Virus record (IMG/VR): IMGVR_UViG_3300026274_000003
Coordinates: 1 to 61,959 of that record
Direction: 5' to 3' (one strand)
Length of the DNA stretch: 61,959 bases
Source of the DNA: a virus
Under the pieces are notes generated by a model. It was not told the origin of the DNA. It made no database searches and was given only the letters and a program-made list of their open reading frames with translations. Positions within the stretch are counted from its first letter, which is position 1. Every line of letters starts with the position of its first letter. Positions 1-61,959 of this stretch are shown in pieces. Made by a program: the position numbers and the translations under genes.

Positions 1-2
1 AT

Positions 3-161
3 GAAGGCATTGAACCACAGCGTTTTGTGATGTTCACTGACGGATATCCTGGTAGCGGTTGGGGTGATCCTAACTACTGCGATACGCTGTTCATTATTCA
101 TGGCAGCACCAGCATTGTCGCTCCGTTCGGTTTGACCGCGTACTACGAACTAGCAAACTAA
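3..161 (+). CDS. C-terminal end of a DUF2201/VWA-like metallopeptidase-type protein (5' truncated by window)
   Basis: The open frame enters from the left edge and ends at TAA 159-161, leaving 52 residues. The segment FTDGYPGSGWGDPNYCDTLF followed by IIHG and APFG-TAYYE is the typical end of the VWA-like DUF2201 proteins found in bacteria and in T4-like phages. These usually carry an N-terminal metallopeptidase-like half, which lies outside the window. In bacteria the family is often paired with a MoxR-type AAA ATPase, and that partner would have to lie upstream. The biological role in phages is not established. A hairpin terminator follows within 20 bp, so this is probably the last gene of its transcript. 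Recognition rests only on the C-terminal motifs. Confidence 0.75.
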   Translation, partial: EGIEPQRFVMFTDGYPGSGWGDPNYCDTLFIIHGSTSIVAPFGLTAYYELAN

Positions 162-180
162 GCTGTAAAGTTAGTTGACA

Positions 181-209
181 AAAAGCCCCGTACAAATCGG
201 GGCTTTTTT
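181..209 (+). terminator. Rho-independent terminator
   Basis: Stem AAAAGCCCCG / CGGGGCTTTT with a 7-nt loop and a following T run. It sits directly after the DUF2201-like gene. The same stem recurs at 9679-9706 with a different loop. Confidence 0.85.
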
Positions 210-220
210 ACGAGCAAAAT

Positions 221-577
221 ATGAAAAATAAAATATTCGTCCTGATGTCTAATGCTGGTAGGGTCGCTGGTACGTTTCACCATGAGCCGTCGGACCTAGA
301 ACGTGATGAAGCCTATGCGCGTTATCTGGGGCATTCTATTGAGCTTGGTACAGCAAAATGGAACACTTGGGTTGAAGAGCATGACGTGTTAGGTACATCC
401 CCAGAACAAGTTGAAATTGATAAGCTACGAATGCAGCAAGTGGCGATAAGCACGGCCGCGCTTGGTTATAATCCTAATCTAGGGCAGGACAACTCAGCTT
501 GGACAGTTGCCCTAGATGATGTGGTTAAGCTCTGGGATAAGTATTACTTTTTGTATTCAAATAAGGCGCAGGAATAA
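221..577 (+). CDS. Hypothetical protein, 118 aa
   Basis: I do not recognise this protein. It is a soluble, slightly acidic 118-residue protein with no signal peptide or membrane segment. A hydrophobic start (KIFVLMSNAGRVAGTF) is followed by a mostly helical, charged middle. The ATG follows the terminator at 181-209 by only 11 bases and has no strong Shine-Dalgarno sequence. A TTGACA sits at 174-179 but no convincing -10 matches it. Expression by read-through or from a nearby weak promoter is therefore possible. It is the first gene of the accessory region. Confidence 0.6.
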   Translation: MKNKIFVLMSNAGRVAGTFHHEPSDLERDEAYARYLGHSIELGTAKWNTWVEEHDVLGTSPEQVEIDKLRMQQVAISTAALGYNPNLGQDNSAWTVALDDVVKLWDKYYFLYSNKAQE

Positions 578-661
578 GCATTCATTAGTGGAAAGTGCAT
601 ACTCGTATTCGAGGTGCATTAAAGACTCAGTAACACTAACAGTTGCCCTCCGTCATTTACA

Positions 662-690
662 TTGACTGCAAGCTCACATGAGCTTATCGT
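662..690 (+). promoter_or_regulatory. Sigma70-like promoter with an inverted repeat in the spacer
   Basis: TTGACT (662-667), 17-bp spacer, TATCGT (685-690), upstream of the gene at 718. The spacer holds the perfect inverted repeat AAGCTCA-CA-TGAGCTT (670-685). That is a natural operator position and could be bound by the XRE regulator encoded at 1338, which is inference. The rest of the 140-bp gap holds a small hairpin near 597-617 (CTCG/CGAG core). Confidence 0.55.
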
Positions 691-717
691 ATGGTTAATT
701 GACTATCGGAGGCATCA

Positions 718-1299
718 ATGAAATTAAGTCAAAAAGAGCTTGAAATGCTGTCCAGCACAGACATTGACGCATTGCTTGACACCATGTGGTGGTATATCAA
801 AACCCCACCAAACGTAATTTCGAAGGAAGAAAAGGGAGCGCATGTTCAACGATTACGAGTGCTCTCTATGGCCACTGATACTACCTCAGGACGGCAACGT
901 CGTGTGATAGATCGATTGATGCATGAAGTAAACATGGCTGCGGTGCATCGTCAAGGAACAGGAGAATTTGCACCTGATGTTGTCGTGAAACTTGATGACT
1001 TGAGGGAGGAATTAAAAGCGGCATTCAGGGGTGAGTTCTTTACTCCTATCAAACATGTATCCACACACTTGGCTGACGTAGAAGAACTGTTCGTCATCCA
1101 ATTAGTTCCAGCATTTCAACATCACCCAGAATTCCCTGTTACCTACTATGCTGGCTACTTTAAGTCACCGAAGTGGGAAGCTGAACAGACAAATGACATC
1201 CATGCGGCCGCTCGATGGTCCGCCAAGGATGAGGCGCAAAAGGTTGCTGATGCATTATTGCCTTCACTCAGTTGTGTTTGGAAGGTGGTTGAGGCGTAA
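718..1299 (+). CDS. Hypothetical protein, 193 aa
   Basis: I do not recognise this protein. The ATG has a good ribosome binding site (CGGAGG, 6 nt spacing). The first 80 residues are helix-rich and polar. The C-terminal half has a motif-like stretch (FPVTYYAGYFKSPKWEAEQ, then DIHAAARWSAKDEAQKVADALL) that could be a small alpha/beta fold. No catalytic motif, signal peptide or membrane segment is visible. It lies between the promoter at 662-690 and the XRE regulator at 1338, so it probably belongs to the same transcript. Confidence 0.65.
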   Translation: MKLSQKELEMLSSTDIDALLDTMWWYIKTPPNVISKEEKGAHVQRLRVLSMATDTTSGRQRRVIDRLMHEVNMAAVHRQGTGEFAPDVVVKLDDLREELKAAFRGEFFTPIKHVSTHLADVEELFVIQLVPAFQHHPEFPVTYYAGYFKSPKWEAEQTNDIHAAARWSAKDEAQKVADALLPSLSCVWKVVEA

Positions 1300-1337
1300 T
1301 GACTGAGTAAGCAGCGTTCACGGGAATTGTTAATCAT

Positions 1338-1802
1338 ATGCAATTAGTAACCGCAATTGAACCCCAATTGGATGAAGTTGTGAATAAAGATCACACATAT
1401 GGTCTAGGTGAAACATTTAGGCGTCTGCGTCGGTCCCAAGGTCTAACACAAGCTGACATTGCCAAGAAAATAGGCCTTAGTCGAACGTCGGTTGTGAACA
1501 TGGAGCTTGGTAGACAAACAATCACGCAAGAAATATTGCATGCATTGGCTGATGCTATTGATTGCACTGTGACCATTCACTTCACACCAAAAGGCTTAAA
1601 GATCCCTCAACAATCTATTGAGTTGGTTGAGTCAATTAGGCCTGTGACTATAAAAGAAACTCGGCTACAAGAAATAGCTAGGAGTGTGCATGGCGCGATC
1701 GTATCTGCAAACAATTCACCAAGTATTCAGATTCAATTCATCGTGGGAGCTATGAAGATAGCGCTCGATGAAGTTGGGGTAACTCAAGAAGATATCAAAT
1801 GA
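1338..1802 (+). CDS. XRE-family helix-turn-helix DNA-binding protein
   Basis: A 154-residue protein with a Cro/C1-type HTH at residues 26-80. It shows LRRSQGLTQADIAKKIGLS, then RTSVVNMELGRQTITQEIL and a closing helix ALADAID. The C-terminal 70 residues (ETRLQEIARSVHGAIVSA) form a separate helical domain with no HExxH protease motif, so it is not an ImmA-like fusion. Such proteins are repressors or antitoxin-type autoregulators. The inverted repeat inside the promoter at 662-690 is a candidate operator. No strong ribosome binding site precedes the ATG. The next gene (1828) is small and acidic, so a toxin-antitoxin-like or repressor/antirepressor pair is conceivable but unproven. Confidence 0.8.
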   Translation: MQLVTAIEPQLDEVVNKDHTYGLGETFRRLRRSQGLTQADIAKKIGLSRTSVVNMELGRQTITQEILHALADAIDCTVTIHFTPKGLKIPQQSIELVESIRPVTIKETRLQEIARSVHGAIVSANNSPSIQIQFIVGAMKIALDEVGVTQEDIK

Positions 1803-1827
1803 TGCATTATTGTCTCGGAGAATCGAA

Positions 1828-2103
1828 ATGACTGAAAATGATGAAGCAATGATGCAGTTTGCGGTTGAGGCTGACGTACCCAACGAAGATACTATTGCCA
1901 AATATTGTGCATTGTATCCGCAGTACGCGGAGCAAATCAAAGAATTGGGTAAAGAATTGCAAGCAATGCATGGCCAGGAAGAAGTGTACGTGCCACTAAC
2001 ACCTGAACAAGAGAAACAATTAACTGAAGATGTTTCACGTCTGGTGTTTAAATTTTATGAAGCCATGTGTAAACATCGTGGACAAAAGATTGGTAATGCT
2101 TGA
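1828..2103 (+). CDS. Small acidic protein, 91 aa
   Basis: I do not recognise the family. The ATG at 1828 was chosen over the upstream TTG at 1810 because CGGAG lies 7 nt before it. The protein is rich in Asp and Glu and almost wholly helical. It contains ADVPNEDTIAKYCALYPQYA-EQIKELGKEL, a pattern reminiscent of small regulatory helical domains. It follows the XRE regulator by 25 bp and may be co-transcribed with it. The next promoter (2100-2128) overlaps its stop codon. Confidence 0.65.
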   Translation: MTENDEAMMQFAVEADVPNEDTIAKYCALYPQYAEQIKELGKELQAMHGQEEVYVPLTPEQEKQLTEDVSRLVFKFYEAMCKHRGQKIGNA

Positions 2104-2128
2104 TTGGTATTGCCAATCATTGTAGTAT
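2100..2128 (+). promoter_or_regulatory. Sigma70-like promoter with TTGCCA in the spacer
   Basis: TTGATT (2100-2105), 17-bp spacer containing TTGCCA, TAGTAT (2123-2128). It overlaps the 3' end of the upstream gene and leads into 2152. A GGTATTG...CAATACC inverted repeat spans 2106-2135. Confidence 0.55.
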
Positions 2129-2151
2129 CAATACCTAAGGAGAATAAGAAT

Positions 2152-2613
2152 ATGACATTTCCGCAAGGTGCAATGTGCAAAGGTAGCGTCAGTCTTGGTA
2201 ATGGCTGTGGCCAATGTTCCCGCTGTAAAGAAGAAATCCTATCACTAAACGATAAAGCGCAAGATTGCAATGCGTCAGCATGGCGATATCGAGTATTTGG
2301 ATTGCGTGGACCCAACAGGCACCGTTGGTCATTTACCGACGAACGTGAGTATATGATTTCGTTGCTTGAACATGGTGGTTTCGTTGTCGAGCCACTCTTC
2401 GAAAAAGAAGAAAGTATGGCTGCAGAATCGCCCGAAGCATTGAGAGCATTATTCAGAATTGCATTCGATTCGACAGTAAATGACTTGGCTGCTGATCCAG
2501 GTAAATGGTCGTCTACCATTGCATACTTGGCTCTTGGTGGTATTCATGCTGGTGGAAAACGCCTAAGCACTCAAGAAGAACTAGAACAAAATTTGGGAAT
2601 TAAATGCGAATAG
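2152..2613 (+). CDS. Hypothetical Cys-rich N-terminus protein, 153 aa
   Basis: The ATG at 2152 has a clear ribosome binding site (AAGGAG, 8-9 nt upstream). Near residues 9-25 there is a run of cysteines (C-x9-C-x2-C-x2-C, ending CGQCSRCKEE) that could bind zinc or an iron-sulphur cluster. Two further cysteines lie elsewhere. The rest is soluble and mixed alpha/beta, and the family is not recognised. Its last 10 bases overlap the start of the NADAR gene, which indicates translational coupling. Both genes probably start from the promoter at 2100-2128. Confidence 0.65.
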   Translation: MTFPQGAMCKGSVSLGNGCGQCSRCKEEILSLNDKAQDCNASAWRYRVFGLRGPNRHRWSFTDEREYMISLLEHGGFVVEPLFEKEESMAAESPEALRALFRIAFDSTVNDLAADPGKWSSTIAYLALGGIHAGGKRLSTQEELEQNLGIKCE

Positions 2614-3152
2614 TAAACGGGTTGTGCCTTTTCTGGCGCAACCATGACATGGGTTCCAATTGGAACCATTCACCATCTTTCCGTATGGATGGTATCGACT
2701 TTGAATATGCAGAACAGCCTATGATGTATTATAAGGCTATGCTATTCAATGATCCAGCAACTGCCCAACGTATTCTTGATGCCAAGTATCCTTGGGATAT
2801 CAAAGACAAGACTACTGGCAAGGTAATTACTTGGGGTCATAAGTCACTTGGGCGCCAAGTCAAGAATTACGATGACGCAGTATGGATTGAACATCGTGAC
2901 GAACTCATGTATGAGATCTGTTACGCAAAGTTCAGCCAGATTCCGGAGTATCGTGAATGGCTACTTGGTACTGGTGAATTGTATATCGCAGAAGCAAGCC
3001 CGCACGATCGTATCTGGGGTATTGGTCTTGAAGAGACCGATCCATTAGCAGAAGATCCTGCTACCTGGCCCGTTGGTGTTCTTAACCTATTAGGCAAAGC
3101 ATTGATGCGAGTGCGTGACAAATTACGTGAAGAAGAATTGGCATATGAGTGA
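2604..3152 (+). CDS. NADAR (YbiA-like) domain protein, possible anti-DarT factor
   Basis: A 182-residue protein carrying the NADAR/YbiA fold from end to end. Visible are FEYAEQPMMYYKAMLF (residues ~33-48), conserved K and GR positions in WGHKSLGRQVKNYDDAVW, CYAKFSQIPEYREWLLGTG and the signature EASPHDRIWGIGL, closing with W-x-NLLGKALMRVR. NADAR proteins cleave N-glycosidic bonds. YbiA-type members act on riboflavin intermediates, while other members remove ADP-ribose from guanine. A phage NADAR (AdfN of RB69) is known to counter the DarTG defence by reversing DNA ADP-ribosylation. That role fits this accessory position but is inference. The gene overlaps both neighbours (10 bp and 8 bp), so it sits within one operon. 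Confidence 0.85.
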   Translation: MRIVNGLCLFWRNHDMGSNWNHSPSFRMDGIDFEYAEQPMMYYKAMLFNDPATAQRILDAKYPWDIKDKTTGKVITWGHKSLGRQVKNYDDAVWIEHRDELMYEICYAKFSQIPEYREWLLGTGELYIAEASPHDRIWGIGLEETDPLAEDPATWPVGVLNLLGKALMRVRDKLREEELAYE

Positions 3153-3543
3153 ATATATCAAGGATGAATCAGTGAGTGAAGAAGGTCCCTGGCATCTGTA
3201 TTACGATAATGGCAAAGTATCTGGTATTGGTAGTCACGACTTCACACATGATGTAATGTTTGGTATGACCGGTGATTTTGGTGGTCCTGAAAATCGTTTG
3301 AATTACGGTAATGAAATTGTTCGCCGTCTTAATGCTTATGGTAAAGCGGTAGAGCCTTCGAGTGCTGCATACACATTTGAAGCATTGCGTACTCTTGTTG
3401 ATTTGCTTGATCATCAAAGAGGACATTTGCCAGAAGAAGAATATAAAAAACTTGAAGACGTAGCATTACGTCAAGCACGGTATGCATTGCAGGGAATAGC
3501 ACATCGACGTGGTCGCGCAATAGAGAAAAAGATCGATAACTGA
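3145..3543 (+). CDS. Hypothetical protein, 132 aa
   Basis: I do not recognise this protein. The ATG at 3145 overlaps the NADAR stop (ATGAGTGA) and has GAAGAAG upstream, so coupled translation is likely. The first 60 residues look beta-rich and acidic (GPWHLYYDNGKVSGIGSHDF). The second half is helical and basic at the end (RRGRAIEKKIDN). The gene ends just before a terminator and closes the 2152-3543 operon. Co-transcription with NADAR suggests, but does not show, a joint counter-defence role. Confidence 0.65.
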   Translation: MSEYIKDESVSEEGPWHLYYDNGKVSGIGSHDFTHDVMFGMTGDFGGPENRLNYGNEIVRRLNAYGKAVEPSSAAYTFEALRTLVDLLDHQRGHLPEEEYKKLEDVALRQARYALQGIAHRRGRAIEKKIDN

Positions 3544-3558
3544 GTTTCACGCTGATGT

Positions 3559-3584
3559 AAAAAGCCACCCTAGGGTGGCTTTTT
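3559..3584 (+). terminator. Rho-independent terminator
   Basis: Stem AAAAAGCCACCC / GGGTGGCTTTTT with a 2-nt apparent loop, 15 bp after the stop of the preceding gene. Confidence 0.88.
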
Positions 3585-3633
3585 AACGATTATTGATTGC
3601 CATATTAGAATGGAACAAATGGCAAATAAGTGC

Positions 3634-3661
3634 TTGACGTGTGGTTGCCAGTACGTATAAT
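3634..3661 (+). promoter_or_regulatory. Sigma70-like promoter
   Basis: TTGACG (3634-3639), 16-bp spacer, perfect TATAAT (3656-3661). The spacer carries TTGCCA exactly 5 bp upstream of the -10. It drives the 3701 gene and the ClpP-like gene. Confidence 0.7.
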
Positions 3662-3700
3662 TGTCTATGTAGACAGTATTAACCCACAGATGGCAAGTAC

Positions 3701-4024
3701 ATGAAAGATAGAGCAGTTAGATTCACAGGCGTAACCCTCAAAGCATCTGACATTCTCCGGACTTATTCAAATCGAAAAACCAACGGTCCATTTCCAGGAA
3801 ACTGGGAACGTGTTGAAATTTCAATAACTGAAATCGTGTATGGCATAGATCTAATTGCCAAAATGGATTTATATATTGCCACGCATTTTGAATCAAAATG
3901 GGGTGTTTATAAAAATGACACCTCGAACAAACTTGTAGTATTCTTTGAAGATGGCAACGAAGCTATCATGTTCAAATTGATGGGTGGCGATACCGCCTAT
4001 CTAAAAAATCAAACTGAGGAATAA
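3701..4024 (+). CDS. Hypothetical protein, 107 aa
   Basis: I do not recognise this small soluble protein. It starts about 33 nt after the expected transcription start of the promoter at 3634-3661, and only a weak ribosome binding site is visible. Residues 30-107 look like alternating beta strands (VEISITEIVYGIDLIAK, WGVYKNDTSNKLVVFFEDG), which suggests a small beta fold. It ends 5 bp before the ClpP-like gene and is probably co-transcribed with it. An adaptor or inhibitor role for the protease is possible only by position. Confidence 0.6.
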   Translation: MKDRAVRFTGVTLKASDILRTYSNRKTNGPFPGNWERVEISITEIVYGIDLIAKMDLYIATHFESKWGVYKNDTSNKLVVFFEDGNEAIMFKLMGGDTAYLKNQTEE

Positions 4025-4029
4025 GAATT

Positions 4030-4623
4030 ATGTCAATGGTACCTATGGTAATCGTCAATGACGGCAAGGGTGAACGGTCTTACGACATTTACTCGCGCTT
4101 GTTGAAAGAACGTATTATTTTCATCGACGGTGAAGTCCATGACCAAATGGCAAGCATCGCGGTGGCGTCGCTTCTGCATTTGGAAGCGGAAGATTCAGAA
4201 CGTGATATTTACATGTACATCAACAGTCCGGGTGGCAGTGTTGTGGCAGGTAATGCCATTATCAACACTATGGATTTCATTAAGCCAGATGTATGCACGA
4301 TCGTTACTGGTATGGCCGCTAGTATGGGTTCCATGTTGCTGACGTCTGGTGCTAAGGGCAAGCGCTTTGCACTGCCAGATTCGACAGTGATGATTCACCA
4401 GATCTCGTCGGGTGGTCGTGGTACGTATAGCGATCTGGAAATTTCGCTTAACGAGACTAAGCGTCTGCGTCAACGTTTGTACGGTCGTTTGGCACGTACG
4501 ACTGGCCATACATTCGAAGAGATTGAAGCAGCTTGCGATCGCGACAACTATATGAGCCCTGAAGATGCTCTTGCATTTGGCCTCATTGATCGTATCGTTA
4601 CTAGTCGCAATGATTTGGTTTAA
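4030..4623 (+). CDS. clpP: ClpP-like serine protease
   Basis: A 197-residue protein, the normal length of mature ClpP. The catalytic triad is visible: Ser98 in TGMAASMGSMLL, His123 in VMIHQ and Asp172 in CDRDNYMSPEDALAFGLID. The oxyanion-loop glycine motif INSPGGSVVAG is at residues 64-74. Cellular ClpP forms two stacked heptamers and depends on ClpX or ClpA. Phage copies may redirect host proteolysis or process virion proteins, but which applies here cannot be read from the sequence. A strong ribosome binding site (GAGGAAT) precedes the ATG. A hairpin terminator follows at 4653. Confidence 0.93.
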   Translation: MSMVPMVIVNDGKGERSYDIYSRLLKERIIFIDGEVHDQMASIAVASLLHLEAEDSERDIYMYINSPGGSVVAGNAIINTMDFIKPDVCTIVTGMAASMGSMLLTSGAKGKRFALPDSTVMIHQISSGGRGTYSDLEISLNETKRLRQRLYGRLARTTGHTFEEIEAACDRDNYMSPEDALAFGLIDRIVTSRNDLV

Positions 4624-4652
4624 GAAGTAAAGTAGTACCTCCGAAGAGTAAG

Positions 4653-4679
4653 GAAGCCACTTTTTATAGGTGGCTTTCT
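4653..4679 (+). terminator. Rho-independent terminator
   Basis: Stem GAAGCCAC / GTGGCTTTC with a 9-nt loop after the ClpP-like gene. The following promoter's -35 element begins at its 3' edge. Confidence 0.8.
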
Positions 4680-4707
4680 TGCTGAATGAGTTGCCATCTG
4701 TTAGTAT
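4679..4707 (+). promoter_or_regulatory. Sigma70-like promoter with TTGCCA spacer element
   Basis: TTGCTG (4679-4684), 17-bp spacer, TAGTAT (4702-4707). TTGCCA lies exactly 5 bp upstream of the -10. It serves the RNA ligase gene. Confidence 0.6.
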
Positions 4708-4732
4708 GGCAATCACAATAAGAATAATAAAA

Positions 4733-6052
4733 ATGAACTATCAATTCCCCTCTATAACTTCCATTGAAGAAGTCCGCCAAGCTTGCTTGGATGCAAATGC
4801 GCGTGTTCAAACTCCGTGCTTCGTTGAACGTAATACTGGACATGGTTATATCGTGTTCGATTATGTCGTTAATGTTCGAGGCTTATTCCAAGATCTGACT
4901 GGGGATGAGACCGTTGATCGTGCATCCAAACTGGTACGTGAATGCCGTGGTTTGATCTTTGATGAGAAGACGGGCCAAGTCATTGCCCGAGGGTACCATA
5001 AGTTTTTCAATGTCAACGAACGGCCAGAAGTATTGGATTACAACATTGACATGACGCAGGACTTTATTGTTCTGGAGAAGCTTGATGGTTCAATGCTGCG
5101 TCCGGTTCGTCCGCTAGATAAGCGGGGTCCCAATGATCCAATTCGTTGGGGTACGATGATGGGTTGGACACCAATTGCAGACTTGGTGAACGACTTCGTG
5201 AACACGTCATCCCGGGGTTACAAGAAGTTGGTTATAGATTGCGAAAACAATGATGTGACGCCCATCTTCGAATGGTGTTCACGCAAGCAACCTATTGTGA
5301 TCGACTATGAGAACGACGCGTTGATACTGACTGGTATGCGCCATAACGTGAATGGTGAATACATTCCATATTCTGAAATGCAGGCTTATGGTGTATTGTA
5401 TGATATTCCAGTGGTGAAGGCCTTTGAGAAGTCCACTCGTGACTTGAAGTCGTTCATCAACTATGTTCGTGGTATCAAGAACATGGAAGGATACATTATC
5501 CGTTTTGCTACTGGTCATATGACAAAGCTGAAGGCCGATGACTATTGCTTCCGCCACAATGCATTTGAACTGTTACAGTCAGAAAAGGATATTGTTCAAT
5601 TGGTGGTTGAAGGTAAAGTTGACGATCACTTACCTACGATGGATGCCGTAAATGGTGGGGCCTTGACTACTTTCGAGGCTGACTTCCACAAGAACATTGC
5701 CGCGTATGCGCAAAACATCATTGATAAGGTTGAAGCACTGAAGGCTCAGTATCCAACACGCAAAGAGTTTTACCTGAACGTGGTTAAGAACCCAGACTTC
5801 GGTATTTCATCAGAAGATGCTGGTTATTATGCTCGAGCATATGCTGGTCAGGATGTGCAAGAGTCGATTATGCATCACATTCGCTTGCATATGCACAGTG
5901 GTCCACGTATTGATGAAGTTCGTCATTATTGGGGTAATGTATCGTGGCATGACTATCGTAGCAATGCGATACAAAACGCGGGCACTAAATACAAAGCAAA
6001 AGCTTGGTGGGCGAAGTTGGTTGATAGAGTACGCCTGTTTTTTGTTAAATAA
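4733..6052 (+). CDS. RNA ligase, T4 Rnl1-like family
   Basis: A 439-residue ATP-dependent nucleotidyltransferase. The adenylated lysine is Lys116 in VLEKLDGSM (motif I). It is preceded by the Rnl1-type segment RECRGLIFDEKTGQVIARGY-HKFFN (residues ~69-92). Further family-like segments are IFEWCSRKQPIVIDY (motif IIIa-like), NMEGYIIRF (motif IV, E and G) and HMTKLKADDY (motif V with two lysines). These enzymes seal 5'-phosphate and 3'-hydroxyl RNA ends; T4 Rnl1 repairs tRNA cut by host anticodon nucleases. The ATG at 4733 starts after the promoter at 4679-4707. The Pnkp-like phosphatase at 6416 could provide matching end healing. Confidence 0.88.
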   Translation: MNYQFPSITSIEEVRQACLDANARVQTPCFVERNTGHGYIVFDYVVNVRGLFQDLTGDETVDRASKLVRECRGLIFDEKTGQVIARGYHKFFNVNERPEVLDYNIDMTQDFIVLEKLDGSMLRPVRPLDKRGPNDPIRWGTMMGWTPIADLVNDFVNTSSRGYKKLVIDCENNDVTPIFEWCSRKQPIVIDYENDALILTGMRHNVNGEYIPYSEMQAYGVLYDIPVVKAFEKSTRDLKSFINYVRGIKNMEGYIIRFATGHMTKLKADDYCFRHNAFELLQSEKDIVQLVVEGKVDDHLPTMDAVNGGALTTFEADFHKNIAAYAQNIIDKVEALKAQYPTRKEFYLNVVKNPDFGISSEDAGYYARAYAGQDVQESIMHHIRLHMHSGPRIDEVRHYWGNVSWHDYRSNAIQNAGTKYKAKAWWAKLVDRVRLFFVK

Positions 6053-6060
6053 AAGATAGC

Positions 6061-6088
6061 TTGACTTTGTGCCAGATGAGTGTATCGT
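6061..6088 (+). promoter_or_regulatory. Possible sigma70-like promoter
   Basis: TTGACT (6061-6066), 16-bp spacer, TATCGT (6083-6088), upstream of 6114. The same -35 and -10 hexamers occur at 662-690. Confidence 0.4.
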
Positions 6089-6113
6089 CTGGTTCTTATT
6101 ATTTGAAAAGACC

Positions 6114-6308
6114 ATGAACGTTTTTGATATGAAAAATTTATCCGTAACCTCTGAGCAGTTCGATCGCGCGATCGTATCGCAGCGAGCTGAGGCCGGCCGA
6201 TTTGATTGTATTACGAAAGCAGACGTGGAAGCATTGTTGGGACTGGCCCACCTTAATTCAGGTGCCCCATATGACTCGAAGACGCCCCTAAAGGATAGGT
6301 TATTGTAA
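6114..6308 (+). CDS. Hypothetical protein, 64 aa
   Basis: A small soluble protein that I do not recognise. The ATG at 6114 is preceded by a weak GAAAAGA, and an in-frame ATG at 6129 is equally possible. The sequence (VTSEQFDRAIVSQRAEAGRF, then CITKADVEALLGLAHLN) is predicted to be helical. It is bounded by a possible promoter at 6061 and a terminator at 6337, so it may be a single-gene unit between the two RNA-repair genes. Confidence 0.55.
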   Translation: MNVFDMKNLSVTSEQFDRAIVSQRAEAGRFDCITKADVEALLGLAHLNSGAPYDSKTPLKDRLL

Positions 6309-6336
6309 AACAGCAATAGCTTAACTGAATACAAAA

Positions 6337-6358
6337 GGGGCGACTAATTAGTCGCCCC
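6337..6358 (+). terminator. Palindromic hairpin, probable terminator
   Basis: Perfect palindrome GGGGCGACTAA / TTAGTCGCCCC followed by TTCGT. The T run is short, so termination strength is uncertain. Confidence 0.65.
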
Positions 6359-6415
6359 TTCGTCATATCTGGCGCAAATAATTGATTAAAGGACTGGCAA
6401 GTGCCACAATAGGTT

Positions 6416-7585
6416 ATGAAAAAGATTCCATTAAACAGTCTAGTAGTATTGATTGATATTGATACGAAAGACATCATGGGGAAATTCCCAGATCATGAGT
6501 TCGTCAGTCTCGAACGAGTACAAGCTCGTTTGACTGGAGGTAATGAACGGCCTGATCTGCGAAGTCTCTTCATGCACGAAGTAGAACACGAAGTAGTCAC
6601 CAAATTAATGCTTGGTGAACGAGTAGTTGTTGATATCCCAGATTTGCGGCGTGATGCTCGTATGAATCTGGCTAGGATCGCAATCAGTAAGGGTATGGGC
6701 GTTTTTTACATCGTAGATGACTTGAACGTTCGGCGAGATTTGGCAAGGGGCGATAAGCTTGCTGAAGTGATCGATATCAAGAAAGATAGCTTTACTGCTA
6801 TTTTGCCGTTGGATGACAGTGACCTCTTTACGCAAGTGATTCAGAGGGGCTATGAAGGTATTACGGTTGTTCCTGACGTTCATGGAGCATTGCACACAAT
6901 GCTGAATGCAATTCGTTGGGCGCATTGCCGTAATAACTTTTTGCTGTTTCTGGGTGACTTGCTGGATTATGGCGTCGATTCGTTAGAAACGATTGACGAG
7001 GCATACCGCTTAGTCGTTCGAGGGGAAGCGGAAGTAATCAACGGTAACCACGAGAAGAAGATTTATCGTTGGATCACACAGCGTGATGGTGCGTCACACA
7101 TCAAGTTGAGTGAAGCGAACAAAGTAACAACCAGTCGTATTGAAGCACTTGGTGAAGGAGAGATGGAACGTTGGACTTCTCGCTTTCGTGCTCTTTACAA
7201 TATGTCACGTAACCATCGTATTGCTAGGAATTTTGCATTTACACATGGCGCAGTGCATCCTGACATCTGGCGAGTTACTGACAAACGTGTAAGTGGTAAG
7301 TTTGAAGAAATGTGCTTGTTTGGAGAAGTGGACAACGAAATACAACGTAGAGCGGACGGGTATCCAAACCGTGTCTATCGTTGGGTTGACAAGTTGCCGA
7401 ATGATCATATCGCCATTGTGGGGCATGACATTCGAAGCACTGATATTCCGCTTATCCATCAAGGAACAAACGGTGGTCTGGCTATTTTCCTTGATACAGG
7501 GTGTAGTAAGTCAGGTCATTTGAGTACGGTGGACATTAGATTTGTTGATGGTGTGGCAAAGGTTGGTAATTTCAATTCTTTCTAA
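6416..7585 (+). CDS. Pnkp-like metallophosphoesterase with degenerate N-terminal kinase domain
   Basis: A 389-residue protein. Residues ~148-389 are a PP2A-like metallophosphoesterase: D154-x-H156 in VVPDVHGALH, D181 in FLGDLLDYG, NGNHE at 209-213, THG near 275 and GHD near 343. Residues 1-120 align in layout with the polynucleotide kinase domain of bacterial Pnkp (SLERVQARLTGG, VVVDIPDLRRDARMNLARIA). The Walker A loop GxxGxGKS/T, however, is replaced by DIDTKDIMGK, so kinase activity is unlikely. In Pnkp systems the phosphatase removes 2',3'-cyclic or 3' phosphates before ligation. The RNA ligase at 4733 is the obvious partner, and the end-healing role is inference. Confidence 0.75.
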   Translation: MKKIPLNSLVVLIDIDTKDIMGKFPDHEFVSLERVQARLTGGNERPDLRSLFMHEVEHEVVTKLMLGERVVVDIPDLRRDARMNLARIAISKGMGVFYIVDDLNVRRDLARGDKLAEVIDIKKDSFTAILPLDDSDLFTQVIQRGYEGITVVPDVHGALHTMLNAIRWAHCRNNFLLFLGDLLDYGVDSLETIDEAYRLVVRGEAEVINGNHEKKIYRWITQRDGASHIKLSEANKVTTSRIEALGEGEMERWTSRFRALYNMSRNHRIARNFAFTHGAVHPDIWRVTDKRVSGKFEEMCLFGEVDNEIQRRADGYPNRVYRWVDKLPNDHIAIVGHDIRSTDIPLIHQGTNGGLAIFLDTGCSKSGHLSTVDIRFVDGVAKVGNFNSF

Positions 7586-7639
7586 CCATAAAGTACAACT
7601 TTAATGTTCCTAAATAATTAGCCTAAAAAGAAGAAGATT

Positions 7640-8227
7640 ATGGAACGGTATAAACTCGGTATAGGATCCGGCGACGAAGTGCTCGTGTTAAACATGGACG
7701 GTTCGCCAGTCAACGTTCTCCCACTAAGCACTATGGGATGGACAGACGCCGTTAAAGCTTTGTATGCTGATAAAGTTCAACCTATTGCCTATTATGACGA
7801 TTGGGTTGTACGTTCACCATCAATTGAGATGCGCGTGCCGTCTATTGTTATGTCCAAGAGCTACATCAAGCCTGGGCGTGATATGAAGTTTAGCCGTTCC
7901 AATGTTTTCTTGCGCGATGGTCACGTTTGTCAATATTGTGGACACCGCTTTGGTCATGATGATCTCACCATGGACCACGTGGTTCCACGTAAAGACGGTG
8001 GTAGCACCAAGTGGGAAAACATTGTATCGTCATGTGGACCGTGTAACTCGAAGAAGGGTCACTCAACACACATGAAACCGAAGAACAAGCCATATCGTCC
8101 TTCGTACTATGAGATGGCTGATAAGGCGAAATCTAGACCAATTACTATTCGCCACGAAAGTTGGATCGATTATGTTAATTGGCCAGAAGATAAAATTCGG
8201 TTAGTTATCAACAAACATCACAAATAA
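7640..8227 (+). CDS. HNH endonuclease
   Basis: A 195-residue protein of the HNH family whose N-terminus begins VLVLNMDGSPVNVLPLS. The nuclease core lies at residues ~85-140: RSNVFLRDGHVCQYCG, then LTMDHVVPRKDGGSTKWENI and CGPCNSKKG. It shows the two CxxC zinc ligands, the DH catalytic pair and the closing N. Such genes occur both as free-standing homing endonucleases and as chromosome-encoded nucleases of unknown purpose. No intron or disrupted gene is seen nearby, so homing is not supported. The ATG has GAAGAAG upstream. Confidence 0.9.
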   Translation: MERYKLGIGSGDEVLVLNMDGSPVNVLPLSTMGWTDAVKALYADKVQPIAYYDDWVVRSPSIEMRVPSIVMSKSYIKPGRDMKFSRSNVFLRDGHVCQYCGHRFGHDDLTMDHVVPRKDGGSTKWENIVSSCGPCNSKKGHSTHMKPKNKPYRPSYYEMADKAKSRPITIRHESWIDYVNWPEDKIRLVINKHHK

Positions 8228-8230
8228 ATT

Positions 8231-8259
8231 TTGACAGTAAAGGTGGTTCTAATTAGAAT
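8231..8259 (+). promoter_or_regulatory. Sigma70-like promoter overlapping an inverted repeat
   Basis: Consensus TTGACA (8231-8236), 17-bp spacer, TAGAAT (8254-8259). The inverted repeat GGTGGTTCTAA / TTAGAATCACC (8242-8263) covers the -10. It could be an operator or a terminator of the HNH transcript. Confidence 0.65.
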
Positions 8260-8303
8260 CACCCTTACTCAACGATAATAACAACTAAAAAGGAGTTTGA
8301 GTA

Positions 8304-8612
8304 ATGTCAGACATTCAAAACGAAGTTCAAGAACAAGCAGCACCCGTAGCACAAGACCAAGCAGCAATTGGCGTTGTTGATCTGCAAAATGCAGTCAAGA
8401 TCATCGATCACGCAGCTGAGCAAGGTGCTTTCAAGGGCTGGCAAGTTATTGAGCAAGTTATCGCAGTTCGTAACAAGCTGAATGCTTTCGTTACCGCTGC
8501 ATTGGCCGCTCAGCAAGCCGAGCAAGAAGCTGCAAATGCAGCCGCTGCCGCTGCTGCTCCTGCTGCGCCAAAGAAGGTTACTAAGACTAAGGCCGCTAAG
8601 GCCGCTAAGTAA
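8304..8612 (+). CDS. Small protein with Ala/Lys-rich tail, 102 aa
   Basis: Residues 24-66 (IGVVDLQNAVKIIDHAAEQG, then AFKGWQVIEQVIAVRNKL) match a short conserved helical domain common in T4-like cyanophages, whose function is unknown. The C-terminal 35 residues are a low-complexity Ala run followed by KKVTKTKAAKAAK, resembling histone H1-like tails and suggesting nucleic-acid binding. It has a strong promoter (8231-8259), a strong ribosome binding site (AAGGAG) and its own terminator at 8630, so high expression as a single gene is likely. Confidence 0.75.
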   Translation: MSDIQNEVQEQAAPVAQDQAAIGVVDLQNAVKIIDHAAEQGAFKGWQVIEQVIAVRNKLNAFVTAALAAQQAEQEAANAAAAAAAPAAPKKVTKTKAAKAAK

Positions 8613-8629
8613 TCGCAGTGCGATAATGT

Positions 8630-8664
8630 GGTTAGATGGACATTGCGCTCCATCTAACCTTTTT
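8630..8664 (+). terminator. Rho-independent terminator
   Basis: Stem GGTTAGATGG / CCATCTAACC with a 10-nt loop followed by TTTTT. It separates the 8304 and 8684 genes. Confidence 0.9.
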
Positions 8665-8683
8665 CATACCCCAAGGATTAACC

Positions 8684-9379
8684 ATGTCACAAATTAAAAA
8701 GCACTTCGGCAAGATCAAGTCAACTGACCGCCGTTGCGTGGTAGTTTTCATGCAATTGCCAGATGCACTCGATAAGGCATTGATCATCGACGTGGAAGCA
8801 TTGCCACCACGTTTTGAACAGATTATCTCAGAAATTCTGAATGCACCAGCAGGTCAGAACGAAAAGAATCTGGCTGATTACATGAATACCCGCCAAGTGC
8901 CAGAAACAGGTCGTTCAGTATTGAACGAATTCCATGCGAATGGTTTCCTGCGTGTCGAGCCAATCACCAACGTCATCATGTTACCAAACCCAAGCCAGCC
9001 AATCCCATTGGTTGACATTCTGAAGTCTATGGGTACACTCCCCGATTCAGTAGAAATGGATGCGGTCAAGGAAGCAGACAAGTTCAACATTATCGTGAAC
9101 AACTTGAATGCATCTAAGAGCGAAGAGCGCATGCAAATGGCATCAAACATGCTATATGAAGCTGAACTGTTGGAAGCTGAAGCCGCAAAGAAGCGCGAAC
9201 AAGCTTACCAGTATGTACCAGCAATGCGTCCCCCAAAGAAGACAAATGCAATGGCAGCACCGACAGTTGCAGTAGCAACTACGGCTGATGAAGCTGTGGC
9301 TGAGACCAAGAAGTCAGGTCGTGGTGGTGATCGTCGTTCTTCGACAAAGTCAGAGAAGCAACCCAAGGCTGCTGAATAA
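8684..9379 (+). CDS. Conserved T4-like phage hypothetical protein, 231 aa
   Basis: The ATG at 8684 was chosen because AAGGA lies ~9 nt before it. The N-terminal 140 residues form an alpha/beta domain (CVVVFMQLPDALDKALIID, LPPRFEQIISEILNAPAGQ) ending in a VIMLPNPSQPIPLVDIL segment, an arrangement seen in conserved proteins of cyanophage-type T4-like phages. Residues ~150-185 form a charged helix (coiled-coil-like). The last 35 residues are low complexity and basic (KKSGRGGDRRSSTKSEKQPK). The function is not established. The basic tail suggests contact with nucleic acid or a charged partner. Confidence 0.7.
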   Translation: MSQIKKHFGKIKSTDRRCVVVFMQLPDALDKALIIDVEALPPRFEQIISEILNAPAGQNEKNLADYMNTRQVPETGRSVLNEFHANGFLRVEPITNVIMLPNPSQPIPLVDILKSMGTLPDSVEMDAVKEADKFNIIVNNLNASKSEERMQMASNMLYEAELLEAEAAKKREQAYQYVPAMRPPKKTNAMAAPTVAVATTADEAVAETKKSGRGGDRRSSTKSEKQPKAAE

Positions 9380-9380
9380 T

Positions 9381-9668
9381 ATGCAGGCTAAAGTCCTAGC
9401 GATTGTTGAACGCATAGTGGCTGAACGAGATCGCCAGAAAACTTTGCCAGGTTCAGAATGGGATAGCAAGAATTCAGTCAATGACTGGATTGCTATCGCC
9501 AGTCACTATTTGACCCAGCAAGCAAAGCGTAAAAGCTCTTCTCGTTTCACACGAGGGATTTCGCTCACACAAGAAGATTTTGAAGATGATCTGATAAAGG
9601 CTGCTGCTGTTATTCTAGCCGCCCTTGAATTTTCAGATACTTTGAAGTCCAATGGTGAATTGTCGTAA
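9381..9668 (+). CDS. Hypothetical protein, 95 aa
   Basis: Starts at an ATG one base after the upstream stop, so it is translated in the same operon. The pattern VERIVAERDRQKTLPGSEWD, then NSVNDWIAIASHYL and DLIKAAAVILAALEF resembles small helical phage proteins of the MazG-like or dATP/dGTP-related type. I cannot see the metal-binding ExxE set clearly, so no enzyme is claimed. A terminator follows at 9679. Confidence 0.6.
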   Translation: MQAKVLAIVERIVAERDRQKTLPGSEWDSKNSVNDWIAIASHYLTQQAKRKSSSRFTRGISLTQEDFEDDLIKAAAVILAALEFSDTLKSNGELS

Positions 9669-9678
9669 TTGACAAGAC

Positions 9679-9706
9679 AAAAGCCCCGGCAAGTTCGGGG
9701 CTTTTT
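9679..9706 (+). terminator. Rho-independent terminator
   Basis: Stem AAAAGCCCCG / CGGGGCTTTT with a 7-nt loop and T run. The arms are identical to the terminator at 181-209. Confidence 0.88.
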
Positions 9707-9727
9707 GCCAACTGGAATAAGAGAAAT

Positions 9728-9946
9728 ATGAAAGACCTTCCAGCTCCCACCAGGGAACAAATAAGATCATATTTTGAAGGCACAAAACATATGTCTGAAG
9801 AATATGTAGCACAATTGATTACCACATGCCATACGGTATTGGTAGAGATGCGCAAGGAACAAATTGTGCGTGAACAAAATCCACAAGTCCAGGCGTTATA
9901 CGAACAGTATCGCCGGGCAATTAATTCGGTAGATAATAATGGGTAA
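9728..9946 (+). CDS. Hypothetical protein, 72 aa
   Basis: A small, charged, mainly helical protein (APTREQIRSYFEG, EEYVAQLITTCHTVLVEMRK) that I do not recognise. The ATG has an AAGAGAAA ribosome binding site. It follows a terminator directly and no clear promoter was seen, so it may depend on read-through. Its 3' end precedes the next ATG (9987) by 40 bp. Confidence 0.55.
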   Translation: MKDLPAPTREQIRSYFEGTKHMSEEYVAQLITTCHTVLVEMRKEQIVREQNPQVQALYEQYRRAINSVDNNG

Positions 9947-9986
9947 CCGTCAAGTAAATACGAATGGACACTTTGCGGAGAGCAAT

Positions 9987-10250
9987 ATGAGCAAGCCCGA
10001 CATTCTCGATGAAATTATTAGCCAACTTGATACAGAAGAAATTCCTGCCGAATTCATTCTGTTGGCAAAAGTACGTACCGTACTTGGTGAAGAACTTATC
10101 ATTAACGGTTCCGATTTAGAATCAATGATGACCAATAAACCAGATCAAATCGCGGATGTGCGAGTGATCTTAGACGTCAAAAAGATTCGACAAGCTATCG
10201 TTAAAACAACTAACGCGATCTTGTTGGCAGCTAGAATCGATAAAGCGTAA
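9987..10250 (+). CDS. Conserved phage hypothetical protein, 87 aa
   Basis: The ATG at 9987 was preferred to the one at 9939 because GGAGAG lies 6-7 nt before it. The protein has an ordered small alpha/beta pattern (EFILLAKVRTVLGEELIING, then DLESMM and IADVRVILDVKKIRQAIVKT). The closing DVRVILDVKKIR signature recurs in small T4-like phage proteins of unknown role. It ends just before the branched hairpin at 10275. Confidence 0.65.
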   Translation: MSKPDILDEIISQLDTEEIPAEFILLAKVRTVLGEELIINGSDLESMMTNKPDQIADVRVILDVKKIRQAIVKTTNAILLAARIDKA

Positions 10251-10274
10251 ATTTTTACACCTTCGCAATTAGAC

Positions 10275-10323
10275 AAGTCCTCGACTTTGCCATATACTTT
10301 GGCAAACAATCGAGGACTTTCTT
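10275..10323 (+). terminator. Nested long hairpin, terminator and possible promoter
   Basis: The outer stem AAGTCCTCGA / TCGAGGACTT encloses the inner stem TTTGCCA / TGGCAAA, and TTTCTT follows. The loop region TATACT (10292-10297), with TTAGAC 18 bp upstream, could also act as a -10/-35 for the 10325 gene. A promoter would then be embedded in the hairpin. Confidence 0.6.
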
Positions 10324-10324
10324 C

Positions 10325-10615
10325 ATGCAAGACACTCAAGAACGAATGATCGAGAAACAAGCTCGAATTATTTCTGATCTCAACAGATCAATATTAGATC
10401 TCAAAAAACAAGCTAACAAGCTAATGGAACGACTCAAGAAGTGTGAGTCACAAGCAGCAATGTATAACCTCATTGAGGAACTTGTTGCAAAACACCCAAA
10501 TCTATCTGACAACTGGTCCGACTTCCTCATGATGCTAAAAATGGTCGAAGGGGGAGTGGAAGAGCAATTCAAACAACTGATGGTGCCAGATTATCGTCCA
10601 TACAACGTAGAATGA
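10325..10615 (+). CDS. Coiled-coil small protein, tandem paralogue 1 of 4
   Basis: A 96-residue protein. The N-terminal half is a continuous heptad-rich helix (IEKQARIISDLNRSILDLKK). The C-terminal half holds the motif shared by all four tandem genes, here NWSDFLMMLKM followed by EEQFKQLM. No enzyme motif is present. It is the first of four adjacent, overlapping genes that look like successive duplications, and they run without a break into DHFR. Likely a small oligomeric protein of unknown function, perhaps forming hetero-coiled-coils with its paralogues. Confidence 0.7.
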   Translation: MQDTQERMIEKQARIISDLNRSILDLKKQANKLMERLKKCESQAAMYNLIEELVAKHPNLSDNWSDFLMMLKMVEGGVEEQFKQLMVPDYRPYNVE

Positions 10616-11016
10616 CTAGCCAAGTATCCACTGAAGTTAATGTTGGCTTAGCTTTGTTCCATAAGATGGTTGATGCTCAGATGGAAGCTGCGCAATGGAA
10701 AGCGAAATACGAAGAACTCGCCAATCAAACGCTTGATTCAAAACTAGAGCTAGCACAACAGCAAGCGGCTGGGTGGTGGACCAAATACGTGGATGCGAGA
10801 GATCTGAATATCCGCCATAGTAAAAACCACGAAGAATTAGTCGCTCGAATCAACGATCTGTCGAAATTCAAAAGCCTATATACCTGCTGGACTACGCTAT
10901 GTGATGATCCACGATTTACTGACAGTTTGTCAGATTTGATGTTGATTATGAAACTATCAGAACCGGACTTATTCGCTGAATATGAACTCCATGCAAAGAG
11001 ATGCAAAAATGAATGA
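10612..11016 (+). CDS. Coiled-coil small protein, tandem paralogue 2 of 4
   Basis: A 134-residue protein starting at ATGA overlap with the previous stop. A helical, Gln- and Lys-rich N-terminal 80 residues (MEAAQWKAKYEELANQTLD, LELAQQQAAGWWTKYVDA) precedes the shared C-terminal motif, here SLSDLMLIMKL-SEPDLFAEY. It is the longest of the four copies, and the Trp at the start of the shared motif is replaced by Ser. Function unknown. Confidence 0.7.
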   Translation: MTSQVSTEVNVGLALFHKMVDAQMEAAQWKAKYEELANQTLDSKLELAQQQAAGWWTKYVDARDLNIRHSKNHEELVARINDLSKFKSLYTCWTTLCDDPRFTDSLSDLMLIMKLSEPDLFAEYELHAKRCKNE

Positions 11017-11299
11017 TCAACATACTATTGATACCCTGACTAACATGCTGAACGCGACGAAAGAACAGTTCGCCCAAGCAGATGCTGCATACCATATGCA
11101 GAAACAAGCAAATTCACAACTGCAACGCGACTTGAACGTACGAGTATTAGAAGCAGAACTCTATCGTGTTCTTATTCAAGCAATTGAAGAAAATGAAAAT
11201 CTGCAAGATGCCTGGACCGATCTAATGATGATGTTCAAGCTTACTGTGCCAGGTGCAGAAGATAAATTCAATGCCGTTTTGAGAACATTCCCACGATGA
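11009..11299 (+). CDS. Coiled-coil small protein, tandem paralogue 3 of 4
   Basis: The ATG at 11009 was preferred over 10982 because AAAGAG precedes it and it overlaps the upstream stop by only 8 bp. The 96-residue product has a coiled-coil-like N-terminus (IDTLTNMLNATKEQFAQADA) and the shared C-terminal motif AWTDLMMMFKL-TVPGAEDKF. It is closest to copies 1 and 4 in motif and length. Function unknown. Confidence 0.7.
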   Translation: MNDQHTIDTLTNMLNATKEQFAQADAAYHMQKQANSQLQRDLNVRVLEAELYRVLIQAIEENENLQDAWTDLMMMFKLTVPGAEDKFNAVLRTFPR

Positions 11300-11631
11300 C
11301 TGTACCCGAGAAAATAAAGCTTTCGGCTGATGAAATTGAGCACTACAACCAAAGTGTTAAAAAGTTCAACGATTTTCACGAGCACGAATTGGAGATCGCC
11401 AAACGTGACAACGAGATTAGCAATCTGAACTATACGGTAAAGAGATTACAGAACAATCTAGATAAGTTCGTGGAATACGACATCAAGGGTAGGATGCTCG
11501 AATTGATCGAAAAGAAGTGCGAAGAGTATGACGGTATTAGAGATCAGTGGACAGATTTGCTGATGACCCTCAAACTTATCTATCCTGACATCGAAGCAGA
11601 ATTCAAACAAATAATACAACAAACATCATGA
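11296..11631 (+). CDS. Coiled-coil small protein, tandem paralogue 4 of 4
   Basis: A 111-residue protein starting at an ATGA overlap. The N-terminal helix is highly charged (KKFNDFHEHELEIAKRDNEI). The C-terminus carries the shared motif QWTDLLMTLKL-IYPDIEAEFKQII. Its stop overlaps the DHFR start (ATGA), so the array is translationally coupled to nucleotide-metabolism genes. Function unknown. Confidence 0.7.
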   Translation: MTVPEKIKLSADEIEHYNQSVKKFNDFHEHELEIAKRDNEISNLNYTVKRLQNNLDKFVEYDIKGRMLELIEKKCEEYDGIRDQWTDLLMTLKLIYPDIEAEFKQIIQQTS

Positions 11632-12149
11632 TCGTTTCACTTATAGTTGCCATTGCTGAAAATGGCTGTATTGGTAATAACAATGAATTGCCGTGGCCAC
11701 GCATCAGCGAAGATATGAAATGGTTCAAGACTCATACTGAAGATAAAATTGTCCTCATGGGTTCCAACACATGGCATAGTCTTCCAAAGAAACCACTAGT
11801 CAATCGACTAAATGTGGTCATGACTAAGCAAACTCCTCGTGATTTCCTGGAAAGCGATCTGTCCATTGAGCCCCATTATTTTGTAAATGGTGATCCTCAA
11901 GCAATCGTTGACCAGCTTGTGGTGCGTTATCCGCACCACCAAGAGCTTATGGTTATTGGAGGAGCGCAGGTATACAATCAGTTTGCCAAGCTGGCAGACA
12001 GGCTCTACGTCACTCGTATAGGTAAAGCCTTTGAGGGTGATTGCTTCCTAGAAATAAACACTACCGACTTTGAAGAACCATTCTTTTCGCATGAATCGAA
12101 GGGAGATGACTTCACCGTCACATATGAAATAAGAGACAGAAAAGTATGA
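11628..12149 (+). CDS. folA: Dihydrofolate reductase
   Basis: A 173-residue protein of normal DHFR length. Visible are the N-terminal strand IVSLIVAIAENGCIGNNNEL, PW at 22-23, the catalytic acid in PRISEDMKWF (Asp near 29), the NADPH-binding segment VLMGSNTWHSLP, LNVVMTKQ and the ELMVIGGAQVYNQF motif. It regenerates tetrahydrofolate after thymidylate synthase makes dTMP. The coding frames of DHFR and thymidylate synthase overlap by 4 bp (ATGA). This is the T4 frd-td arrangement. Confidence 0.95.
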   Translation: MIVSLIVAIAENGCIGNNNELPWPRISEDMKWFKTHTEDKIVLMGSNTWHSLPKKPLVNRLNVVMTKQTPRDFLESDLSIEPHYFVNGDPQAIVDQLVVRYPHHQELMVIGGAQVYNQFAKLADRLYVTRIGKAFEGDCFLEINTTDFEEPFFSHESKGDDFTVTYEIRDRKV

Positions 12150-13189
12150 CACATCAAGAACAACAATATCTAGACCTACTACAAAAGATCCTTGATAACG
12201 GGGACGAACGTATGGACCGTACTGGTACGGGCACACTCAGTTTGTTTGGCGAGCAAATGCGTTTTGATCTATCACAGGGGTTTCCAGCAGTTACTACCAA
12301 GAAACTAGCCTGGAAAGCCTGTGTTTCAGAATTACTTTGGTTTATTGAAGGTAGCGGAGATGAGACGCGATTGAAGGAAATCCTTCACGGTGATCGCAAT
12401 AGTGAAAAGGCAACCATTTGGACTGGTAATGCTGAAGCTCCATATTGGAAACCCAAAGCAAAGTTTGAAGGTGACTTAGGACGCATTTATGGTGTAGGCT
12501 GGCGTAGCTGGCGGTCGGCTGTACAATATGTGGGGATACATGATAGCGAACTAGTCTATACGATTAAAGAGACTGACCAGTTACAACAATTGATTGATGG
12601 AATTAAGAATGATCCATTCGGACGGCGACATATTCTAACTGCATGGAATCCAGGCGAACTTGATCAGATGGCATTACCACCATGCCATATGTTTGCACAA
12701 TTCTATGTGTCGAAATGTTCGGTAAATGAACGTTTGCGCATTGCATTAAATAGTGGTCTTACCTATACAATCTCAAACAGTTTCAATATGGATGAGAATA
12801 AGGAAATAGTACATCAAGCATTTGATCAAATGGCTAAAACCTACGCCATTAGTATTCCACGTTATAAGTTGTCATGCCAGATGTACCAACGTTCTGCTGA
12901 TATGTTCCTTGGTGTACCATTTAACATTGCTAGCTATTCACTCTTCACTCATATGATTGCACAAGTTTGTGACTTGGCTGTTGGTGATTTCGTACATACG
13001 TTGGGTGATGCGCATGTATATTCAAATCACGTTGAACAAACGAAAGAACAAATTAGTCGTACTCCCTTGGCATTACCAACATTGTGGTTGAATCCTGAAA
13101 TCAAGGATATCACACAGTTTACGATGAACGATGTCCGCTTGGATGGTTATCAGCACCATTCGCCTATCAAAGCTGCCATGGCTGTTTAA
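12146..13189 (+). CDS. thyA: Thymidylate synthase with a ~50-residue insertion
   Basis: A 347-residue protein; typical ThyA is ~264. The catalytic cysteine is Cys180 in ALPPCHMFAQFYV. The dUMP-binding set is visible: RSWRS region, CQMYQRSADMFLGVPFNIAS with Asn260 (the residue that favours dUMP over dCMP), and GDAHVYSNHVEQT. Extra length comes from two places: ~30 residues near 80-115 and about 50 residues (191-241) inserted between FYVS and LSCQMYQRS. Substrate is therefore most likely dUMP with methylene-tetrahydrofolate. A hydroxymethylase variant is less likely but not excluded. It closes the plus-strand operon. Confidence 0.94.
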   Translation: MTHQEQQYLDLLQKILDNGDERMDRTGTGTLSLFGEQMRFDLSQGFPAVTTKKLAWKACVSELLWFIEGSGDETRLKEILHGDRNSEKATIWTGNAEAPYWKPKAKFEGDLGRIYGVGWRSWRSAVQYVGIHDSELVYTIKETDQLQQLIDGIKNDPFGRRHILTAWNPGELDQMALPPCHMFAQFYVSKCSVNERLRIALNSGLTYTISNSFNMDENKEIVHQAFDQMAKTYAISIPRYKLSCQMYQRSADMFLGVPFNIASYSLFTHMIAQVCDLAVGDFVHTLGDAHVYSNHVEQTKEQISRTPLALPTLWLNPEIKDITQFTMNDVRLDGYQHHSPIKAAMAV

Positions 13190-13204
13190 GCCAGCTGAAG
13201 AAAT

Positions 13205-13234
13205 AACGAAGGCGCCTTAAAAGGCGCCTTCGTT
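13205..13234. terminator. Bidirectional terminator between convergent genes
   Basis: Stem AACGAAGGCGCCTT / AAGGCGCCTTCGTT with an AA loop. It lies between thymidylate synthase (plus) and the fibre-associated gene ending at 13250 (minus). Confidence 0.85.
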
Positions 13235-13249
13235 ACGATTGGAAAAGCA

Positions 13250-13855
13250 TTAGCTAATAGAGATCACATTACTGGGGAAAGTAGCGGTACCACCATTTGC
13301 AAGAGCAATCATTGTCTGCTTGCACGCTGATACGTATTGTGCTGTTGCTTTGGCAAATGCCATAAACACAGCAGTACTTGGAAACGTATGAACGGCACCG
13401 GTAATGTCAGCCCAATCAATAGTTTCAGCATCAGTGGTGAATTCTTGAAACGTAGATATAAACTGAGCTTCAGAACTAATATTGGCTTGATCATCAGGAC
13501 TCACACCATATGTACCGTTTAATGCCGCTGTTGATGCACTCGTTACCACTACTCCATTAGAAATAGCGGCCGCATATTGTTGATCAAGTGTTAATGGTGG
13601 CGCCATATAAGCAGCAATGTCACCATACTTACCAGCGATCAAATCAGCAAAAAGCTGTTGACCATGAACTTCAACATCGTCAGCTCTGGCATTAAATGGA
13701 ATACCAGTACTTGGTATGGCTGGATTATTAGGAAAGGTCACAATACAGTGAATTTCAGTGTCATCAGCACTAGTGTAAGTTGCATTAGTAACCGTACCAA
13801 TATCGTATATAGTGGTCGTGGGTGTTGGAATTATAGGGGTGGTAGTATCAGTCAT
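13250..13855 (-). CDS. Tail fibre-associated protein, DUF4376-like
   Basis: A 201-residue protein with a low-complexity Thr/Pro start. A helical C-terminal domain contains NGTYGVSPDDQANISSEAQF, then TIDWADITGAVHTFPSTAVF and a long helix AKATAQYVSACKQT. This matches the DUF4376 layout often found at the end of phage tail fibre operons. It probably is part of, or assists assembly of, the distal fibre encoded just upstream at 13865. The ATG has AAGGAA 9 nt before it. The TATAAATA octamer before the 13865 gene likely drives both. Confidence 0.7.
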   Translation of the reverse strand: MTDTTTPIIPTPTTTIYDIGTVTNATYTSADDTEIHCIVTFPNNPAIPSTGIPFNARADDVEVHGQQLFADLIAGKYGDIAAYMAPPLTLDQQYAAAISNGVVVTSASTAALNGTYGVSPDDQANISSEAQFISTFQEFTTDAETIDWADITGAVHTFPSTAVFMAFAKATAQYVSACKQTMIALANGGTATFPSNVISIS

Positions 13856-13864
13856 AATTATTCC

Positions 13865-15496
13865 TTAAGATATACGGCACAATAGCCAGTCAATACCATC
13901 AGTTCCGGTTGCATTTACTGACATAGCCATCCATGTTCCTGCTACGCCTGGAATTGCTACAACTTGTCCTCTACTCAAAGAATGCGACCAAATTGTATAA
14001 GAACCAACACCGGCAAGTGTCATTGGTTGATACCAGCCAGATGTGTATATCTGACCCTGGTACGAACTATCAACATACAAATTTAATGCTGGGGATGACC
14101 AAACAACCTGAACAGTATGCCCACCTACTACAGTAGGATAATTATCACTAGGCTGTTTAGATGCGACTGCGGTATTGAGTGACCCGATCTCAGAGTTGAT
14201 TGTACCAATTTCAGAGTTGATAGTGCCAATTTGTGAATTGAGTGAATTAACGTTTGCATCGAGTTCTGCCTCAAATACAAATGTACCTAGATTGGTGGCA
14301 TCTACAGTTGCCGCTAAGCCACTACCGTTCCAACCAATGTAAACTTTGTTTGCTGCTTGGCCAGTTCCACCACCCTGCTGAACTGGGGTATATCCCAATC
14401 TAACCGAATTGACACCGTTAGTTACCGCTGTTGTTACAAACGCGGTAGTTGCCGCTTTAGTTGACGCGTCACCAACTGCGGGTGTTGGCGCTGTTGGTGT
14501 ACCACTAAAGGCTGGGCTTACTAATGGTGCATAAACTGAAGCGGCAGTAGTGCTTAACAAGTACGGCGATAGTGAATTTTGTACGTAGGCAGTATTTGCC
14601 AATTTCAAGCTATTATCACCAGCAGTCGGAGTAGGAGTTACTGTTCTTGACTGATTAATAGTCATCCATTGATTTACACCGTTGGATACAAAGGTGACTT
14701 GCTCACCAGCATAGATGGTGTAAGATGTACCGTATGTTTGTCCGGCAATACCTGCACCTGCAAGAATATCATCACCATTTTGACATACGATAGTTGCAGT
14801 TCCAGCCAATAAAAAGGTGAAGATCAAGAATTCACCAGAAGGGGATCGTGCAGATTGTGGCAATGTTACAGTAATGCCAGTAGTAATGATATTACAGACC
14901 GTACCTAAACTTGTACCAGTCAACGTTGTGCTGGTGTTGATAAAGGTGGAGCCGTATTGATAGCTGGTGTACGGTGACGCATATATCAGTCCCGTACCAA
15001 AGCTGTTTACCGTCAATACTTGACCGGCAGTTCCTATATTGGTTATACCAGTACCACCAGCCGCAATTGGGACTGGTGTTGCATTAACTGGTGGAGTATA
15101 CAGACCAGCAATCGTTACATAGTTATTCAACTGTAGCTTAGTTGCTGAACTGGTGGCTAATGCACTTAATGCTGAATTTGTACTAGCCAATTCACCAACG
15201 GTTGCATAGTTGGAAAGATCTGATTCAAAAGATACAGGACTCCAAGTACCGGCAGACGTGTACACCTGTAGGTAAAGTGTCGTACTGTTAAACCAAAGCT
15301 GACCAATAATAGGCTGAATGGGTGGTGTTGGTCCTGCAAAGTTCTGCAAGAGATTGATATCGTTTTGGGCGACAGCTTGACCATAATTGGTAACGCCACG
15401 TCCAATCAGATTAATGGCCAATTGTGCGGTATTGATCAGATCGTCAGGCACCTCAAAGGTCCCGTTCACCGCCGTGGAAACCACATAATTTGTCAT
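13865..15496 (-). CDS. Tail fibre protein
   Basis: A 543-residue fibre. Residues 1-95 (MTNYVVSTAVNGTFEVPDD, then LLQNFAGP and PIIGQLWFNSTTLYLQV) form a module nearly the same as the start of the 27982 gene. That is probably the baseplate or fibre attachment domain. The middle has tail-fibre repeats (GDNSLKLANTAYVQNSL, GDASTKAATTAFVTTAV) and a seven-residue repeat IGTINSE/IGSLNTA near 430 that is coiled-coil or triple-helix like. The C-terminal ~90 residues are a beta-rich tip that should carry receptor specificity. Ribosome binding site GGAG; late octamer at 15528. Confidence 0.88.
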   Translation of the reverse strand: MTNYVVSTAVNGTFEVPDDLINTAQLAINLIGRGVTNYGQAVAQNDINLLQNFAGPTPPIQPIIGQLWFNSTTLYLQVYTSAGTWSPVSFESDLSNYATVGELASTNSALSALATSSATKLQLNNYVTIAGLYTPPVNATPVPIAAGGTGITNIGTAGQVLTVNSFGTGLIYASPYTSYQYGSTFINTSTTLTGTSLGTVCNIITTGITVTLPQSARSPSGEFLIFTFLLAGTATIVCQNGDDILAGAGIAGQTYGTSYTIYAGEQVTFVSNGVNQWMTINQSRTVTPTPTAGDNSLKLANTAYVQNSLSPYLLSTTAASVYAPLVSPAFSGTPTAPTPAVGDASTKAATTAFVTTAVTNGVNSVRLGYTPVQQGGGTGQAANKVYIGWNGSGLAATVDATNLGTFVFEAELDANVNSLNSQIGTINSEIGTINSEIGSLNTAVASKQPSDNYPTVVGGHTVQVVWSSPALNLYVDSSYQGQIYTSGWYQPMTLAGVGSYTIWSHSLSRGQVVAIPGVAGTWMAMSVNATGTDGIDWLLCRIS

Positions 15497-15519
15497 CTGT
15501 TACTCCGGTGTAGTATAAT
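15490..15519 (+). promoter_or_regulatory. Possible sigma70-like promoter for the island's plus-strand genes
   Basis: TTGTCA (15490-15495), 18-bp spacer, TATAAT (15514-15519), upstream of 15574. A perfect palindrome GTGCTCGAGCAC at 15550-15561 lies between it and the gene and could be an operator. Confidence 0.4.
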
Positions 15520-15527
15520 TTATTCTG

Positions 15528-15535
15528 TATTTATA
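15528..15535 (-). promoter_or_regulatory. T4-type late promoter octamer
   Basis: TATAAATA on the minus strand, about 32 nt upstream of the fibre gene start at 15496. It is the T4 late consensus recognised by gp55-type sigma factors, and this phage encodes one (53472). Confidence 0.7.
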
Positions 15536-15573
15536 TAAGCTTAAATCACGTGCTCGAGCACAGGAAACAAACA

Positions 15574-16662
15574 ATGAAGCATTACTACCGTATTGGTACT
15601 GAACAGTATCAAAATGCCATTGAGGCATGGAGCAGATTCCGTTCCCTTGAAGCATCTAATCAACATCCAGATTTTGAATTGGTCCTCGATAGTGGTAGGC
15701 TGGCAGCATATGACTGGACAATTCCAGCCACCAAGGATTTGCGAACGCTTGAAGAAGAATTTGCCACACGTATTCGCCAACAAAACAAATACGTCCGTCT
15801 GATGTACAGCGGTGGTTCAGACAGCCATTCGGTTGCTGATGCCTTTCTTCGCAGTGGTAATACAATTGATGAATTCGTTATGTATTCATGGGAATCAATG
15901 AATGACGGATGTCTTGATTCCATATTTCAAGTGAATATGAAATTGACTTGGCTAAAAGAAATGCATATTAAATATAATATGCCATTGGCAAAGATGACCG
16001 TAGTTCAAGTTGGTCAACAATTACATAACGAGTTCTTCGAAAAGAATTGGTTCTTGAAACACCCAGGCCATAGTGGTACTGAAAGCTTCAACGTGAATCA
16101 GATGGCAGTTATGAGTAAATATGCTCCACTACCAGTCAATGTTGACAACTACATTAATGTTTGGGGAATGGAAAAACCTCGTCTTTTTACCGACGATAAG
16201 GAAATCTACTTCCAGATGAATGACAAGAATACGATGTATTCTGAAGATCCATCTACAAACAATATCTGGTTCTACATGGCAGCCGAAGCTCCAGAGCTGA
16301 TTCGAGCACAGTGCGAAGGTGCTTTGGCTGTTGCTCGCGGTATTTTCCCCAACTTGACCTTGTCACAAGCCTTACACAAGCTACAAACGGTTCGTGATTT
16401 CTACCATGAATGGTGTACCAGTGTTGGACGTGTTACAACTAAATTCCAAAACTCATTCATCTTCTTGAGTAAGAATGTGGGACAGTCATTGACCAACAAT
16501 AGTCGTTACCATCACGTTGATCACTACGCTAGTACGCGCAACGAAACCTGGAAGCATTACGAAGAATATGTTAATACGGTCAAGGACTTGAGTAACGGCA
16601 CTAACATATTGCATGGCGTTAACACACAACGATTTATATTAGAAAGACTATGTTCACAATAA
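15574..16662 (+). CDS. PP-loop (N-type ATP pyrophosphatase) family protein
   Basis: A 362-residue protein with an SGGSDS PP-loop at residues 79-84, preceded by the strand KYVRLMY and followed by the helix HSVADAFLRSG. This loop binds ATP in PAPS reductase, tRNA-thiolation and asparagine-synthetase-like enzymes, which adenylate their substrate. No zinc-binding CxxC or PAPS-reductase C-terminal cysteine motif is visible, so amide or thio-ester type chemistry cannot be distinguished. The ATG at 15574 has AGGAAA before it. The 13-bp overlap with the 2OG-oxygenase-like gene ties the two enzymes to one pathway. The substrate is unknown. Confidence 0.75.
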   Translation: MKHYYRIGTEQYQNAIEAWSRFRSLEASNQHPDFELVLDSGRLAAYDWTIPATKDLRTLEEEFATRIRQQNKYVRLMYSGGSDSHSVADAFLRSGNTIDEFVMYSWESMNDGCLDSIFQVNMKLTWLKEMHIKYNMPLAKMTVVQVGQQLHNEFFEKNWFLKHPGHSGTESFNVNQMAVMSKYAPLPVNVDNYINVWGMEKPRLFTDDKEIYFQMNDKNTMYSEDPSTNNIWFYMAAEAPELIRAQCEGALAVARGIFPNLTLSQALHKLQTVRDFYHEWCTSVGRVTTKFQNSFIFLSKNVGQSLTNNSRYHHVDHYASTRNETWKHYEEYVNTVKDLSNGTNILHGVNTQRFILERLCSQ

Positions 16663-17330
16663 TTGGTAATATCGCAAACTTACCTTCAGTCGAAGACTTG
16701 AAGGCATACCATATCGGCGAGACAGATAAGAATGATCTGTCAAAGGTGACAGACTTCGTACAACTACGTTACTCATGTCAAAACAAAGCAATTGAAGTTA
16801 TGGCTGAACACACTGGGGTTGACACTTCCAATCTCAAGAACGTCAACGCTCCAGGATTCCAACGTGTTGAGATTCCACAAACGGCAATTGATCGTTTGGC
16901 TGACATCTTGCATGTTCGTAAGCCTATGGCTAGAATGCAAGTTCTTGAACCAGGCAACATGATGACTATGCATTGTGATGATTTGGCCGTTGGCTATATG
17001 CGTCCCATTGAGCAGTCATTGATCGGTAAGGTGGAATTTACCGAAGAAGAGCTTGCAATGTTTGACGCCGACAACTATTATGCTACCCGTTTCCTAATCA
17101 TGATGGAAGATTGGCAATGGGGTCAAGGCATGATGTTCAATGATAAGACATTTACCCATTGGAAATCAGGTGATGTGCTTTATTGGGATTGGACAAATGT
17201 TGCACACTCAACATTCAATTCTGGCTACATTCCTCGTGGATTGCTTCGTCTTACTGGTCTACGCACTGACTCTACTACTGAGATGATCAATCAAGGATTG
17301 AATGGCAATCCGTTCTCAGCGCAATTCTAA
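16650..17330 (+). CDS. 2-oxoglutarate/Fe(II) oxygenase-like protein
   Basis: A 226-residue protein with a double-stranded beta-helix pattern. The metal triad is suggested by His108-x-Asp110 in MMTMHCDDL and His186 in VAHSTFNSG, with Arg196 or Arg200 (PRGLLRLTG) placed to bind 2-oxoglutarate. The strand preceding HxD (MQVLEPGN) and the segment KSGDVLYWDW before the distal His are typical of aspartyl/asparaginyl-hydroxylase-like and phytanoyl-type enzymes. It would hydroxylate a small molecule, sugar or side chain. It overlaps the PP-loop gene upstream, and the epimerase starts 2 bp after it. Confidence 0.7.
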   Translation: MFTIIGNIANLPSVEDLKAYHIGETDKNDLSKVTDFVQLRYSCQNKAIEVMAEHTGVDTSNLKNVNAPGFQRVEIPQTAIDRLADILHVRKPMARMQVLEPGNMMTMHCDDLAVGYMRPIEQSLIGKVEFTEEELAMFDADNYYATRFLIMMEDWQWGQGMMFNDKTFTHWKSGDVLYWDWTNVAHSTFNSGYIPRGLLRLTGLRTDSTTEMINQGLNGNPFSAQF

Positions 17331-17332
17331 TA

Positions 17333-18292
17333 ATGAATATTCTCGTCACTGGTAGTTCTGGATTTATTGGACACAACATCGTAAAGATGCTTGATGGGTA
17401 TAACGTCATTGGATTTGACAATCATGAAGTCTATCCGTCGGTGGATTGGAGAATATTAAAAATGCTAATAAATGAACGATTAGCAATAACTTCCCAATCC
17501 GAAAAGTTTAAGGAACATCGTGCAGATGTCACGCGTGGTTTTCCTCATCTGGGTGGTTTAAATTACGATGTGATCATTCACACCGCAAGCTTTCCCAATC
17601 AACATGAAGTGTCGTTGCATCCGTTCAACGCAACCAATACTATGATATTGGGTTTGATGGGAGCATTGACGCTAGCGCAACATTGTAAAAAGTTTGTGTT
17701 CATCAGTTCAAGCATGGTATATGGCGATTATCCCAATTTCGCAACTGAAAGCCATCCAACTAACCCCAATACGCTTTACGGTGTTTTAAAGGATAGTGGG
17801 GAAAAGATTGTTCGGAACTTTACCACCACATATGGCATTCCACACACGATCATTCGACCAAGTGCAGTCTATGGTGAACGCGACGTATCAAGTCGATTAG
17901 TGGGTAAATTTATCACCACCGCAATTGAAGGTGGAACTCTACATGTTAACGGCCCTGACGAGATACTTGATTTCACTTACGTGGAAGATGTAGCTCAAGG
18001 TATAGTGCAAGCCGCATTCAGTGACAATACCAATAATAAAACCTACAATCTCACACGATCTGATGCCAAATGTCGTACAATACTGGAAGCGGGTGAATTA
18101 GCAATTGCATTGGCTGGCAAAGGAACACTTTCAATTCAAGGTAGAGATACTGCATTCCCAAAACGCGGTAACCTATCAATTGAACAAGCTCGCAATGACT
18201 TTGGCTATAACCCAACAACTAATATAGAAGACGGGTTCCAAAGATACTATGAGTGGCTACATTCCTTTCTCAAACGTCAAGCTTCAGTATGA
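17333..18292 (+). CDS. NAD-dependent nucleotide-sugar epimerase/dehydratase (SDR)
   Basis: A 319-residue extended SDR enzyme. It has GSSGFIG (residues 7-13) for NAD binding, FISSSMVYGDYP with the catalytic Ser, the YxxxK pair in NTLYGVLKDSGEK, and RPSAVYGERDVSSRLV for the nucleotide-sugar pocket. These features match UDP-glucose 4-epimerase and related NDP-sugar enzymes. It overlaps the aminotransferase by 44 bp. The pair matches the usual route from an NDP-sugar to an amino or deoxyamino sugar. Confidence 0.9.
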   Translation: MNILVTGSSGFIGHNIVKMLDGYNVIGFDNHEVYPSVDWRILKMLINERLAITSQSEKFKEHRADVTRGFPHLGGLNYDVIIHTASFPNQHEVSLHPFNATNTMILGLMGALTLAQHCKKFVFISSSMVYGDYPNFATESHPTNPNTLYGVLKDSGEKIVRNFTTTYGIPHTIIRPSAVYGERDVSSRLVGKFITTAIEGGTLHVNGPDEILDFTYVEDVAQGIVQAAFSDNTNNKTYNLTRSDAKCRTILEAGELAIALAGKGTLSIQGRDTAFPKRGNLSIEQARNDFGYNPTTNIEDGFQRYYEWLHSFLKRQASV

Positions 18293-19283
18293 AAAGATGA
18301 AAGATGAAACGCTAGCAGTTATTGATGGCGTTTTATCATCTGGCATCCTCCTTGACGGACCGCAGGTCAATAAACTGATTGACAATCTACAGTCAATGAC
18401 TGGTCGGAAACATGCGATTGTCACTCATAGTGGTACGGTCGCACTTCAAATCATTGCTGAATACTACAAGGTTCGACCTGTGGTATGTCTTCCAGCTATC
18501 AGTTTTCCCGCAACGGCAAATGCATTCGCAGTAGCCAATAACTTCATAAGATTCATTGACGTAGACAAATACGGCAACATGCTGCCAATAGCTAGTTCAT
18601 CTGATCTAGTATGTGCCGTAGGCTTGTATGGAATGCCTGTTGATCGTGACGCATTTAATGCAAAATACTTCGTCGAAGACGCATGCCAAAGCTGGCTCAG
18701 CCCTAAGCCAGGTACTCATACTCAAGTCATCAGTTTTGATCCCACCAAGAATCTAGCAAGCATCGGTAATGGTGGGGCAATTGTAACTAATGATGATGAT
18801 CTAGCGGTATTTGCCAAAGCATACATCAATCATGGTAAGACTGCTGATGGCTTCACTATGGCCGGATCGAATGTCAGAATGTCCGAGGTTGAATGTGCGG
18901 TACTGAATATGAAGTTCCAGTACATTGATCTTTGGCAGATGCGTAGACGAATAATGGCAAAGTTCATGATCAGTTTTCTTGACTGCCCCACATTAGTAGA
19001 TGCCAGCAATATTGAGATTCATGGATTGCAAAAGTTTGTTATCAGAGTTGATAACAGGGATGCGTTTGTTGCTGGTATGAAAGAACAGGGTATCGAATGC
19101 AAGATTCATTATCAGCAAGCACTTCCTGACTTGCCGCATTTGAAGAATGCACCAAAACCCAATTCTAACAATTACAAAACCTTCTTGAAGGAAGTGGTAA
19201 GTTTGCCGTTCTATCCTGAAATGTCAAACCTTCAAGTAGAACACATTGTCGCTTCAGTTAACAAATGCTTGCTGTTGAAGTAA
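18249..19283 (+). CDS. DegT/DnrJ/EryC1/StrS-family sugar aminotransferase
   Basis: A 344-residue PLP enzyme. It shows the N-terminal IPFSNVKLQYEKM, THSGTVAL (PLP phosphate binding), VEDACQSW (Asp at the PLP pyridine) and the Schiff-base lysine in SFDPTKNLASIGNGGAIVT near residue 163. GSNVRMSEVECAV follows. Family members transaminate keto-sugars linked to nucleotides. It overlaps the epimerase by 44 bp in another frame, an unusually long coupling. Its 3' end overlaps the convergent minus-strand gene (19232) by 52 bp. No hairpin terminator was seen here. Confidence 0.92.
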   Translation: MSGYIPFSNVKLQYEKMKDETLAVIDGVLSSGILLDGPQVNKLIDNLQSMTGRKHAIVTHSGTVALQIIAEYYKVRPVVCLPAISFPATANAFAVANNFIRFIDVDKYGNMLPIASSSDLVCAVGLYGMPVDRDAFNAKYFVEDACQSWLSPKPGTHTQVISFDPTKNLASIGNGGAIVTNDDDLAVFAKAYINHGKTADGFTMAGSNVRMSEVECAVLNMKFQYIDLWQMRRRIMAKFMISFLDCPTLVDASNIEIHGLQKFVIRVDNRDAFVAGMKEQGIECKIHYQQALPDLPHLKNAPKPNSNNYKTFLKEVVSLPFYPEMSNLQVEHIVASVNKCLLLK

Positions 19284-20275
19284 GCATTTAGCCAGTCCCA
19301 TTCATAGCTCAACATGAGCTTGCTGTAGTCACCCGACACAGTATCGAAATATTCCATAGCATCAAGTGCTCCCTTCTGACTCCATTCACCAAATGGAGCA
19401 TTGGAAGGACTCAACCAGACAGTCAATCGTTCCTGAGCTTTGGCATCGCCTTGGTTAATGTAAAGCTTGAGCTTCAAGGCTTCACGGAATGCAGTACGCC
19501 AGGTGTGTGTTGGGGAAGTGTTGAATACAGCAGTTCCTGACAACATTGGAATGGACTGATAGCTTTGCGCCAATGTGAAATCGATCTCATCAGCAGGATT
19601 TGCCAATACCAATCGTTTGTTATATGCGATAATGGCTTGATGCCCATAGACAAGTCCATTCACAGGATTCAACACCGTGAACACATAATGTCGATCTTCA
19701 TGTGTGGAACAATTCCACGACCAGTCAAATTCATGATTAATCTTGATTTTAGCAAAGACGGCAAAGAAGCAATGAGTGCCAGCTATTCTAGCTGCTTCCT
19801 TATATGCGGCTGCTCGACCATTTACCCCAGTTACGCGTAGAAGACGATTGGCGCATCCAGCAGTTAGCTGTTCAAGCTCCGCATAGTGCTCTTCCGCTGG
19901 AAGCTCTCCGTTTGATATAAAGACAATATCAAGAGGCTGGTTTACTACCGCGGAAGCAACGACATCAACGTGGTTAACCTCATCAAACATGGAGTCGGTT
20001 ATGGCTACTCGCTTTGGAACGAGCTTGATGCCATATGAACCATTCGTATTCAAGAATGCAAATACCCGATCCATCTTATCCTGATCAGCAACATAGTCAA
20101 AGTTGAATGTATCCAATACGACGGTGTCTTCCCATACCACCCAATAAAAACGAGTGAGAGACTTCTTCTTGGCATCAGCAATGGTTTCCACTCGTTTTGC
20201 CATAGGGAAACGGTCTTTGAGCTTTAAGAATTCTAGATGTTCTGGGTCTTTGGATATGAAGAAAAGATCATACAT
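19232..20275 (-). CDS. Duplicated GT-A-like protein without DxD
   Basis: A 347-residue protein. Two halves resemble each other and the 23089 glycosyltransferase-like protein. The first (YDLFFISKDPEHLEF, RFYWVVWEDTVV, FAFLNTNGSYG) and the second (LDIVFISNGELPAEEHY, LNPVNGLVYG, WRTAFREALKLKL) follow the same order. Where the 23089 protein has the DAD metal motif, the second half has FAKIKI and the first has WED. Metal-dependent transfer is therefore doubtful. It may be a scaffold or an inactive partner. The start at 20275 overlaps the radical SAM stop (ATGTATGA). Confidence 0.65.
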   Translation of the reverse strand: MYDLFFISKDPEHLEFLKLKDRFPMAKRVETIADAKKKSLTRFYWVVWEDTVVLDTFNFDYVADQDKMDRVFAFLNTNGSYGIKLVPKRVAITDSMFDEVNHVDVVASAVVNQPLDIVFISNGELPAEEHYAELEQLTAGCANRLLRVTGVNGRAAAYKEAARIAGTHCFFAVFAKIKINHEFDWSWNCSTHEDRHYVFTVLNPVNGLVYGHQAIIAYNKRLVLANPADEIDFTLAQSYQSIPMLSGTAVFNTSPTHTWRTAFREALKLKLYINQGDAKAQERLTVWLSPSNAPFGEWSQKGALDAMEYFDTVSGDYSKLMLSYEWDWLNAYFNSKHLLTEATMCST

Positions 20276-21167
20276 TTTTGAGATAAACTTCCTTTGTCCA
20301 CTGCGATTGCGCATTTGACTGTTCGGTAACGCCACACGCTTGCTTACATGTTGGATGTGGATCAGTATTCAACATTTCAATTACTTCGTCAATAACGTTA
20401 GTCATAGATCGTACACCGTAATCAACTTTCACGTCTGGCCTTATACCAATGTAACAACACGGAAAGTATTCTCCTAGAGAGTTCACATAGATACTTTTCT
20501 CGTTTAGAGCTTTACATACTACCGTTTCTGATGGAGTATAAACTTTGTCATTGACCTTTTTCAACCATTGTACCGTCTGATGCACTGGTCTAAGTGTTTC
20601 CTTCCTGCGAAAGATCGTGAACCCCATAGAAGTAGCCAATGCTTCTGCTTCCTCTACTTGATGTTGATTATGGTCGAACACTAGCATATCCCAATGAGCT
20701 TCCCCACCAGCAGCAATGAAAGCTTTGGCATTAGCCATAATCTTCGTCCATTGAGAATCACGGCGGTAGATATGATTGGTATCCTCTAGTCCATCTATAG
20801 ACCATATCACGGAACTGTTCTTACCCATCACAGTAGCCAGCTCAGTCCACCATTTTGGTGAGCGCAAGCTTCCGTTGGTATTCATACCCAGATTAATACC
20901 AGGATTGATCTCGCGGAAATAACGATAGATGTCAATGCAATCCTTAGCAGCGGCAGGCTCGCCGAAGTTACCACACATAAACATTCGATCCAAGTTACGG
21001 ATGAACTCTAGAGAGAAGGTATCTTTCGCCCTCTCTAGAGTCATATCACCATGTCGCAAGTAATCGTTAGGAAGATCTCCCTCAGTACGTGGGCATTGTG
21101 GACACCGTAAATTGCATGTTGATGTTGGCTCTAAGTGCAACATCTTTACATCGTCTAATAGTTTCAT
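20268..21167 (-). CDS. Radical SAM enzyme with SPASM-like C-terminus
   Basis: A 299-residue protein. The [4Fe-4S]-SAM motif is Cys18-x3-Cys22-x2-Cys25 in STCNLRCPQCPRTEG. GNFGEPAAA near residue 67 corresponds to the GGEP SAM-binding motif, and NTNGSL and SIDGL follow at the expected spacing. The C-terminal cysteines (VVCKALN, YFPCCYIG, CKQACG) could hold an auxiliary cluster as in SPASM proteins. Substrate unknown; peptide or sugar chemistry are both possible. A short leader ORF with a strong ribosome binding site precedes it (21218-21177). The structured repeat region lies further upstream. Confidence 0.88.
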   Translation of the reverse strand: MKLLDDVKMLHLEPTSTCNLRCPQCPRTEGDLPNDYLRHGDMTLERAKDTFSLEFIRNLDRMFMCGNFGEPAAAKDCIDIYRYFREINPGINLGMNTNGSLRSPKWWTELATVMGKNSSVIWSIDGLEDTNHIYRRDSQWTKIMANAKAFIAAGGEAHWDMLVFDHNQHQVEEAEALATSMGFTIFRRKETLRPVHQTVQWLKKVNDKVYTPSETVVCKALNEKSIYVNSLGEYFPCCYIGIRPDVKVDYGVRSMTNVIDEVIEMLNTDPHPTCKQACGVTEQSNAQSQWTKEVYLKNV

Positions 21168-21176
21168 TGTTATCTC

Positions 21177-21218
21177 TTAATGCGTATTGCTTCTGGGATT
21201 GTGGTAAAGAGCCACCAT
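21177..21218 (-). CDS. Possible 13-residue leader peptide before the radical SAM gene
   Basis: AAGGAGG (21228-21222) stands 3 nt before an ATG that opens a 13-codon frame, MVALYHNPRSNTH. It ends at TAA 10 nt before the radical SAM start. The ribosome binding site is the strongest in the island while that of the enzyme is weak. This suggests translational coupling or a tiny substrate peptide. The short spacing and length leave open that it is chance. Confidence 0.35.
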   Translation of the reverse strand: MVALYHNPRSNTH

Positions 21219-21251
21219 CAGCCTCCTTAATGTTTGCGCATACCCACTATA

Positions 21252-21272
21252 CAACAGGATGGCAACCTGTTG
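21252..21272. other. Short stem-loop in the 509-bp gap
   Basis: CAACAGG / CCTGTTG with a 7-nt loop. On the minus strand it precedes the leader ORF. No T run follows it, so attenuation or RNA structure is more likely than termination. Confidence 0.45.
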
Positions 21273-21311
21273 GGGACGTAGCCATAACGTCTTGGTAGTT
21301 CGATATTTAGT

Positions 21312-21421
21312 CACCAGAATCATGAGTTCTCCCTGGGTTTCACATCGTCCGTGAAGGGTCTCAAGTACCCTTGGAATCGATCATAACCTCATTGAATTCC
21401 TCTAGGAGAATGTTCCTGAGG
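21312..21421. repeat. Structured repeat, copy A
   Basis: The 509-bp stretch 21168-21676 has no convincing gene. Most of it is taken up by two diverged copies of one ~110-bp element, and a third copy is at 46921. The plus-strand core of copy A begins CACCAGAATCATGAGTTCTC, continues CCTGGGTTTCACATCGTCC and has a GGGT...ACCC hairpin. It then reads ATCATAACCTC. The arms AGAA/TTCT and the central hairpin keep their pairing while bases change in copy C. Orientation of any transcript is unknown; all flanking genes are on the minus strand. Confidence 0.65.
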
Positions 21422-21458
21422 ATGGATATGTAGTTAAGGAAGACTGGTATTGGAGAGT

Positions 21459-21560
21459 AGCCACAATCGAGAGTTCTATCTGGGTTTGATGTCATTGGTA
21501 AAGGGTCCTAGAGGTCCATCTTTATGATAGAAACCTCCATGAAATGTCTTAGAGGGGGAT
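21459..21560. repeat. Structured repeat, copy B (most diverged)
   Basis: It aligns with copies A and C over AGTTCTATCTGGGTTT, the central hairpin (here GGTCC/GGTCC around TAGA with one mismatch) and AAACCTCCATGAAATGTC. The TCGTCCGTGA block is changed. It sits between copy A and the terminator at 21630. Confidence 0.55.
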
Positions 21561-21629
21561 GATATGTGGTAAAGGTTCGAGAGGAGGGTAAGCTCACTAG
21601 ATTAGTTATAGAGTGGTTTAAATGATAAA

Positions 21630-21660
21630 GAAAAAGCCACCCGTAGTGGATGGCTTTTAT
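21630..21660 (-). terminator. Rho-independent terminator of the upstream minus-strand genes
   Basis: Read on the minus strand: AAAAGCCA / TGGCTTTT stem with an imperfect CC-GGG top and a TTTTTCTTT tail, 17 bp after the stop of the 21677 gene. Confidence 0.75.
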
Positions 21661-21676
21661 CTTATTTGTACTATGC

Positions 21677-23089
21677 TTATCGTTTGCTTAAGCACATGTT
21701 ATAGAAGTTGGTGAGTTCTGGGAACTGCTCTAGGAATTTAACCTTACGTCTAACCTCGTACTCTTCGTAGAATAGCGCGAAGTTTTTATGATGTTCTTCG
21801 AGCTTGTAATCGGGGTATGGTTCATACATATAAGCCAGTAGCCGTTCCATTTGATCTACTTCTTCCAGATAGAAGCGTCCCCGTTGATCTGGACTAGTTT
21901 TTCGTGTGTACTGTTGCATGAACTTTGATATACGTTCTTTGAACTCGTCTTTAATTTCGGTTGGGAGGACACGAACGTCTTGGAAGTCTGGCCATCGCAA
22001 ATAGTTGATCATCATTGGAACTCTATTCCAAGCATCAGCTTCATTGAATTCAACTCGCATATCCCAGATATCTTTCAAGAACAGGTCAAAGGTGCTTACG
22101 CTAAGGGCATTGAACGTAATCATGAAGTTTAGATTTGCTTTAGTGCTAGCCAAGAATCTACGGCAGTTGCTCATAAACTTATCATAGTTCATGCCTGTAC
22201 GGATGTAATCTGCTTGTTTACCGTGTGCTTCTGCACTTGTGTAAATGTCAATCTTGTTTACCAGGGGTGCAATTTCATTACAGTAGTTGATGAGTTTAGT
22301 AATCAGATCATCAGGAACCATCATATTGGTGTTGATTGAAATATTAAGTTCTTTACGTGGGTGTTCCTTGATGTATTCGAATACACGCCAAGTATGTTTG
22401 CTTAACAGTGGTTCGCCACCGGTAATGCGGAACGTGTCGAGATTCTGGTAAAGGTCTGGCCACCATTGCCAAAAAGCATCTACGTATGGGTTATGTTCCT
22501 TATGTGGAATTGGCATTTTTTGTACTGCTTTGAGTGAATCAAGACTGCCATTCAAATAAGTTGTGGGGTATGGACCATGACGTTCAATTTCTTCCATCCA
22601 CTTACTTGATACTTCGGGTGAGCAGTACATACATTTAAGATTGCAAGTGTTCTCAAATGCAACCTCAAGATATGAGGGCATGATGTTCTCACCGATACCA
22701 GAATCCAAGACTCTCTGTAGATGGGGATATGACCATTCCAAATTTGCACTTTTATATGTGCGATCACTTATATGGTCCCCGGGTAGATCTTCCACATTCC
22801 AGCAATATTGGCATTCTTTTGGGCGTTTACCATTCAGCATTTCTAAACGGCGATCCATTTTGAATTCTGTGTTATGCAATGCTGATGGATTTTTTTTAAT
22901 CTCTGACACTGGAATAATGTGTGTCATTGGATGATGACATGAGTGTGTATGCCCATTCATGAGATAAACGGTTGACTGCAACCACTTAGCCATGCACATG
23001 GTATTTGATTCGAATTTTTGTTCGATGTCGTCCATATTGCTTTTTAGCTTTATGATACGAATTTCGTTTTGTGATTTTTGTTCTGACAT
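21677..23089 (-). CDS. Radical SAM enzyme, twitch-domain type
   Basis: A 470-residue protein. The SAM cluster motif is Cys149-x3-Cys153-x2-Cys156 in NTCNLKCMYCSPEVSSKW, followed by the clear FRITGGEPLLSKHTW motif. N-terminal cysteines (Cys32 in MCMAKWLQSTVYL, Cys51, and Cys93/Cys96 in ECQYCWNVE) form the twitch-type auxiliary cluster region described for a family common in marine phages and bacteria. The reaction is unknown. Its TAATG overlap with the 23089 gene and its place in a run of glycosyltransferases suggest action on a glycan precursor or a carrier peptide. Confidence 0.88.
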   Translation of the reverse strand: MSEQKSQNEIRIIKLKSNMDDIEQKFESNTMCMAKWLQSTVYLMNGHTHSCHHPMTHIIPVSEIKKNPSALHNTEFKMDRRLEMLNGKRPKECQYCWNVEDLPGDHISDRTYKSANLEWSYPHLQRVLDSGIGENIMPSYLEVAFENTCNLKCMYCSPEVSSKWMEEIERHGPYPTTYLNGSLDSLKAVQKMPIPHKEHNPYVDAFWQWWPDLYQNLDTFRITGGEPLLSKHTWRVFEYIKEHPRKELNISINTNMMVPDDLITKLINYCNEIAPLVNKIDIYTSAEAHGKQADYIRTGMNYDKFMSNCRRFLASTKANLNFMITFNALSVSTFDLFLKDIWDMRVEFNEADAWNRVPMMINYLRWPDFQDVRVLPTEIKDEFKERISKFMQQYTRKTSPDQRGRFYLEEVDQMERLLAYMYEPYPDYKLEEHHKNFALFYEEYEVRRKVKFLEQFPELTNFYNMCLSKR

Positions 23090-24012
23090 TAGTCATTCCT
23101 TAGTTTGAAACTTTCGCGAAAGAAGTCGCTAGCTTTGTCATCTAAAATTGGAAACAGAATTTTAGTTTGGCTTTCAATCCAATCGCCACATTCGCGAATA
23201 TTTTGATCCAAAAATGCTTCATCATACGTCCAACCAGTAGCTGTTTTCTTAATATCAAACAGCTCTGGGTTTGCAAAGTTCCATTCACTATCAAACCAGT
23301 CGTAGTCTCTGATTTGCGTGTAATCCCAATGAGGATCGATCATCTTCATAAGACCGAATCGAGTCCCATACATGGCCCATTTGCCGTATTGAACATCCGC
23401 CCCGACACAAGCCCAAATACGAAGGTTGCGTAGATTTACTGCATGCAACTTTGATTTCATCTCAGCAGCTTTGACTCGTTGTCCTTGATCCAAAGAAAGC
23501 TTTACTGCTTCTCGGTAACCAACACGCCATGCTTGATATGGGCTACCGTTGTTCCATACTTCACTGAATGTTTGATGTACTTGTTGATAGTCTTTTTCCC
23601 AACAGAAATCAACCGCTTTTCTAGGATCATCGCTGTTTTCATGTGAATTCATATTCAACACGAATTGCGTTGACCAGAGCTTCAAGCCGCCGTTACCATA
23701 CATCAAGCCATTTATGCCGTTGAGTGCGTTCCAGCTGAAGCTTTTGTTGATGTCTTTTTGTGGATCGAGATTGACCGTTTGGTCGAAGAATGACGGCAGT
23801 ACGATGTTGTCTGCATCAACGGTAATGAACCAATCAGTTTCGCTTTGTTCAGCACACGCACGATGCGCTTGGTCAAAGCCTTTGACGCCGTGGACACGTT
23901 TGGCCCATGGGCATTTGTCGAGTAGATCAGCCCAATGTTTTTCAGCATTGGGCTCGTCATACGATAGGAAGAAAATATCAAATTCAGTTAGCTGTCTTTT
24001 TTCGCTTGCCAT
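23089..24012 (-). CDS. GT-A-like glycosyltransferase
   Basis: A 307-residue protein with the opening FDIFFLSYDEPNAEKHW and the metal-binding D66-A-D68 in WFITVDADNIVLP. Both are typical of GT-A glycosyltransferases that use a nucleotide sugar and a divalent metal. LNGINGLMYG and YQAWRVGYREAVKLSL are shared with the degenerate 19232 protein. The ATG has AGGAAG upstream. It overlaps both neighbours, so the minus-strand island is one operon. Donor and acceptor are unknown. Confidence 0.75.
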   Translation of the reverse strand: MASEKRQLTEFDIFFLSYDEPNAEKHWADLLDKCPWAKRVHGVKGFDQAHRACAEQSETDWFITVDADNIVLPSFFDQTVNLDPQKDINKSFSWNALNGINGLMYGNGGLKLWSTQFVLNMNSHENSDDPRKAVDFCWEKDYQQVHQTFSEVWNNGSPYQAWRVGYREAVKLSLDQGQRVKAAEMKSKLHAVNLRNLRIWACVGADVQYGKWAMYGTRFGLMKMIDPHWDYTQIRDYDWFDSEWNFANPELFDIKKTATGWTYDEAFLDQNIRECGDWIESQTKILFPILDDKASDFFRESFKLRND

Positions 24013-24916
24013 GTGGCTTCCTAATGAAAGCCAGGTCAGATGACAATGGATAGCTTGCTACGCCAAATGCCTGGTTTAAGTCTAAAGGCAATTGTAACGT
24101 AATTTTCTTATTTGAGCAAAGACTTTCAACATCAATTGGCAAGGCATCATATACCACATTGGGATCTTTAGGCATAGTCAGGAAGATGGGGCAATTAGCA
24201 GACGATGGCCAGTGCAAAACTGGTTTACCAATAATCTCGAGTGTCAATGTGTTTGCTTTGATATCATGTGTGGCTAATATGCCATCAGTAATTACTTGTT
24301 CCTTGTATGTAACCAATTTATTGAATCTTGAAGTAGGGACCACCTTTGATATGGTTTTTGGTACTTTGGAAATTTCTAAACTATTATAAATGAATACACG
24401 TTCACAGTAGATCGAATAGTCATTCAACTTGAATTCATGAGTAAATGATGCATAGCCTGTTTCAAAGAATTTATCAACATTTAATTCAAACACCGCAACA
24501 ATAACCGATGGATCTCGTTTTGGTGTAAGAGTGAATGCCATCGTATCACCTTTAATATGTCCAAACCTGAAGCCCCTAAAGTCGGCTGGTATAGAGAATT
24601 CAATTAATTTGTCGACTAATGCGATCGATACGATTAATCCGGGACCCATAATTGGCGTTTGGTGAATTTCAATAAATTCACCAACATTAATTGGAATCAT
24701 ACCCTTGGCATTTACTACCACCAATTCAAGTTCTTTTCCGTATTGCTTTCCGTAAATCCAGTCGTTGAGTTGCCATTCATGATTCAAGAATCGCAATGCC
24801 GTTTGTTCATCCATTTCAACAACGGAACATCCTGGGTGGTCATCTTCTAAAGGACGACCTGCTACTGAAAAGATCTTACCAGTATCAGCATCGTAATGAG
24901 CATAAAATATTGTCAT
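23984..24916 (-). CDS. Unrecognised beta-rich protein, 310 aa
   Basis: I do not recognise this protein. It is soluble, beta-rich and lacks the cysteine and DxD motifs of its neighbours. The first 100 residues (TIFYAHYDADTGKIFSVAGR, then DDHPGCSVVEMDEQTALRFL) resemble the short sensor-like starts of some phage structural proteins. The C-terminus ends in a basic tail (RKPHGKRKKTAN). It overlaps the GT-A genes on both sides (29 bp and 4 bp), so it is expressed with them. It could be the decorated acceptor protein or a virion component. Confidence 0.6.
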   Translation of the reverse strand: MTIFYAHYDADTGKIFSVAGRPLEDDHPGCSVVEMDEQTALRFLNHEWQLNDWIYGKQYGKELELVVVNAKGMIPINVGEFIEIHQTPIMGPGLIVSIALVDKLIEFSIPADFRGFRFGHIKGDTMAFTLTPKRDPSVIVAVFELNVDKFFETGYASFTHEFKLNDYSIYCERVFIYNSLEISKVPKTISKVVPTSRFNKLVTYKEQVITDGILATHDIKANTLTLEIIGKPVLHWPSSANCPIFLTMPKDPNVVYDALPIDVESLCSNKKITLQLPLDLNQAFGVASYPLSSDLAFIRKPHGKRKKTAN

Positions 24917-25773
24917 TTTAATTTAGTCTCATAGGATACAATCATTTCGTCAGTTAGAAAATCTTTGATGTGATAATGCAAAGGAGCAAGTTGACGATAG
25001 CGTCCAATCTTTAATGCCAAGTCATCGGTAAAATAAACACCAATGTGTTTTGTCCAATCTTCACTAACTGCTTGGCCTTCCCAGTTCTGTAGTTTGGTCT
25101 TCATATGTACAAAGTTTGGAAATTGACCGATCGGTAAGCATTCATCTTCAGCACCAATTAATCTGGTGGCAAGGGCAAACACTACATCAGTGGATAGTGC
25201 ATCAGGTCTTGGTTCTTGTAGAAATTCGAACCGGAAATGTTCCCAGTTATGGAAAATTGTTTCTGCCATATCGAACAGTTCTTTTGCCAAGTCACTATAT
25301 TTGAAATACATAAAGGCCGTATAGACGTTTGGTAGCTTGTTAGCAGTGAATGTCTTTCGGTAGTAGTCGCTAGTCGCTTCTTCCCCACGGTACGTCAAGG
25401 CGGTAGTCGCAAAGCATACATCTTGTTTAGCCAGGGTATCCCACCATAGATCGACGTTCTGCATGAACAACATATCAGTATCCAGCTTGATAGTTTCTTC
25501 GTATGGAGTCATGTGATATGCCTTCCATTCGTTTTCAAGTTTCCAGTCACTAGATTCTGCTGCATCGCCCCATGGTATTTCAATTATCTCATCAAAAGCC
25601 CATTTATATTCTTCTGGTATAACTTGCCCCGGCGTTATACCAATTGACAGATACGGTACGTCAATTTGTGTGGCTTTCAGACTAAGAGCTAATGCGTAGG
25701 CCATTCTGACGTAATCATGGGTGCCATTTTGGGCGAACGTAAAGAATCCGCGCTTGCGTTTAAATTCTCTCAT
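24913..25773 (-). CDS. GT8-like glycosyltransferase 2
   Basis: A 286-residue protein with the GT-A/GT8 arrangement: GFFTFAQNGTHDYVRMAYAL at the N-terminus and the metal motif D98-T-D100 in YEETIKLDTDMLFM. The downstream helix-rich segment contains STDVVFALATRLIG. It is an evident paralogue of the 25770 protein: both have K/RGF-F-AxN at the start, SPFDETI/TPYEETI before the DxD, and a closing HxK/HAMNK-type segment. It likely transfers a sugar from an NDP donor. It overlaps both neighbours by 4 bp. Confidence 0.75.
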   Translation of the reverse strand: MREFKRKRGFFTFAQNGTHDYVRMAYALALSLKATQIDVPYLSIGITPGQVIPEEYKWAFDEIIEIPWGDAAESSDWKLENEWKAYHMTPYEETIKLDTDMLFMQNVDLWWDTLAKQDVCFATTALTYRGEEATSDYYRKTFTANKLPNVYTAFMYFKYSDLAKELFDMAETIFHNWEHFRFEFLQEPRPDALSTDVVFALATRLIGAEDECLPIGQFPNFVHMKTKLQNWEGQAVSEDWTKHIGVYFTDDLALKIGRYRQLAPLHYHIKDFLTDEMIVSYETKLK

Positions 25774-26669
25774 TCTTTAACTCCATAAATGTCGATAAGC
25801 TTATCAGCGAACCGCAGAATTGAATACTTGTTCATAGCATGAACCGTGACACCCTTTACGTTATTGAGTCGATATAACCAATTCTGTGTTGGGTCGTTCA
25901 CAAAGAATTTTAACTGATTGTATGCCACATCAATTAGTTCATCGCAATCAAAACTAGATAAAATTACTGGTGATGGGAAACTAGAAAATTCGTTGTTTTC
26001 CAAGAAGCCGTTCAACATATGAATAGCAATCGAGAACGCATAGTCATTACGAAATAGCTTACCTGGGAATTCATAAACGTATTGAAAGTAAGCATACTGT
26101 GCTTTGATGTGAGCAACTAGATCGAACAATAGTTTCGCCCGTTCGCCCTTTCGGAAGTAGACTTGGGTTGCCCAATACATTGGAATACCCATACCATCCA
26201 AACGTATTTCATTCACATTTGGTTGTTTGTGTTCCAGTGTTACAACGTCACGATTGATCAAAACGTCTTCATCATTTTCCCACACCAGATCAAACATTGC
26301 ATCCTGAACTAACAAGTCACTATCAATCATGATTGTTTCGTCAAAAGGTGACAGATCATAAGCGGAACTGCGTGTACCATTGTTCCAATTAAGCTTCTTA
26401 GTGGTACTGGCCGAATCTCGAAAATTGCGTTGTGAATTACCGGTATTGACTTTGGTATAGTCGATGATAATGATATGTTGGAATGCATGATCAACCATAG
26501 TGTCGCCCATACTAGTTCTCAACCAATCAATAGTTCCTTTATCTGTGACTAGGCAAACGTCATTGAATTGACAGTTGGCTTTGATCATCAAGCTGCAACA
26601 GATTGCCAATTTGCCGTAATCAACTTCTTCGTTATTATGCGCGAAGATTAAAAATCCCTTAGTACTCAT
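25770..26669 (-). CDS. GT8-like glycosyltransferase 1
   Basis: A 299-residue paralogue of the adjacent 24913 protein. The start KGFLIFAHNNEEVDYGKLA is followed by D116-S-D118 in FDETIMIDSDLLVQD, the metal-binding DxD. GKLFRNDYAFSIAIHMLNG follows, with the second conserved acid. GT8 enzymes retain the anomeric configuration and use UDP-sugars; the exact donor here is unknown. Start and stop overlap the neighbouring genes by 4 bp. Confidence 0.75.
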   Translation of the reverse strand: MSTKGFLIFAHNNEEVDYGKLAICCSLMIKANCQFNDVCLVTDKGTIDWLRTSMGDTMVDHAFQHIIIIDYTKVNTGNSQRNFRDSASTTKKLNWNNGTRSSAYDLSPFDETIMIDSDLLVQDAMFDLVWENDEDVLINRDVVTLEHKQPNVNEIRLDGMGIPMYWATQVYFRKGERAKLLFDLVAHIKAQYAYFQYVYEFPGKLFRNDYAFSIAIHMLNGFLENNEFSSFPSPVILSSFDCDELIDVAYNQLKFFVNDPTQNWLYRLNNVKGVTVHAMNKYSILRFADKLIDIYGVKE

Positions 26670-27013
26670 TGATCAGTAGCCTGCTTTACTGATCTGGCTT
26701 TACGAAGCTTTTCAAACTCAAGATGGTATTCGTTGGTTGCTTCGAAATACTGACCCAAGATGGTGTCGTAGAATTCTTCTAGATTGGCGATCTTAACTGG
26801 ATTTTCACGAGCATCAACTAGCACTACTTCTTCAACGTCGCGACGCAACAATGCATCAACAAACGAGATCAGTTCTTGTGTGATTTTGAACATGCCGCCG
26901 TTATGGGCATATGTTAGCAAGTTTTCTAAGCGTAGCTTCAGATTTTGCTTTTGTTGGAATACGGTAACTTTGTAGTTAGAATATTCAAGTGCTTTTGTTA
27001 ATCGATCATCCAT
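26666..27013 (-). CDS. Conserved T4-like phage hypothetical protein, 115 aa
   Basis: The ATG at 27013 was chosen because GGAG stands 12 nt before it. The sequence YSNYKVTVFQQKQNLKLRLE, then AHNGGMFKITQELISFVDAL and NPVKIANLEEFYDTIL is a pattern I associate with a conserved small protein of cyanophage-type T4-like phages. Its role is unknown. It is the first gene of the minus-strand glycan operon. Its ribosome binding site lies in one arm of the hairpin at 27018-27060, so that structure may limit its translation. Confidence 0.7.
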   Translation of the reverse strand: MDDRLTKALEYSNYKVTVFQQKQNLKLRLENLLTYAHNGGMFKITQELISFVDALLRRDVEEVVLVDARENPVKIANLEEFYDTILGQYFEATNEYHLEFEKLRKARSVKQATDQ

Positions 27014-27017
27014 AAGG

Positions 27018-27060
27018 AAACTCCACTTGTAGTAATTTAACATTCTAACAAGTGGAGTTT
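27018..27060 (-). terminator. Long inverted repeat, terminator covering a ribosome binding site
   Basis: AAACTCCACTTGT / ACAAGTGGAGTTT around a 17-nt loop, 17 bp after the stop of the 27077 gene. The downstream arm on the minus strand includes the GGAG used by the next gene. Confidence 0.65.
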
Positions 27061-27076
27061 ATGGTGTCTAAATTAA

Positions 27077-27982
27077 TTAGAAGTTGGTTGAGATACCAAA
27101 AGCCGGCAATGACATAGCCGTAGGTAATTGATTAGTATCAATCGTTTTGACAAAACCAAATGCAGCAAATGTACCAGCAGCAACTTGGTCATAAAATGCA
27201 TTGGTATGATTGTCCTGCATGAAGATAATAACAGCAAAACCATTGCCAATTTTGGCAATTTCGATTTGAATATAATTGGCCGTGTAATTCGCAGTTGTAT
27301 TTGTTTCCACCAATACACTGGTAACTGAACCCGGCATAGCAGAATATGGAATACTAGTCATTGCAACGGTGCCGCCTGATATACTACACCCCGTGCTAGT
27401 AAACACGACCGTACCCAAGCTAGACAAAAACGAATTCCAAGATGCATCTTGTGTGGTAGAAGCATTTGGATGACCAAAGTTTATAGTAACTCTACCACCA
27501 GTATTAAAGAACGCTGCTGCTGCCGCTTCTGATCCCCACTGTAAATTAACTTGAGCACCGATACCAGATGCTCCACCACCCCAAGCTGCGGCGCGAGTAA
27601 CCGTAGTCGCACCGGTTGGAGCAATCACACTCAAAGCTGATGAGTTAACTGTCAATCTATTGGTTGAACAATAAGTTGCGGTGTTAGCATATGCGGCAAT
27701 GTCAGATGCTTTGATTTTTATCCCAGTAGTAATAACTGGCAGAGTGGCACTCGATGGTGCCGCCCCAGTAATGTGAGCATATGCTCTCGCTATGTCAGTA
27801 TACAATCCATTCCATTGCGACGCCCCAATTATGGTTCCAGTAGTAAGAGTGGGAGCACTTACCAAAGTCTGGTTGTAACCAAAAGTTGAGTTGACGGCAG
27901 GAACTCCCATCACACCAGCAATAGTGCTTCTGATGGTGTTGTAGTCTGATGCTGGTACTTTGGTTCCTACTGCTCCGCTCAT
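27077..27982 (-). CDS. Tail fibre/virion structural protein, 301 aa
   Basis: The N-terminal half has a repeated pattern: ASDYNTIRSTIAGVMG, then FGYNQTLVSAP and GASQWNGLYTDIARAYAHITG. It is repeated loosely as KASDIAAYAN and is known from structural proteins of cyanophage-type T4-like phages. The rest is Ala/Gly/Thr-rich beta sequence ending in GISTNF. TAATG couples its start to the 27982 fibre gene. It probably forms part of the same fibre or caps it. No enzyme motif is seen. Confidence 0.72.
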   Translation of the reverse strand: MSGAVGTKVPASDYNTIRSTIAGVMGVPAVNSTFGYNQTLVSAPTLTTGTIIGASQWNGLYTDIARAYAHITGAAPSSATLPVITTGIKIKASDIAAYANTATYCSTNRLTVNSSALSVIAPTGATTVTRAAAWGGGASGIGAQVNLQWGSEAAAAAFFNTGGRVTINFGHPNASTTQDASWNSFLSSLGTVVFTSTGCSISGGTVAMTSIPYSAMPGSVTSVLVETNTTANYTANYIQIEIAKIGNGFAVIIFMQDNHTNAFYDQVAAGTFAAFGFVKTIDTNQLPTAMSLPAFGISTNF

Positions 27983-29100
27983 TACTTAACTCCTACAGTA
28001 ATTTCCAAGAGACCTACGTCATCAGTAGTTTTGTCAGCAAGTGCTCGACCAATAACTACGAAACTATTTGCAATATCGCTTAGTTCTGCTGCTTGCGCTA
28101 CACCAGCAAAGCTTGATGTAACCAAGCGCTGACCCTTCTTTACTTGACCGATAACCTTGACTGGTACTCGACCGGCTAAAGCCACATATGGATGAGTAGT
28201 ATCATCACCAGCTTCACTATTCATCATATACGCGGGCGCAGTTGAAATAACACCAAACACGTCAGTACTGAATGCCGTATTGCTCTTGGTGATTTCTTTT
28301 GAACCACCCAGAATCACCACATCACCAGCTTCTACCGTACCGTCTACTTCATAACGTTCGGCCATGTCAGCATAATTTGCTGAAGTGGCAGTACCTTGGA
28401 ATGTTACCGCATAAACGTTTGCATAACGCGCAGTTCCGGAACCCAAATTGTATGTCGCATCGGCCGTTGGCAAGTTGGTAATATTGGTGTGCATGATCGT
28501 TGCGTCTGATGGGACGAACGATGTTGGATTAACCCATGTATATGCAGTGCCAGCAGAATTGACAGCCAGAACTTGATTAGCCGTACCAAGAGTGGTAAGT
28601 AGTGCACCGCCACCGTTGCCAACAACTACTTGACCTGCTGGTAATGATGACACACCGGTACCACCGGCCACTATTGGAATTAGTGGTGTTCCAAGTGGTG
28701 GGTTGTAAAGTTGTATTTTGGAAACATAAGTTGCTGCGGTATCAGCGGTTGATGCTGAATTGGCAATCAATGAATTAACTTCAGCTTGTACCGTATTGAA
28801 TGCACTTAGGAGTGCATAATTTGCCAACTCCGATTCTTGGGCGACTTGAGCCCAGCCAGTTCCATTGTAGTAATTAATAGCCAAATTGCCGCTATTATAC
28901 CACAACTGTCCAATCAAAGGAGCTGTTGGTGCTGTCGGCCCAGCAAAATTTTCCAATTGCAAAATAGTATTGCTTGCAATTAGTTGCCCGTAACCAGAAG
29001 TACCTTGACCCACAAGAACCAACGACGTCGCCGTATTGGTTGCTCCTGCTGGGACAGTAAAACTGCCATTTACGGTGGTTGAAACCACGTAATTTGTCAT
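27982..29100 (-). CDS. Tail fibre protein with shared N-terminal module
   Basis: A 372-residue fibre. Residues 1-95 (MTNYVVSTTVNGSFTVPAG, LENFAGPTAP, PLIGQLWYNSGNLAINYY) match the start of the 13865 fibre. The C-terminal ~150 residues (YADMAERYEVDGTVEAGDVV, GVISTAPAYMMNSEAG, VGLLEITVGVK) form a compact domain seen at the ends of many phage fibres and intramolecular-chaperone-type proteins. It is shorter than the other fibre and may be a proximal part. Ribosome binding site CGGAG; late octamer at 29127. Confidence 0.85.
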   Translation of the reverse strand: MTNYVVSTTVNGSFTVPAGATNTATSLVLVGQGTSGYGQLIASNTILQLENFAGPTAPTAPLIGQLWYNSGNLAINYYNGTGWAQVAQESELANYALLSAFNTVQAEVNSLIANSASTADTAATYVSKIQLYNPPLGTPLIPIVAGGTGVSSLPAGQVVVGNGGGALLTTLGTANQVLAVNSAGTAYTWVNPTSFVPSDATIMHTNITNLPTADATYNLGSGTARYANVYAVTFQGTATSANYADMAERYEVDGTVEAGDVVILGGSKEITKSNTAFSTDVFGVISTAPAYMMNSEAGDDTTHPYVALAGRVPVKVIGQVKKGQRLVTSSFAGVAQAAELSDIANSFVVIGRALADKTTDDVGLLEITVGVK

Positions 29101-29126
29101 CTATAACTCCGAATACCTTATTGTTC

Positions 29127-29134
29127 TATTTATA
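29127..29134 (-). promoter_or_regulatory. T4-type late promoter octamer
   Basis: TATAAATA on the minus strand, 26 bp upstream of the 27982 fibre gene start (29100). Confidence 0.7.
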
Positions 29135-29152
29135 ACTGCTACTTTAATACCA

Positions 29153-29773
29153 TTAGACCATTGAGATTCGAACGGTATAGATGACTTCAATTACACGATT
29201 TAATGCTTTTTGGAACGGATTAAAAATTACGTGTGTGAGAAGACGTCTTACGCTAGTAGTAGGATCATAGGTCATAAGGCCAATCTCATCAAACGTATAT
29301 TGCGCATTGGTTTGTGTGGCCGAATCGAACGCATCTTGATCAGGCGGCTCGCCATAATTCAAGGTACAAGTAACAATAATGTCTGTATAGGTATTACCAG
29401 CAATATGGTTAGTAGTAACGTTTGTGGTGGTTGGATCATCGGTATATCTAGCACTACGATTATTAACGATCTTGTAATAAGTGTCGTTGTACAACGTAGC
29501 GGTCAAACCGGTAATGTTTGGTGAAAAATAGCTAATGGTACCAGTAGCCGATACCACAGATCCACCATTACCAAAATGCATTTCTTCAATAACACCAGTA
29601 GAAAAGTCAGCCATACTGAGAGCTATGGCATTACTAAAATTTTCGTAATGGATGCTATTGTGCTTATCTCTAAAGACTTCTTTAGTTTCGGCATCACGAA
29701 TAAGAACGTGACCTTCTATTTTAAGGCGAGCGCAATCGTGTAAGCCAGTATTGCTATTGTCTGGTGTTGCCAT
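29153..29773 (-). CDS. Virion structural protein, 206 aa
   Basis: Residues 12-50 (LHDCARLKIEGHVLIRDAET, FRDKHNSIHYENFSNAIALS) are a phage structural domain that recurs in T4-like phages. It resembles the tiny 29754 protein (LLIRDVDSGKILVNIKN). The remainder is beta-rich and Thr-rich and ends in a predicted strand IEVIYTVRISMV. It probably belongs to the baseplate or a fibre connector. The ribosome binding site AGAGGA lies within the 3' end of the overlapping 29754 gene. Confidence 0.72.
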   Translation of the reverse strand: MATPDNSNTGLHDCARLKIEGHVLIRDAETKEVFRDKHNSIHYENFSNAIALSMADFSTGVIEEMHFGNGGSVVSATGTISYFSPNITGLTATLYNDTYYKIVNNRSARYTDDPTTTNVTTNHIAGNTYTDIIVTCTLNYGEPPDQDAFDSATQTNAQYTFDEIGLMTYDPTTSVRRLLTHVIFNPFQKALNRVIEVIYTVRISMV

Positions 29774-29924
29774 CTGAATCCTCTGGGGGAAGATTCCGTG
29801 CTGTATTTTTGATATTAACCAAAATTTTACCGGAATCCACGTCTCTGATTAGCAAATGATCCATAACTTGTATGGGGGCATCATCTACTAACCTTTTGTC
29901 GTCGTTGTTGTTTTCTGTATTCAT
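29754..29924 (-). CDS. Small structural-like protein, 56 aa
   Basis: The 56-codon frame begins ATG at 29924, overlapping the TATAAATA octamer, and ends 20 bp inside the next gene. MDHLLIRDVDSGKILVNIKN is similar to GHVLIRDAETKEVFRDKHNS of the 29153 protein, which argues that it is coding. A T4-type late transcript started by that octamer would begin inside this frame. Either it is read from an upstream transcript or translation starts at Met21. The N-terminus is low complexity (NTENNNDDK). Confidence 0.6.
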   Translation of the reverse strand: MNTENNNDDKRLVDDAPIQVMDHLLIRDVDSGKILVNIKNTARNLPPEDSDGNTRQ

Positions 29925-29931
29925 ATTTATA
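29924..29931 (-). promoter_or_regulatory. T4-type late promoter octamer overlapping a start codon
   Basis: TATAAATA on the minus strand, sharing its last A with the ATG of the 56-codon gene, just after the terminator at 29960-29982. Confidence 0.55.
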
Positions 29932-29959
29932 TGTTGGATAAAGTGCGTAGATAAAGAAA

Positions 29960-29982
29960 CACCATTAGAACTTCTAATGGTG
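29960..29982 (-). terminator. Hairpin terminator, probably bidirectional
   Basis: Perfect inverted repeat CACCATTAGAA / TTCTAATGGTG with T-rich sequence on both sides, 21 bp after the stop of the 30004 gene. Confidence 0.75.
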
Positions 29983-30003
29983 AATTTTTCAATATAGAAC
30001 CGA

Positions 30004-31722
30004 TTACAGCTTCAAATATGGTATATAACTTGGGAAATACGTTGGCATGGCCGGAACCTGGAAATAACTCGTAGTATCATACGATAATGGGGTATAGGCA
30101 TATACTGCATTAGCCACTGTACTCATAAAGAATGCAACATCATTCACATCTACCACTGTGGTCATTGGGGCAGGAATACCAGAAGATATAACAGTAAAAT
30201 TAGCACCATCAGTTGAAATCAGAATAAGTTCAGTATTGGTAGTGACAATCAAACGATTATCCGCTGTCCACCACATATCTTCAACTTTCACCGAAGTATT
30301 ACTGGTTATGGCAATAACGATTGGTGTGTAAGTAATAAAATCCGAAGTGGAATAGATAGTAATACTAGATGATGACAAACTGGATGAAAAGTAAGTGGCA
30401 TCATTATATTGTGTCAAATTCAAAAACGGAGCAGGCGGCGGATTGCCCAAAGCAGTGAATGTGGTGTTACTTGGTGTAAACTGGTAACATTGATTGCCAT
30501 AGATCGCAGCTCCGACAATAGAACCATCATTTCGTGTAACAAAACGATCAATTGTCACTGGGGCAGTTAATGCCGTCCAATTAATACCATCGGTAGATAT
30601 TTGTGCTTTATTTGATCCATACGTTGATGCTACATATGGACTAGAATATGAAATCGATTGTACTTGTTCAGGAATAGTTGGAACATTAATAGTCCAAGTG
30701 CTGCCATCAGCAGATTCGGCAAAATTACCACTAACACAACCAGCAACATAATTGACTGACGATCCTGCAATGGAACCAGAAATACAAGTAATTTGTTCAG
30801 TCAGTGTTTGGATAGACCAAGTGACACCATTATCTGCTGATGTGGCTATTTGCAAACCAGCCACCGCAAATAGTCGGTTACTCAATTTGCATTTCAACAA
30901 TGTAGTTACCACTGCTGAATTTCCCAAGGTAGCCGCAGTCCATTGATTGTTTGGAAACAATGAAACGATATTAGTATAAGTGGTATCAGTCAGTGAATAT
31001 ATTTGTGGTGTTGCGATGGATATAAATCCAGCTCCAGGATTTACGGCAGAGTACATGACATTACCAGGAGATAATGAACTAGCAACCGCACTTGACGACG
31101 CAGGAACGGATAAAACTCCATTAGTGTCAATCGCCAATCCTGAACCAATAAGCACACTACCCTTTTGCGTAGTTGATGCTGTTGGAACAGAAATAACTCC
31201 ATGACTATCAACATTGAGTCCCAATCCTACTACCACTGCACCGATTTGCGTAGTGGATGCAGTTGGCAGCACATATGAATTTGCGGCCAATACTCCATTG
31301 GTAATGGTCAGATTGGACCCAATCTTGACTCCACCCATAACAGTCGCAGACGCGGTAGGTAAAGTATACGGCACGTAATTGGGTGATATGGTCAAATTCC
31401 CCAAACTATCTACTACGAACTGACTGCCTGGGATTACGCCACCCAGAGTAGTAGAGGTTGCCACTGGAACCACTGGGTTCAAATCAGCAACCGACCAAGT
31501 CAATACATTATTATTGCTGATTTGTAAAATAGCCCCTAGAGGTCCATTAATTGATGGCCATTGTAGACCATTTAATGCAACTGCCTCGGTAGAAAGCATT
31601 AATGGTGCGACATTACCATCACCGTCTTCTACAGGTTGTAATACGGTAGTTAAGCTATTCCCGTTTATTTTTAGCAGCTCACTGAACGTCGCGTTTAGTG
31701 TCTGGCCTGATAATGTTGTCAT
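30004..31722 (-). CDS. Tail fibre protein with beta-propeller-like C-terminus
   Basis: A 572-residue fibre. Residues ~85-225 contain about four copies of a PTAST-x2-GxV-x2-G-x-GL-x2-D-x-xGV-x-SV repeat (for example PTASTTQIGAVVVGLGLNVD), a shaft motif of many phage fibres. Residues ~240-560 have repeated Asp-box/BNR-like units (ATSADNGVTWSIQ, AESADGSTWTI, ISTDGINWTALT, STDGANFTVI), as in sialidase-type propellers. That region could bind or cleave a surface glycan, but catalytic residues cannot be assigned. Ribosome binding site GGAG. The upstream AT-rich TTAAATAT is only a weak late-promoter match. Confidence 0.8.
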   Translation of the reverse strand: MTTLSGQTLNATFSELLKINGNSLTTVLQPVEDGDGNVAPLMLSTEAVALNGLQWPSINGPLGAILQISNNNVLTWSVADLNPVVPVATSTTLGGVIPGSQFVVDSLGNLTISPNYVPYTLPTASATVMGGVKIGSNLTITNGVLAANSYVLPTASTTQIGAVVVGLGLNVDSHGVISVPTASTTQKGSVLIGSGLAIDTNGVLSVPASSSAVASSLSPGNVMYSAVNPGAGFISIATPQIYSLTDTTYTNIVSLFPNNQWTAATLGNSAVVTTLLKCKLSNRLFAVAGLQIATSADNGVTWSIQTLTEQITCISGSIAGSSVNYVAGCVSGNFAESADGSTWTINVPTIPEQVQSISYSSPYVASTYGSNKAQISTDGINWTALTAPVTIDRFVTRNDGSIVGAAIYGNQCYQFTPSNTTFTALGNPPPAPFLNLTQYNDATYFSSSLSSSSITIYSTSDFITYTPIVIAITSNTSVKVEDMWWTADNRLIVTTNTELILISTDGANFTVISSGIPAPMTTVVDVNDVAFFMSTVANAVYAYTPLSYDTTSYFQVPAMPTYFPSYIPYLKL

Positions 31723-31785
31723 ATGTTCTCCAAAAGAACAACTAGTTCAATATTTAACAAGAATGGCGGCAACGCCGCCATTCCC

Positions 31786-34700
31786 TTAAGAAGTCCACTG
31801 ATCATTGTCATCCCATGCTGGAGCAATATCAGTCCATTCAATTGGTGCTGGAGTTACGGTAGGAATTATGTACTTTGGCACCACTAATTTAGCAGTAGAT
31901 ACTGATAATACTTCTTCATTAACTGGATGGTTCACAATAGATGATCCACGATAGCCACGAATTACATTTTCTAACGTAATGGTATTAGCAGTACTATCAA
32001 ATGTTGCTTCCACGAAGTATATCAATTCCTGCCCAACCCACATATAACCAGGATGGTATATCGTACGATCCAATTTAAACATTGACACTAATGGGGTAGC
32101 ATCACTCAATACTGGCGTGATTACCACATTTGTTGATTCTTGCGTCATTGCCGTAACTAAGGTGTAACAATCACTGTCTTCAATTACTGAATAACGATCA
32201 GCAATTCCAAAGTCACGCAATGGATCCAAGAATGTCAAAGTAGTTTCTGGCGATTTTGCATGTGGTGCACGGAATACCGTAATTACTACGTGATCACCAG
32301 CTACCGCAATCACGCCGTTTTCTTCATTCAGTCTAACGGCCATACTGTTTGGACCAAATTCGGCGTAACGATCACGAGCATCTTCATCCCATGCTGGAAT
32401 ATCAAATCCATTATCAGCAGCATTGACATAGTATTGTGTACCTTCAATCAACTTACGACCGTTCAATGTCACCCACAAACTAGCAACGTTGTCATACGTT
32501 CCTGGAATTGGGAACCAGTTATCACCACTGATATGATCATAAGTCACAGTACGCATATCAAATGCATCTGGTTTTGTGAACGTAGTGACAGTCAAACGAC
32601 TAGCATTCGGGAACTGTGGCGCAAAGGCCACCGCATCGCTGTATTGTGCTTGACTTGCATCATAAACGATCAAATCACCAGTAGGAACCACTCCCGCCAC
32701 TGACAGCATCTCGATCTGGTTACCCATCATCAATGCAGTTGCTTGCGCATTTGGATCTGAACTTACCACAGTCCAAGTAAACCCAGTCAAGTCATTTGGT
32801 AATGTATCACCGTATACAATACTCACTGCAATATCAGTACTGTAAGCCTGCATGTTAATCAATCGACCTTCATACATGGTCAAGTTGATAGATGAATCTG
32901 GGTTCGATGGAGACAACACATACTTCTCGTAGAACGTTGGATCATCCCATGTTGATACGTTATCCCATGAATCTTCATCCCAACCAACTGTGATCAGACT
33001 GTTTGGTTCTGGGTGATCAGGATTCAAATTACCCAAGCTGTAACCAGGAGCAGTACCAACAATCATACTGACTATCATTGGTGCACTGTTTCCTTGTGTT
33101 ACGATCAAGTCACTAGCAGCCCAATTTGCACCTAGATTTACCGAACGTGTATTACCAGGCACAATTACATTTTGGCGTACGTCTACACCAAAAATAACTG
33201 GTTGCCAGTTGAATGTTGCTGTAACATTGTTGATGTCTAGAACAGCATCCAATTCCAAAGTAGGATTAGCAGGAGTTATGAATGCTTCGTAAATTCCTGA
33301 ACCCATCACACGCAAACCGTCGACTTCAATAATAGACTGAATATATCTTGGAGCGACTGTCAAACCCAACGCACCACTCAAAGACTCAGAACCCATTGAA
33401 CTCATTGCCAATTCTGTAACTTCAACTATGTTGAAACCAGAATTCACATTCGTCACTCGCATGCTGACTATTTTGATATAGCTGTTCAAAGCTGGAGCAG
33501 TACTAAATGTCAATACGCCGTTAGTTACACCAAAGTTTGTTGCTTGTATTCCATCAATAGTCACATATTGAATCAACGTGTCAGTAGATAATACGTATGA
33601 ATCAACAGTGATTGGGAAACTTACGGTAGTACCATCCCCGTTGAAGTAATTCATGCCAACAATGTTGTCTTCTTCAGTACCAGCAGTATAGGTAGTACCA
33701 CCGTAACCCCATACCACAGCTTGCATTACTGAATTGACATCAGTACCCAAGTAAGTAAATTCTGAGTCACGAGCATCAAATGTTACATCAATCTGTGGTA
33801 CTCGAGTTCCGTTATCATACAAAGCAATTGCTTGCTTTGATTGTGCTGGAATTGGTAATGTGGCAGTATTACTTTCCAGTAAATTCATATTTGTCAATTC
33901 CATCTGTGCCGAACCAGGGGTCCATGTTTGATGGATTTTGATTCGAACACCAGCAACGACATTAACGTCAACTAGTTCTTCTGGGTGATCAGCAGCATGG
34001 TATGGATCTGCCAATGTACTGCCATTGATTATTGCTTCATAAGCCGAATCAGCAGTAGTCAAAGCACCACCATTCAAAATTGCTTGTGGTGTATCAGCAG
34101 CAACTAGCATGATAATAACCGTGTCACCAGCAGCCATTACATCCATGGAGATATAAATTTTCCACAGATTAGCCACATTGCTATCTTGAATAATAATGTA
34201 ATCTTGATTCAACAATGACAAACGACTGCCATTACGGAAAATTTCAATTCTGTGACCAGAGGTATAATCAAATTCTGGCGTCGTTGCATTGAATTGGAAC
34301 AAGAATGCATCCCAAATTCCAACTTGTGAACCAGTGTTGTTTAATTGATTCCAATCAGCATTAAGGTAATTGTCCCAAGTGGTCATGGTTAATGAGTCCC
34401 ACACGTCACTACCGGTATCCAAAGCATCGTTTGGATTATCCCAAGCAGTATCGACCGCAGTAGAGCCACCACCATATGGAATGTTATCCCAGTCGGAAGG
34501 CAAACGGTATGAACCGGCATCAAATTTCTGTGCAAAGTACACGAAACTTGGTGCATTTGTAATCAGGAAATTACCATTTACATCAGGAGCAAATGTCAAC
34601 GCATGCACATCAAACGGTGGGCTTGCATAATTACCACCACTCAAAGTCGCAGCATTGAACAAAATACCCTTCATGATCTTCGACAGAGCTGGTTTGGATG

Positions 34701-37700
34701 TAACATCACCAGACCAATATTCTTTCAAACGATCCATAGCCAAACCATTAGTTTGGATACTATCATCAGATACTCGATCAAATGTCAATGTGACATTGAT
34801 TTTACGGACTTGATTGTTACCAGCTTGCCAATTGTTATACCAATCAGCATAATTACCAGTTTGCAATATGACGATGTCTGCTGGTACATTAGGATTTAAG
34901 ACTCGATATCCAGGCAATGATGCATCAAAATACACTGGCTTATCAAAGTCAGTAGCGTGCACCTGAGCAGTGTCAGAAATACCATACTTACTAATGAAAT
35001 CTCGGATCTTTACGTGATATGGTTTTACTTCATCAATGTAGGCCAATAAGTCGCTAGTGTAGTCAATGCTAGCAATTGGACTAGCAATCAAGTTTGCGTT
35101 AAACCCTTGAATATACATGAATGATGTCTTGAAACACCAGTCAATAAAGTCTTGTTCAGTGTGAGCATATTTGACGGTGCTAAAGAACAAATTGTTCAAT
35201 TCCAACGCGGTCATCACTGAATCTCTTAACGCGTTTATGAAAAAGTTCAATTCCAAACCCATATCACGGTTGTTTACCATTGAAGCAAATGCTATTGGGT
35301 CAAATGCTCCTATAGTAGTACCAGTGATGTCAAGTACTGGACCTGTATTTCCATAGACATTAGGATTGAGCTGAATAGTACCATTCTCTTTTGCCACAAC
35401 GGTCCAAACTCCGTTACTGAATGACTGCCACATCCAACGACCTTGACCATCGTTATTAACTAGAACATAGCCAACAGTTGGATTAGCACCAAGGGCAAGG
35501 TCGCGGTCTGTTTGTGAGTTGAATACCAAACTAGGTACCATAGTGGAATCATATCCAGTAGCGTACCAGTCAACAACCGTGAAAATGCTACTTGTATCGT
35601 AACGTTGGGTTTCAGCTATTACAAATGTTGTGCCATTCCATTCCCATACGGTCCAGAAGTTTGCCGTTGATGCATTGGCCGTAACCAAGATGCGGGTACC
35701 TACAGTCAAGCCGGTCAATGCGCTAAGAGCGGTTAATGACGAGACTTGTTGGTCCCAACGAGTTGACACTGCAAACGGATTGTTGGAATCCTTCGTAGTC
35801 TGCATAACAGACCAGAAAGGAGTATCGGTACCAAAATTGGCAACTACACCAGAAGGAACATTGGCATTTGCCAATTCTTGCAAAGTACCATAGCGAATTT
35901 GACCTTGATATTCATTAGGAATTGGCTCGATATAAGCGGAACCAAGCGTCTGAGTCCATTGCAAATATTGTTGATTATGTTCAACAGCAGTCAATGCAGT
36001 CAATGCATATGGGCGTTCATCACTTAACAACAAACTAGCGAAATAATTGTTCAAATACTGAACAATATGCTTTCTAGCGTTTGTTGAATTTATAAACCAA
36101 CTCTGACCATCACGCAAGCTATCGCCAACCTGAGCTGTTGCATACAGCTTTGGATTTGGCACTGGATTACCCAATGGATCTCGAGCTACCATGGAAGTTA
36201 CCATACTGGTAAACAACTCGGCTGAAGGTAAGCTCAATGGATCATTTGGACGTAGCAATTGCCATTCTGAATGCTTGCCAACCTTGGCATCATTTTTTCT
36301 AACACGAATTTGAATCGCGCTTGTTGGTGTCAAGTATTGGCTAACTGCTTTCACAATAAGCGAATTAGCGGCAATTGGAGCAATCCATGAAATACCATTG
36401 CTAGCCGGGTCAACGATGATTGCGGCCGCACTGGCTGCACTAATGGTACGGAATGCAACTGCTGGTGTTGTCTGGCGATTCTTTACCCAAAAATAATATT
36501 TGGTTACGAACGTACCTGAGTCGTTATCGTAGACTTGGCTTTCAACCCATGATGGAGTGGTAGCATTGTAAATGTCCCCATCATAAGTGGTTGGATCTGA
36601 TCCTGCAACAAAGTTGGTATGCCAGTCTACTGGTGAAATATCACTTTCTGTCCATTCGTATAATTCAACAGCACAATCAGGCGCTACTGAACCCCAGTTT
36701 GCTTGGCGGTATTGCATTTCCGTTGCGTAGTCATCACCAGCTTTGCTTAGGTCATTGGTTTCAGACAATAAGAAACGGCAAGTACGCAAGTTCCACCAAA
36801 TACGACCAACTTGAGACGCATCCCATTCCAGACCTAATGCTGTTTCTGCACCTTGATTGTATCGAGCTGGATCGTACTCTTGCTTGTATGCCACTTCGCG
36901 CATTGCGGCACCAGGAATCAAACTTTGAACTGGATCAAAAGATACAATGTCCTGATACAGCAATGGATTTGCCTGCATCAAATTACTGGTATTGTCCAAA
37001 GCAGTAACGCTATCATATAGCGCTATAGAATCGATGCGATCTCTATAAATGCGTGGAGCTTGTGTTCTGAACACGTTGAACTGTTGTTCACTCGCACTCC
37101 ATTCACATACAATCCAACGTTTTGCATGAGCGGGATATTGGTTTTGTGTTGATTTCAAGAAGCCCAAGTCAACGTATACCAATTCACCGTCATTCAATAA
37201 TGACCAGTATGCAGTCAATTCCTTAGGCAATGAACCACCGGCAGTAGGCAATACTGATTGATATATGTCAGTATTGGTAAAGACTGGAATGGAACCCAAG
37301 TAAGCATATGATGGATTAACACCAAATACGGTTGCAAAGGTTGAACTATTGTTTTCGTAGAAGCGTAATGACACCAAACGCAATACGATCGGAGCACCAG
37401 TATTTGCAACTAGGTTTCCGTTAGTATCAGTAGTTGGAACATAAGCAACTGATACGTTTACTGCCGCTTCGATAGTTACCACATCGCCATTTACGGCAAT
37501 AGCTCGATAAACTCCAGCAATATCTGGGTCTGTTCCTACAGGCGATGCCAAATAAATGTATTCACCAGCTACGATATTGGTTGGATAGAACAATGTAATA
37601 TCCAAGCCAACAGAACCACCAACGATTTGAACTATTGTATTAGGCAGTGTTTCGGTTGATGCTGGCATGGCACGCAATACGTCCCAGTCATTACATGAAA

Positions 37701-40700
37701 TAGTAACGTTTGTTGTTTGCAGAGTCCCAGTATTGTCTACATAAGTCTTCGATACTAGATGGTCACCCTTGTCGTATACCCAGACACGTGATGTATCTTC
37801 AATCGTAACCGTACCAGCCTGAATTCTAGTGTTCAGTGAATCAAAAGAACTAGCAGTGACTTCAACTTCGGTAGTTCTAACATAACCTGCTGTTGGTAGA
37901 TCATTGTCGTGTATGCGGTAATCTGACTTCTCAGGGAACAATGCGACAATTGGTTCTCCTGACGCAGTATTTCCTGGTGGCATGACCCAACGACTGTCGT
38001 TGTTATTGTCATTGGAATACAAAGTCATAGTCAAACTGTCAACATTCTGCAACGCAGTTAATGCGGACGCATCTAGTGTTTCGTCAGTGACATCCACCAC
38101 ATCGATACGTTGTGGTTCTTGTCTGATATCATCGCTAGTCAACAAGAATTCGAATACGTTTTCTTGCATAACGCTACCATAGTTACTAACACGGAATGCC
38201 CATTCTTCAAGGAATTCCAAATTAGTAGAAGCAGTCAACACGGTATTACGCAACAATTTGTCAAGAGCGCCAGGCGTTCCCTTTTGTTGAATCATACCTT
38301 GATAGAATTCAAACTGATTTAGTTCACTATCAAAGATATTATCCAAGAACGACTGTGATTGGTAACCAATTTGATGACGTGCATAGTCACGCATTACTGA
38401 GTAAACTGGTTGCTCAATACTGTACATGTTGCGAACGTCTTCAACTGTTCTATCAAAACTAGGAGTCATCAAGTTGTCAGTGATCAAGAAACCAGGAGCG
38501 TTCAACGTACCAGTCCAAGATGTACTGATGTTGAAGTTCATTCTGATTCGATTTTGACGCAAGTTGAACAATGGTTCGTAGATCACATCATTGAATTTCG
38601 TAATGTTATCAAAGATCAAACAATGCTCAACTTCAGCAATACTCAAACGTAACCCGTAAATACCAGAATTGGTTGCTGATACTGTGATTTCACCGTTTAG
38701 ACGATTGACCTTAGTTGCTTTAATATCTACAGCGGCACCAGTTTTATCCAAGATTGAATACACACCATTAATGATCTGTTCAATTGGTTGAATAGCACCA
38801 TGTGCGGTCTTAAATTTCACACCATCAGCCAATGGGCTAAGGCTGATGAATGTGCCTGGAGCCCATGACACTTGTGCCCAGTTTAAGAATTGACGAACAG
38901 CTACACGGAAATCGTTATTGGCATTATTATCTGAATTGAAGCTATCAAATACCCAACCAGCACTTTGCAGATACAGTTCATAACCAGCCAAGAAGTTTGC
39001 CACATCTTGTGGTTTATAAAACACAGTACCGTAAGGAACAGTTTGCACCGTTGCATTTACTTGTGCTTTGGTGTAAAACAGTAAAGATGGTGGAATAGCA
39101 GTAGACAAGCCGGCTTGCAAACTCCAGTATTGTTGTTCAAAAGCAGAACCACTTGTGTGAGTTTTCAAGCATTGGTATACCGCATTTTCGTAGGCAATCA
39201 ATACACCAGTTTGATAGTATGTATTTGGTCTCCAAGGATTGGACGGTGTTGGCATTGAACCAAGAGCAATCGTGACCTTTGGACCAGTTGTGTTAGGTGG
39301 CAAGATATTGAATACTGGATTCAGTACGTCATATCCTAGAACCGACCAGCCATTACCAGTCCACTTTACAATTACGCCACTGTAGAATTCTTCACTAATA
39401 CTTGGTGAATTATACAATACGACATTAACGTTTTCACTAGGCAATACCCCTTGACTTTCAGTACTTGCAATCATAGTCTTTGAGTCAGTGAATGCCCCAA
39501 CCTTATAGCCCAATTGTACGCCAAGTCCTCGAACGTGATCACCAAAGGTAGTAGTGATATCTTGACCCTGCGAAGTAACGTAATCGGATATCCACTGTTG
39601 CAGACCAATTACCTTCAAGGATGCTTTGTTCACAACTTCGTTGTGAACTGTGTATTCAGTGAAGTGTTTACGACGGCCGAGTGACTTACTAATTATTTGA
39701 TCTGATTGCGTTGGAAATACGGTAATGTTGTCAAGTGGTTCCCAATTGGTTTCTACGAATCGAACTGGTTTCAGCAAGTATCCCATCTCTGATAGGATGA
39801 AACTTGTATATTCGCTAGTCAACCAAGTGTATTCAACTGGAGCACAGTCACCAAATACCCAGTTATTTGCGAACAATTCTTCATTACCAAGGTTCACCAC
39901 GATACCGGCAGCAATAGGATCCAACAGAACACCATTGGCATCAACTGGAATGTACTTGCTGAAGTTTGCTCGAGCAAATGTGGGATCCAACACTGGAGCA
40001 GACGGTGTTCCTACGTTACCAGCTGTAATAGCGGCTACCAGTGCGTCTCGTTGAGCTGGAATCGTCCAGCTATAGTTAGCATCCCAAGTAGCGGGTTTGG
40101 TAGTGAATCCAAGCATTTCCCAAGGATGCGTATCTGGGCGAACTGTATCGAAGTAATAACGATAGATGCCACGCCAGTGTCCTGGAATTGCTTGACCATC
40201 AATATCAAGTACTGAACTAAAGTTCCAAGTCCATACATTGTTTTCATCAAAATTCTTATTAGTGCGGAAGTCTTTTTGACCTTGAGCAGCCCATCTTTCA
40301 AATATCGGCGTAGCAACTTGAGTGTATTCAGTAACTGAATAGTCAGTTGTACGGAACTTACCAGGAGTATGTGCCATGACGTCAAACTGTGGACGTCGTG
40401 TATTTTGCAACGATGAATCACAAGCACTGTAAAGCTGCTGTTCGTAGGCAAACATAATTTGATCACGCACGTCAATACTAGTGGCAACCCCGTCAACCAA
40501 CAATCCAGTCGCAGTGATTTGAACATTAGTAGATGCCACTACGGTGAAGCCTGGCAAAATACTACCATCGTGACCACGCAACAGCAAGTATGTGTTTGCG
40601 CCGCTAACTTGTAGGAGATATTCAGGAGTCCACAATGGTGTGATACCCAGATATGCACCGGATGCAGGAATGAAGTAGTTTGCACCACCCATACCGTTGT

Positions 40701-42975
40701 TAAAGAACGAGAATGACGAAGTCTTAGTGATTTTCAAATAGTTCAATGCTGTTGCCAATGAGGCAGCAACAGTTGAAATAGTGCCAGACGTGTACATCGT
40801 AGTGAGATACTGAACAAGCTTTGCACGATAGCGGGCGTATTCACGCGACACGTACAAGAATGTTTTCATAACATCTAGATTGGTATTAGCCCCAAGCAAC
40901 ATTGATTTCAACAATGTACCACGATTTTGAACAATATTAGTACCAGTAGTCAGTACGCGGGACTGGCTTGGGTACAACCAGTTATTAGCAGCCAGGATCT
41001 GTTGGAATTGCGGGAACCAATCATTACGCGAAATAGTTGTGATATCGTCGTTATTTGGATTAGCCTGCAAGTTTTGTGGGATTTCATAGAACCCAGTAGT
41101 TGAATCAATAGCTTGCGTGGTTTGACCAGCATAGCGCCAGTTGGTTTCATAATTGACAACAACGTTATTGTTACTGTCAAGTGTCATGTTGGTAAAATAC
41201 TTCAACCCTGTATAAGTTCCAGCAGTTGACGTGATGACATCAGTATTGAGATTATTGGTGAATTCAAACGATCCATACGTATTGAATACTGGTGCAATAT
41301 TCAATACTGAGTCAACTGCATTAGTTCCAGTTGTATCTATAGAGTAGGAAAAAATCTGAGATCCAGCAAAGCTCGAATTCAAGTATGAACTGCTATTACC
41401 AAAGCTCACACCATTGTTATCGAATAGGTCAAACAACGGGGCAGCATTGCTGTATTCTTGTGCTTTTGCCCAAGTAGTACCGTTAAAGAAATATTCAATA
41501 GGAATATCAGGATTTGGTTCAACGTAAGACAGATCAACAACCGCGACCATATCATATAATGTAGCAGCAACATCAGCAGTTAGCGTGATGTTGTTATTCG
41601 CATCTACACCAACCACATAGATTTTGTTTGCAATAGTAGTATCAGTTGAATTCAAAACCAATACTCGTTGACCAGCAACTAGGGCATAAGTTCCAATTGA
41701 TACGGTATTAGCGCTTGAACCAACAACCACATTGCCGGAAGTCTTGTTTTCGGTTGTCGCATTAAACAAAGCCCAAGTTGAGGTACTTGTGTCGTATACC
41801 ACATCGACATTGGCTTGACGGCGAACACCGTAATTAAACAACTTCAAATTGTTGTCGAATTCAATAATTGGGCGAGTTGAGTTTGCAGGTAGGTAGTTGG
41901 GAGCACTGTAAATCACCAAGTTGGTATTATACCAATGATTGGACAAACTCCAAGGATTTTCGTCTATCGCATCACGCTCAATGGTCCAGTATTGCGGCTG
42001 TGATTTAGCGATCACCTTACCAGATTGATATTGCAAGTCAATGACCATAACGTCATTAGCTTCGGTCATTTCAACCACATACGCCAAGCCAGTATCCCAA
42101 CTATTGGTGTCCCAAGCGGCAACGTCCCAATTATGGTTCCAAGTGTCATCGATGACTTCTACACGCATTCCACGAAGTAAAGCTGGTGCTGGATCCAAAG
42201 TAATTTCTGGGTAAACAAACTGTTGATCTCTAATAATCAGCTTACCGTTACTAATTGAAGAAATTGTTTGATCTTCAACGGCATAAGCAGTTACTGGCTC
42301 AGGATAGGCATACGTTTGTTGACCATTGATGTTTTGTACGAAATTACCGTTTGTCCAAATTTGAATGACAGCACCAAGACTTGGAGCCGTAGTGAAAGTG
42401 ACTATGTCATTTGCATAGGTAAAATTGGTATTTGGTATTCCAGCCACAACCACTTTGACATCAACGATGGAATTAGCTAAAGCGGCTGGTGCCGGGAATG
42501 CAACCTTGGTACCATCACCAGTATAAGTGTTAACTGGTATAGTCATAGTCATAATTGGAGGACCATTTGGCAACCAGTAATAGTTGCGATAGTTTTCCAA
42601 TTTGTCAATGTTGATTGGTGGGCACCATGAGTAATAGTCAGTCTCAAAGAGACGGTTGTGATTGTTTACCAACGCACCTTGAAAACGCAGCTTATTTGTC
42701 AAGTCGATATAGAACAACAAATCTTGTTCGTTCCCATTGGTATCATCACTAACCATTGCTGGTTCTAATTGATAGAATGAGCGTTCGGTATCGTACTCAG
42801 GCTTGTAGAAGTCAGTTGTTGGATTATAGTAGGATGGCTTTCTTCCGATATAAGCATTTACATTAGTCAATTCGCCTGGTTGAAATACCTGGTCAATTGT
42901 TGCATTAAAGAACTTCTGTAGGGTTGTCGTTTGATTGATAACTGGAAGTTGCTTTATAAACTTGCGTTGTGCCAT
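31786..42975 (-). CDS. Giant baseplate/tail structural protein, 3,729 aa (gp7 position)
   Basis: One uninterrupted 11.2-kb frame, about 18 percent of the window. Its ATG overlaps the gp6 stop, and in T4 the gene after gp6 is gp7, a baseplate wedge protein. T4 gp7 is about 1,030 residues, so this is either a greatly enlarged gp7 or a fusion with other wedge or fibre proteins. The sequence is Thr/Asn/Tyr-rich with clusters of a W-D-x(3-7)-W-D motif (near 260-290, 2840-2890, 3290-3310 and the C-terminal AWDDNDQW). A beta-rich FxGDGTxxxF motif is also repeated. Function by position. Confidence 0.75.
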   Translation of the reverse strand: MAQRKFIKQLPVINQTTTLQKFFNATIDQVFQPGELTNVNAYIGRKPSYYNPTTDFYKPEYDTERSFYQLEPAMVSDDTNGNEQDLLFYIDLTNKLRFQGALVNNHNRLFETDYYSWCPPINIDKLENYRNYYWLPNGPPIMTMTIPVNTYTGDGTKVAFPAPAALANSIVDVKVVVAGIPNTNFTYANDIVTFTTAPSLGAVIQIWTNGNFVQNINGQQTYAYPEPVTAYAVEDQTISSISNGKLIIRDQQFVYPEITLDPAPALLRGMRVEVIDDTWNHNWDVAAWDTNSWDTGLAYVVEMTEANDVMVIDLQYQSGKVIAKSQPQYWTIERDAIDENPWSLSNHWYNTNLVIYSAPNYLPANSTRPIIEFDNNLKLFNYGVRRQANVDVVYDTSTSTWALFNATTENKTSGNVVVGSSANTVSIGTYALVAGQRVLVLNSTDTTIANKIYVVGVDANNNITLTADVAATLYDMVAVVDLSYVEPNPDIPIEYFFNGTTWAKAQEYSNAAPLFDLFDNNGVSFGNSSSYLNSSFAGSQIFSYSIDTTGTNAVDSVLNIAPVFNTYGSFEFTNNLNTDVITSTAGTYTGLKYFTNMTLDSNNNVVVNYETNWRYAGQTTQAIDSTTGFYEIPQNLQANPNNDDITTISRNDWFPQFQQILAANNWLYPSQSRVLTTGTNIVQNRGTLLKSMLLGANTNLDVMKTFLYVSREYARYRAKLVQYLTTMYTSGTISTVAASLATALNYLKITKTSSFSFFNNGMGGANYFIPASGAYLGITPLWTPEYLLQVSGANTYLLLRGHDGSILPGFTVVASTNVQITATGLLVDGVATSIDVRDQIMFAYEQQLYSACDSSLQNTRRPQFDVMAHTPGKFRTTDYSVTEYTQVATPIFERWAAQGQKDFRTNKNFDENNVWTWNFSSVLDIDGQAIPGHWRGIYRYYFDTVRPDTHPWEMLGFTTKPATWDANYSWTIPAQRDALVAAITAGNVGTPSAPVLDPTFARANFSKYIPVDANGVLLDPIAAGIVVNLGNEELFANNWVFGDCAPVEYTWLTSEYTSFILSEMGYLLKPVRFVETNWEPLDNITVFPTQSDQIISKSLGRRKHFTEYTVHNEVVNKASLKVIGLQQWISDYVTSQGQDITTTFGDHVRGLGVQLGYKVGAFTDSKTMIASTESQGVLPSENVNVVLYNSPSISEEFYSGVIVKWTGNGWSVLGYDVLNPVFNILPPNTTGPKVTIALGSMPTPSNPWRPNTYYQTGVLIAYENAVYQCLKTHTSGSAFEQQYWSLQAGLSTAIPPSLLFYTKAQVNATVQTVPYGTVFYKPQDVANFLAGYELYLQSAGWVFDSFNSDNNANNDFRVAVRQFLNWAQVSWAPGTFISLSPLADGVKFKTAHGAIQPIEQIINGVYSILDKTGAAVDIKATKVNRLNGEITVSATNSGIYGLRLSIAEVEHCLIFDNITKFNDVIYEPLFNLRQNRIRMNFNISTSWTGTLNAPGFLITDNLMTPSFDRTVEDVRNMYSIEQPVYSVMRDYARHQIGYQSQSFLDNIFDSELNQFEFYQGMIQQKGTPGALDKLLRNTVLTASTNLEFLEEWAFRVSNYGSVMQENVFEFLLTSDDIRQEPQRIDVVDVTDETLDASALTALQNVDSLTMTLYSNDNNNDSRWVMPPGNTASGEPIVALFPEKSDYRIHDNDLPTAGYVRTTEVEVTASSFDSLNTRIQAGTVTIEDTSRVWVYDKGDHLVSKTYVDNTGTLQTTNVTISCNDWDVLRAMPASTETLPNTIVQIVGGSVGLDITLFYPTNIVAGEYIYLASPVGTDPDIAGVYRAIAVNGDVVTIEAAVNVSVAYVPTTDTNGNLVANTGAPIVLRLVSLRFYENNSSTFATVFGVNPSYAYLGSIPVFTNTDIYQSVLPTAGGSLPKELTAYWSLLNDGELVYVDLGFLKSTQNQYPAHAKRWIVCEWSASEQQFNVFRTQAPRIYRDRIDSIALYDSVTALDNTSNLMQANPLLYQDIVSFDPVQSLIPGAAMREVAYKQEYDPARYNQGAETALGLEWDASQVGRIWWNLRTCRFLLSETNDLSKAGDDYATEMQYRQANWGSVAPDCAVELYEWTESDISPVDWHTNFVAGSDPTTYDGDIYNATTPSWVESQVYDNDSGTFVTKYYFWVKNRQTTPAVAFRTISAASAAAIIVDPASNGISWIAPIAANSLIVKAVSQYLTPTSAIQIRVRKNDAKVGKHSEWQLLRPNDPLSLPSAELFTSMVTSMVARDPLGNPVPNPKLYATAQVGDSLRDGQSWFINSTNARKHIVQYLNNYFASLLLSDERPYALTALTAVEHNQQYLQWTQTLGSAYIEPIPNEYQGQIRYGTLQELANANVPSGVVANFGTDTPFWSVMQTTKDSNNPFAVSTRWDQQVSSLTALSALTGLTVGTRILVTANASTANFWTVWEWNGTTFVIAETQRYDTSSIFTVVDWYATGYDSTMVPSLVFNSQTDRDLALGANPTVGYVLVNNDGQGRWMWQSFSNGVWTVVAKENGTIQLNPNVYGNTGPVLDITGTTIGAFDPIAFASMVNNRDMGLELNFFINALRDSVMTALELNNLFFSTVKYAHTEQDFIDWCFKTSFMYIQGFNANLIASPIASIDYTSDLLAYIDEVKPYHVKIRDFISKYGISDTAQVHATDFDKPVYFDASLPGYRVLNPNVPADIVILQTGNYADWYNNWQAGNNQVRKINVTLTFDRVSDDSIQTNGLAMDRLKEYWSGDVTSKPALSKIMKGILFNAATLSGGNYASPPFDVHALTFAPDVNGNFLITNAPSFVYFAQKFDAGSYRLPSDWDNIPYGGGSTAVDTAWDNPNDALDTGSDVWDSLTMTTWDNYLNADWNQLNNTGSQVGIWDAFLFQFNATTPEFDYTSGHRIEIFRNGSRLSLLNQDYIIIQDSNVANLWKIYISMDVMAAGDTVIIMLVAADTPQAILNGGALTTADSAYEAIINGSTLADPYHAADHPEELVDVNVVAGVRIKIHQTWTPGSAQMELTNMNLLESNTATLPIPAQSKQAIALYDNGTRVPQIDVTFDARDSEFTYLGTDVNSVMQAVVWGYGGTTYTAGTEEDNIVGMNYFNGDGTTVSFPITVDSYVLSTDTLIQYVTIDGIQATNFGVTNGVLTFSTAPALNSYIKIVSMRVTNVNSGFNIVEVTELAMSSMGSESLSGALGLTVAPRYIQSIIEVDGLRVMGSGIYEAFITPANPTLELDAVLDINNVTATFNWQPVIFGVDVRQNVIVPGNTRSVNLGANWAASDLIVTQGNSAPMIVSMIVGTAPGYSLGNLNPDHPEPNSLITVGWDEDSWDNVSTWDDPTFYEKYVLSPSNPDSSINLTMYEGRLINMQAYSTDIAVSIVYGDTLPNDLTGFTWTVVSSDPNAQATALMMGNQIEMLSVAGVVPTGDLIVYDASQAQYSDAVAFAPQFPNASRLTVTTFTKPDAFDMRTVTYDHISGDNWFPIPGTYDNVASLWVTLNGRKLIEGTQYYVNAADNGFDIPAWDEDARDRYAEFGPNSMAVRLNEENGVIAVAGDHVVITVFRAPHAKSPETTLTFLDPLRDFGIADRYSVIEDSDCYTLVTAMTQESTNVVITPVLSDATPLVSMFKLDRTIYHPGYMWVGQELIYFVEATFDSTANTITLENVIRGYRGSSIVNHPVNEEVLSVSTAKLVVPKYIIPTVTPAPIEWTDIAPAWDDNDQWTS

Positions 42976-45900
42976 TATGAAATCCGTAGATTGGAAGAGG
43001 TATTGGATGTAATGATCACAATATCACTTACCTGTGCTGTACTAATAAACAATTCGTTGCTGTTGCAGCGTACTTCAAACAAATTACCAAATACACCATT
43101 GGGTGATAGTGGTACAATAACAAACGAGCTAATCGCCGTTGCTAGTTGAATGTGAACGTAAGCTGCCAATTCGGTAAAGTAAAAGGTTTCTCCGAATTCC
43201 CACTTATTTACATCAAAATAATTGTTGATCGCCGATATAATATTTGAGCGAATTTCGCCGTCACTCATTGTAGTATTTGGAATGGTAACCACTTTAAATT
43301 GTGCTTGCACTGCTGATTCAGAAGTAGAACCAAACAAATACTTATACTGAACTGGACGCCAAATAATTTCGTCACTGAACATCTTATACTGTTCAAGATC
43401 ACTAAATTGTGAAGCTAAATCAACATCAGTTGGAGCTACTGGTACACTAGTTGGATCGCATCCAGCAGCAATCCATTGTCTAACCAAAAAATCGTATTCG
43501 GTAGTCAATACAAATGCATCAATCACATTGGTAATTGCTGGATCAATACGTACATCCAAACCAGCATAATGTTTCCATTGGAATGGTAAGTTAGCGGCAC
43601 CCTGCATTATCACATAGTCGCCAGTAGAACGATCAGTACTGGTTAGTGACGTATCATACGATTGCGTACCATTAAAAATGTAAAATCCTGAATTTGCAGG
43701 AGTTATAGTATTGTTGTAATAAAATACGTCAGTGCCAACTGTCAAGTCATTCCATCCAGCTAGTGGCCATAATGACTGTCCACTAACCCCAGTGTATTTG
43801 TAATATTCCAAGTCTAACTGTGGTTCTGCATTTGAATCTTGTGTGGTTGGGTCACCAAGGAAAAAGATCCATCCATCATTAATATTCTTCGAACTATTCA
43901 AGATCTTAGCAAACACTTCTGGATTGTCAGGACTGCCATCGCCATCAGAATCGGTAGGAGTAACCACAATTCTAGTCGGATCAATAAAACCGTCAGTCTC
44001 ATACATGCTGCTTGCTATATCCAAACTCAATTGACTCAGAGTAGGATCCATAAATGTGATATGATCAGTCATAGCCAAACCACTTACTGCATCAATGACT
44101 TGTCCAGAATCATCGTTATACCATTCAACGTTGTTTGCACTTTGAAATACGAACTTGGTACCAGTTAGAATTTCGATAGTCCAGAACATAGAACTCAAAT
44201 ATCTAACACTAGCAACAAATACGGCTGGTATTCCATTTGATGCTGCTGGCACCACACCTTGATCCATGATCAACCAAGTACCTGGTAGCTGTGTGCTAGT
44301 TTGCAATACGGTATTGACGTTGAACTGGTAATACAAGTCGAATGGACTTTTAGTTGTTATTTCGTTCTGAACTTGCTGTAATTCTGTAGTCAATTGACTC
44401 ACGGCCAATTGGGTCGCCAATGTAGATCTGAATACTGGACATATCATAGTCAACGCAGCACCATCAGGAATACTCTGATTCAATGTGATTGCGGTTGCAT
44501 TCAATGACAGCAAGCTAAGGGTGTTGCCTGTGTTCTGCACAATCGGGGCTTGTATAACTTCAGCCCACTGTGCAGTCGCAATTGGCGTACCGGTTGACAA
44601 ATCATTCCATTCAAATTTCAACAATGACCCAACCGACAAGTAACTATCCAAAGAATTAACAGTTGCTGAACTGGCATACGGATAGAAAACAAAACTACCA
44701 ACTGCACTATAACCAGCACCAATAGAAGCAGCCCATTGTACTTCATTGTCAGGCGCCCCACTAAACAATGATGCGATATCCATGCCATAGTCTACGCCAT
44801 CAGTAGGTCGATATGCGTTAGCTGATTCCATCCACAGATTCAAAAAGTAATCTCTGACTGTGATATCTTGCAACAACGGTTGCAGCTTGTTTAACGTAAT
44901 CTGTTCTGGTGTTAGATTGGCAGTTATAGGAATTTGGATATACTGTGTGGTTGGCATCAAATATACCAAACCGTCATCACTGTATACCACGGTGTCCTGA
45001 TAGGTCGATGTTGGATCGTTAATATCCAGGTATCGGCTATGTCCAGAATAAATTCGATTGACTGCATGCATCTTCACAATTTCGTTAGATGTCAATGGGT
45101 AAACGTTATAGTCTTCACCAGAAACCATACGGTTTTGAGCCGCAAACGCTTGTGGAGCACGGCGGCGAATATCGTCAATCGTTTCACTTGCCACTGCGTT
45201 AGAAATAGATTCCTGTAGAGTAAACGTTAGGGTCAATGTTTGGTTTCTACCAGTCACATCGATGTATGGAACGGCAATCGTACAATTTTGCATATCAGAA
45301 GTACGCAACTGATATTGCAGACCATTGACAGTTCGATACCATACGCGCAAATTGCCAACAGGCACTTCACCGAACGTACCATCACCGAAACGCAATGTTA
45401 CCTGATCATTGTCAGTAGTGATCACGCTAAAGATGCCTTGCACGCTAGCTGGCACACTGTTGTATGTAATATTGTCGGTAATAACCGCTGGTACTGGAGT
45501 CCACTGTTCCAAAATGTTATTCGATCCATCCAATGTTTGTACCCATACGTCAGTTTGGCTGATGTTGTTTGTACTCAGATCGATCGTTCTGTTTTCAATA
45601 GGATCCTGCAAGTAATAGGTGGTCTGATTCAAGGTTCCTTGTTTGAATAACATAAAGAACCCAGTATTCGCACTGCCATTACCCAGACCATCATTACAGT
45701 AAGCCATGTGAAACGGCTGTGAGGGGTCTGGTTGCAGTTCAGAGAATCCCGTTGTATCAAAATCCATATTCACAATTTCAAAGGAATCACTGGTTCCATT
45801 TACGTTGGCATCAAACGAGTAGACGCATGATGGATTACTCTGATTACTGACTGCATACAACTGTGATGTGATAGATGATATCAAATCAGTCTTCAATGGA

Positions 45901-46421
45901 ATACCAAACGGATTGGTTGTCGGGAAAGCAGCATTGAGTACGACTACAAACTGTTCCATCCAATCTGGATTATCCGGATCATTCCATGTGATTTGAGTAT
46001 TGTTTAGATTGACGCCAAAGCTGTCAAGTACGCTTTGTGACGTTGACACATTAACGATCTTCACCAAACCTCTGGCAGACTGGGCACGACGGGCGTTATA
46101 GCTCAAAAATCTAGCTAGACGCAATACACTTTCACGAGCTTGTGCAGTTTCAAGGAAGTTTTCACGAGCATTGACGTCTGTACGAAATGCCAATGTACCA
46201 GCGATCCATGAGATCAGATCGATTAAGGCAACAAATTCTGATCGTTCGATCCAGTCATTGAAGTCTTCTGGGTAATTGGTTTGAATATACGACTGTAGTG
46301 CCAAGTTGATACTTGCCGGATCACTTGCATTAAAGTTGATCTGGGTGAAGGCTCGATACAGTACGGTCCAATCTTCCCCAGCAAACAATTCAGTTTGGCG
46401 AATTTGTTGATTTGATGACAT
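42975..46421 (-). CDS. gp6: Baseplate wedge protein gp6-like (Baseplate_J family)
   Basis: A 1,148-residue protein. The family hallmark is IRRRAPQAFAAQNRMVSGED followed by YNVYPL near residue 430. The N-terminus (FNDWIERSEFVALIDLISWI, NARENFLETAQARESVLRLA, RFLSYNARR) matches gp6 wedge proteins. gp6 dimers form the ring that holds the T4 baseplate wedges together. It is longer than T4 gp6 (660 aa), with extra beta-rich segments in the middle. ATG/stop overlaps with gp25 and the giant gene show a single operon. Confidence 0.92.
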   Translation of the reverse strand: MSSNQQIRQTELFAGEDWTVLYRAFTQINFNASDPASINLALQSYIQTNYPEDFNDWIERSEFVALIDLISWIAGTLAFRTDVNARENFLETAQARESVLRLARFLSYNARRAQSARGLVKIVNVSTSQSVLDSFGVNLNNTQITWNDPDNPDWMEQFVVVLNAAFPTTNPFGIPLKTDLISSITSQLYAVSNQSNPSCVYSFDANVNGTSDSFEIVNMDFDTTGFSELQPDPSQPFHMAYCNDGLGNGSANTGFFMLFKQGTLNQTTYYLQDPIENRTIDLSTNNISQTDVWVQTLDGSNNILEQWTPVPAVITDNITYNSVPASVQGIFSVITTDNDQVTLRFGDGTFGEVPVGNLRVWYRTVNGLQYQLRTSDMQNCTIAVPYIDVTGRNQTLTLTFTLQESISNAVASETIDDIRRRAPQAFAAQNRMVSGEDYNVYPLTSNEIVKMHAVNRIYSGHSRYLDINDPTSTYQDTVVYSDDGLVYLMPTTQYIQIPITANLTPEQITLNKLQPLLQDITVRDYFLNLWMESANAYRPTDGVDYGMDIASLFSGAPDNEVQWAASIGAGYSAVGSFVFYPYASSATVNSLDSYLSVGSLLKFEWNDLSTGTPIATAQWAEVIQAPIVQNTGNTLSLLSLNATAITLNQSIPDGAALTMICPVFRSTLATQLAVSQLTTELQQVQNEITTKSPFDLYYQFNVNTVLQTSTQLPGTWLIMDQGVVPAASNGIPAVFVASVRYLSSMFWTIEILTGTKFVFQSANNVEWYNDDSGQVIDAVSGLAMTDHITFMDPTLSQLSLDIASSMYETDGFIDPTRIVVTPTDSDGDGSPDNPEVFAKILNSSKNINDGWIFFLGDPTTQDSNAEPQLDLEYYKYTGVSGQSLWPLAGWNDLTVGTDVFYYNNTITPANSGFYIFNGTQSYDTSLTSTDRSTGDYVIMQGAANLPFQWKHYAGLDVRIDPAITNVIDAFVLTTEYDFLVRQWIAAGCDPTSVPVAPTDVDLASQFSDLEQYKMFSDEIIWRPVQYKYLFGSTSESAVQAQFKVVTIPNTTMSDGEIRSNIISAINNYFDVNKWEFGETFYFTELAAYVHIQLATAISSFVIVPLSPNGVFGNLFEVRCNSNELFISTAQVSDIVIITSNTSSNLRIS

Positions 46422-46819
46422 TAGTTGTTCCCCGTATCAGACCAAAGGGCTGATTCACTGTTATTGAAAGCGGTTGTAAAAGTTCCCATTATGTTCAATG
46501 GAACGTATGTAAGAAGGATTGCTAAACTGATGCCGCTGTCCAGTATCGTGACATCCACATTGTTAACCACCAATCTGGTGTCTTGCTGGCAAATACGAAT
46601 AGCCTCAGCAACGATTTGTTGCTGGTTCACGTCTGTCATTTGCTCCTCCAGATAATTCCAAATGGCACATCCTTGATCTGGTCGCATGACGCGTTCGCCA
46701 ATCATAGTATGAAATGCTATGTAGAGATCCTGGTTAATTAAATCAAGATCATACAGGGTATACTTACCCGTGGAATCACCCGATATGGTGCTGAAACCTA
46801 CAAACGTGTAATTAGCCAT
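46421..46819 (-). CDS. gp25: Baseplate wedge protein gp25
   Basis: A 132-residue protein of the GPW/gp25 family. Visible are DLINQDLYIAFHTMIGERVM and RPDQGCAIWNYLEEQMTD (the conserved ExxxRPxxG region), then AEAIRICQQDTRLVVNNV and a closing strand LAILLTYVPLN. gp25 is the conserved sheath initiator/wedge core protein in contractile machines. It overlaps the gp6 start by one base, and an AATAAATA late-like octamer stands 25 bp upstream. Confidence 0.95.
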   Translation of the reverse strand: MANYTFVGFSTISGDSTGKYTLYDLDLINQDLYIAFHTMIGERVMRPDQGCAIWNYLEEQMTDVNQQQIVAEAIRICQQDTRLVVNNVDVTILDSGISLAILLTYVPLNIMGTFTTAFNNSESALWSDTGNN

Positions 46820-46843
46820 TATTAAATTTATCCATTATGTACT

Positions 46844-46851
46844 TATTTATT
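46844..46851 (-). promoter_or_regulatory. T4-type late promoter octamer (one mismatch)
   Basis: AATAAATA on the minus strand, 25 bp upstream of gp25 and just after the terminator at 46880-46907. Confidence 0.5.
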
Positions 46852-46879
46852 GAGTGAATTAAGTACTCAGATAATGACG

Positions 46880-46907
46880 AAAACCCAAGCTTTTACACTT
46901 GGGTTTT
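46880..46907 (-). terminator. Hairpin terminator
   Basis: AAAACCCAAG / CTTGGGTTTT with an 8-nt loop. It ends the minus-strand transcript that contains the gp5-like gene and repeat copy C. Confidence 0.78.
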
Positions 46908-46920
46908 GTATTTGTTTGTG

Positions 46921-47025
46921 AACCAGAATCAATAGTTCTCTCTGGGTTTCCTTTCGTCCGTGAGGGGTGTTTTATCCCCGACACGATCATTAACCTCCAT
47001 GAAGTATTCCTGAAAGATTCGAGGA
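46921..47025. repeat. Structured repeat, copy C
   Basis: AACCAGAATCAATAGTTCTC, then TCTGGGTTTC and TCGTCCGTGA, with a GGGG...CCCC hairpin and ATCATTAACCTCCATGAAG. It matches copy A (21312) at most positions over ~90 bp. It occupies the 255-bp gap between the gp5-like stop and the terminator at 46880, so on the minus strand it would be a 3' UTR or a terminated small RNA. A GGAGG/ATG appears on the minus strand, but the frame is not conserved in copies A and B. Confidence 0.65.
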
Positions 47026-47074
47026 AGAAGCCATTAGAGTTACTACCAGGGAGTAAGAATCACTATCAGTATGT

Positions 47075-49057
47075 TTATGCTGTTGCCGTACTTGTATTAA
47101 GAGTTGCTGCATAGGCTGTGCTTCTTGGTTCCATGATGCCTGCGAAGTGGTTATAAACGTCTTGCACTGTGGTTCCTGGTTTGAAGATTGAGGCATTAGC
47201 TGCTGCTTGTGCTTGTGTAACTGCTGCATAGCTGGGTGATGACTCGTTTGTTTTCAGGAATTTAGTTGCACCTGCTGGTCCCAGGAAGTGTGCCAGATAT
47301 AGATCGGTAGCTGTAATTGTGGTTCCTGATGGTAGATTATTTGTGAGGTATTGTTTATTTTCTGACAGATAGAAAGCTCCCACGAGTGCTTGTGCTGTCA
47401 CATCTGCTCTTGAATCTATTGTGAAGTTATATTTCGAACCGTACTTTTTAACCATAGCTGCCCAAGTGGCGTCGATGAACTGATAGAGACCATATGCTGA
47501 TGATGTTGGTGCTTTTGCATTGGGGTCGAATTTACTTTCTATCCAGCACATTGCCATCAGGATACCGTAATCCATACCAGTTATTGTTGATGCTTGCTGG
47601 ATAGCTGCCAGAACGTCTGCTCTAACTTTCAAGTTATTGACGTTAACGGTGCCACCTGTATATGGAGAGGCGGTAACTGTTTTACTAGTGCCATCGCCGG
47701 TTTGCACTGCGCTTGATTGTGGTGAATCGACCGTACCTTGTCCTGGAACTGTTTTGATGATTGATACTCGATCGGTAGTTCCATTTGGTGTAAAGGAATT
47801 AGCGGATGCCCCTGTTGGTGGTGTTGCGCTTTTACTTTTTGGGTGTCCGTTCCATGGTTCATGGTTGGGCATGCGACTAACTGGGCTATTAACTGATGTT
47901 GTTCCGTTTGACTGCGCGGTTGTTGCTGGTGGTGGTACTGTTGCTGCATTTGTTGGGGTGGAAGTATTATCAAGGATTTGTGGGGCTGATCGATTATGAA
48001 CACCGCCACTCTTTAGTGTCATAGTTCCTTGACCTGTGAGGTTTACATTAGAACCAGCCAATGCCGTAATTTCACCAGATGTTGCGTTGAATCTTAGGTT
48101 GCCACCAGCCAAAGCGGTAGTATCCGCACCTGACATCAGATTGATATTATTACCGGCAGTCATAACGATATTGTTACCTGCATCCATGAGGATATTTCGA
48201 TCTGCTCTTACGTTGAAGTCTTGTTCGGCATGGCAGCTAATTGAGCCTTTGGAGTAGATATCCACGCCAGCGTCGGATACTTCGATCCAGCTATTGCCCA
48301 ATCCTGAGTTGATATAGACATATCCATTTGTTTCATGAACTAGTACTTGGGTTCCTGAACGTGTTCTAAGTCTGATGAATTCGTTATCTGGGTTATCGTC
48401 CACGTATACCTGATTAGCTCGTGGAGTCAGATAACCGAATACTCGTGATGGTGCTTCGCGTCTAGCTGATGAACTAGCTGAACCGCGTTCGAAGTCTTGT
48501 GTAAGCCCTTGATTTTGCAGACCTAATGCCAAAGGATCGAATCTTGGTCGAATTGGGCTATTGGTATTAATTGCTTGATCTTTACGATTGTATTCAACTA
48601 CTGGTGGCAAACTATTATCGGCATTGTTATCGAAGCTTGAATCGATGGCAACCCCGGGAACCATATGGTTCATATTTTGTTGATAGATGCAGGCAAACCA
48701 AAAGCCTCGGGATGACTCGCCGTTGACGAATGTAATCAATACTTGATTATCAACGTCGGGTGGTACCATCCACCACCCGTAGCTAGTTTGGCTACCATCG
48801 TAGGTATGACTACCTGGCACTAAGTCTGATTGCGCACTAACACCTGCGAAGGGGGAAGCATAGCTTACGATGAACCAATGTGAGCTATCATTGGGGTCTC
48901 CACCAATTTCAGGTATAAAGACTTCCAATCGTCCCATGCGTTGCATATCGACATTGTTTTTAATGATGCCGATATAGACCTTACCGTCGGCGATACGACC
49001 ATTAGTTGGTTCGTTTTTGTAGCCGGGAGATGTTTTCTTAAAATTAGAATAAGTCAT
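47075..49057 (-). CDS. gp5: Baseplate hub spike gp5-like with C-terminal lytic transglycosylase
   Basis: A 660-residue protein. Residues ~20-160 form a gp5/VgrG-type OB-fold start (KVYIGIIKNNVDMQRMGRLE, VFIPEIGGDPND, WWMVPPDVDNQVLITFVNGE). Residues ~250-370 are a triple beta-helix with short repeats (NVRADRNILMDAGNNIVM, TAGNNINLMSGAD). After a Thr/Pro linker, residues ~485-620 form an SLT-type transglycosylase with catalytic Glu in CWIESKFDPNAKAPTSSAYG, then LYQFIDATW. It pierces and locally digests peptidoglycan during injection. T4 gp5 instead has a T4-type lysozyme inserted before the helix. Confidence 0.92.
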   Translation of the reverse strand: MTYSNFKKTSPGYKNEPTNGRIADGKVYIGIIKNNVDMQRMGRLEVFIPEIGGDPNDSSHWFIVSYASPFAGVSAQSDLVPGSHTYDGSQTSYGWWMVPPDVDNQVLITFVNGESSRGFWFACIYQQNMNHMVPGVAIDSSFDNNADNSLPPVVEYNRKDQAINTNSPIRPRFDPLALGLQNQGLTQDFERGSASSSARREAPSRVFGYLTPRANQVYVDDNPDNEFIRLRTRSGTQVLVHETNGYVYINSGLGNSWIEVSDAGVDIYSKGSISCHAEQDFNVRADRNILMDAGNNIVMTAGNNINLMSGADTTALAGGNLRFNATSGEITALAGSNVNLTGQGTMTLKSGGVHNRSAPQILDNTSTPTNAATVPPPATTAQSNGTTSVNSPVSRMPNHEPWNGHPKSKSATPPTGASANSFTPNGTTDRVSIIKTVPGQGTVDSPQSSAVQTGDGTSKTVTASPYTGGTVNVNNLKVRADVLAAIQQASTITGMDYGILMAMCWIESKFDPNAKAPTSSAYGLYQFIDATWAAMVKKYGSKYNFTIDSRADVTAQALVGAFYLSENKQYLTNNLPSGTTITATDLYLAHFLGPAGATKFLKTNESSPSYAAVTQAQAAANASIFKPGTTVQDVYNHFAGIMEPRSTAYAATLNTSTATA

Positions 49058-49059
49058 TT

Positions 49060-51564
49060 TTAACTTTGTGTTGGTGGGGTATTAACCGTTTGTGCTTGTG
49101 CATTTACGGTAGAATTAGCTGCAACCGCAGTTGGAATACCTCTGATTTCTGGATAACCTAATGCCTTAAACGCGTCAATTCTTTCCATACGTTGTGCTAC
49201 CAGGGTTTGTCTAAAGGCACCACCACTAAATGTATGAGTGACTGACTTAACGGCATAAACCCCCGTGAATGTGCCATTTGCATTTAGAATTGGAGTGCCA
49301 TCAGCATTTTGTCCCAATGGATATAAGAACGAAATAAGGAACATAATATCGCCATATGAATAATCCACTGACGTAGAAGATATTGCCCCTTTGGCAGTAT
49401 GATCTCTAGGCGTTTGGGCCTTAGCAGCTAGGAAGTTATTAATTGAACGTTCCAGGTTGCCGTCACCTAGCCAATAAGGATCACCCTTAATTTCAATAGT
49501 GATGTTAACCAGACTAGTGGCAACTGGACCATACATCTGATTCAAAATTGCTGAATAAACCGATCTATCTCTAGTGAATTGATCTGGATATGGACCACCA
49601 GCATCATTGCGAGGGTCGGCTGGATCTTGCCTAATCGTAATGGGGAATCGTGGTGTGGCATCAGCATTTAGCATATCTTCTGCATAACTAACAGTTCCAG
49701 TGCCACTTCTTCCCGACGTACCAAGTTTGCTAGCAGCATCAGCATTGAAATTTGTTACCAACTTCGTTGATGCATTGCCGATTGTAGTCAAAGAACCAGT
49801 CAAGCTATTTGCGTCATTCTGTTTAATAGCTATTTGCTTTTGCAATGCGGCAACTTCGTTTTGCTGCTGGGTTGATAACCCAGCACTAGCCAAAGGCTTA
49901 CCCTGAGTTATGTTGTTTACCTTTTGATTCAGATTATCGATATCAATCTTATCTTGAGTCAATGCCGCATTTGCAGCTTGCGATTGCGCCATAATCTTAT
50001 CTAAGGTAACTTTGTTTGGATTATCCTTAGCTTGGATGGTCGTAGACGTATACGAGTTTTGATATCCAGCCAAACGTGGGATCGTTGCCGCCCAATTAAA
50101 GTTGAATTTGAAGTCGAATGTTAGGACTTCGGTATTCAAACCAGTAAACATGTAATCATAACGTTTAGTCATATATCCAACTTCACGTAATTTGGTGACT
50201 AGATTTTGTTGGAACGTTGCATCTTTGTACTGTTCCACGTCATTATGGGTAATAATTGGTCTAGTGGTAAAAAAGCTTTTAATATCAATTGTGATATGTT
50301 GGACATACATTTCATGATAGTAATCGTACCCACCATTTTGAACTCGTGGTTCATATCGAAAGACAATTGGTGCTCTAGGTGTACCATCAGTCTTTTCAAT
50401 TTGGTCTTGTGCTTTAACGTCTTTTGCCAAAGCTTGACCTTCGGTACTATTCAAAAATAATAGTTCAATAACGTCGTGAATTTTGGTACCTCGAGCGAAG
50501 TGACCTTTTAACGGTACGTTCTGATCCGTACCTTCAGTCGTGCCCATAGCCATTGCTCGTTGATCGTTGAAATCGATATTACTTGGTGTAATAGACCAGC
50601 TACTAGGATTGATAATTACTGAATTAGAAGTTACTGGTGCAATCGCAAAATCGAATGTTTTGGTTTGAAATCCATAGTCTCTCAAATTGGCAGCATTGAT
50701 CATATTGGATAATTCATCCAATACTCCACCGATAGTGGTGCCCTTTGGCATAAATGCATCGGTTAATACCATAGCATCTGATGAAAACGTTGAATCTTCT
50801 TCATACGGCATCAAAGTCATAGTATAAGTGCTCCCTGCCGATGTTGAATCAACCGCTACGTCCGTAACTGAAACTTGATATAACCACTTGCCCCTATTTG
50901 GAAAACCATTGGTACATACGTTTGCGGAAGGAACTCCTGCTTCATATCCTTTAAAGGAAATTTCTATGTAGTAAAAGAACTTTGAGAAGTTCCTTATTTT
51001 CAATTCAGCTGCTGCTTGAATAACCATATCAAAGAAACTAACTCCCAACGGTTCACTAATGACCAGGGTCATTGAAGTAGCTGAAAAGCTACGAGTTACA
51101 AAATTGGGAGCGGCAATTGCTTGCATAGTCAAACTTTGAATATTTAATCCAGTGATGCCAGATTCGGCAATCGTAGTTTGGGCAGCCGTTGTTATTTTTT
51201 GATCAATAAAATCTTGATACGATTTAAAATTGTTAAAATCCCAATCCACATCTTCTGTAAGAAAGAACCTAATGTGATACGCTGGCTGATCAACACTGCT
51301 CAATATGTTTGGAGTCCAAACTGCACTACCTGCTTGATTTGCAGTCAATGGATTCGCACCGGGAGCTTGATTGGCCGTAACATTTGAAGTTGGAGTTGAT
51401 GCAAACCCCAACGTAGCCGAGGGTGCAGTTTGACCAGCAATGCCAGCAGTTGAATTGGCCGCCACCCCTGTCAATTTGAAAGCTGACGTGGCGGTATTGG
51501 TCAACTTACTGACCTGACCAAGAGCCGCAGAAACTCCCTGAGGAGTAAAGGAAAAATCAGCCAT
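49060..51564 (-). CDS. Baseplate hub protein (gp27-like position)
   Basis: An 834-residue protein upstream of the gp5-like spike. Residues ~95-260 (AYHIRFFLTEDVDWDFNNFK, FFDMVIQAAAELKIRNFSKF, FYYIEISFKGYEAG) and a closing segment VYAVKSVTHTFSGGAFRQTL resemble hub proteins that carry the spike (gp27/late control D type). A helical Gln/Ala/Asn-rich stretch (~520-600) looks like a coiled coil. Assignment depends on order and these segments. Alternatives are another structural protein of the hub. Ribosome binding site AGGA. Confidence 0.68.
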   Translation of the reverse strand: MADFSFTPQGVSAALGQVSKLTNTATSAFKLTGVAANSTAGIAGQTAPSATLGFASTPTSNVTANQAPGANPLTANQAGSAVWTPNILSSVDQPAYHIRFFLTEDVDWDFNNFKSYQDFIDQKITTAAQTTIAESGITGLNIQSLTMQAIAAPNFVTRSFSATSMTLVISEPLGVSFFDMVIQAAAELKIRNFSKFFYYIEISFKGYEAGVPSANVCTNGFPNRGKWLYQVSVTDVAVDSTSAGSTYTMTLMPYEEDSTFSSDAMVLTDAFMPKGTTIGGVLDELSNMINAANLRDYGFQTKTFDFAIAPVTSNSVIINPSSWSITPSNIDFNDQRAMAMGTTEGTDQNVPLKGHFARGTKIHDVIELLFLNSTEGQALAKDVKAQDQIEKTDGTPRAPIVFRYEPRVQNGGYDYYHEMYVQHITIDIKSFFTTRPIITHNDVEQYKDATFQQNLVTKLREVGYMTKRYDYMFTGLNTEVLTFDFKFNFNWAATIPRLAGYQNSYTSTTIQAKDNPNKVTLDKIMAQSQAANAALTQDKIDIDNLNQKVNNITQGKPLASAGLSTQQQNEVAALQKQIAIKQNDANSLTGSLTTIGNASTKLVTNFNADAASKLGTSGRSGTGTVSYAEDMLNADATPRFPITIRQDPADPRNDAGGPYPDQFTRDRSVYSAILNQMYGPVATSLVNITIEIKGDPYWLGDGNLERSINNFLAAKAQTPRDHTAKGAISSTSVDYSYGDIMFLISFLYPLGQNADGTPILNANGTFTGVYAVKSVTHTFSGGAFRQTLVAQRMERIDAFKALGYPEIRGIPTAVAANSTVNAQAQTVNTPPTQS

Positions 51565-51566
51565 GC

Positions 51567-51872
51567 TTATCCTATGATAGTTTGTAATACTGACAATGAT
51601 GGTGCATAAATCGAAATACCAGCCACCATATCCCAGATAGGGTCACGAATGACATCCATGTTTCGAACTAAAAATACCCACCAATAATCGTATTTTCCAT
51701 ATAGATCATAACTCAAAGTATCAGGGCGGTTTTCATACTTTTTGTCCAAAGACGAAATATAAGTATCTGTCGAATCTGGTGGGATATCACGCCATACAAT
51801 AGGACCTGTGTACCACGTTGTTTGTGGCGTGTTATAATATGCAGATGTTGATGGAAAGGTTATAGTAGACAT
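51567..51872 (-). CDS. gp53: Baseplate wedge protein gp53
   Basis: A 101-residue protein with the conserved gp53 core: YENRPDTLSYDLYGKYDYWW, then VFLVRNMDVIRDPIWDMVAG and ISIYAPS. This LysM-like fold clamps baseplate wedges to the hub in T4. It is shorter than T4 gp53 (196 aa) and keeps only the core. The start overlaps the previous stop by one base. Confidence 0.9.
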   Translation of the reverse strand: MSTITFPSTSAYYNTPQTTWYTGPIVWRDIPPDSTDTYISSLDKKYENRPDTLSYDLYGKYDYWWVFLVRNMDVIRDPIWDMVAGISIYAPSLSVLQTIIG

Positions 51873-52792
51873 TAAATCCAGCCTTTGTTATTACGCATTA
51901 ATGCACCAGTTCTAAACTGGTCTAAATCGAATTTGGTTCTTAAATCTTTAGCAGTATTCTGTACTACTAATGATACCGCAATGGTCATAATTGCTGGTAA
52001 TCTTGCCGTACCACCAGCAGTGTTTATAGTCACATAGTCGACTGTGTTATCTAGTGAATATGAATGTGATTTAACAATAACTGGTAAGTCATTGAACATG
52101 TAGTTACCATAACCACTGAACAACAATATTGGTGGTGGTAAACCAGCCAAAGCAGCATTGGTTTGACCAAAGTACATTTTGCTTACGGTTCTAAGAAAAT
52201 GCATGCACGCGAGCATGTATTCACCTTCTCGTTGATTCTGGAATGTAAATTGTCCTGTTATTTCAATCGTGGTACTTGGCGTGTTCTTATACGATTGGAA
52301 ATCTTGGTTGCTATGAACAAAATGCATAGTGTCATATTCGACCGCTTGACTCCATTGTATCGTTGGAGTAAACGGGAACATCATGCCATTTGTATCATAC
52401 AAAATATTCAATATGTTGGATGAGTTATTAGCAGGACCATATACTTTTGCTTTTGCCGCTGGGTTATCACCTTGAGCGCGCAGTCTCACTCTAAAGTCGA
52501 CAGCATTATTGCTTGAAGTTGATCCGGCCCCGCCTACTGTATTGGTTAGCGAATTGGCAACACCATTAATGCCAGTGCTTGCAGTTGTGAAGCTAAATTG
52601 ACTGGTGCTAGTATTGACTACACTGGTACCAACTTGTGCTGCGGTTGTGGATCCAAGACCTAGTAAGGCAGAAGAAGAACCATTAGTTCCCGCGGATGTA
52701 ATTGGCAATCCGCTAATGCTAAAAACACCAGAAGATGTTGGCGTACTCGTATTGGAAAGTAACGATTGTACTGTTGAATCAAAATCACTCAT
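51872..52792 (-). CDS. Baseplate tail-tube-associated protein (gp48/gp54-like position)
   Basis: A 306-residue protein. The ATG at 52792 was chosen over GTG 52801. Residues 1-90 are Ser/Thr/Gly-rich and probably disordered. The ordered part contains NGMMFPFTPTIQWSQAVEYD, then FQSYKNTPSTTIEITGQFTF and EYMLACMHFLRTVSKMYFG. PPPILLFSGYGNYMFNDLPV follows. This pattern is found in T4-like phage proteins annotated as tail-tube cap or tube-associated. It precedes gp53 directly. Assignment to gp48 or gp54 cannot be decided from sequence alone. Confidence 0.68.
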   Translation of the reverse strand: MSDFDSTVQSLLSNTSTPTSSGVFSISGLPITSAGTNGSSSALLGLGSTTAAQVGTSVVNTSTSQFSFTTASTGINGVANSLTNTVGGAGSTSSNNAVDFRVRLRAQGDNPAAKAKVYGPANNSSNILNILYDTNGMMFPFTPTIQWSQAVEYDTMHFVHSNQDFQSYKNTPSTTIEITGQFTFQNQREGEYMLACMHFLRTVSKMYFGQTNAALAGLPPPILLFSGYGNYMFNDLPVIVKSHSYSLDNTVDYVTINTAGGTARLPAIMTIAVSLVVQNTAKDLRTKFDLDQFRTGALMRNNKGWI

Positions 52793-53330
52793 TCTTGACA
52801 CCTAATCCTTGTCGGACACATTTATACATTTCTCGTGCCACGGCAAGGTTGGATGTTGGGACAGACTTCTTGAAATTGGCAAAGTCTCCGTTCATTGCAA
52901 GTAGTCTTGCTGCGGTGGCGCTATAATCATCTGGACTACGTGGAATGACAATGACTTCGATGCTTTCTAAGCCAATGCTTTTCTCTGGATCAGGATGGTT
53001 AATATAGGCATTCAGAGCAGTTTCAAACGAGTTCTCTCTGTCTTGACCTACGACTAAAACTCCATGTTTGACGCCTTCTTTTGCCATTTCCCTACAAGCT
53101 GAAAACACATTAACTGTATCAAAAATATCAATGCCTGGAAAGCATGTTTTGGCAAATGCCAGTTTTTGCTCAATTGCCAAGGGATTCTTTTTGCCATCTT
53201 GTGTTCTGGTTAGATACACACGAGATACACAATCCAATTTACTTGCTTCAGCCAGTACCTGTCTAACCAATTTTTCATGACCTTTGGTTGGCGGGTTCAT
53301 CCTGCAAATCGTAAATACCACTTTGTCCAT
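52785..53330 (-). CDS. Cytidylyltransferase-like nucleotidyltransferase
   Basis: A 181-residue protein. The nucleotide-binding HxGH-type motif appears as RMNPPTKGHEKLVRQVLAEA, with T for the first H, and the C-terminal (I/Y)SAT-x2-R motif appears as YSATAARLLAMNGDFANFKK. These are hallmarks of the nucleotidylyltransferase superfamily (NMN or pantetheine-phosphate adenylyltransferases, cytidylyltransferases). Its substrate is unknown. It lies first in the baseplate operon after a perfect late octamer, unusual for an enzyme, and suggests a role late in infection, perhaps on a virion or precursor sugar. Confidence 0.82.
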   Translation of the reverse strand: MDKVVFTICRMNPPTKGHEKLVRQVLAEASKLDCVSRVYLTRTQDGKKNPLAIEQKLAFAKTCFPGIDIFDTVNVFSACREMAKEGVKHGVLVVGQDRENSFETALNAYINHPDPEKSIGLESIEVIVIPRSPDDYSATAARLLAMNGDFANFKKSVPTSNLAVAREMYKCVRQGLGVKNE

Positions 53331-53342
53331 GATTTACCTTTG

Positions 53343-53350
53343 TATTTATA
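53343..53350 (-). promoter_or_regulatory. T4-type late promoter octamer
   Basis: TATAAATA on the minus strand, 13 bp upstream of the start at 53330, with AAGG between it and the ATG. It is at the head of the baseplate operon. Confidence 0.75.
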
Positions 53351-53391
53351 GGTGCGATTAAATGCCACTATTATACAGAATAACACCTTTA

Positions 53392-53420
53392 TTGATGGAA
53401 CCACTATTGTAAGCTATCAT
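53392..53420 (+). promoter_or_regulatory. Sigma70-like promoter for the late sigma factor
   Basis: TTGATG (53392-53397), 17-bp spacer, TATCAT (53415-53420), about 50 bp before gp55. It is divergent from the late octamer at 53343. Confidence 0.5.
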
Positions 53421-53471
53421 TAGTAATACTTACAAAATTAGAGGCCAAGAAGGCCCAGGATAGAATATAAC

Positions 53472-54416
53472 ATGAGTCAAGCCGTAACAACAGTACAAAT
53501 CGTAGATACAACCGTTACCGAAGAAGATGTGGCAATCGCGGTTGTTGAAGAAGTATATGCTGGATTTGCCCCAGCCAAGCCAGTTGAAAAAGTAAAGTAC
53601 ATTACCAATAAAGAATTGCTTGCCGAGATTCATAAGAGCAAGAGTTCATATTGTATCTTTGTTGAACCGAAATATGCTGCATTCGATGCAATCGTACATA
53701 ATCTAGATCAGATCACCGATGAATTGATGTCTGCCACAAAGATTGAAAAAGCACGTTTGACTATCCAAGCTGAAAAGGCACGTCAACGTGGGGATGGTAA
53801 AAAGCCATACGAAATCAAAGTAGCTGAGATTGATCCACAAGCCATTCCTACTGAATCAATTGTATTCCGGGTAATGACCCCACACCACTTGCCCCTAGAT
53901 CCAGACCGTAAGCGTCGTGGTAAGGGTGAAGAAGGTGCATACGTTAAAACACCATTCCTTCCATTCAAGCATTTTATTATTCAAGATGGCGCACCTGTTG
54001 AAGTAGGTCGTTCACATTGGATTGGCACTCTGCAGGATGGACACTTCGATATGTCCCGTGGTCAAATTAGCCACCGTCTAGCAGTGATGTTTATGATGTT
54101 GGTTGACCGTTACTCACGTCGTTCCAATTGGCGTGGTTATACTTATCTGGATGAAATGAAGAGTCACGCACTGTTACAGTTATCCCAGATTGGATTGCAG
54201 TTTGACGAATCGAAATCAGATAATCCGTTTGCCTTCTATACCACAACTATTAAGAACTGTTTTACTCGTGTATTGAATCTAGAGAAGAAGAATCAAAATA
54301 TTCGAGATGATATTTTGATTATGCACGGCGTGAATCCATCATACACACGACAGCACGAAAATGACGGCTCGGATGCACCGGGTGAAGTCATTGACCGTAC
54401 AGCAGAATCAAAATAA
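53472..54416 (+). CDS. gp55: Late-transcription sigma factor gp55
   Basis: A 314-residue protein. The C-terminal third matches T4 gp55: SRRSNWRGYTYLDEMKSHAL, SQIGLQFDESKSDNPFAFYT and TTIKNCFTRVLNLEKKNQNI correspond to the sigma region-2-like core that melts late promoters. T4 gp55 is 185 residues; this protein has about 120 extra N-terminal residues that are acidic and unrelated to T4. It should direct host RNA polymerase to the TATAAATA octamers on the minus strand. The promoter at 53392-53420 looks sigma70-dependent, which fits expression before the late phase. Confidence 0.9.
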   Translation: MSQAVTTVQIVDTTVTEEDVAIAVVEEVYAGFAPAKPVEKVKYITNKELLAEIHKSKSSYCIFVEPKYAAFDAIVHNLDQITDELMSATKIEKARLTIQAEKARQRGDGKKPYEIKVAEIDPQAIPTESIVFRVMTPHHLPLDPDRKRRGKGEEGAYVKTPFLPFKHFIIQDGAPVEVGRSHWIGTLQDGHFDMSRGQISHRLAVMFMMLVDRYSRRSNWRGYTYLDEMKSHALLQLSQIGLQFDESKSDNPFAFYTTTIKNCFTRVLNLEKKNQNIRDDILIMHGVNPSYTRQHENDGSDAPGEVIDRTAESK

Positions 54417-54421
54417 CAATT

Positions 54422-54450
54422 TTGGTTACTGCCAGTTGTATCCGTATAAT
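54422..54450 (+). promoter_or_regulatory. Sigma70-like promoter for gp47/gp46
   Basis: TTGGTT (54422-54427), 17-bp spacer with CTGCCA, perfect TATAAT (54445-54450), ahead of gp47. Confidence 0.6.
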
Positions 54451-54507
54451 CGCGCTACATTAATTAGAAAATACTATGAACTATAATAGTTACATCAAGG
54501 TGGCCGG

Positions 54508-55536
54508 ATGAGTGATACCATACAGCCACTTTTTGACAAAATCGCAGTATTCACAGACATCCACTTCGGCAGACGTGGAAATGACAAGCAAGCGAACCAA
54601 GATAATGAAAACTTCATTACTTGGTTTATTCAAGAAGCCCAAGCTTGGGGTGCAACGCAAATGGTCTTTTCTGGCGATTGGCATGACAACCGACATAATG
54701 TCCATGTCAGTACGTTGAGTTATTCGCTTAGTAACCTGGAACGTTTGAGTAAAGCATTTGATAAGGTTTGGTTTATTCCTGGTAATCACGATTTGTTTTA
54801 CCGTGAGAAGCGAGAGATCAACAGTATTGAATGGGCTCGTAATATCGCCAATATCACAATTATCAATGACCCTTTGGAAATTGGTAATGTGCATTTTATG
54901 CCATGGTTAGTGGGCGATGAATGGAAAGAAATCTCAAAGAGCAAAGCCAAATACATGTTTGGCCACTTTGAACTCCCAAACTTCTTTATGAATGCCATGG
55001 TTGAAATGCCAGACCATGGTGGTCTTAATCAAGACCACTTTAAGAATCAAGACTATGTATTCAGTGGTCACTTCCATAAACGCCAATCACGTGGTAAAGT
55101 CGTCTACATTGGTAACGTTTTCCCCTTTAGCTATGCTGATGCGTGGGATGACGACCGTGGTATGATGCTTCTTGAGTGGGACAAAGAGCCATTCTTTAAA
55201 GAATGGCCTGATGCTCCAACTTATAGAACCATGAAGCTGAGCGAAGTGCTTGAAGCTCCAGAAAAGTTCATTGTATCAAAGAGTTATAATCGGATCAGCA
55301 TTGACTGTGATATCTCTTACGAGGAAGCACAGTTCGTAAAAGACACGTTTGTTGCTCAGTTTGGCGCCCGCAAGATTGATTTGGTGCCAATGAACAAAGA
55401 AGAAGCTGATCAAGAATTTGATGATAATGTCATATTCCAAAGTATTGATCAAATCGTCATTGAAGGATTGAATTCAGTACAATCAACTGGCATCTCGAGC
55501 AAGACGCTGGTTGACATTTACAAGAGCCTGCAATAA
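54508..55536 (+). CDS. gp47: Recombination endonuclease subunit gp47 (Mre11/SbcD-like)
   Basis: A 342-residue calcineurin-like phosphoesterase. It has D17-x-H19 in IAVFTDIHFGRRG, FSGDWHDNRHN, PGNHDLFY, and HF plus FSGHFHKRQSRGKVVYIGN at the C-terminal part of the catalytic core. These match T4 gp47 and Mre11. With gp46 it resects DNA ends to make single-stranded DNA for recombination-dependent replication. The ribosome binding site is AAGGTGG, and gp46 starts 5 bp downstream. Confidence 0.95.
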   Translation: MSDTIQPLFDKIAVFTDIHFGRRGNDKQANQDNENFITWFIQEAQAWGATQMVFSGDWHDNRHNVHVSTLSYSLSNLERLSKAFDKVWFIPGNHDLFYREKREINSIEWARNIANITIINDPLEIGNVHFMPWLVGDEWKEISKSKAKYMFGHFELPNFFMNAMVEMPDHGGLNQDHFKNQDYVFSGHFHKRQSRGKVVYIGNVFPFSYADAWDDDRGMMLLEWDKEPFFKEWPDAPTYRTMKLSEVLEAPEKFIVSKSYNRISIDCDISYEEAQFVKDTFVAQFGARKIDLVPMNKEEADQEFDDNVIFQSIDQIVIEGLNSVQSTGISSKTLVDIYKSLQ

Positions 55537-55540
55537 ACAA

Positions 55541-57325
55541 ATGTTAAAAATTAAAAGCGTATCAATGCGCAATTTCCTGTCTGTGGGCAATAACACCCAG
55601 GCAGTAGTTTTAAACAGGGATGGCTTAACATTGGTATTGGGTGAAAACTTAGATACTGGTGGCGTTAATAGTCGAAATGGCGTAGGTAAGAGTACGCTGT
55701 TGCAAGCTGTTAGTTTTAGTTTGTTCGGTCAGCCGTTAAGCAATATCAAGAAGGACAACCTAATCAACAATGTTAATGCCAAGAATATGGTCGTTAGCGT
55801 TGATTTTGAAAAGGATGGCAAATCATATCGTATTGAACGTGGCCGCAAACCTACGTTCATGCGTTATTATGTTGCTGATAGCTTAGTGCAAGATCCATCC
55901 AACGATGAAGCACAAGGCGAAAACAAGTGGACTCAATTTGAAATCGAACGAACGTTAGGTTTTAGTCATGATATGTTTCGACATATTATCGCATTGAATA
56001 CTTATACGGAACCATTCCTTAAACAAAAACCGGGTGACCAACGCCAAATCATTGAAGAACTTCTGGGGATAACGCAGATTAGTACTCGTGCTGAAGTGTT
56101 GAAGGAATTGATCAAGAATACGAAAGATTCGATTAAAGACGAAGAAGCTCGTATCAAGGCAGTTATATCAAGCAATCAGAAGATTCAAGCCACAATTAAT
56201 GACTTGAATTTAAAGAGCAGAGCTTGGGACACGGGACGTGACAAGCGAGTAGCCAGTGCTGAATATCAACTTGGCAATCTCAAAGGCTTGAACATCGAAG
56301 AAGAAATCGAAAAGCATAAAAAGCTTGCCGACTTTAAGGTGTTGTCAACAGAACTGACGAGAGCGCGACGTGACTACAAGCGACTAGAGAGTGACCTACT
56401 CACTAAGAACGGGCTGTTAGAACGCCATCTACGTGATCTGGCTAGTGCGGAAGCGCATGAATGTCCAACATGTGGTCAAGGAGTTCATGATGGTAGTACT
56501 GATCGTATTGTTGCTGAACTTAAAGCGAAGATTGAAAAGATTGAGCCTGAACTGTTAGCTATCGCAGCTGAATCTGAAGAAAGCAAGGGATTAGTTGCCG
56601 CTTATACTGAAGGACTTGAATCTATTGGCGATGAACCAATTACCACTTATAGTTCTTTGGAACAAGCACTTGAACACCGTAATACGCTCAATAACTTGAT
56701 TGAGACTATTACTCGTGAGAAAGATTCTGAGAATCCATATGCTGACCAAGTATCGTCGTTGCAAACCGATGGTATTCAGGAAGTTACGTATGACACGCTC
56801 AATGAACTGCAAATATTGTTGAAGCATCAAGACTTCCTACAGAAGCTTCTGGTCAGTAAAGATTCGTTTATTCGTAAGAAGATCATTGATCAAAATATTA
56901 ACCACTTGAATCATAGATTGAATTTTTACTTGGAAAAATTGGGCTTGCCTCATGAAGTGAAGTTCCAATCTGATCTGAGTGTTGAGATTGATCTGTTGGG
57001 ACGTGATTTTGACTTTGAGCAATTGAGTCGTGGTGAGATGAATCGAGTGATTTTATCAACAAGCTGGGCATTCAGGGATGTTTGGGAAAGTTTGAACCAG
57101 ACAGTAAATTTGATGTTTGTAGATGAAATGCTGGATAATGGACTTGATCAGCAAGGCAGTGAAGCTGCTTTGGATCTAATGAAACGTATGGCGAGAGAAC
57201 GAGGAAAAAACATTTTTCTCGTTTCCCACAAAGACGATTTGGTTGGTCGGGTGAATAAAATTCTGACCGTTAAAAAGGAAAATTCCTTTACTAGATTCGA
57301 CAGTGACGTTGATGACGTTGAATAA
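55541..57325 (+). CDS. gp46: Recombination endonuclease subunit gp46 (Rad50/SbcC-like)
   Basis: A 594-residue SMC-like ATPase. The Walker A is NSRNGVGKSTLLQAVSFSL near residue 42. The zinc hook is HECPTCGQGVHD in the centre of the coiled coils, and the signature is LSRGEMNRVILSTSWAF. Walker B is NLMFVDEMLDNGLDQQG and the D/H-loop end is NIFLVSHKDDL. It partners gp47. The ATG at 55541 was chosen because it directly gives MLKIKSVSMRNFLSVGN, the family start. The stop precedes the next ATG by one base. Confidence 0.96.
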   Translation: MLKIKSVSMRNFLSVGNNTQAVVLNRDGLTLVLGENLDTGGVNSRNGVGKSTLLQAVSFSLFGQPLSNIKKDNLINNVNAKNMVVSVDFEKDGKSYRIERGRKPTFMRYYVADSLVQDPSNDEAQGENKWTQFEIERTLGFSHDMFRHIIALNTYTEPFLKQKPGDQRQIIEELLGITQISTRAEVLKELIKNTKDSIKDEEARIKAVISSNQKIQATINDLNLKSRAWDTGRDKRVASAEYQLGNLKGLNIEEEIEKHKKLADFKVLSTELTRARRDYKRLESDLLTKNGLLERHLRDLASAEAHECPTCGQGVHDGSTDRIVAELKAKIEKIEPELLAIAAESEESKGLVAAYTEGLESIGDEPITTYSSLEQALEHRNTLNNLIETITREKDSENPYADQVSSLQTDGIQEVTYDTLNELQILLKHQDFLQKLLVSKDSFIRKKIIDQNINHLNHRLNFYLEKLGLPHEVKFQSDLSVEIDLLGRDFDFEQLSRGEMNRVILSTSWAFRDVWESLNQTVNLMFVDEMLDNGLDQQGSEAALDLMKRMARERGKNIFLVSHKDDLVGRVNKILTVKKENSFTRFDSDVDDVE

Positions 57326-57326
57326 T

Positions 57327-57656
57327 ATGATTCCAACGATTAAAGTTGATCCCCTTATTGAGGGGTGGGCAGTTGAAATGGCTAGTGATCTATCGATCAT
57401 GTATCGATTGGTTACTAGTCACAACAATGCGAATTCTAATTGGTACCGAGCGATAACTGATATCAATTGTATAATGCATGACTGTAACATGCATCTGAAC
57501 ACTGACTATTACCTGCAAACCGTACCATCTGTAGGTATGCCAACAGTGAAAATACTTGAGATTTATGTGATAGATTCGATACATATGTTTCAACTAATGT
57601 TGGTTGATGATGCAAGACTGCAAACACATTTCAATGTAATCCAAGAACGTATATGA
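57327..57656 (+). CDS. Small paralogous protein, array member 1 of 5
   Basis: A 109-residue protein starting 1 bp after gp46. It carries the array signature: KVDPLIEGWAVEMASDLSIM then YR-V near the start and VIQERI at the end. The middle is diverged and lacks known motifs. All five members share the opening V-D/N-P-x(4-6)-W and the closing (I/V)-x-E/K-R. This copy is cut off from the other four by a terminator and a promoter, and is coupled to gp46 instead. Confidence 0.65.
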   Translation: MIPTIKVDPLIEGWAVEMASDLSIMYRLVTSHNNANSNWYRAITDINCIMHDCNMHLNTDYYLQTVPSVGMPTVKILEIYVIDSIHMFQLMLVDDARLQTHFNVIQERI

Positions 57657-57658
57657 AA

Positions 57659-57686
57659 AAGAAGGGGAACAATTGTTCCCCTTCTT
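57659..57686 (+). terminator. Palindromic terminator
   Basis: Perfect palindrome with arms AAGAAGGGGAACAA / TTGTTCCCCTTCTT, right after the stop at 57656. Confidence 0.85.
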
Positions 57687-57694
57687 GCCATGCC

Positions 57695-57723
57695 TTGCTT
57701 TTGTATTTGCCATATTGTACACT
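57695..57723 (+). promoter_or_regulatory. Sigma70-like promoter with TTGCCA spacer element
   Basis: TTGCTT (57695-57700), 17-bp spacer with TTGCCA exactly 5 bp before the -10, TACACT (57718-57723). It drives array members 2-5. Confidence 0.6.
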
Positions 57724-57745
57724 GGCAATCTAAAGGAGACTCAGC

Positions 57746-58126
57746 TTGTCATACTATGAATTTAAAGTGGATCCAGTTACCTGCAACTGGCATCCTGAAA
57801 TGATTGCCAATCCTGATGCCAAATTTTGCTTCGTGTTTGATGCTCGCAATGTGTTCCGTGAACTTACCGAAAACGGCAATAACGTAATGCGCCTATCCAT
57901 TGCCGAAGCAACTACCAACTATTGTAAAGAACAAAACATAGATTTTTGGTATTTTGGCCCAAAAGATAGCGAAGAGTCTGACCATTGCCTATACACCACG
58001 ACGTCATCGTGGATAGTTGAACTACGCATGACTAAAAGTACTGATTTCAATATCTACAATTATCTGCTCCGACACTTAGATCATGTTGAAGAACGAAATG
58101 ACCAATCCATTGATTGCAATAGTTGA
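57746..58126 (+). CDS. Small paralogous protein, array member 2 of 5 (TTG start)
   Basis: A 126-residue protein. TTG at 57746 is the likely start, because AAAGGAG lies 7-8 nt before it and no in-frame ATG is suitably placed. The signature is KVDPVTCNWHPEMIANPDAK then F-VF, with HVEERNDQS near the end. It overlaps member 3 by 29 bp. No enzyme motif is recognised. The Cys and Trp-rich middle (IDFWYFGPKDSEESDHC) differs from its paralogues. Confidence 0.65.
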   Translation: MSYYEFKVDPVTCNWHPEMIANPDAKFCFVFDARNVFRELTENGNNVMRLSIAEATTNYCKEQNIDFWYFGPKDSEESDHCLYTTTSSWIVELRMTKSTDFNIYNYLLRHLDHVEERNDQSIDCNS

Positions 58127-58445
58127 TCCCCATGAAGCACAGTGGTTAGAAACCATGATTGCGCAGCCAGAATTCAAATATCGTATTAGGTTTGACGATG
58201 TGACGACGGTAGTTTCTAATAAATGGTCAATGTATCTGATCTTTCAAATGCTAAACGGTTGTGGCTATATTGATGGTGAGGATATGTATCTTTACCAAGA
58301 TAGTGAAGTTTTGGGAACACGACAAGAAGTATATGTGACTGGATTGGCAAATCTCACTAATATGCGATTATTAGGTAGGCCGAGTGACTTGAGCCAATTT
58401 AAGAAAATAACAATAATTGAAGAGAGAAATGGAAGCGATACTTAA
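58098..58445 (+). CDS. Small paralogous protein, array member 3 of 5
   Basis: A 115-residue protein. ATG 58098 was preferred over 58083 because the conserved start (NPLIAIVDPHEAQWLETMIA) then follows closely and GAAGAAC precedes it. Signature: VDPHEAQW, FKYRIRF, and IIEERNGSD at the end. It is the typical form of the array, with a predicted alternating beta and helix order. Function unknown. Confidence 0.65.
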   Translation: MTNPLIAIVDPHEAQWLETMIAQPEFKYRIRFDDVTTVVSNKWSMYLIFQMLNGCGYIDGEDMYLYQDSEVLGTRQEVYVTGLANLTNMRLLGRPSDLSQFKKITIIEERNGSDT

Positions 58446-58749
58446 AACAGTAGACCCAGAAGTAGCTGGATGGATCGCTGATATGATTCCACTTATTGAT
58501 TATCAATATCGAATCGTGTTCAAGCCTCATTATGGAGTGTCTAGTAAGATATTCACAGTTACTAGATACAATACGTTCCTCAAACACGGCTATGAGGAAG
58601 ATGTGGATTTCATTGCTTATCAAGGAACCCAGCCTGGTGAAAGTGATGAGTTTTATGTAAAGAACTTATCAATACTAGTATGCTTGCAGTTGGCAGAACA
58701 AGAAAATAATACAATTAATATGATTATCGCAATTGAGGAGAGACAATAA
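58429..58749 (+). CDS. Small paralogous protein, array member 4 of 5
   Basis: A 106-residue protein starting at ATG 58429, inside the end of member 3. Signature: KTVDPEVAGWIADMI, YQYRIVF and IAIEERQ at the end. It shares EEDVDFI with EEDVDYF of member 5, so members 4 and 5 look most alike. Stop and next start overlap (TAATG). Confidence 0.65.
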   Translation: MEAILKTVDPEVAGWIADMIPLIDYQYRIVFKPHYGVSSKIFTVTRYNTFLKHGYEEDVDFIAYQGTQPGESDEFYVKNLSILVCLQLAEQENNTINMIIAIEERQ

Positions 58750-59108
58750 TGGATGATTTAGCACCGCCAGCAGTACAACCAGAACAGATTGAAGAAATCG
58801 AAGTCAATCCATATGAAGCAGAATGGGCCCCATTCACATTCTACAAGCCACTTGAGTATCGAGTGTTGTTTGAGAACAAAGATGAATTTGTGAATATTGG
58901 CTTGCTGAACAAGCTACGTGAACTATTGGAACAGCATCTGGGTGAAGAAGATGTCGATTATTTTATCGAATATCGCTATCGCAAAGATGCTGAGTATAGT
59001 ATTGAGCTATACAGCGAAAGTGTGGGATGGATGGTAATGACTAAGTTGTTAGATCCGGACAACAACACATTGCCTAGAATTAAACGAGTGGAAAAGAGAG
59101 TTCGATAA
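58749..59108 (+). CDS. Small paralogous protein, array member 5 of 5
   Basis: A 119-residue protein with an added acidic N-terminus before the signature EVNPYEAEWAPFTFYKPLEY, then RVLFENKDEF, EEDVDYFIEYRY and RVEKRVR at the end. The Asp of the opening VDP is Asn here. It is the last plus-strand gene before a convergent minus-strand gene at 59133. No terminator hairpin was identified in the 24-bp gap. Confidence 0.65.
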   Translation: MDDLAPPAVQPEQIEEIEVNPYEAEWAPFTFYKPLEYRVLFENKDEFVNIGLLNKLRELLEQHLGEEDVDYFIEYRYRKDAEYSIELYSESVGWMVMTKLLDPDNNTLPRIKRVEKRVR

Positions 59109-59132
59109 GAACTGGTAAGTAGTAAATGAGCC

Positions 59133-59585
59133 CTATTTGGGCTCATCGACCAATCTAAAGATTTTACGAACGTGTTCTCTATGGCACAGCATCAGCATCA
59201 TGAGATCTGATTCACTGGCCAATTTGATGCAATTTACCCCAATAGATTCTGGGTAGGTATTGATCTTGGTCTTATATATTTTGTATTCGGAAATACACGA
59301 CTTCACGAAGTCGACCACAGCTTTGTGACCTTCTTCGATATGTTTGCGGTTTTTTGAGTCAAGCTTGGTGAATAGGTAAACCACATATTCGTATGGTTCA
59401 TTACCGTTTTTTGGTATATCACGAATCTTGAGCGTCTGATCTGCCGCTTTTTTGCTACGACTGTTCTTGCGGTTGATACTTCGTCCTTTTCTAGCTATGC
59501 CTCTAGGGCCCATGAATAGAACGGAAGAACGACGTCTAAGAGATGAAAAAGGTCTTAGACGTGCTCTACCTTTATGTTTTGCCAT
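59133..59585 (-). CDS. Hypothetical protein with basic N-terminus, 150 aa
   Basis: I do not recognise this protein. The first 50 residues are strongly basic (RARLRPFSSLRRRS, RGIARKGRSINRKNSRSKK) and probably bind nucleic acid or RNA. The following 90 residues are a compact alpha/beta segment (EYVVYLFTKLDSKNRKHIEE, GVNCIKLASESDLMMLMLC). The ATG overlaps the stop of the 59585 nuclease gene (TAATG), so the two are translated together. A role in nucleic-acid processing with that nuclease is possible. Confidence 0.6.
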   Translation of the reverse strand: MAKHKGRARLRPFSSLRRRSSVLFMGPRGIARKGRSINRKNSRSKKAADQTLKIRDIPKNGNEPYEYVVYLFTKLDSKNRKHIEEGHKAVVDFVKSCISEYKIYKTKINTYPESIGVNCIKLASESDLMMLMLCHREHVRKIFRLVDEPK

Positions 59586-60097
59586 TATGCAGTACGTTTA
59601 AGGATCAAGTCTTTGTTATTGGTGAAGAATTGGTTAAGTTCGGCAACAATAAACTTACCATGCTTACCAGTATAAACGCAATGATTACCAAACACGTAAT
59701 CTTCCGATCCTTCGAATGGAACAGCGCAGAAGAAGCCACGACGGTTGATCTTAAATGCTACAAACCATACGTCATCTTTTTCCACACAATCAAGAGTCTG
59801 TTCGATCCAAGTATCCAATTGTGGTACTGCACCTGGGGTTAGCAAGCTATGGAATGGGAAATCCGCATAGAATTTCATTTCCAATACCAACTTTGGCATA
59901 AAGTCTGGTGGTTGAATATCACCCTTTGCATGGCGTACTTGACCAGCACTCATATATTCACGACGCACTGCATTGATACCGCCAATATAGGCACCTGATC
60001 CTGGTACTCGAATAAATGATCCATCGAATACCCCAGCGAGAATTTTACACAGTTCGCGTTCGCCAGAATTTCCTTTCGCTTTCGCCTTACTTGGCAT
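59585..60097 (-). CDS. PD-(D/E)xK nuclease, Holliday junction resolvase-like
   Basis: A 170-residue protein. ATG 60097 was chosen because AAGGAA precedes it and it gives the family start KAKGNSGERELCKILAGVFD, with the conserved Glu. RVPGSGAYIGG, then AKGDIQPPDFMPKLVLEMKF supplies the catalytic D-x(n)-E-x-K. This order fits archaeal Hjc-type and RecB-like nucleases of T4-like phages. T4 uses the unrelated endonuclease VII for junctions, so this would be a substitute. The last base of its stop is the first base of the next ATG. Confidence 0.78.
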   Translation of the reverse strand: MPSKAKAKGNSGERELCKILAGVFDGSFIRVPGSGAYIGGINAVRREYMSAGQVRHAKGDIQPPDFMPKLVLEMKFYADFPFHSLLTPGAVPQLDTWIEQTLDCVEKDDVWFVAFKINRRGFFCAVPFEGSEDYVFGNHCVYTGKHGKFIVAELNQFFTNNKDLILKRTA

Positions 60098-60124
60098 GAC
60101 ATTTCCTTTTTGTGGCAAAAACGC

Positions 60125-60153
60125 TTGCTGCGGTTGCCAATCTTTGTTATTAT
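60125..60153 (+). promoter_or_regulatory. Sigma70-like promoter of a probable small RNA
   Basis: TTGCTG (60125-60130), 17-bp spacer with TTGCCA, TATTAT (60148-60153). The expected start (~60160) falls at a strong hairpin, and no gene starts within 200 bp. Confidence 0.6.
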
Positions 60154-60159
60154 TTGTGC

Positions 60160-60370
60160 ATGGTAGACATGCTCTATGTATTTACTACAGATCAAAACGT
60201 AGAGCGCGGTTGGACGTCTACCTAGATGTGTTTGTGCAAGCTCAGTATATATTTAATACTATTAATGTTCAAATCGTCTGCTGGTCTGCCAGCGCTAATA
60301 TACTTTATAATTAGATAGAAACTAGATAGCAGCACCTCGAAGAGCAATGACCGGTCATTGCTCTTCATTT
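60160..60370 (+). ncRNA. Probable small structured RNA
   Basis: Between the promoter at 60125-60153 and the terminator-like palindrome at 60339-60366 there is no open frame of note. The 5' end folds into a closed hairpin: GGTAGAC (60162-60168) pairs with GTCTACC (60216-60222). It encloses GCTCTATG/CGTAGAGC. This promoter-stem-terminator order is that of a bacterial small RNA of ~200 nt. The pairing scheme is not tRNA-like because no T-arm is present. It could instead be a long leader of the RNase H gene at 60383. No known RNA family was recognised. Confidence 0.5.
60339..60366 (+). terminator. Palindromic hairpin, probable terminator of the small RNA
   Basis: Perfect palindrome with arms GAAGAGCAATGACC / GGTCATTGCTCTTC followed by ATTTTG. 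It lies 16 bp before the RNase H start. Confidence 0.65.
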
Positions 60371-60382
60371 TGACCATAAAAA

Positions 60383-60763
60383 ATGAAAATATACTTTGAC
60401 GGTGGCTGCAAGCCAAACCCAGGAAAGATGGAAGTGGCAATCGTAGTTGATCATGGAAATGGCACTTACGACAAGTATCACGAACGGTTAGATCAGGGAA
60501 CTAATAACGTTGCCGAATGGGCAGCGTTTCTGTGGGCTCTGGGGACCGCAATTGAACAAGGCAACACGCAGAACATTACTATTCTGGGAGACAGCCAGAA
60601 CGTCTGTAAGGCAGCCTCTGGTCTATGGAAGGTTAGTGCTGAGCATCTGAAGCCATACAAACGCGAATGCGACCGTATGATGGTAAACTATCACGGTCGC
60701 ATTGAGCATGTAAAGCGAGATTTGAATATTGCTGGTCACTACATTGAAGAAGTGAACAAGTAA
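60383..60763 (+). CDS. Ribonuclease H-like protein
   Basis: A 126-residue protein with the RNase H type 1 fold. It has D6 in IYFDGGCKPNPGKME, E44 in TNNVAEWAAFLWAL and D70 in ITILGDSQNVCKAA, the first three catalytic acids. RNase HI normally has a fourth acid after N-x2-A/V-D; here the segment reads LNIAGHYIEE, so that position is Gly/His. Activity may be altered, although a downstream Glu could substitute. It degrades RNA in RNA-DNA hybrids, such as Okazaki primers. No ribosome binding site is visible before the ATG. Confidence 0.85.
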   Translation: MKIYFDGGCKPNPGKMEVAIVVDHGNGTYDKYHERLDQGTNNVAEWAAFLWALGTAIEQGNTQNITILGDSQNVCKAASGLWKVSAEHLKPYKRECDRMMVNYHGRIEHVKRDLNIAGHYIEEVNK

Positions 60764-60976
60764 TTACAGAAGTGCCAATCCTGTCTTTTCAACAGTTTCG
60801 ATTCTTTTTTCTATAGCAGCGACACATTCTCTTCGTTCGTCAATGCTAATTGTCCAAGCTTCTTCTCGAGATAAGCTTCCTCGAGAATGCCACATAATTT
60901 CATTAATCTGTTTCGACAGCTCCTTTCGTTCATGCGCGAAACGATCTAGAAACTCACCAATGTTATCAGGTGGCAT
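60764..60976 (-). CDS. Small protein after gp26 (gp51 position), 70 aa
   Basis: A 70-residue charged helical protein (FLDRFAHERKELSKQINEIM, then WHSRGSLSREEAWTISIDERR). The W-x-S-x-G-x-L-S-x-E-A motif followed by ER is seen in small baseplate or tail assembly proteins of T4-like phages. In T4, gene 51 (hub assembly) follows gene 26, which this gene also does here. The assignment is by position and weak motif, so it is tentative. It ends directly beside the convergent RNase H gene. Confidence 0.6.
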   Translation of the reverse strand: MPPDNIGEFLDRFAHERKELSKQINEIMWHSRGSLSREEAWTISIDERRECVAAIEKRIETVEKTGLALL

Positions 60977-60978
60977 TC

Positions 60979-61830
60979 TTAGGAGCTTTTGCCGAAAAAA
61001 TTCGCCGGATCAAATTCAATAGTGGTTGAAAATTCCTTTTCGCACTTAGAACAAGCTACCTGTTGAACTTTCTGTACCCCAGCCTTGTTTACTTCTTCAA
61101 GCGCGGCTTCAATCTTTGACAACCATTCACGACTGATGTTGTCAACAAATTCAGCAATATGTTCTGGGTCTTCAATCGCCCCATCAGGAACCACCACGCA
61201 TTTTACTGAACTAGCTAGTGCTTTCGTGTTGATTTTGTTAATTTTATCAAAACTAATACGGAGAGCGGCTTGTTGTTCTTCTTCGCCAGCTTTGGATTCT
61301 TCCAATAAATGCATCTTACGTGCTTCTTGGAAAGCACCAATACTGATCTGTGTGCTGGTAATCAGATTAAACGGTCCGATATAAGCGACCACTTCATCAT
61401 TCAATCGCACCGGATATTCTTCCTTCAACGGAATTGCGGTATCCAATACGTGTGAAATACTAAAAGCGTATGAGTTATCTGTTTGGCAATGAGGACACTT
61501 GCATTCGATATCCATTTGATCACCGTATGTTGCTGCTCTGATTGCCAGCAATAACGCATCAACGTCACATGTTGGCAACAATCTAGCATCAATCACTCCT
61601 GGTACGCAACTTTTGATAGTCTCTTCAATCGCATGACCACTCATCAGTGCGTCAGGACTCTTCATCAGCATTTCATCAGCACCGCGCATTGGCAATACTG
61701 ATACGTCATCGCCACTTAGTTCAAAAACAATATTGTCTATTGGTTGATAAAGACCACCACTAGGCAACTTTACTGATATTCCAGGTGCTCTAAAGTATTT
61801 GGCAAGTGGATTATGTTGGCTCTTATCCAT
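60979..61830 (-). CDS. gp26: Baseplate hub assembly protein gp26-like
   Basis: A 283-residue protein of the T4 gp26 baseplate family. Visible are VKLPSGGLYQP at the start, SVLPMRGADEMLMKSPDALM, then GHAIEETIKSCVPGVID and LLLAIRAATYGDQMDIECKC. A zinc-like C-x2-C (CPHCQ) and a second pair near the end (ACSKCEKEF) are present. FNLITSTQISIGAFQEARKM and EWLSKIEAALEEV complete the fold. gp26 works in assembly of the central hub. Ribosome binding site AAGGAAA. The late-like octamer CATAAATA stands 31 bp upstream. Confidence 0.85.
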   Translation of the reverse strand: MDKSQHNPLAKYFRAPGISVKLPSGGLYQPIDNIVFELSGDDVSVLPMRGADEMLMKSPDALMSGHAIEETIKSCVPGVIDARLLPTCDVDALLLAIRAATYGDQMDIECKCPHCQTDNSYAFSISHVLDTAIPLKEEYPVRLNDEVVAYIGPFNLITSTQISIGAFQEARKMHLLEESKAGEEEQQAALRISFDKINKINTKALASSVKCVVVPDGAIEDPEHIAEFVDNISREWLSKIEAALEEVNKAGVQKVQQVACSKCEKEFSTTIEFDPANFFGKSS

Positions 61831-61860
61831 GATTTCCTTAATTAAGTATGCTGTTTTCTT

Positions 61861-61868
61861 TATTTATG
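61861..61868 (-). promoter_or_regulatory. T4-type late promoter octamer (one mismatch)
   Basis: CATAAATA on the minus strand, 31 bp upstream of gp26. Confidence 0.5.
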
Positions 61869-61935
61869 ATTGAAATAAAGTACATAGATAATTTCTTCAC
61901 TAAATATTAGATAACGTTAATAAGTCAAGGTATCT

Positions 61936-61959
61936 ATGTCTGATCTTACCATGGAAGGC
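61936..61959 (+). CDS. Start of a gene cut by the window edge
   Basis: An ATG preceded by AAGG opens a frame of only eight codons (MSDLTMEG) before the sequence ends. Nothing can be said of its product. It is divergent from gp26. Confidence 0.4.

Follow-up and report, generated by a model that had tools for sequence, protein, structure and literature searches.

Glycosyltransferase (GT) and radical SAM genes are already known from phage tail-fibre regions. In pelagimyophages, GTs (mostly GT8) and radical SAM cassettes are present in the tail-fibre hypervariable region, and the GTs are read as agents of LPS modification (PMC7029224). The T4-like environmental genome TARA_ERS488813_N000010 has 12 radical SAM genes (PMC5332604), Tasman Sea phages are enriched in radical SAM, GT and RmlD genes (PMC7150976), and four GTs are among the core genes of another aquatic jumbo-phage lineage (PMC12619734). 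In mycobacteriophages, phage-encoded GTs are thought to decorate the particle (Freeman 2023, cited in PMC12619734). In the T4 genes e, soc and I-TevI, a hairpin sequesters the ribosome binding site, and a promoter is sited such that the transcripts it starts are without the hairpin 5′ arm (PMC3014915, PMC2988022). In the earlier literature, the radical SAM and GT genes of phage tail-fibre regions are catalogued among auxiliary metabolic genes or conjectured to change host LPS, and no defined unit is given. In bacterial adhesin and flagellin glycosylation loci, the substrate gene is found beside dedicated cytoplasmic GTs and sugar-tailoring genes.

The window, i.e., the whole stretch of DNA analysed here, is the 61,959-base virus record IMGVR_UViG_3300026274_000003, which is probably a fragment. 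Its predicted late sigma factor and baseplate wedge proteins identify the source as a T4-like phage. The nearest relatives of the window are on contigs of 290 kb and 523 kb. A megablast search with window positions 1-25000 gave no close relative among named phages, and tblastn searches of 50,697 named phage records with unk2, gtB, gtC and FibA (window proteins and/or divergent members) gave no credible match; for unk2, one weak match to a capsid protein was at chance level. Radical SAM matches in named phages are only 23% identical and come from two Vibrio phages. The window has no Rfam match and no tRNA.

An earlier note on this DNA described an island of glycan and peptide biosynthesis genes within the tail-fibre region, and all twelve open reading frames that it named are found in the window (12/12). 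The island is two things, a conserved minus-strand cassette and a variable cargo. The cassette (21677-27043) makes up most of the minus-strand half; the cargo consists of rs1 and gtA together with the plus-strand genes for the PP-loop protein, oxygenase, epimerase and aminotransferase. Features are listed in Table 1. The genes overlap almost throughout, as the note had claimed, with the exception of a 509-nt non-coding gap between rs1 and rs2 and a 2-nt gap between the oxygenase and SDR genes.

Table 1. Features of the fibre and glycosyltransferase locus, with window positions.
Feature	Position	Strand	Basis or remark
T4-type late promoter motif TATAAATA	29127..29134	-	27 nt ahead of FibB
FibB, tail-fibre-like protein	27982..29100	-	second gene upstream of cassette in most relatives
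FibA, Ser/Thr/Asn-rich fibre-like protein, proposed substrate	27077..27982	-	linkage counts, composition
Control element, sigma70-like promoter and hairpin	27018..27070	-	promoter 27070-27042; hairpin 27060-27018
unk2, conserved small protein	26666..27043	-	likely start 27013
gtD, GT8-like glycosyltransferase	25770..26669	-	homology to gtC, DxD invariant
gtC, GT8/glycogenin-like glycosyltransferase	24913..25773	-	profile match, motifs
Slot protein, fast-evolving, two tandem Ig/FnIII-like beta domains	23984..24916	-	weak fold match
gtB, GT-A-fold glycosyltransferase, invariant DxDN	23089..24012	-	structure model, motif
rs2, twitch-domain radical SAM enzyme	21677..23089	-	NF033640 3e-96; heads optional array in relatives
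Terminator-like hairpin with T-run, after rs2	21632..21658	-	sequence
rs1, radical SAM enzyme, cargo	20268..21167	-	PF04055 7e-9, CxxxCxxC
gtA, gtB homologue without intact DxD, cargo	19232..20335	-	homology
Sigma70-like promoter TTGTCA-18-TATAAT, ahead of plus-strand genes	15490..15519	+	best match in 15 kb
Putative PP-loop ATPase, cargo	15550..16662	+	SGGSDS motif only
Putative 2OG-Fe oxygenase, Asp/Asn-hydroxylase-like, cargo	16650..17330	+	weak match
SDR nucleotide-sugar epimerase/dehydratase, cargo	17333..18292	+	PF01370 1.4e-30
DegT nucleotide-sugar aminotransferase, WbpE-like, cargo	18249..19283	+	PF01041 5.7e-46

Scans of IMG/VR gave 68 loci with rs2 as seed and 22 loci with unk2 as seed, and near-identical loci were merged into 61 groups. 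Where GT genes are present, the order FibC-FibB-FibA-unk2-gtD-gtC-slot-gtB-radical SAM, on one strand, is nearly invariant. In 46 of the 47 non-redundant groups that have unk2, the gene directly upstream of it is FibA, at a distance of 31-93 nt. In the reverse test, seeded with FibA, 63 non-redundant loci have room for the cassette; gtC/gtD are found in 59 of these and unk2 in 56, and four are without the cassette. Where the FibA-seeded loci have at least 5 kb of flank (n = 45), gtB is present in 41 and a radical SAM gene is within the flank in 26. The pairing of FibA with GT genes is near-obligate from three independent seeds, rs2, unk2 and FibA. Phage-encoded GTs are linked here to a structural gene, which is one mark of a phage virion glycosylation system, and the earlier proposal that glycan enzymes are coupled to tail-fibre genes is supported.

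Nine non-redundant cassettes have no radical SAM gene and are closed by a gene on the opposite strand, and about a dozen rs2-seeded loci have a radical SAM gene and no GT core. Because of the FibA-seeded counts and the nine closed cassettes, the fibre gene and the GTs are the core of the unit and the radical SAM genes are optional. Within the flanks retrieved, a group has between 0 and 9 of them, and the CxxxCxxC motif is kept in all 303 long radical SAM homologues. A single pathway that uses every gene of the island, as envisaged in the earlier note, is thus not supported. The note had also let its proposal depend on whether the genes co-occur elsewhere: most of the minus-strand set does, so that the proposal is not refuted on this ground for that set, and the plus-strand genes are variable.

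The four GT-A-like genes that had been recognised form two pairs, the GT8-like gtC and gtD, and gtB, of GT-A fold, with its homologue gtA. The gtC profile matches glycogenin at 6e-9, which places it with GT8 by sequence, and gtD is homologous to gtC (1e-11). The relation of both to GT8 is remote, since Pfam scans of individual gtC and gtD members gave no GT8 match. The gtC family displays [DE]xD with invariant H223/K225, and the gtD family has invariant D116/D118 and H277/K281 (alignment numbering). Both are predicted to be GT8-like glycosyltransferases with intact sugar-transfer motifs. For gtB no useful sequence match was found. Its structure model (pLDDT 92) has a GT-A domain at approximately residues 5-159 and aligns with B4GALNT1 at Z 10.0 and rmsd 3.4 over 143 residues. 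MobA/IspD nucleotidyltransferases score 9, so the reaction is not settled by the fold by itself. The top Foldseek matches include SunS and the PBCV-1 capsid glycosyltransferase, which are protein-modifying enzymes, and D66/D68/N69 (DxDN) are invariant in the family. From its fold, gtB is inferred to be a GT-A glycosyltransferase.

The slot protein diverges about as much as FibA: in two relatives the identity is 35-40%, versus 67-82% for the rest of the core. Tandem beta domains of Ig/FnIII-like kind are seen in its model; the matches are weak (best Z 4.5) and assignment of the fold to a family was dropped. Across loci, the slot position has beta-rich proteins of about 98-444 aa (open reading frames of at least 30 aa considered). 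Thus the slot encodes a structured beta protein and no evident precursor peptide; its reading as a RiPP precursor was set aside, and the modified-peptide product offered in the earlier note finds no support. FibA relatives consist of 26-40% Ser/Thr/Asn, and the window FibA of 30%. By a simple hydropathy test, no membrane span is found in homologues of the GTs, unk2 or FibA, and one of 330 rs2-family proteins and two of 215 cargo open reading frames exceed the membrane-span threshold (flanks up to 10 kb). Serotype conversion of the Gtr type (GtrA/GtrB/GtrC) was rejected, as neither a membrane flippase nor a membrane GT is seen by hydropathy within these flanks.

Both radical SAM genes recognised in the earlier note are upheld. 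rs2 scores 322.7 bits against the NF033640 twitch family, where the cut-off is 170, and its CxxxCxxC motif is CNLKCMYC at residue 149. The best models for rs1 include peptide and metalloenzyme maturases, with scores far below their cut-offs. The epimerase and aminotransferase calls are likewise confirmed: the closest PDB entries to the SDR protein are dTDP-glucose dehydratase, WbgU and similar enzymes, and those to the DegT protein are DegT and WbpE-type NDP-sugar aminotransferases (WbpE 3.7e-31), with the PLP lysine identified by eye as the Lys in SFDPTKNL. The WbpE-type DegT and the SDR support the presence of NDP-amino-sugar enzymes, as had been proposed. The call of a PP-loop ATPase keeps its motif and has no Pfam, NCBIfam or PDB match, and the 2OG-oxygenase call is weak (Pfam Asp_Arg_Hydrox, E = 0.08).

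The cargo differs between phages. By single-protein pattern scans, which reach no further than close relatives, the PP-loop and oxygenase genes are found elsewhere in the nearest relative only. The SDR and DegT genes are found in neither the 290-kb nor the 523-kb relative, and neither the PP-loop protein nor DegT retrieved anything useful when used as seed in viral scans. In the 290-kb relative, the stretch from rs2 to the next fibre gene encodes a further rs2, a protein of 308 aa, a carbamoyltransferase-like protein, rs1, gtA, the oxygenase and the PP-loop protein. The cargo of the 523-kb relative is different once more; Pfam confirms the carbamoyltransferase in it. The NodU-family carbamoyltransferase, DegT and SDR are sugar-tailoring in kind. 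The 509-nt gap of the window (21168-21676) has a short stretch that resembles this carbamoyltransferase, and a conserved upstream stretch is present twice in it, as if a carbamoyltransferase gene had been lost there.

The gap between FibA and unk2 displays a sigma70-like promoter (TAGACA-17-TAGAAT) inside a hairpin whose 3′ arm covers the unk2 Shine-Dalgarno sequence. Translation of unk2 probably begins at 27013 instead of 27043, because the Shine-Dalgarno is present there. The hairpin has a dG of -19.4 and a z of -5.2; the mean z is -3.0 in 107 such gaps versus -0.7 in 154 control gaps. Of 102 gaps, 46 have a sigma70-like promoter that matches at 10 or more of 12 positions (antisense 6, shuffled 3.4%), and 28 have one that matches at 11 or more (antisense 0, shuffled 0.1%), which suggests early expression in many of these phages. 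A late-type motif is found in 26/102 gaps (antisense 1, shuffled 4.7%). The Shine-Dalgarno region lies in the hairpin 3′ arm in 58/102 gaps. In 28 of the 45 gaps with a strong promoter, a transcript from the predicted start would be without the greater part of the 5′ arm; the predicted start of the window is inside the hairpin. Simple late co-transcription of the cassette with the fibre genes was dropped on account of the internal promoter and hairpin. The hairpin may also be a terminator for fibre transcripts; as switch or as terminator, it would insulate the cassette from read-through.

The window has four TATAAATA sites, the one ahead of FibB included, a count that is at chance level. All four are minus-strand sites and precede genes of that strand. 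In relatives, 20 of 57 such sites are located 10-60 nt before a start, compared with a mean of 6% for permuted motifs, and only overlapping shifted versions of TATAAATA approach this rate. Matches of the kind found ahead of the plus-strand genes are at chance level in total.

The explanation that we favour, at about even confidence, is that FibA-type fibres are glycosylated in the cytoplasm, with strain-specific sugar tailoring, by a fibre-coupled cassette of uncultured T4-like phages. gtC, gtD and gtB would add sugars to FibA, and the slot protein may be a further acceptor. The radical SAM enzymes, carbamoyltransferase, DegT/SDR and other cargo would modify the donor sugar or the glycan once it is attached, in a way that varies from phage to phage, and so alter receptor binding or shield the particle. 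Transcripts that read through from the fibre genes would fold the hairpin and leave unk2 untranslated, whereas those from the internal promoter would begin past the 5′ arm and allow its translation. Since the two types of transcript differ in the hairpin, enzymes and fibres could be set separately. This explanation is supported by the near-obligate pairing of FibA and GTs, the fixed order and overlap of the genes, the GT8 and GT-A identities with conserved metal-binding motifs, and the protein-modifying enzymes among the closest folds to gtB. The Ser/Thr/Asn-rich composition of FibA, the absence of membrane spans from the GT, unk2 and FibA families, the sugar-type cargo, and a hairpin and internal promoter well above controls also argue for it. 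It is weakened by the four FibA loci without a cassette, by the radical SAM arrays without GT genes, and by the identification of gtB from its fold. A wider proposal is more tentative: the locus would be a dedicated fibre-glycosylation machine whose radical SAM enzymes (as many as nine at one locus) and carbamoyl- or amino-transferring cargo chemically diversify the fibre glycan. Receptor recognition or shielding would then evolve through exchange of both chemistry and protein sequence, and a promoter within an RNA hairpin would act as gate of expression.

GT8 enzymes are common in LPS-core synthesis, and the main rival has the host surface as target, with the LPS core or O-chain as the likeliest part of it. 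Its modification would exclude superinfecting phages or alter the receptor, and the enzymes would be beside the fibre genes because both determine host recognition. The early-type sigma70-like promoter fits this at least as well as it fits fibre glycosylation. In Bdellovibrionota, gtB homologues adjoin twitch radical SAM and rs1 homologues, without gtC, gtD or unk2, and one such locus has UDP-galactopyranose mutase-like and GT2-like genes nearby (by eye). These neighbourhoods support a link of gtB and radical SAM genes in glycan loci, and the presence of other glycan genes favours the host surface. (Several matches in MAGs are entire phage cassettes, apparently from phage contigs that were assigned to bacterial bins.) In pelagimyophages, the GT8 and radical SAM genes of the tail-fibre region have been interpreted in print as modifying the host surface (PMC7029224). 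However, the pairing with one fibre family is far tighter than a shared theme needs, hydropathy reveals no gene for a flippase, a polymerase or another membrane protein in flanks of up to 10 kb, and expression from the late T4-type motif would be late for superinfection exclusion. We consider this rival less likely, though a serious one; fibre or host surface, as put forward in the earlier note, is supported as the kind of target.

Peptides are frequent substrates of radical SAM enzymes that have auxiliary-cluster domains. In a second rival, side chains of fibre amino acids would be altered by the radical SAM enzymes and the oxygenase, the GTs would work on this protein too, and the product would be a hypermodified protein and not a tailored sugar. 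The maturases among the best rs1 models, the presence of as many as nine diverse radical SAM genes in one array, more than sugars would obviously need, and the arrays without GTs are consistent with this. Nevertheless it is improbable, as the rs1 matches are far below cut-off and the carbamoyltransferase, DegT and SDR of the cargo are sugar enzymes. T4-like phages glucosylate their DNA, and a thymidylate synthase gene is nearby (12146-13189), but glycosylation of phage DNA bases by the cassette is very improbable: the cassette has a fixed place behind fibre genes and not replication genes, the synthase matches ordinary thymidylate synthase families, and gtC resembles glycogenin.

For cytoplasmic glycosylation of the fibre, the fixed fibre-GT-slot-GT order and the near-obligate fibre pairing provide a concrete and testable substrate hypothesis, and optional tailoring would explain the varying radical SAM counts. 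If true, a chemical layer is added to host recognition in large environmental phages. In open-access literature (main texts) no description was found of an ordered fibre-coupled cassette, of optional radical SAM arrays or of promoter-in-hairpin control. The pelagimyophage host recognition cluster has the same kinds of gene, GT8-rich GTs and radical SAM cassettes, within a T4-like tail-fibre region; no fixed fibre-GT-slot-GT order, fibre pairing or control element is described for it (PMC7029224). TARA_ERS488813_N000010 likewise has many radical SAM genes in one T4-like phage, but these are reported as Fe-S metabolism, without a GT cassette or fibre link (PMC5332604). The recurring putative RNA switch ahead of the cassette would be of T4 type: a stable hairpin over the Shine-Dalgarno is shared with e, soc and I-TevI, and the predicted promoter arrangement resembles theirs. 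Unlike in T4, the element precedes an enzyme operon behind fibre genes, and the internal promoter in many phages, including the window, is sigma70-like and not late. Mycobacteriophage virion glycosylation, as the citing paper presents it, shares phage-encoded GTs thought to decorate the particle; it concerns other phages and substrates, whereas here GT8/GT-A genes are paired with a fibre and tailoring enzymes. With the bacterial adhesin and flagellin loci the cassette shares a proposed substrate gene that adjoins GTs and sugar-tailoring genes, and it differs in that the putative substrate is a phage fibre and not a bacterial surface protein.

A conserved stretch occurs twice in the gap between the two radical SAM genes, rs1 and rs2 (the latter with a twitch domain), and is approximately 80% identical to the region preceding the carbamoyltransferase gene in loci L070/L001. 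A short carbamoyltransferase-like remnant is also found within the gap. Because of the doubled stretch and this remnant, a cargo gene, i.e., one of the variable genes beyond the conserved cassette, appears from the sequence to have been lost here.

Gap between rs1 and rs2 in the window
Feature	Position (window)	Length
Non-coding gap	21168-21676	509 nt

Neither the glycosyltransferase (GT) core nor fibre genes are present in the vicinity of an array of at least eight radical SAM genes and a carbamoyltransferase-like gene on a 518-kb contig (L005, 1371-16595); radical SAM arrays can therefore exist separately from the cassette. In two other phages a lone rs2 gene (L009, 10019-11368; L021, 9980-11353) is flanked by unrelated genes and adjoins structural-looking ones. 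The enzyme family is unchanged, but the setting differs from that of the cassette.

Cargo at L028 (15440-17206) encodes a B12-binding radical SAM protein (PF02310, PF04055), another radical SAM class within the same arrays. At L048 (13076-18901), a domain resembling gtA, the gtB homologue lacking an intact DxD, lies within a 1,942-aa ORF, a very large predicted protein with the GT domain fused in.

The phage cassette is also present on contigs of bacterial or archaeal MAGs (L093, L095-L100, L107, L109, L118, L120); these contigs are probably of phage origin and ended up in the same bin as the bacterial or archaeal genome. Bdellovibrionota genomes (L102, L113, L121, L124, L125) have homologues of gtB, the twitch radical SAM enzyme and rs1, while gtC, gtD and unk2 are absent from these gtB loci; the set is possibly a cellular version of the module.
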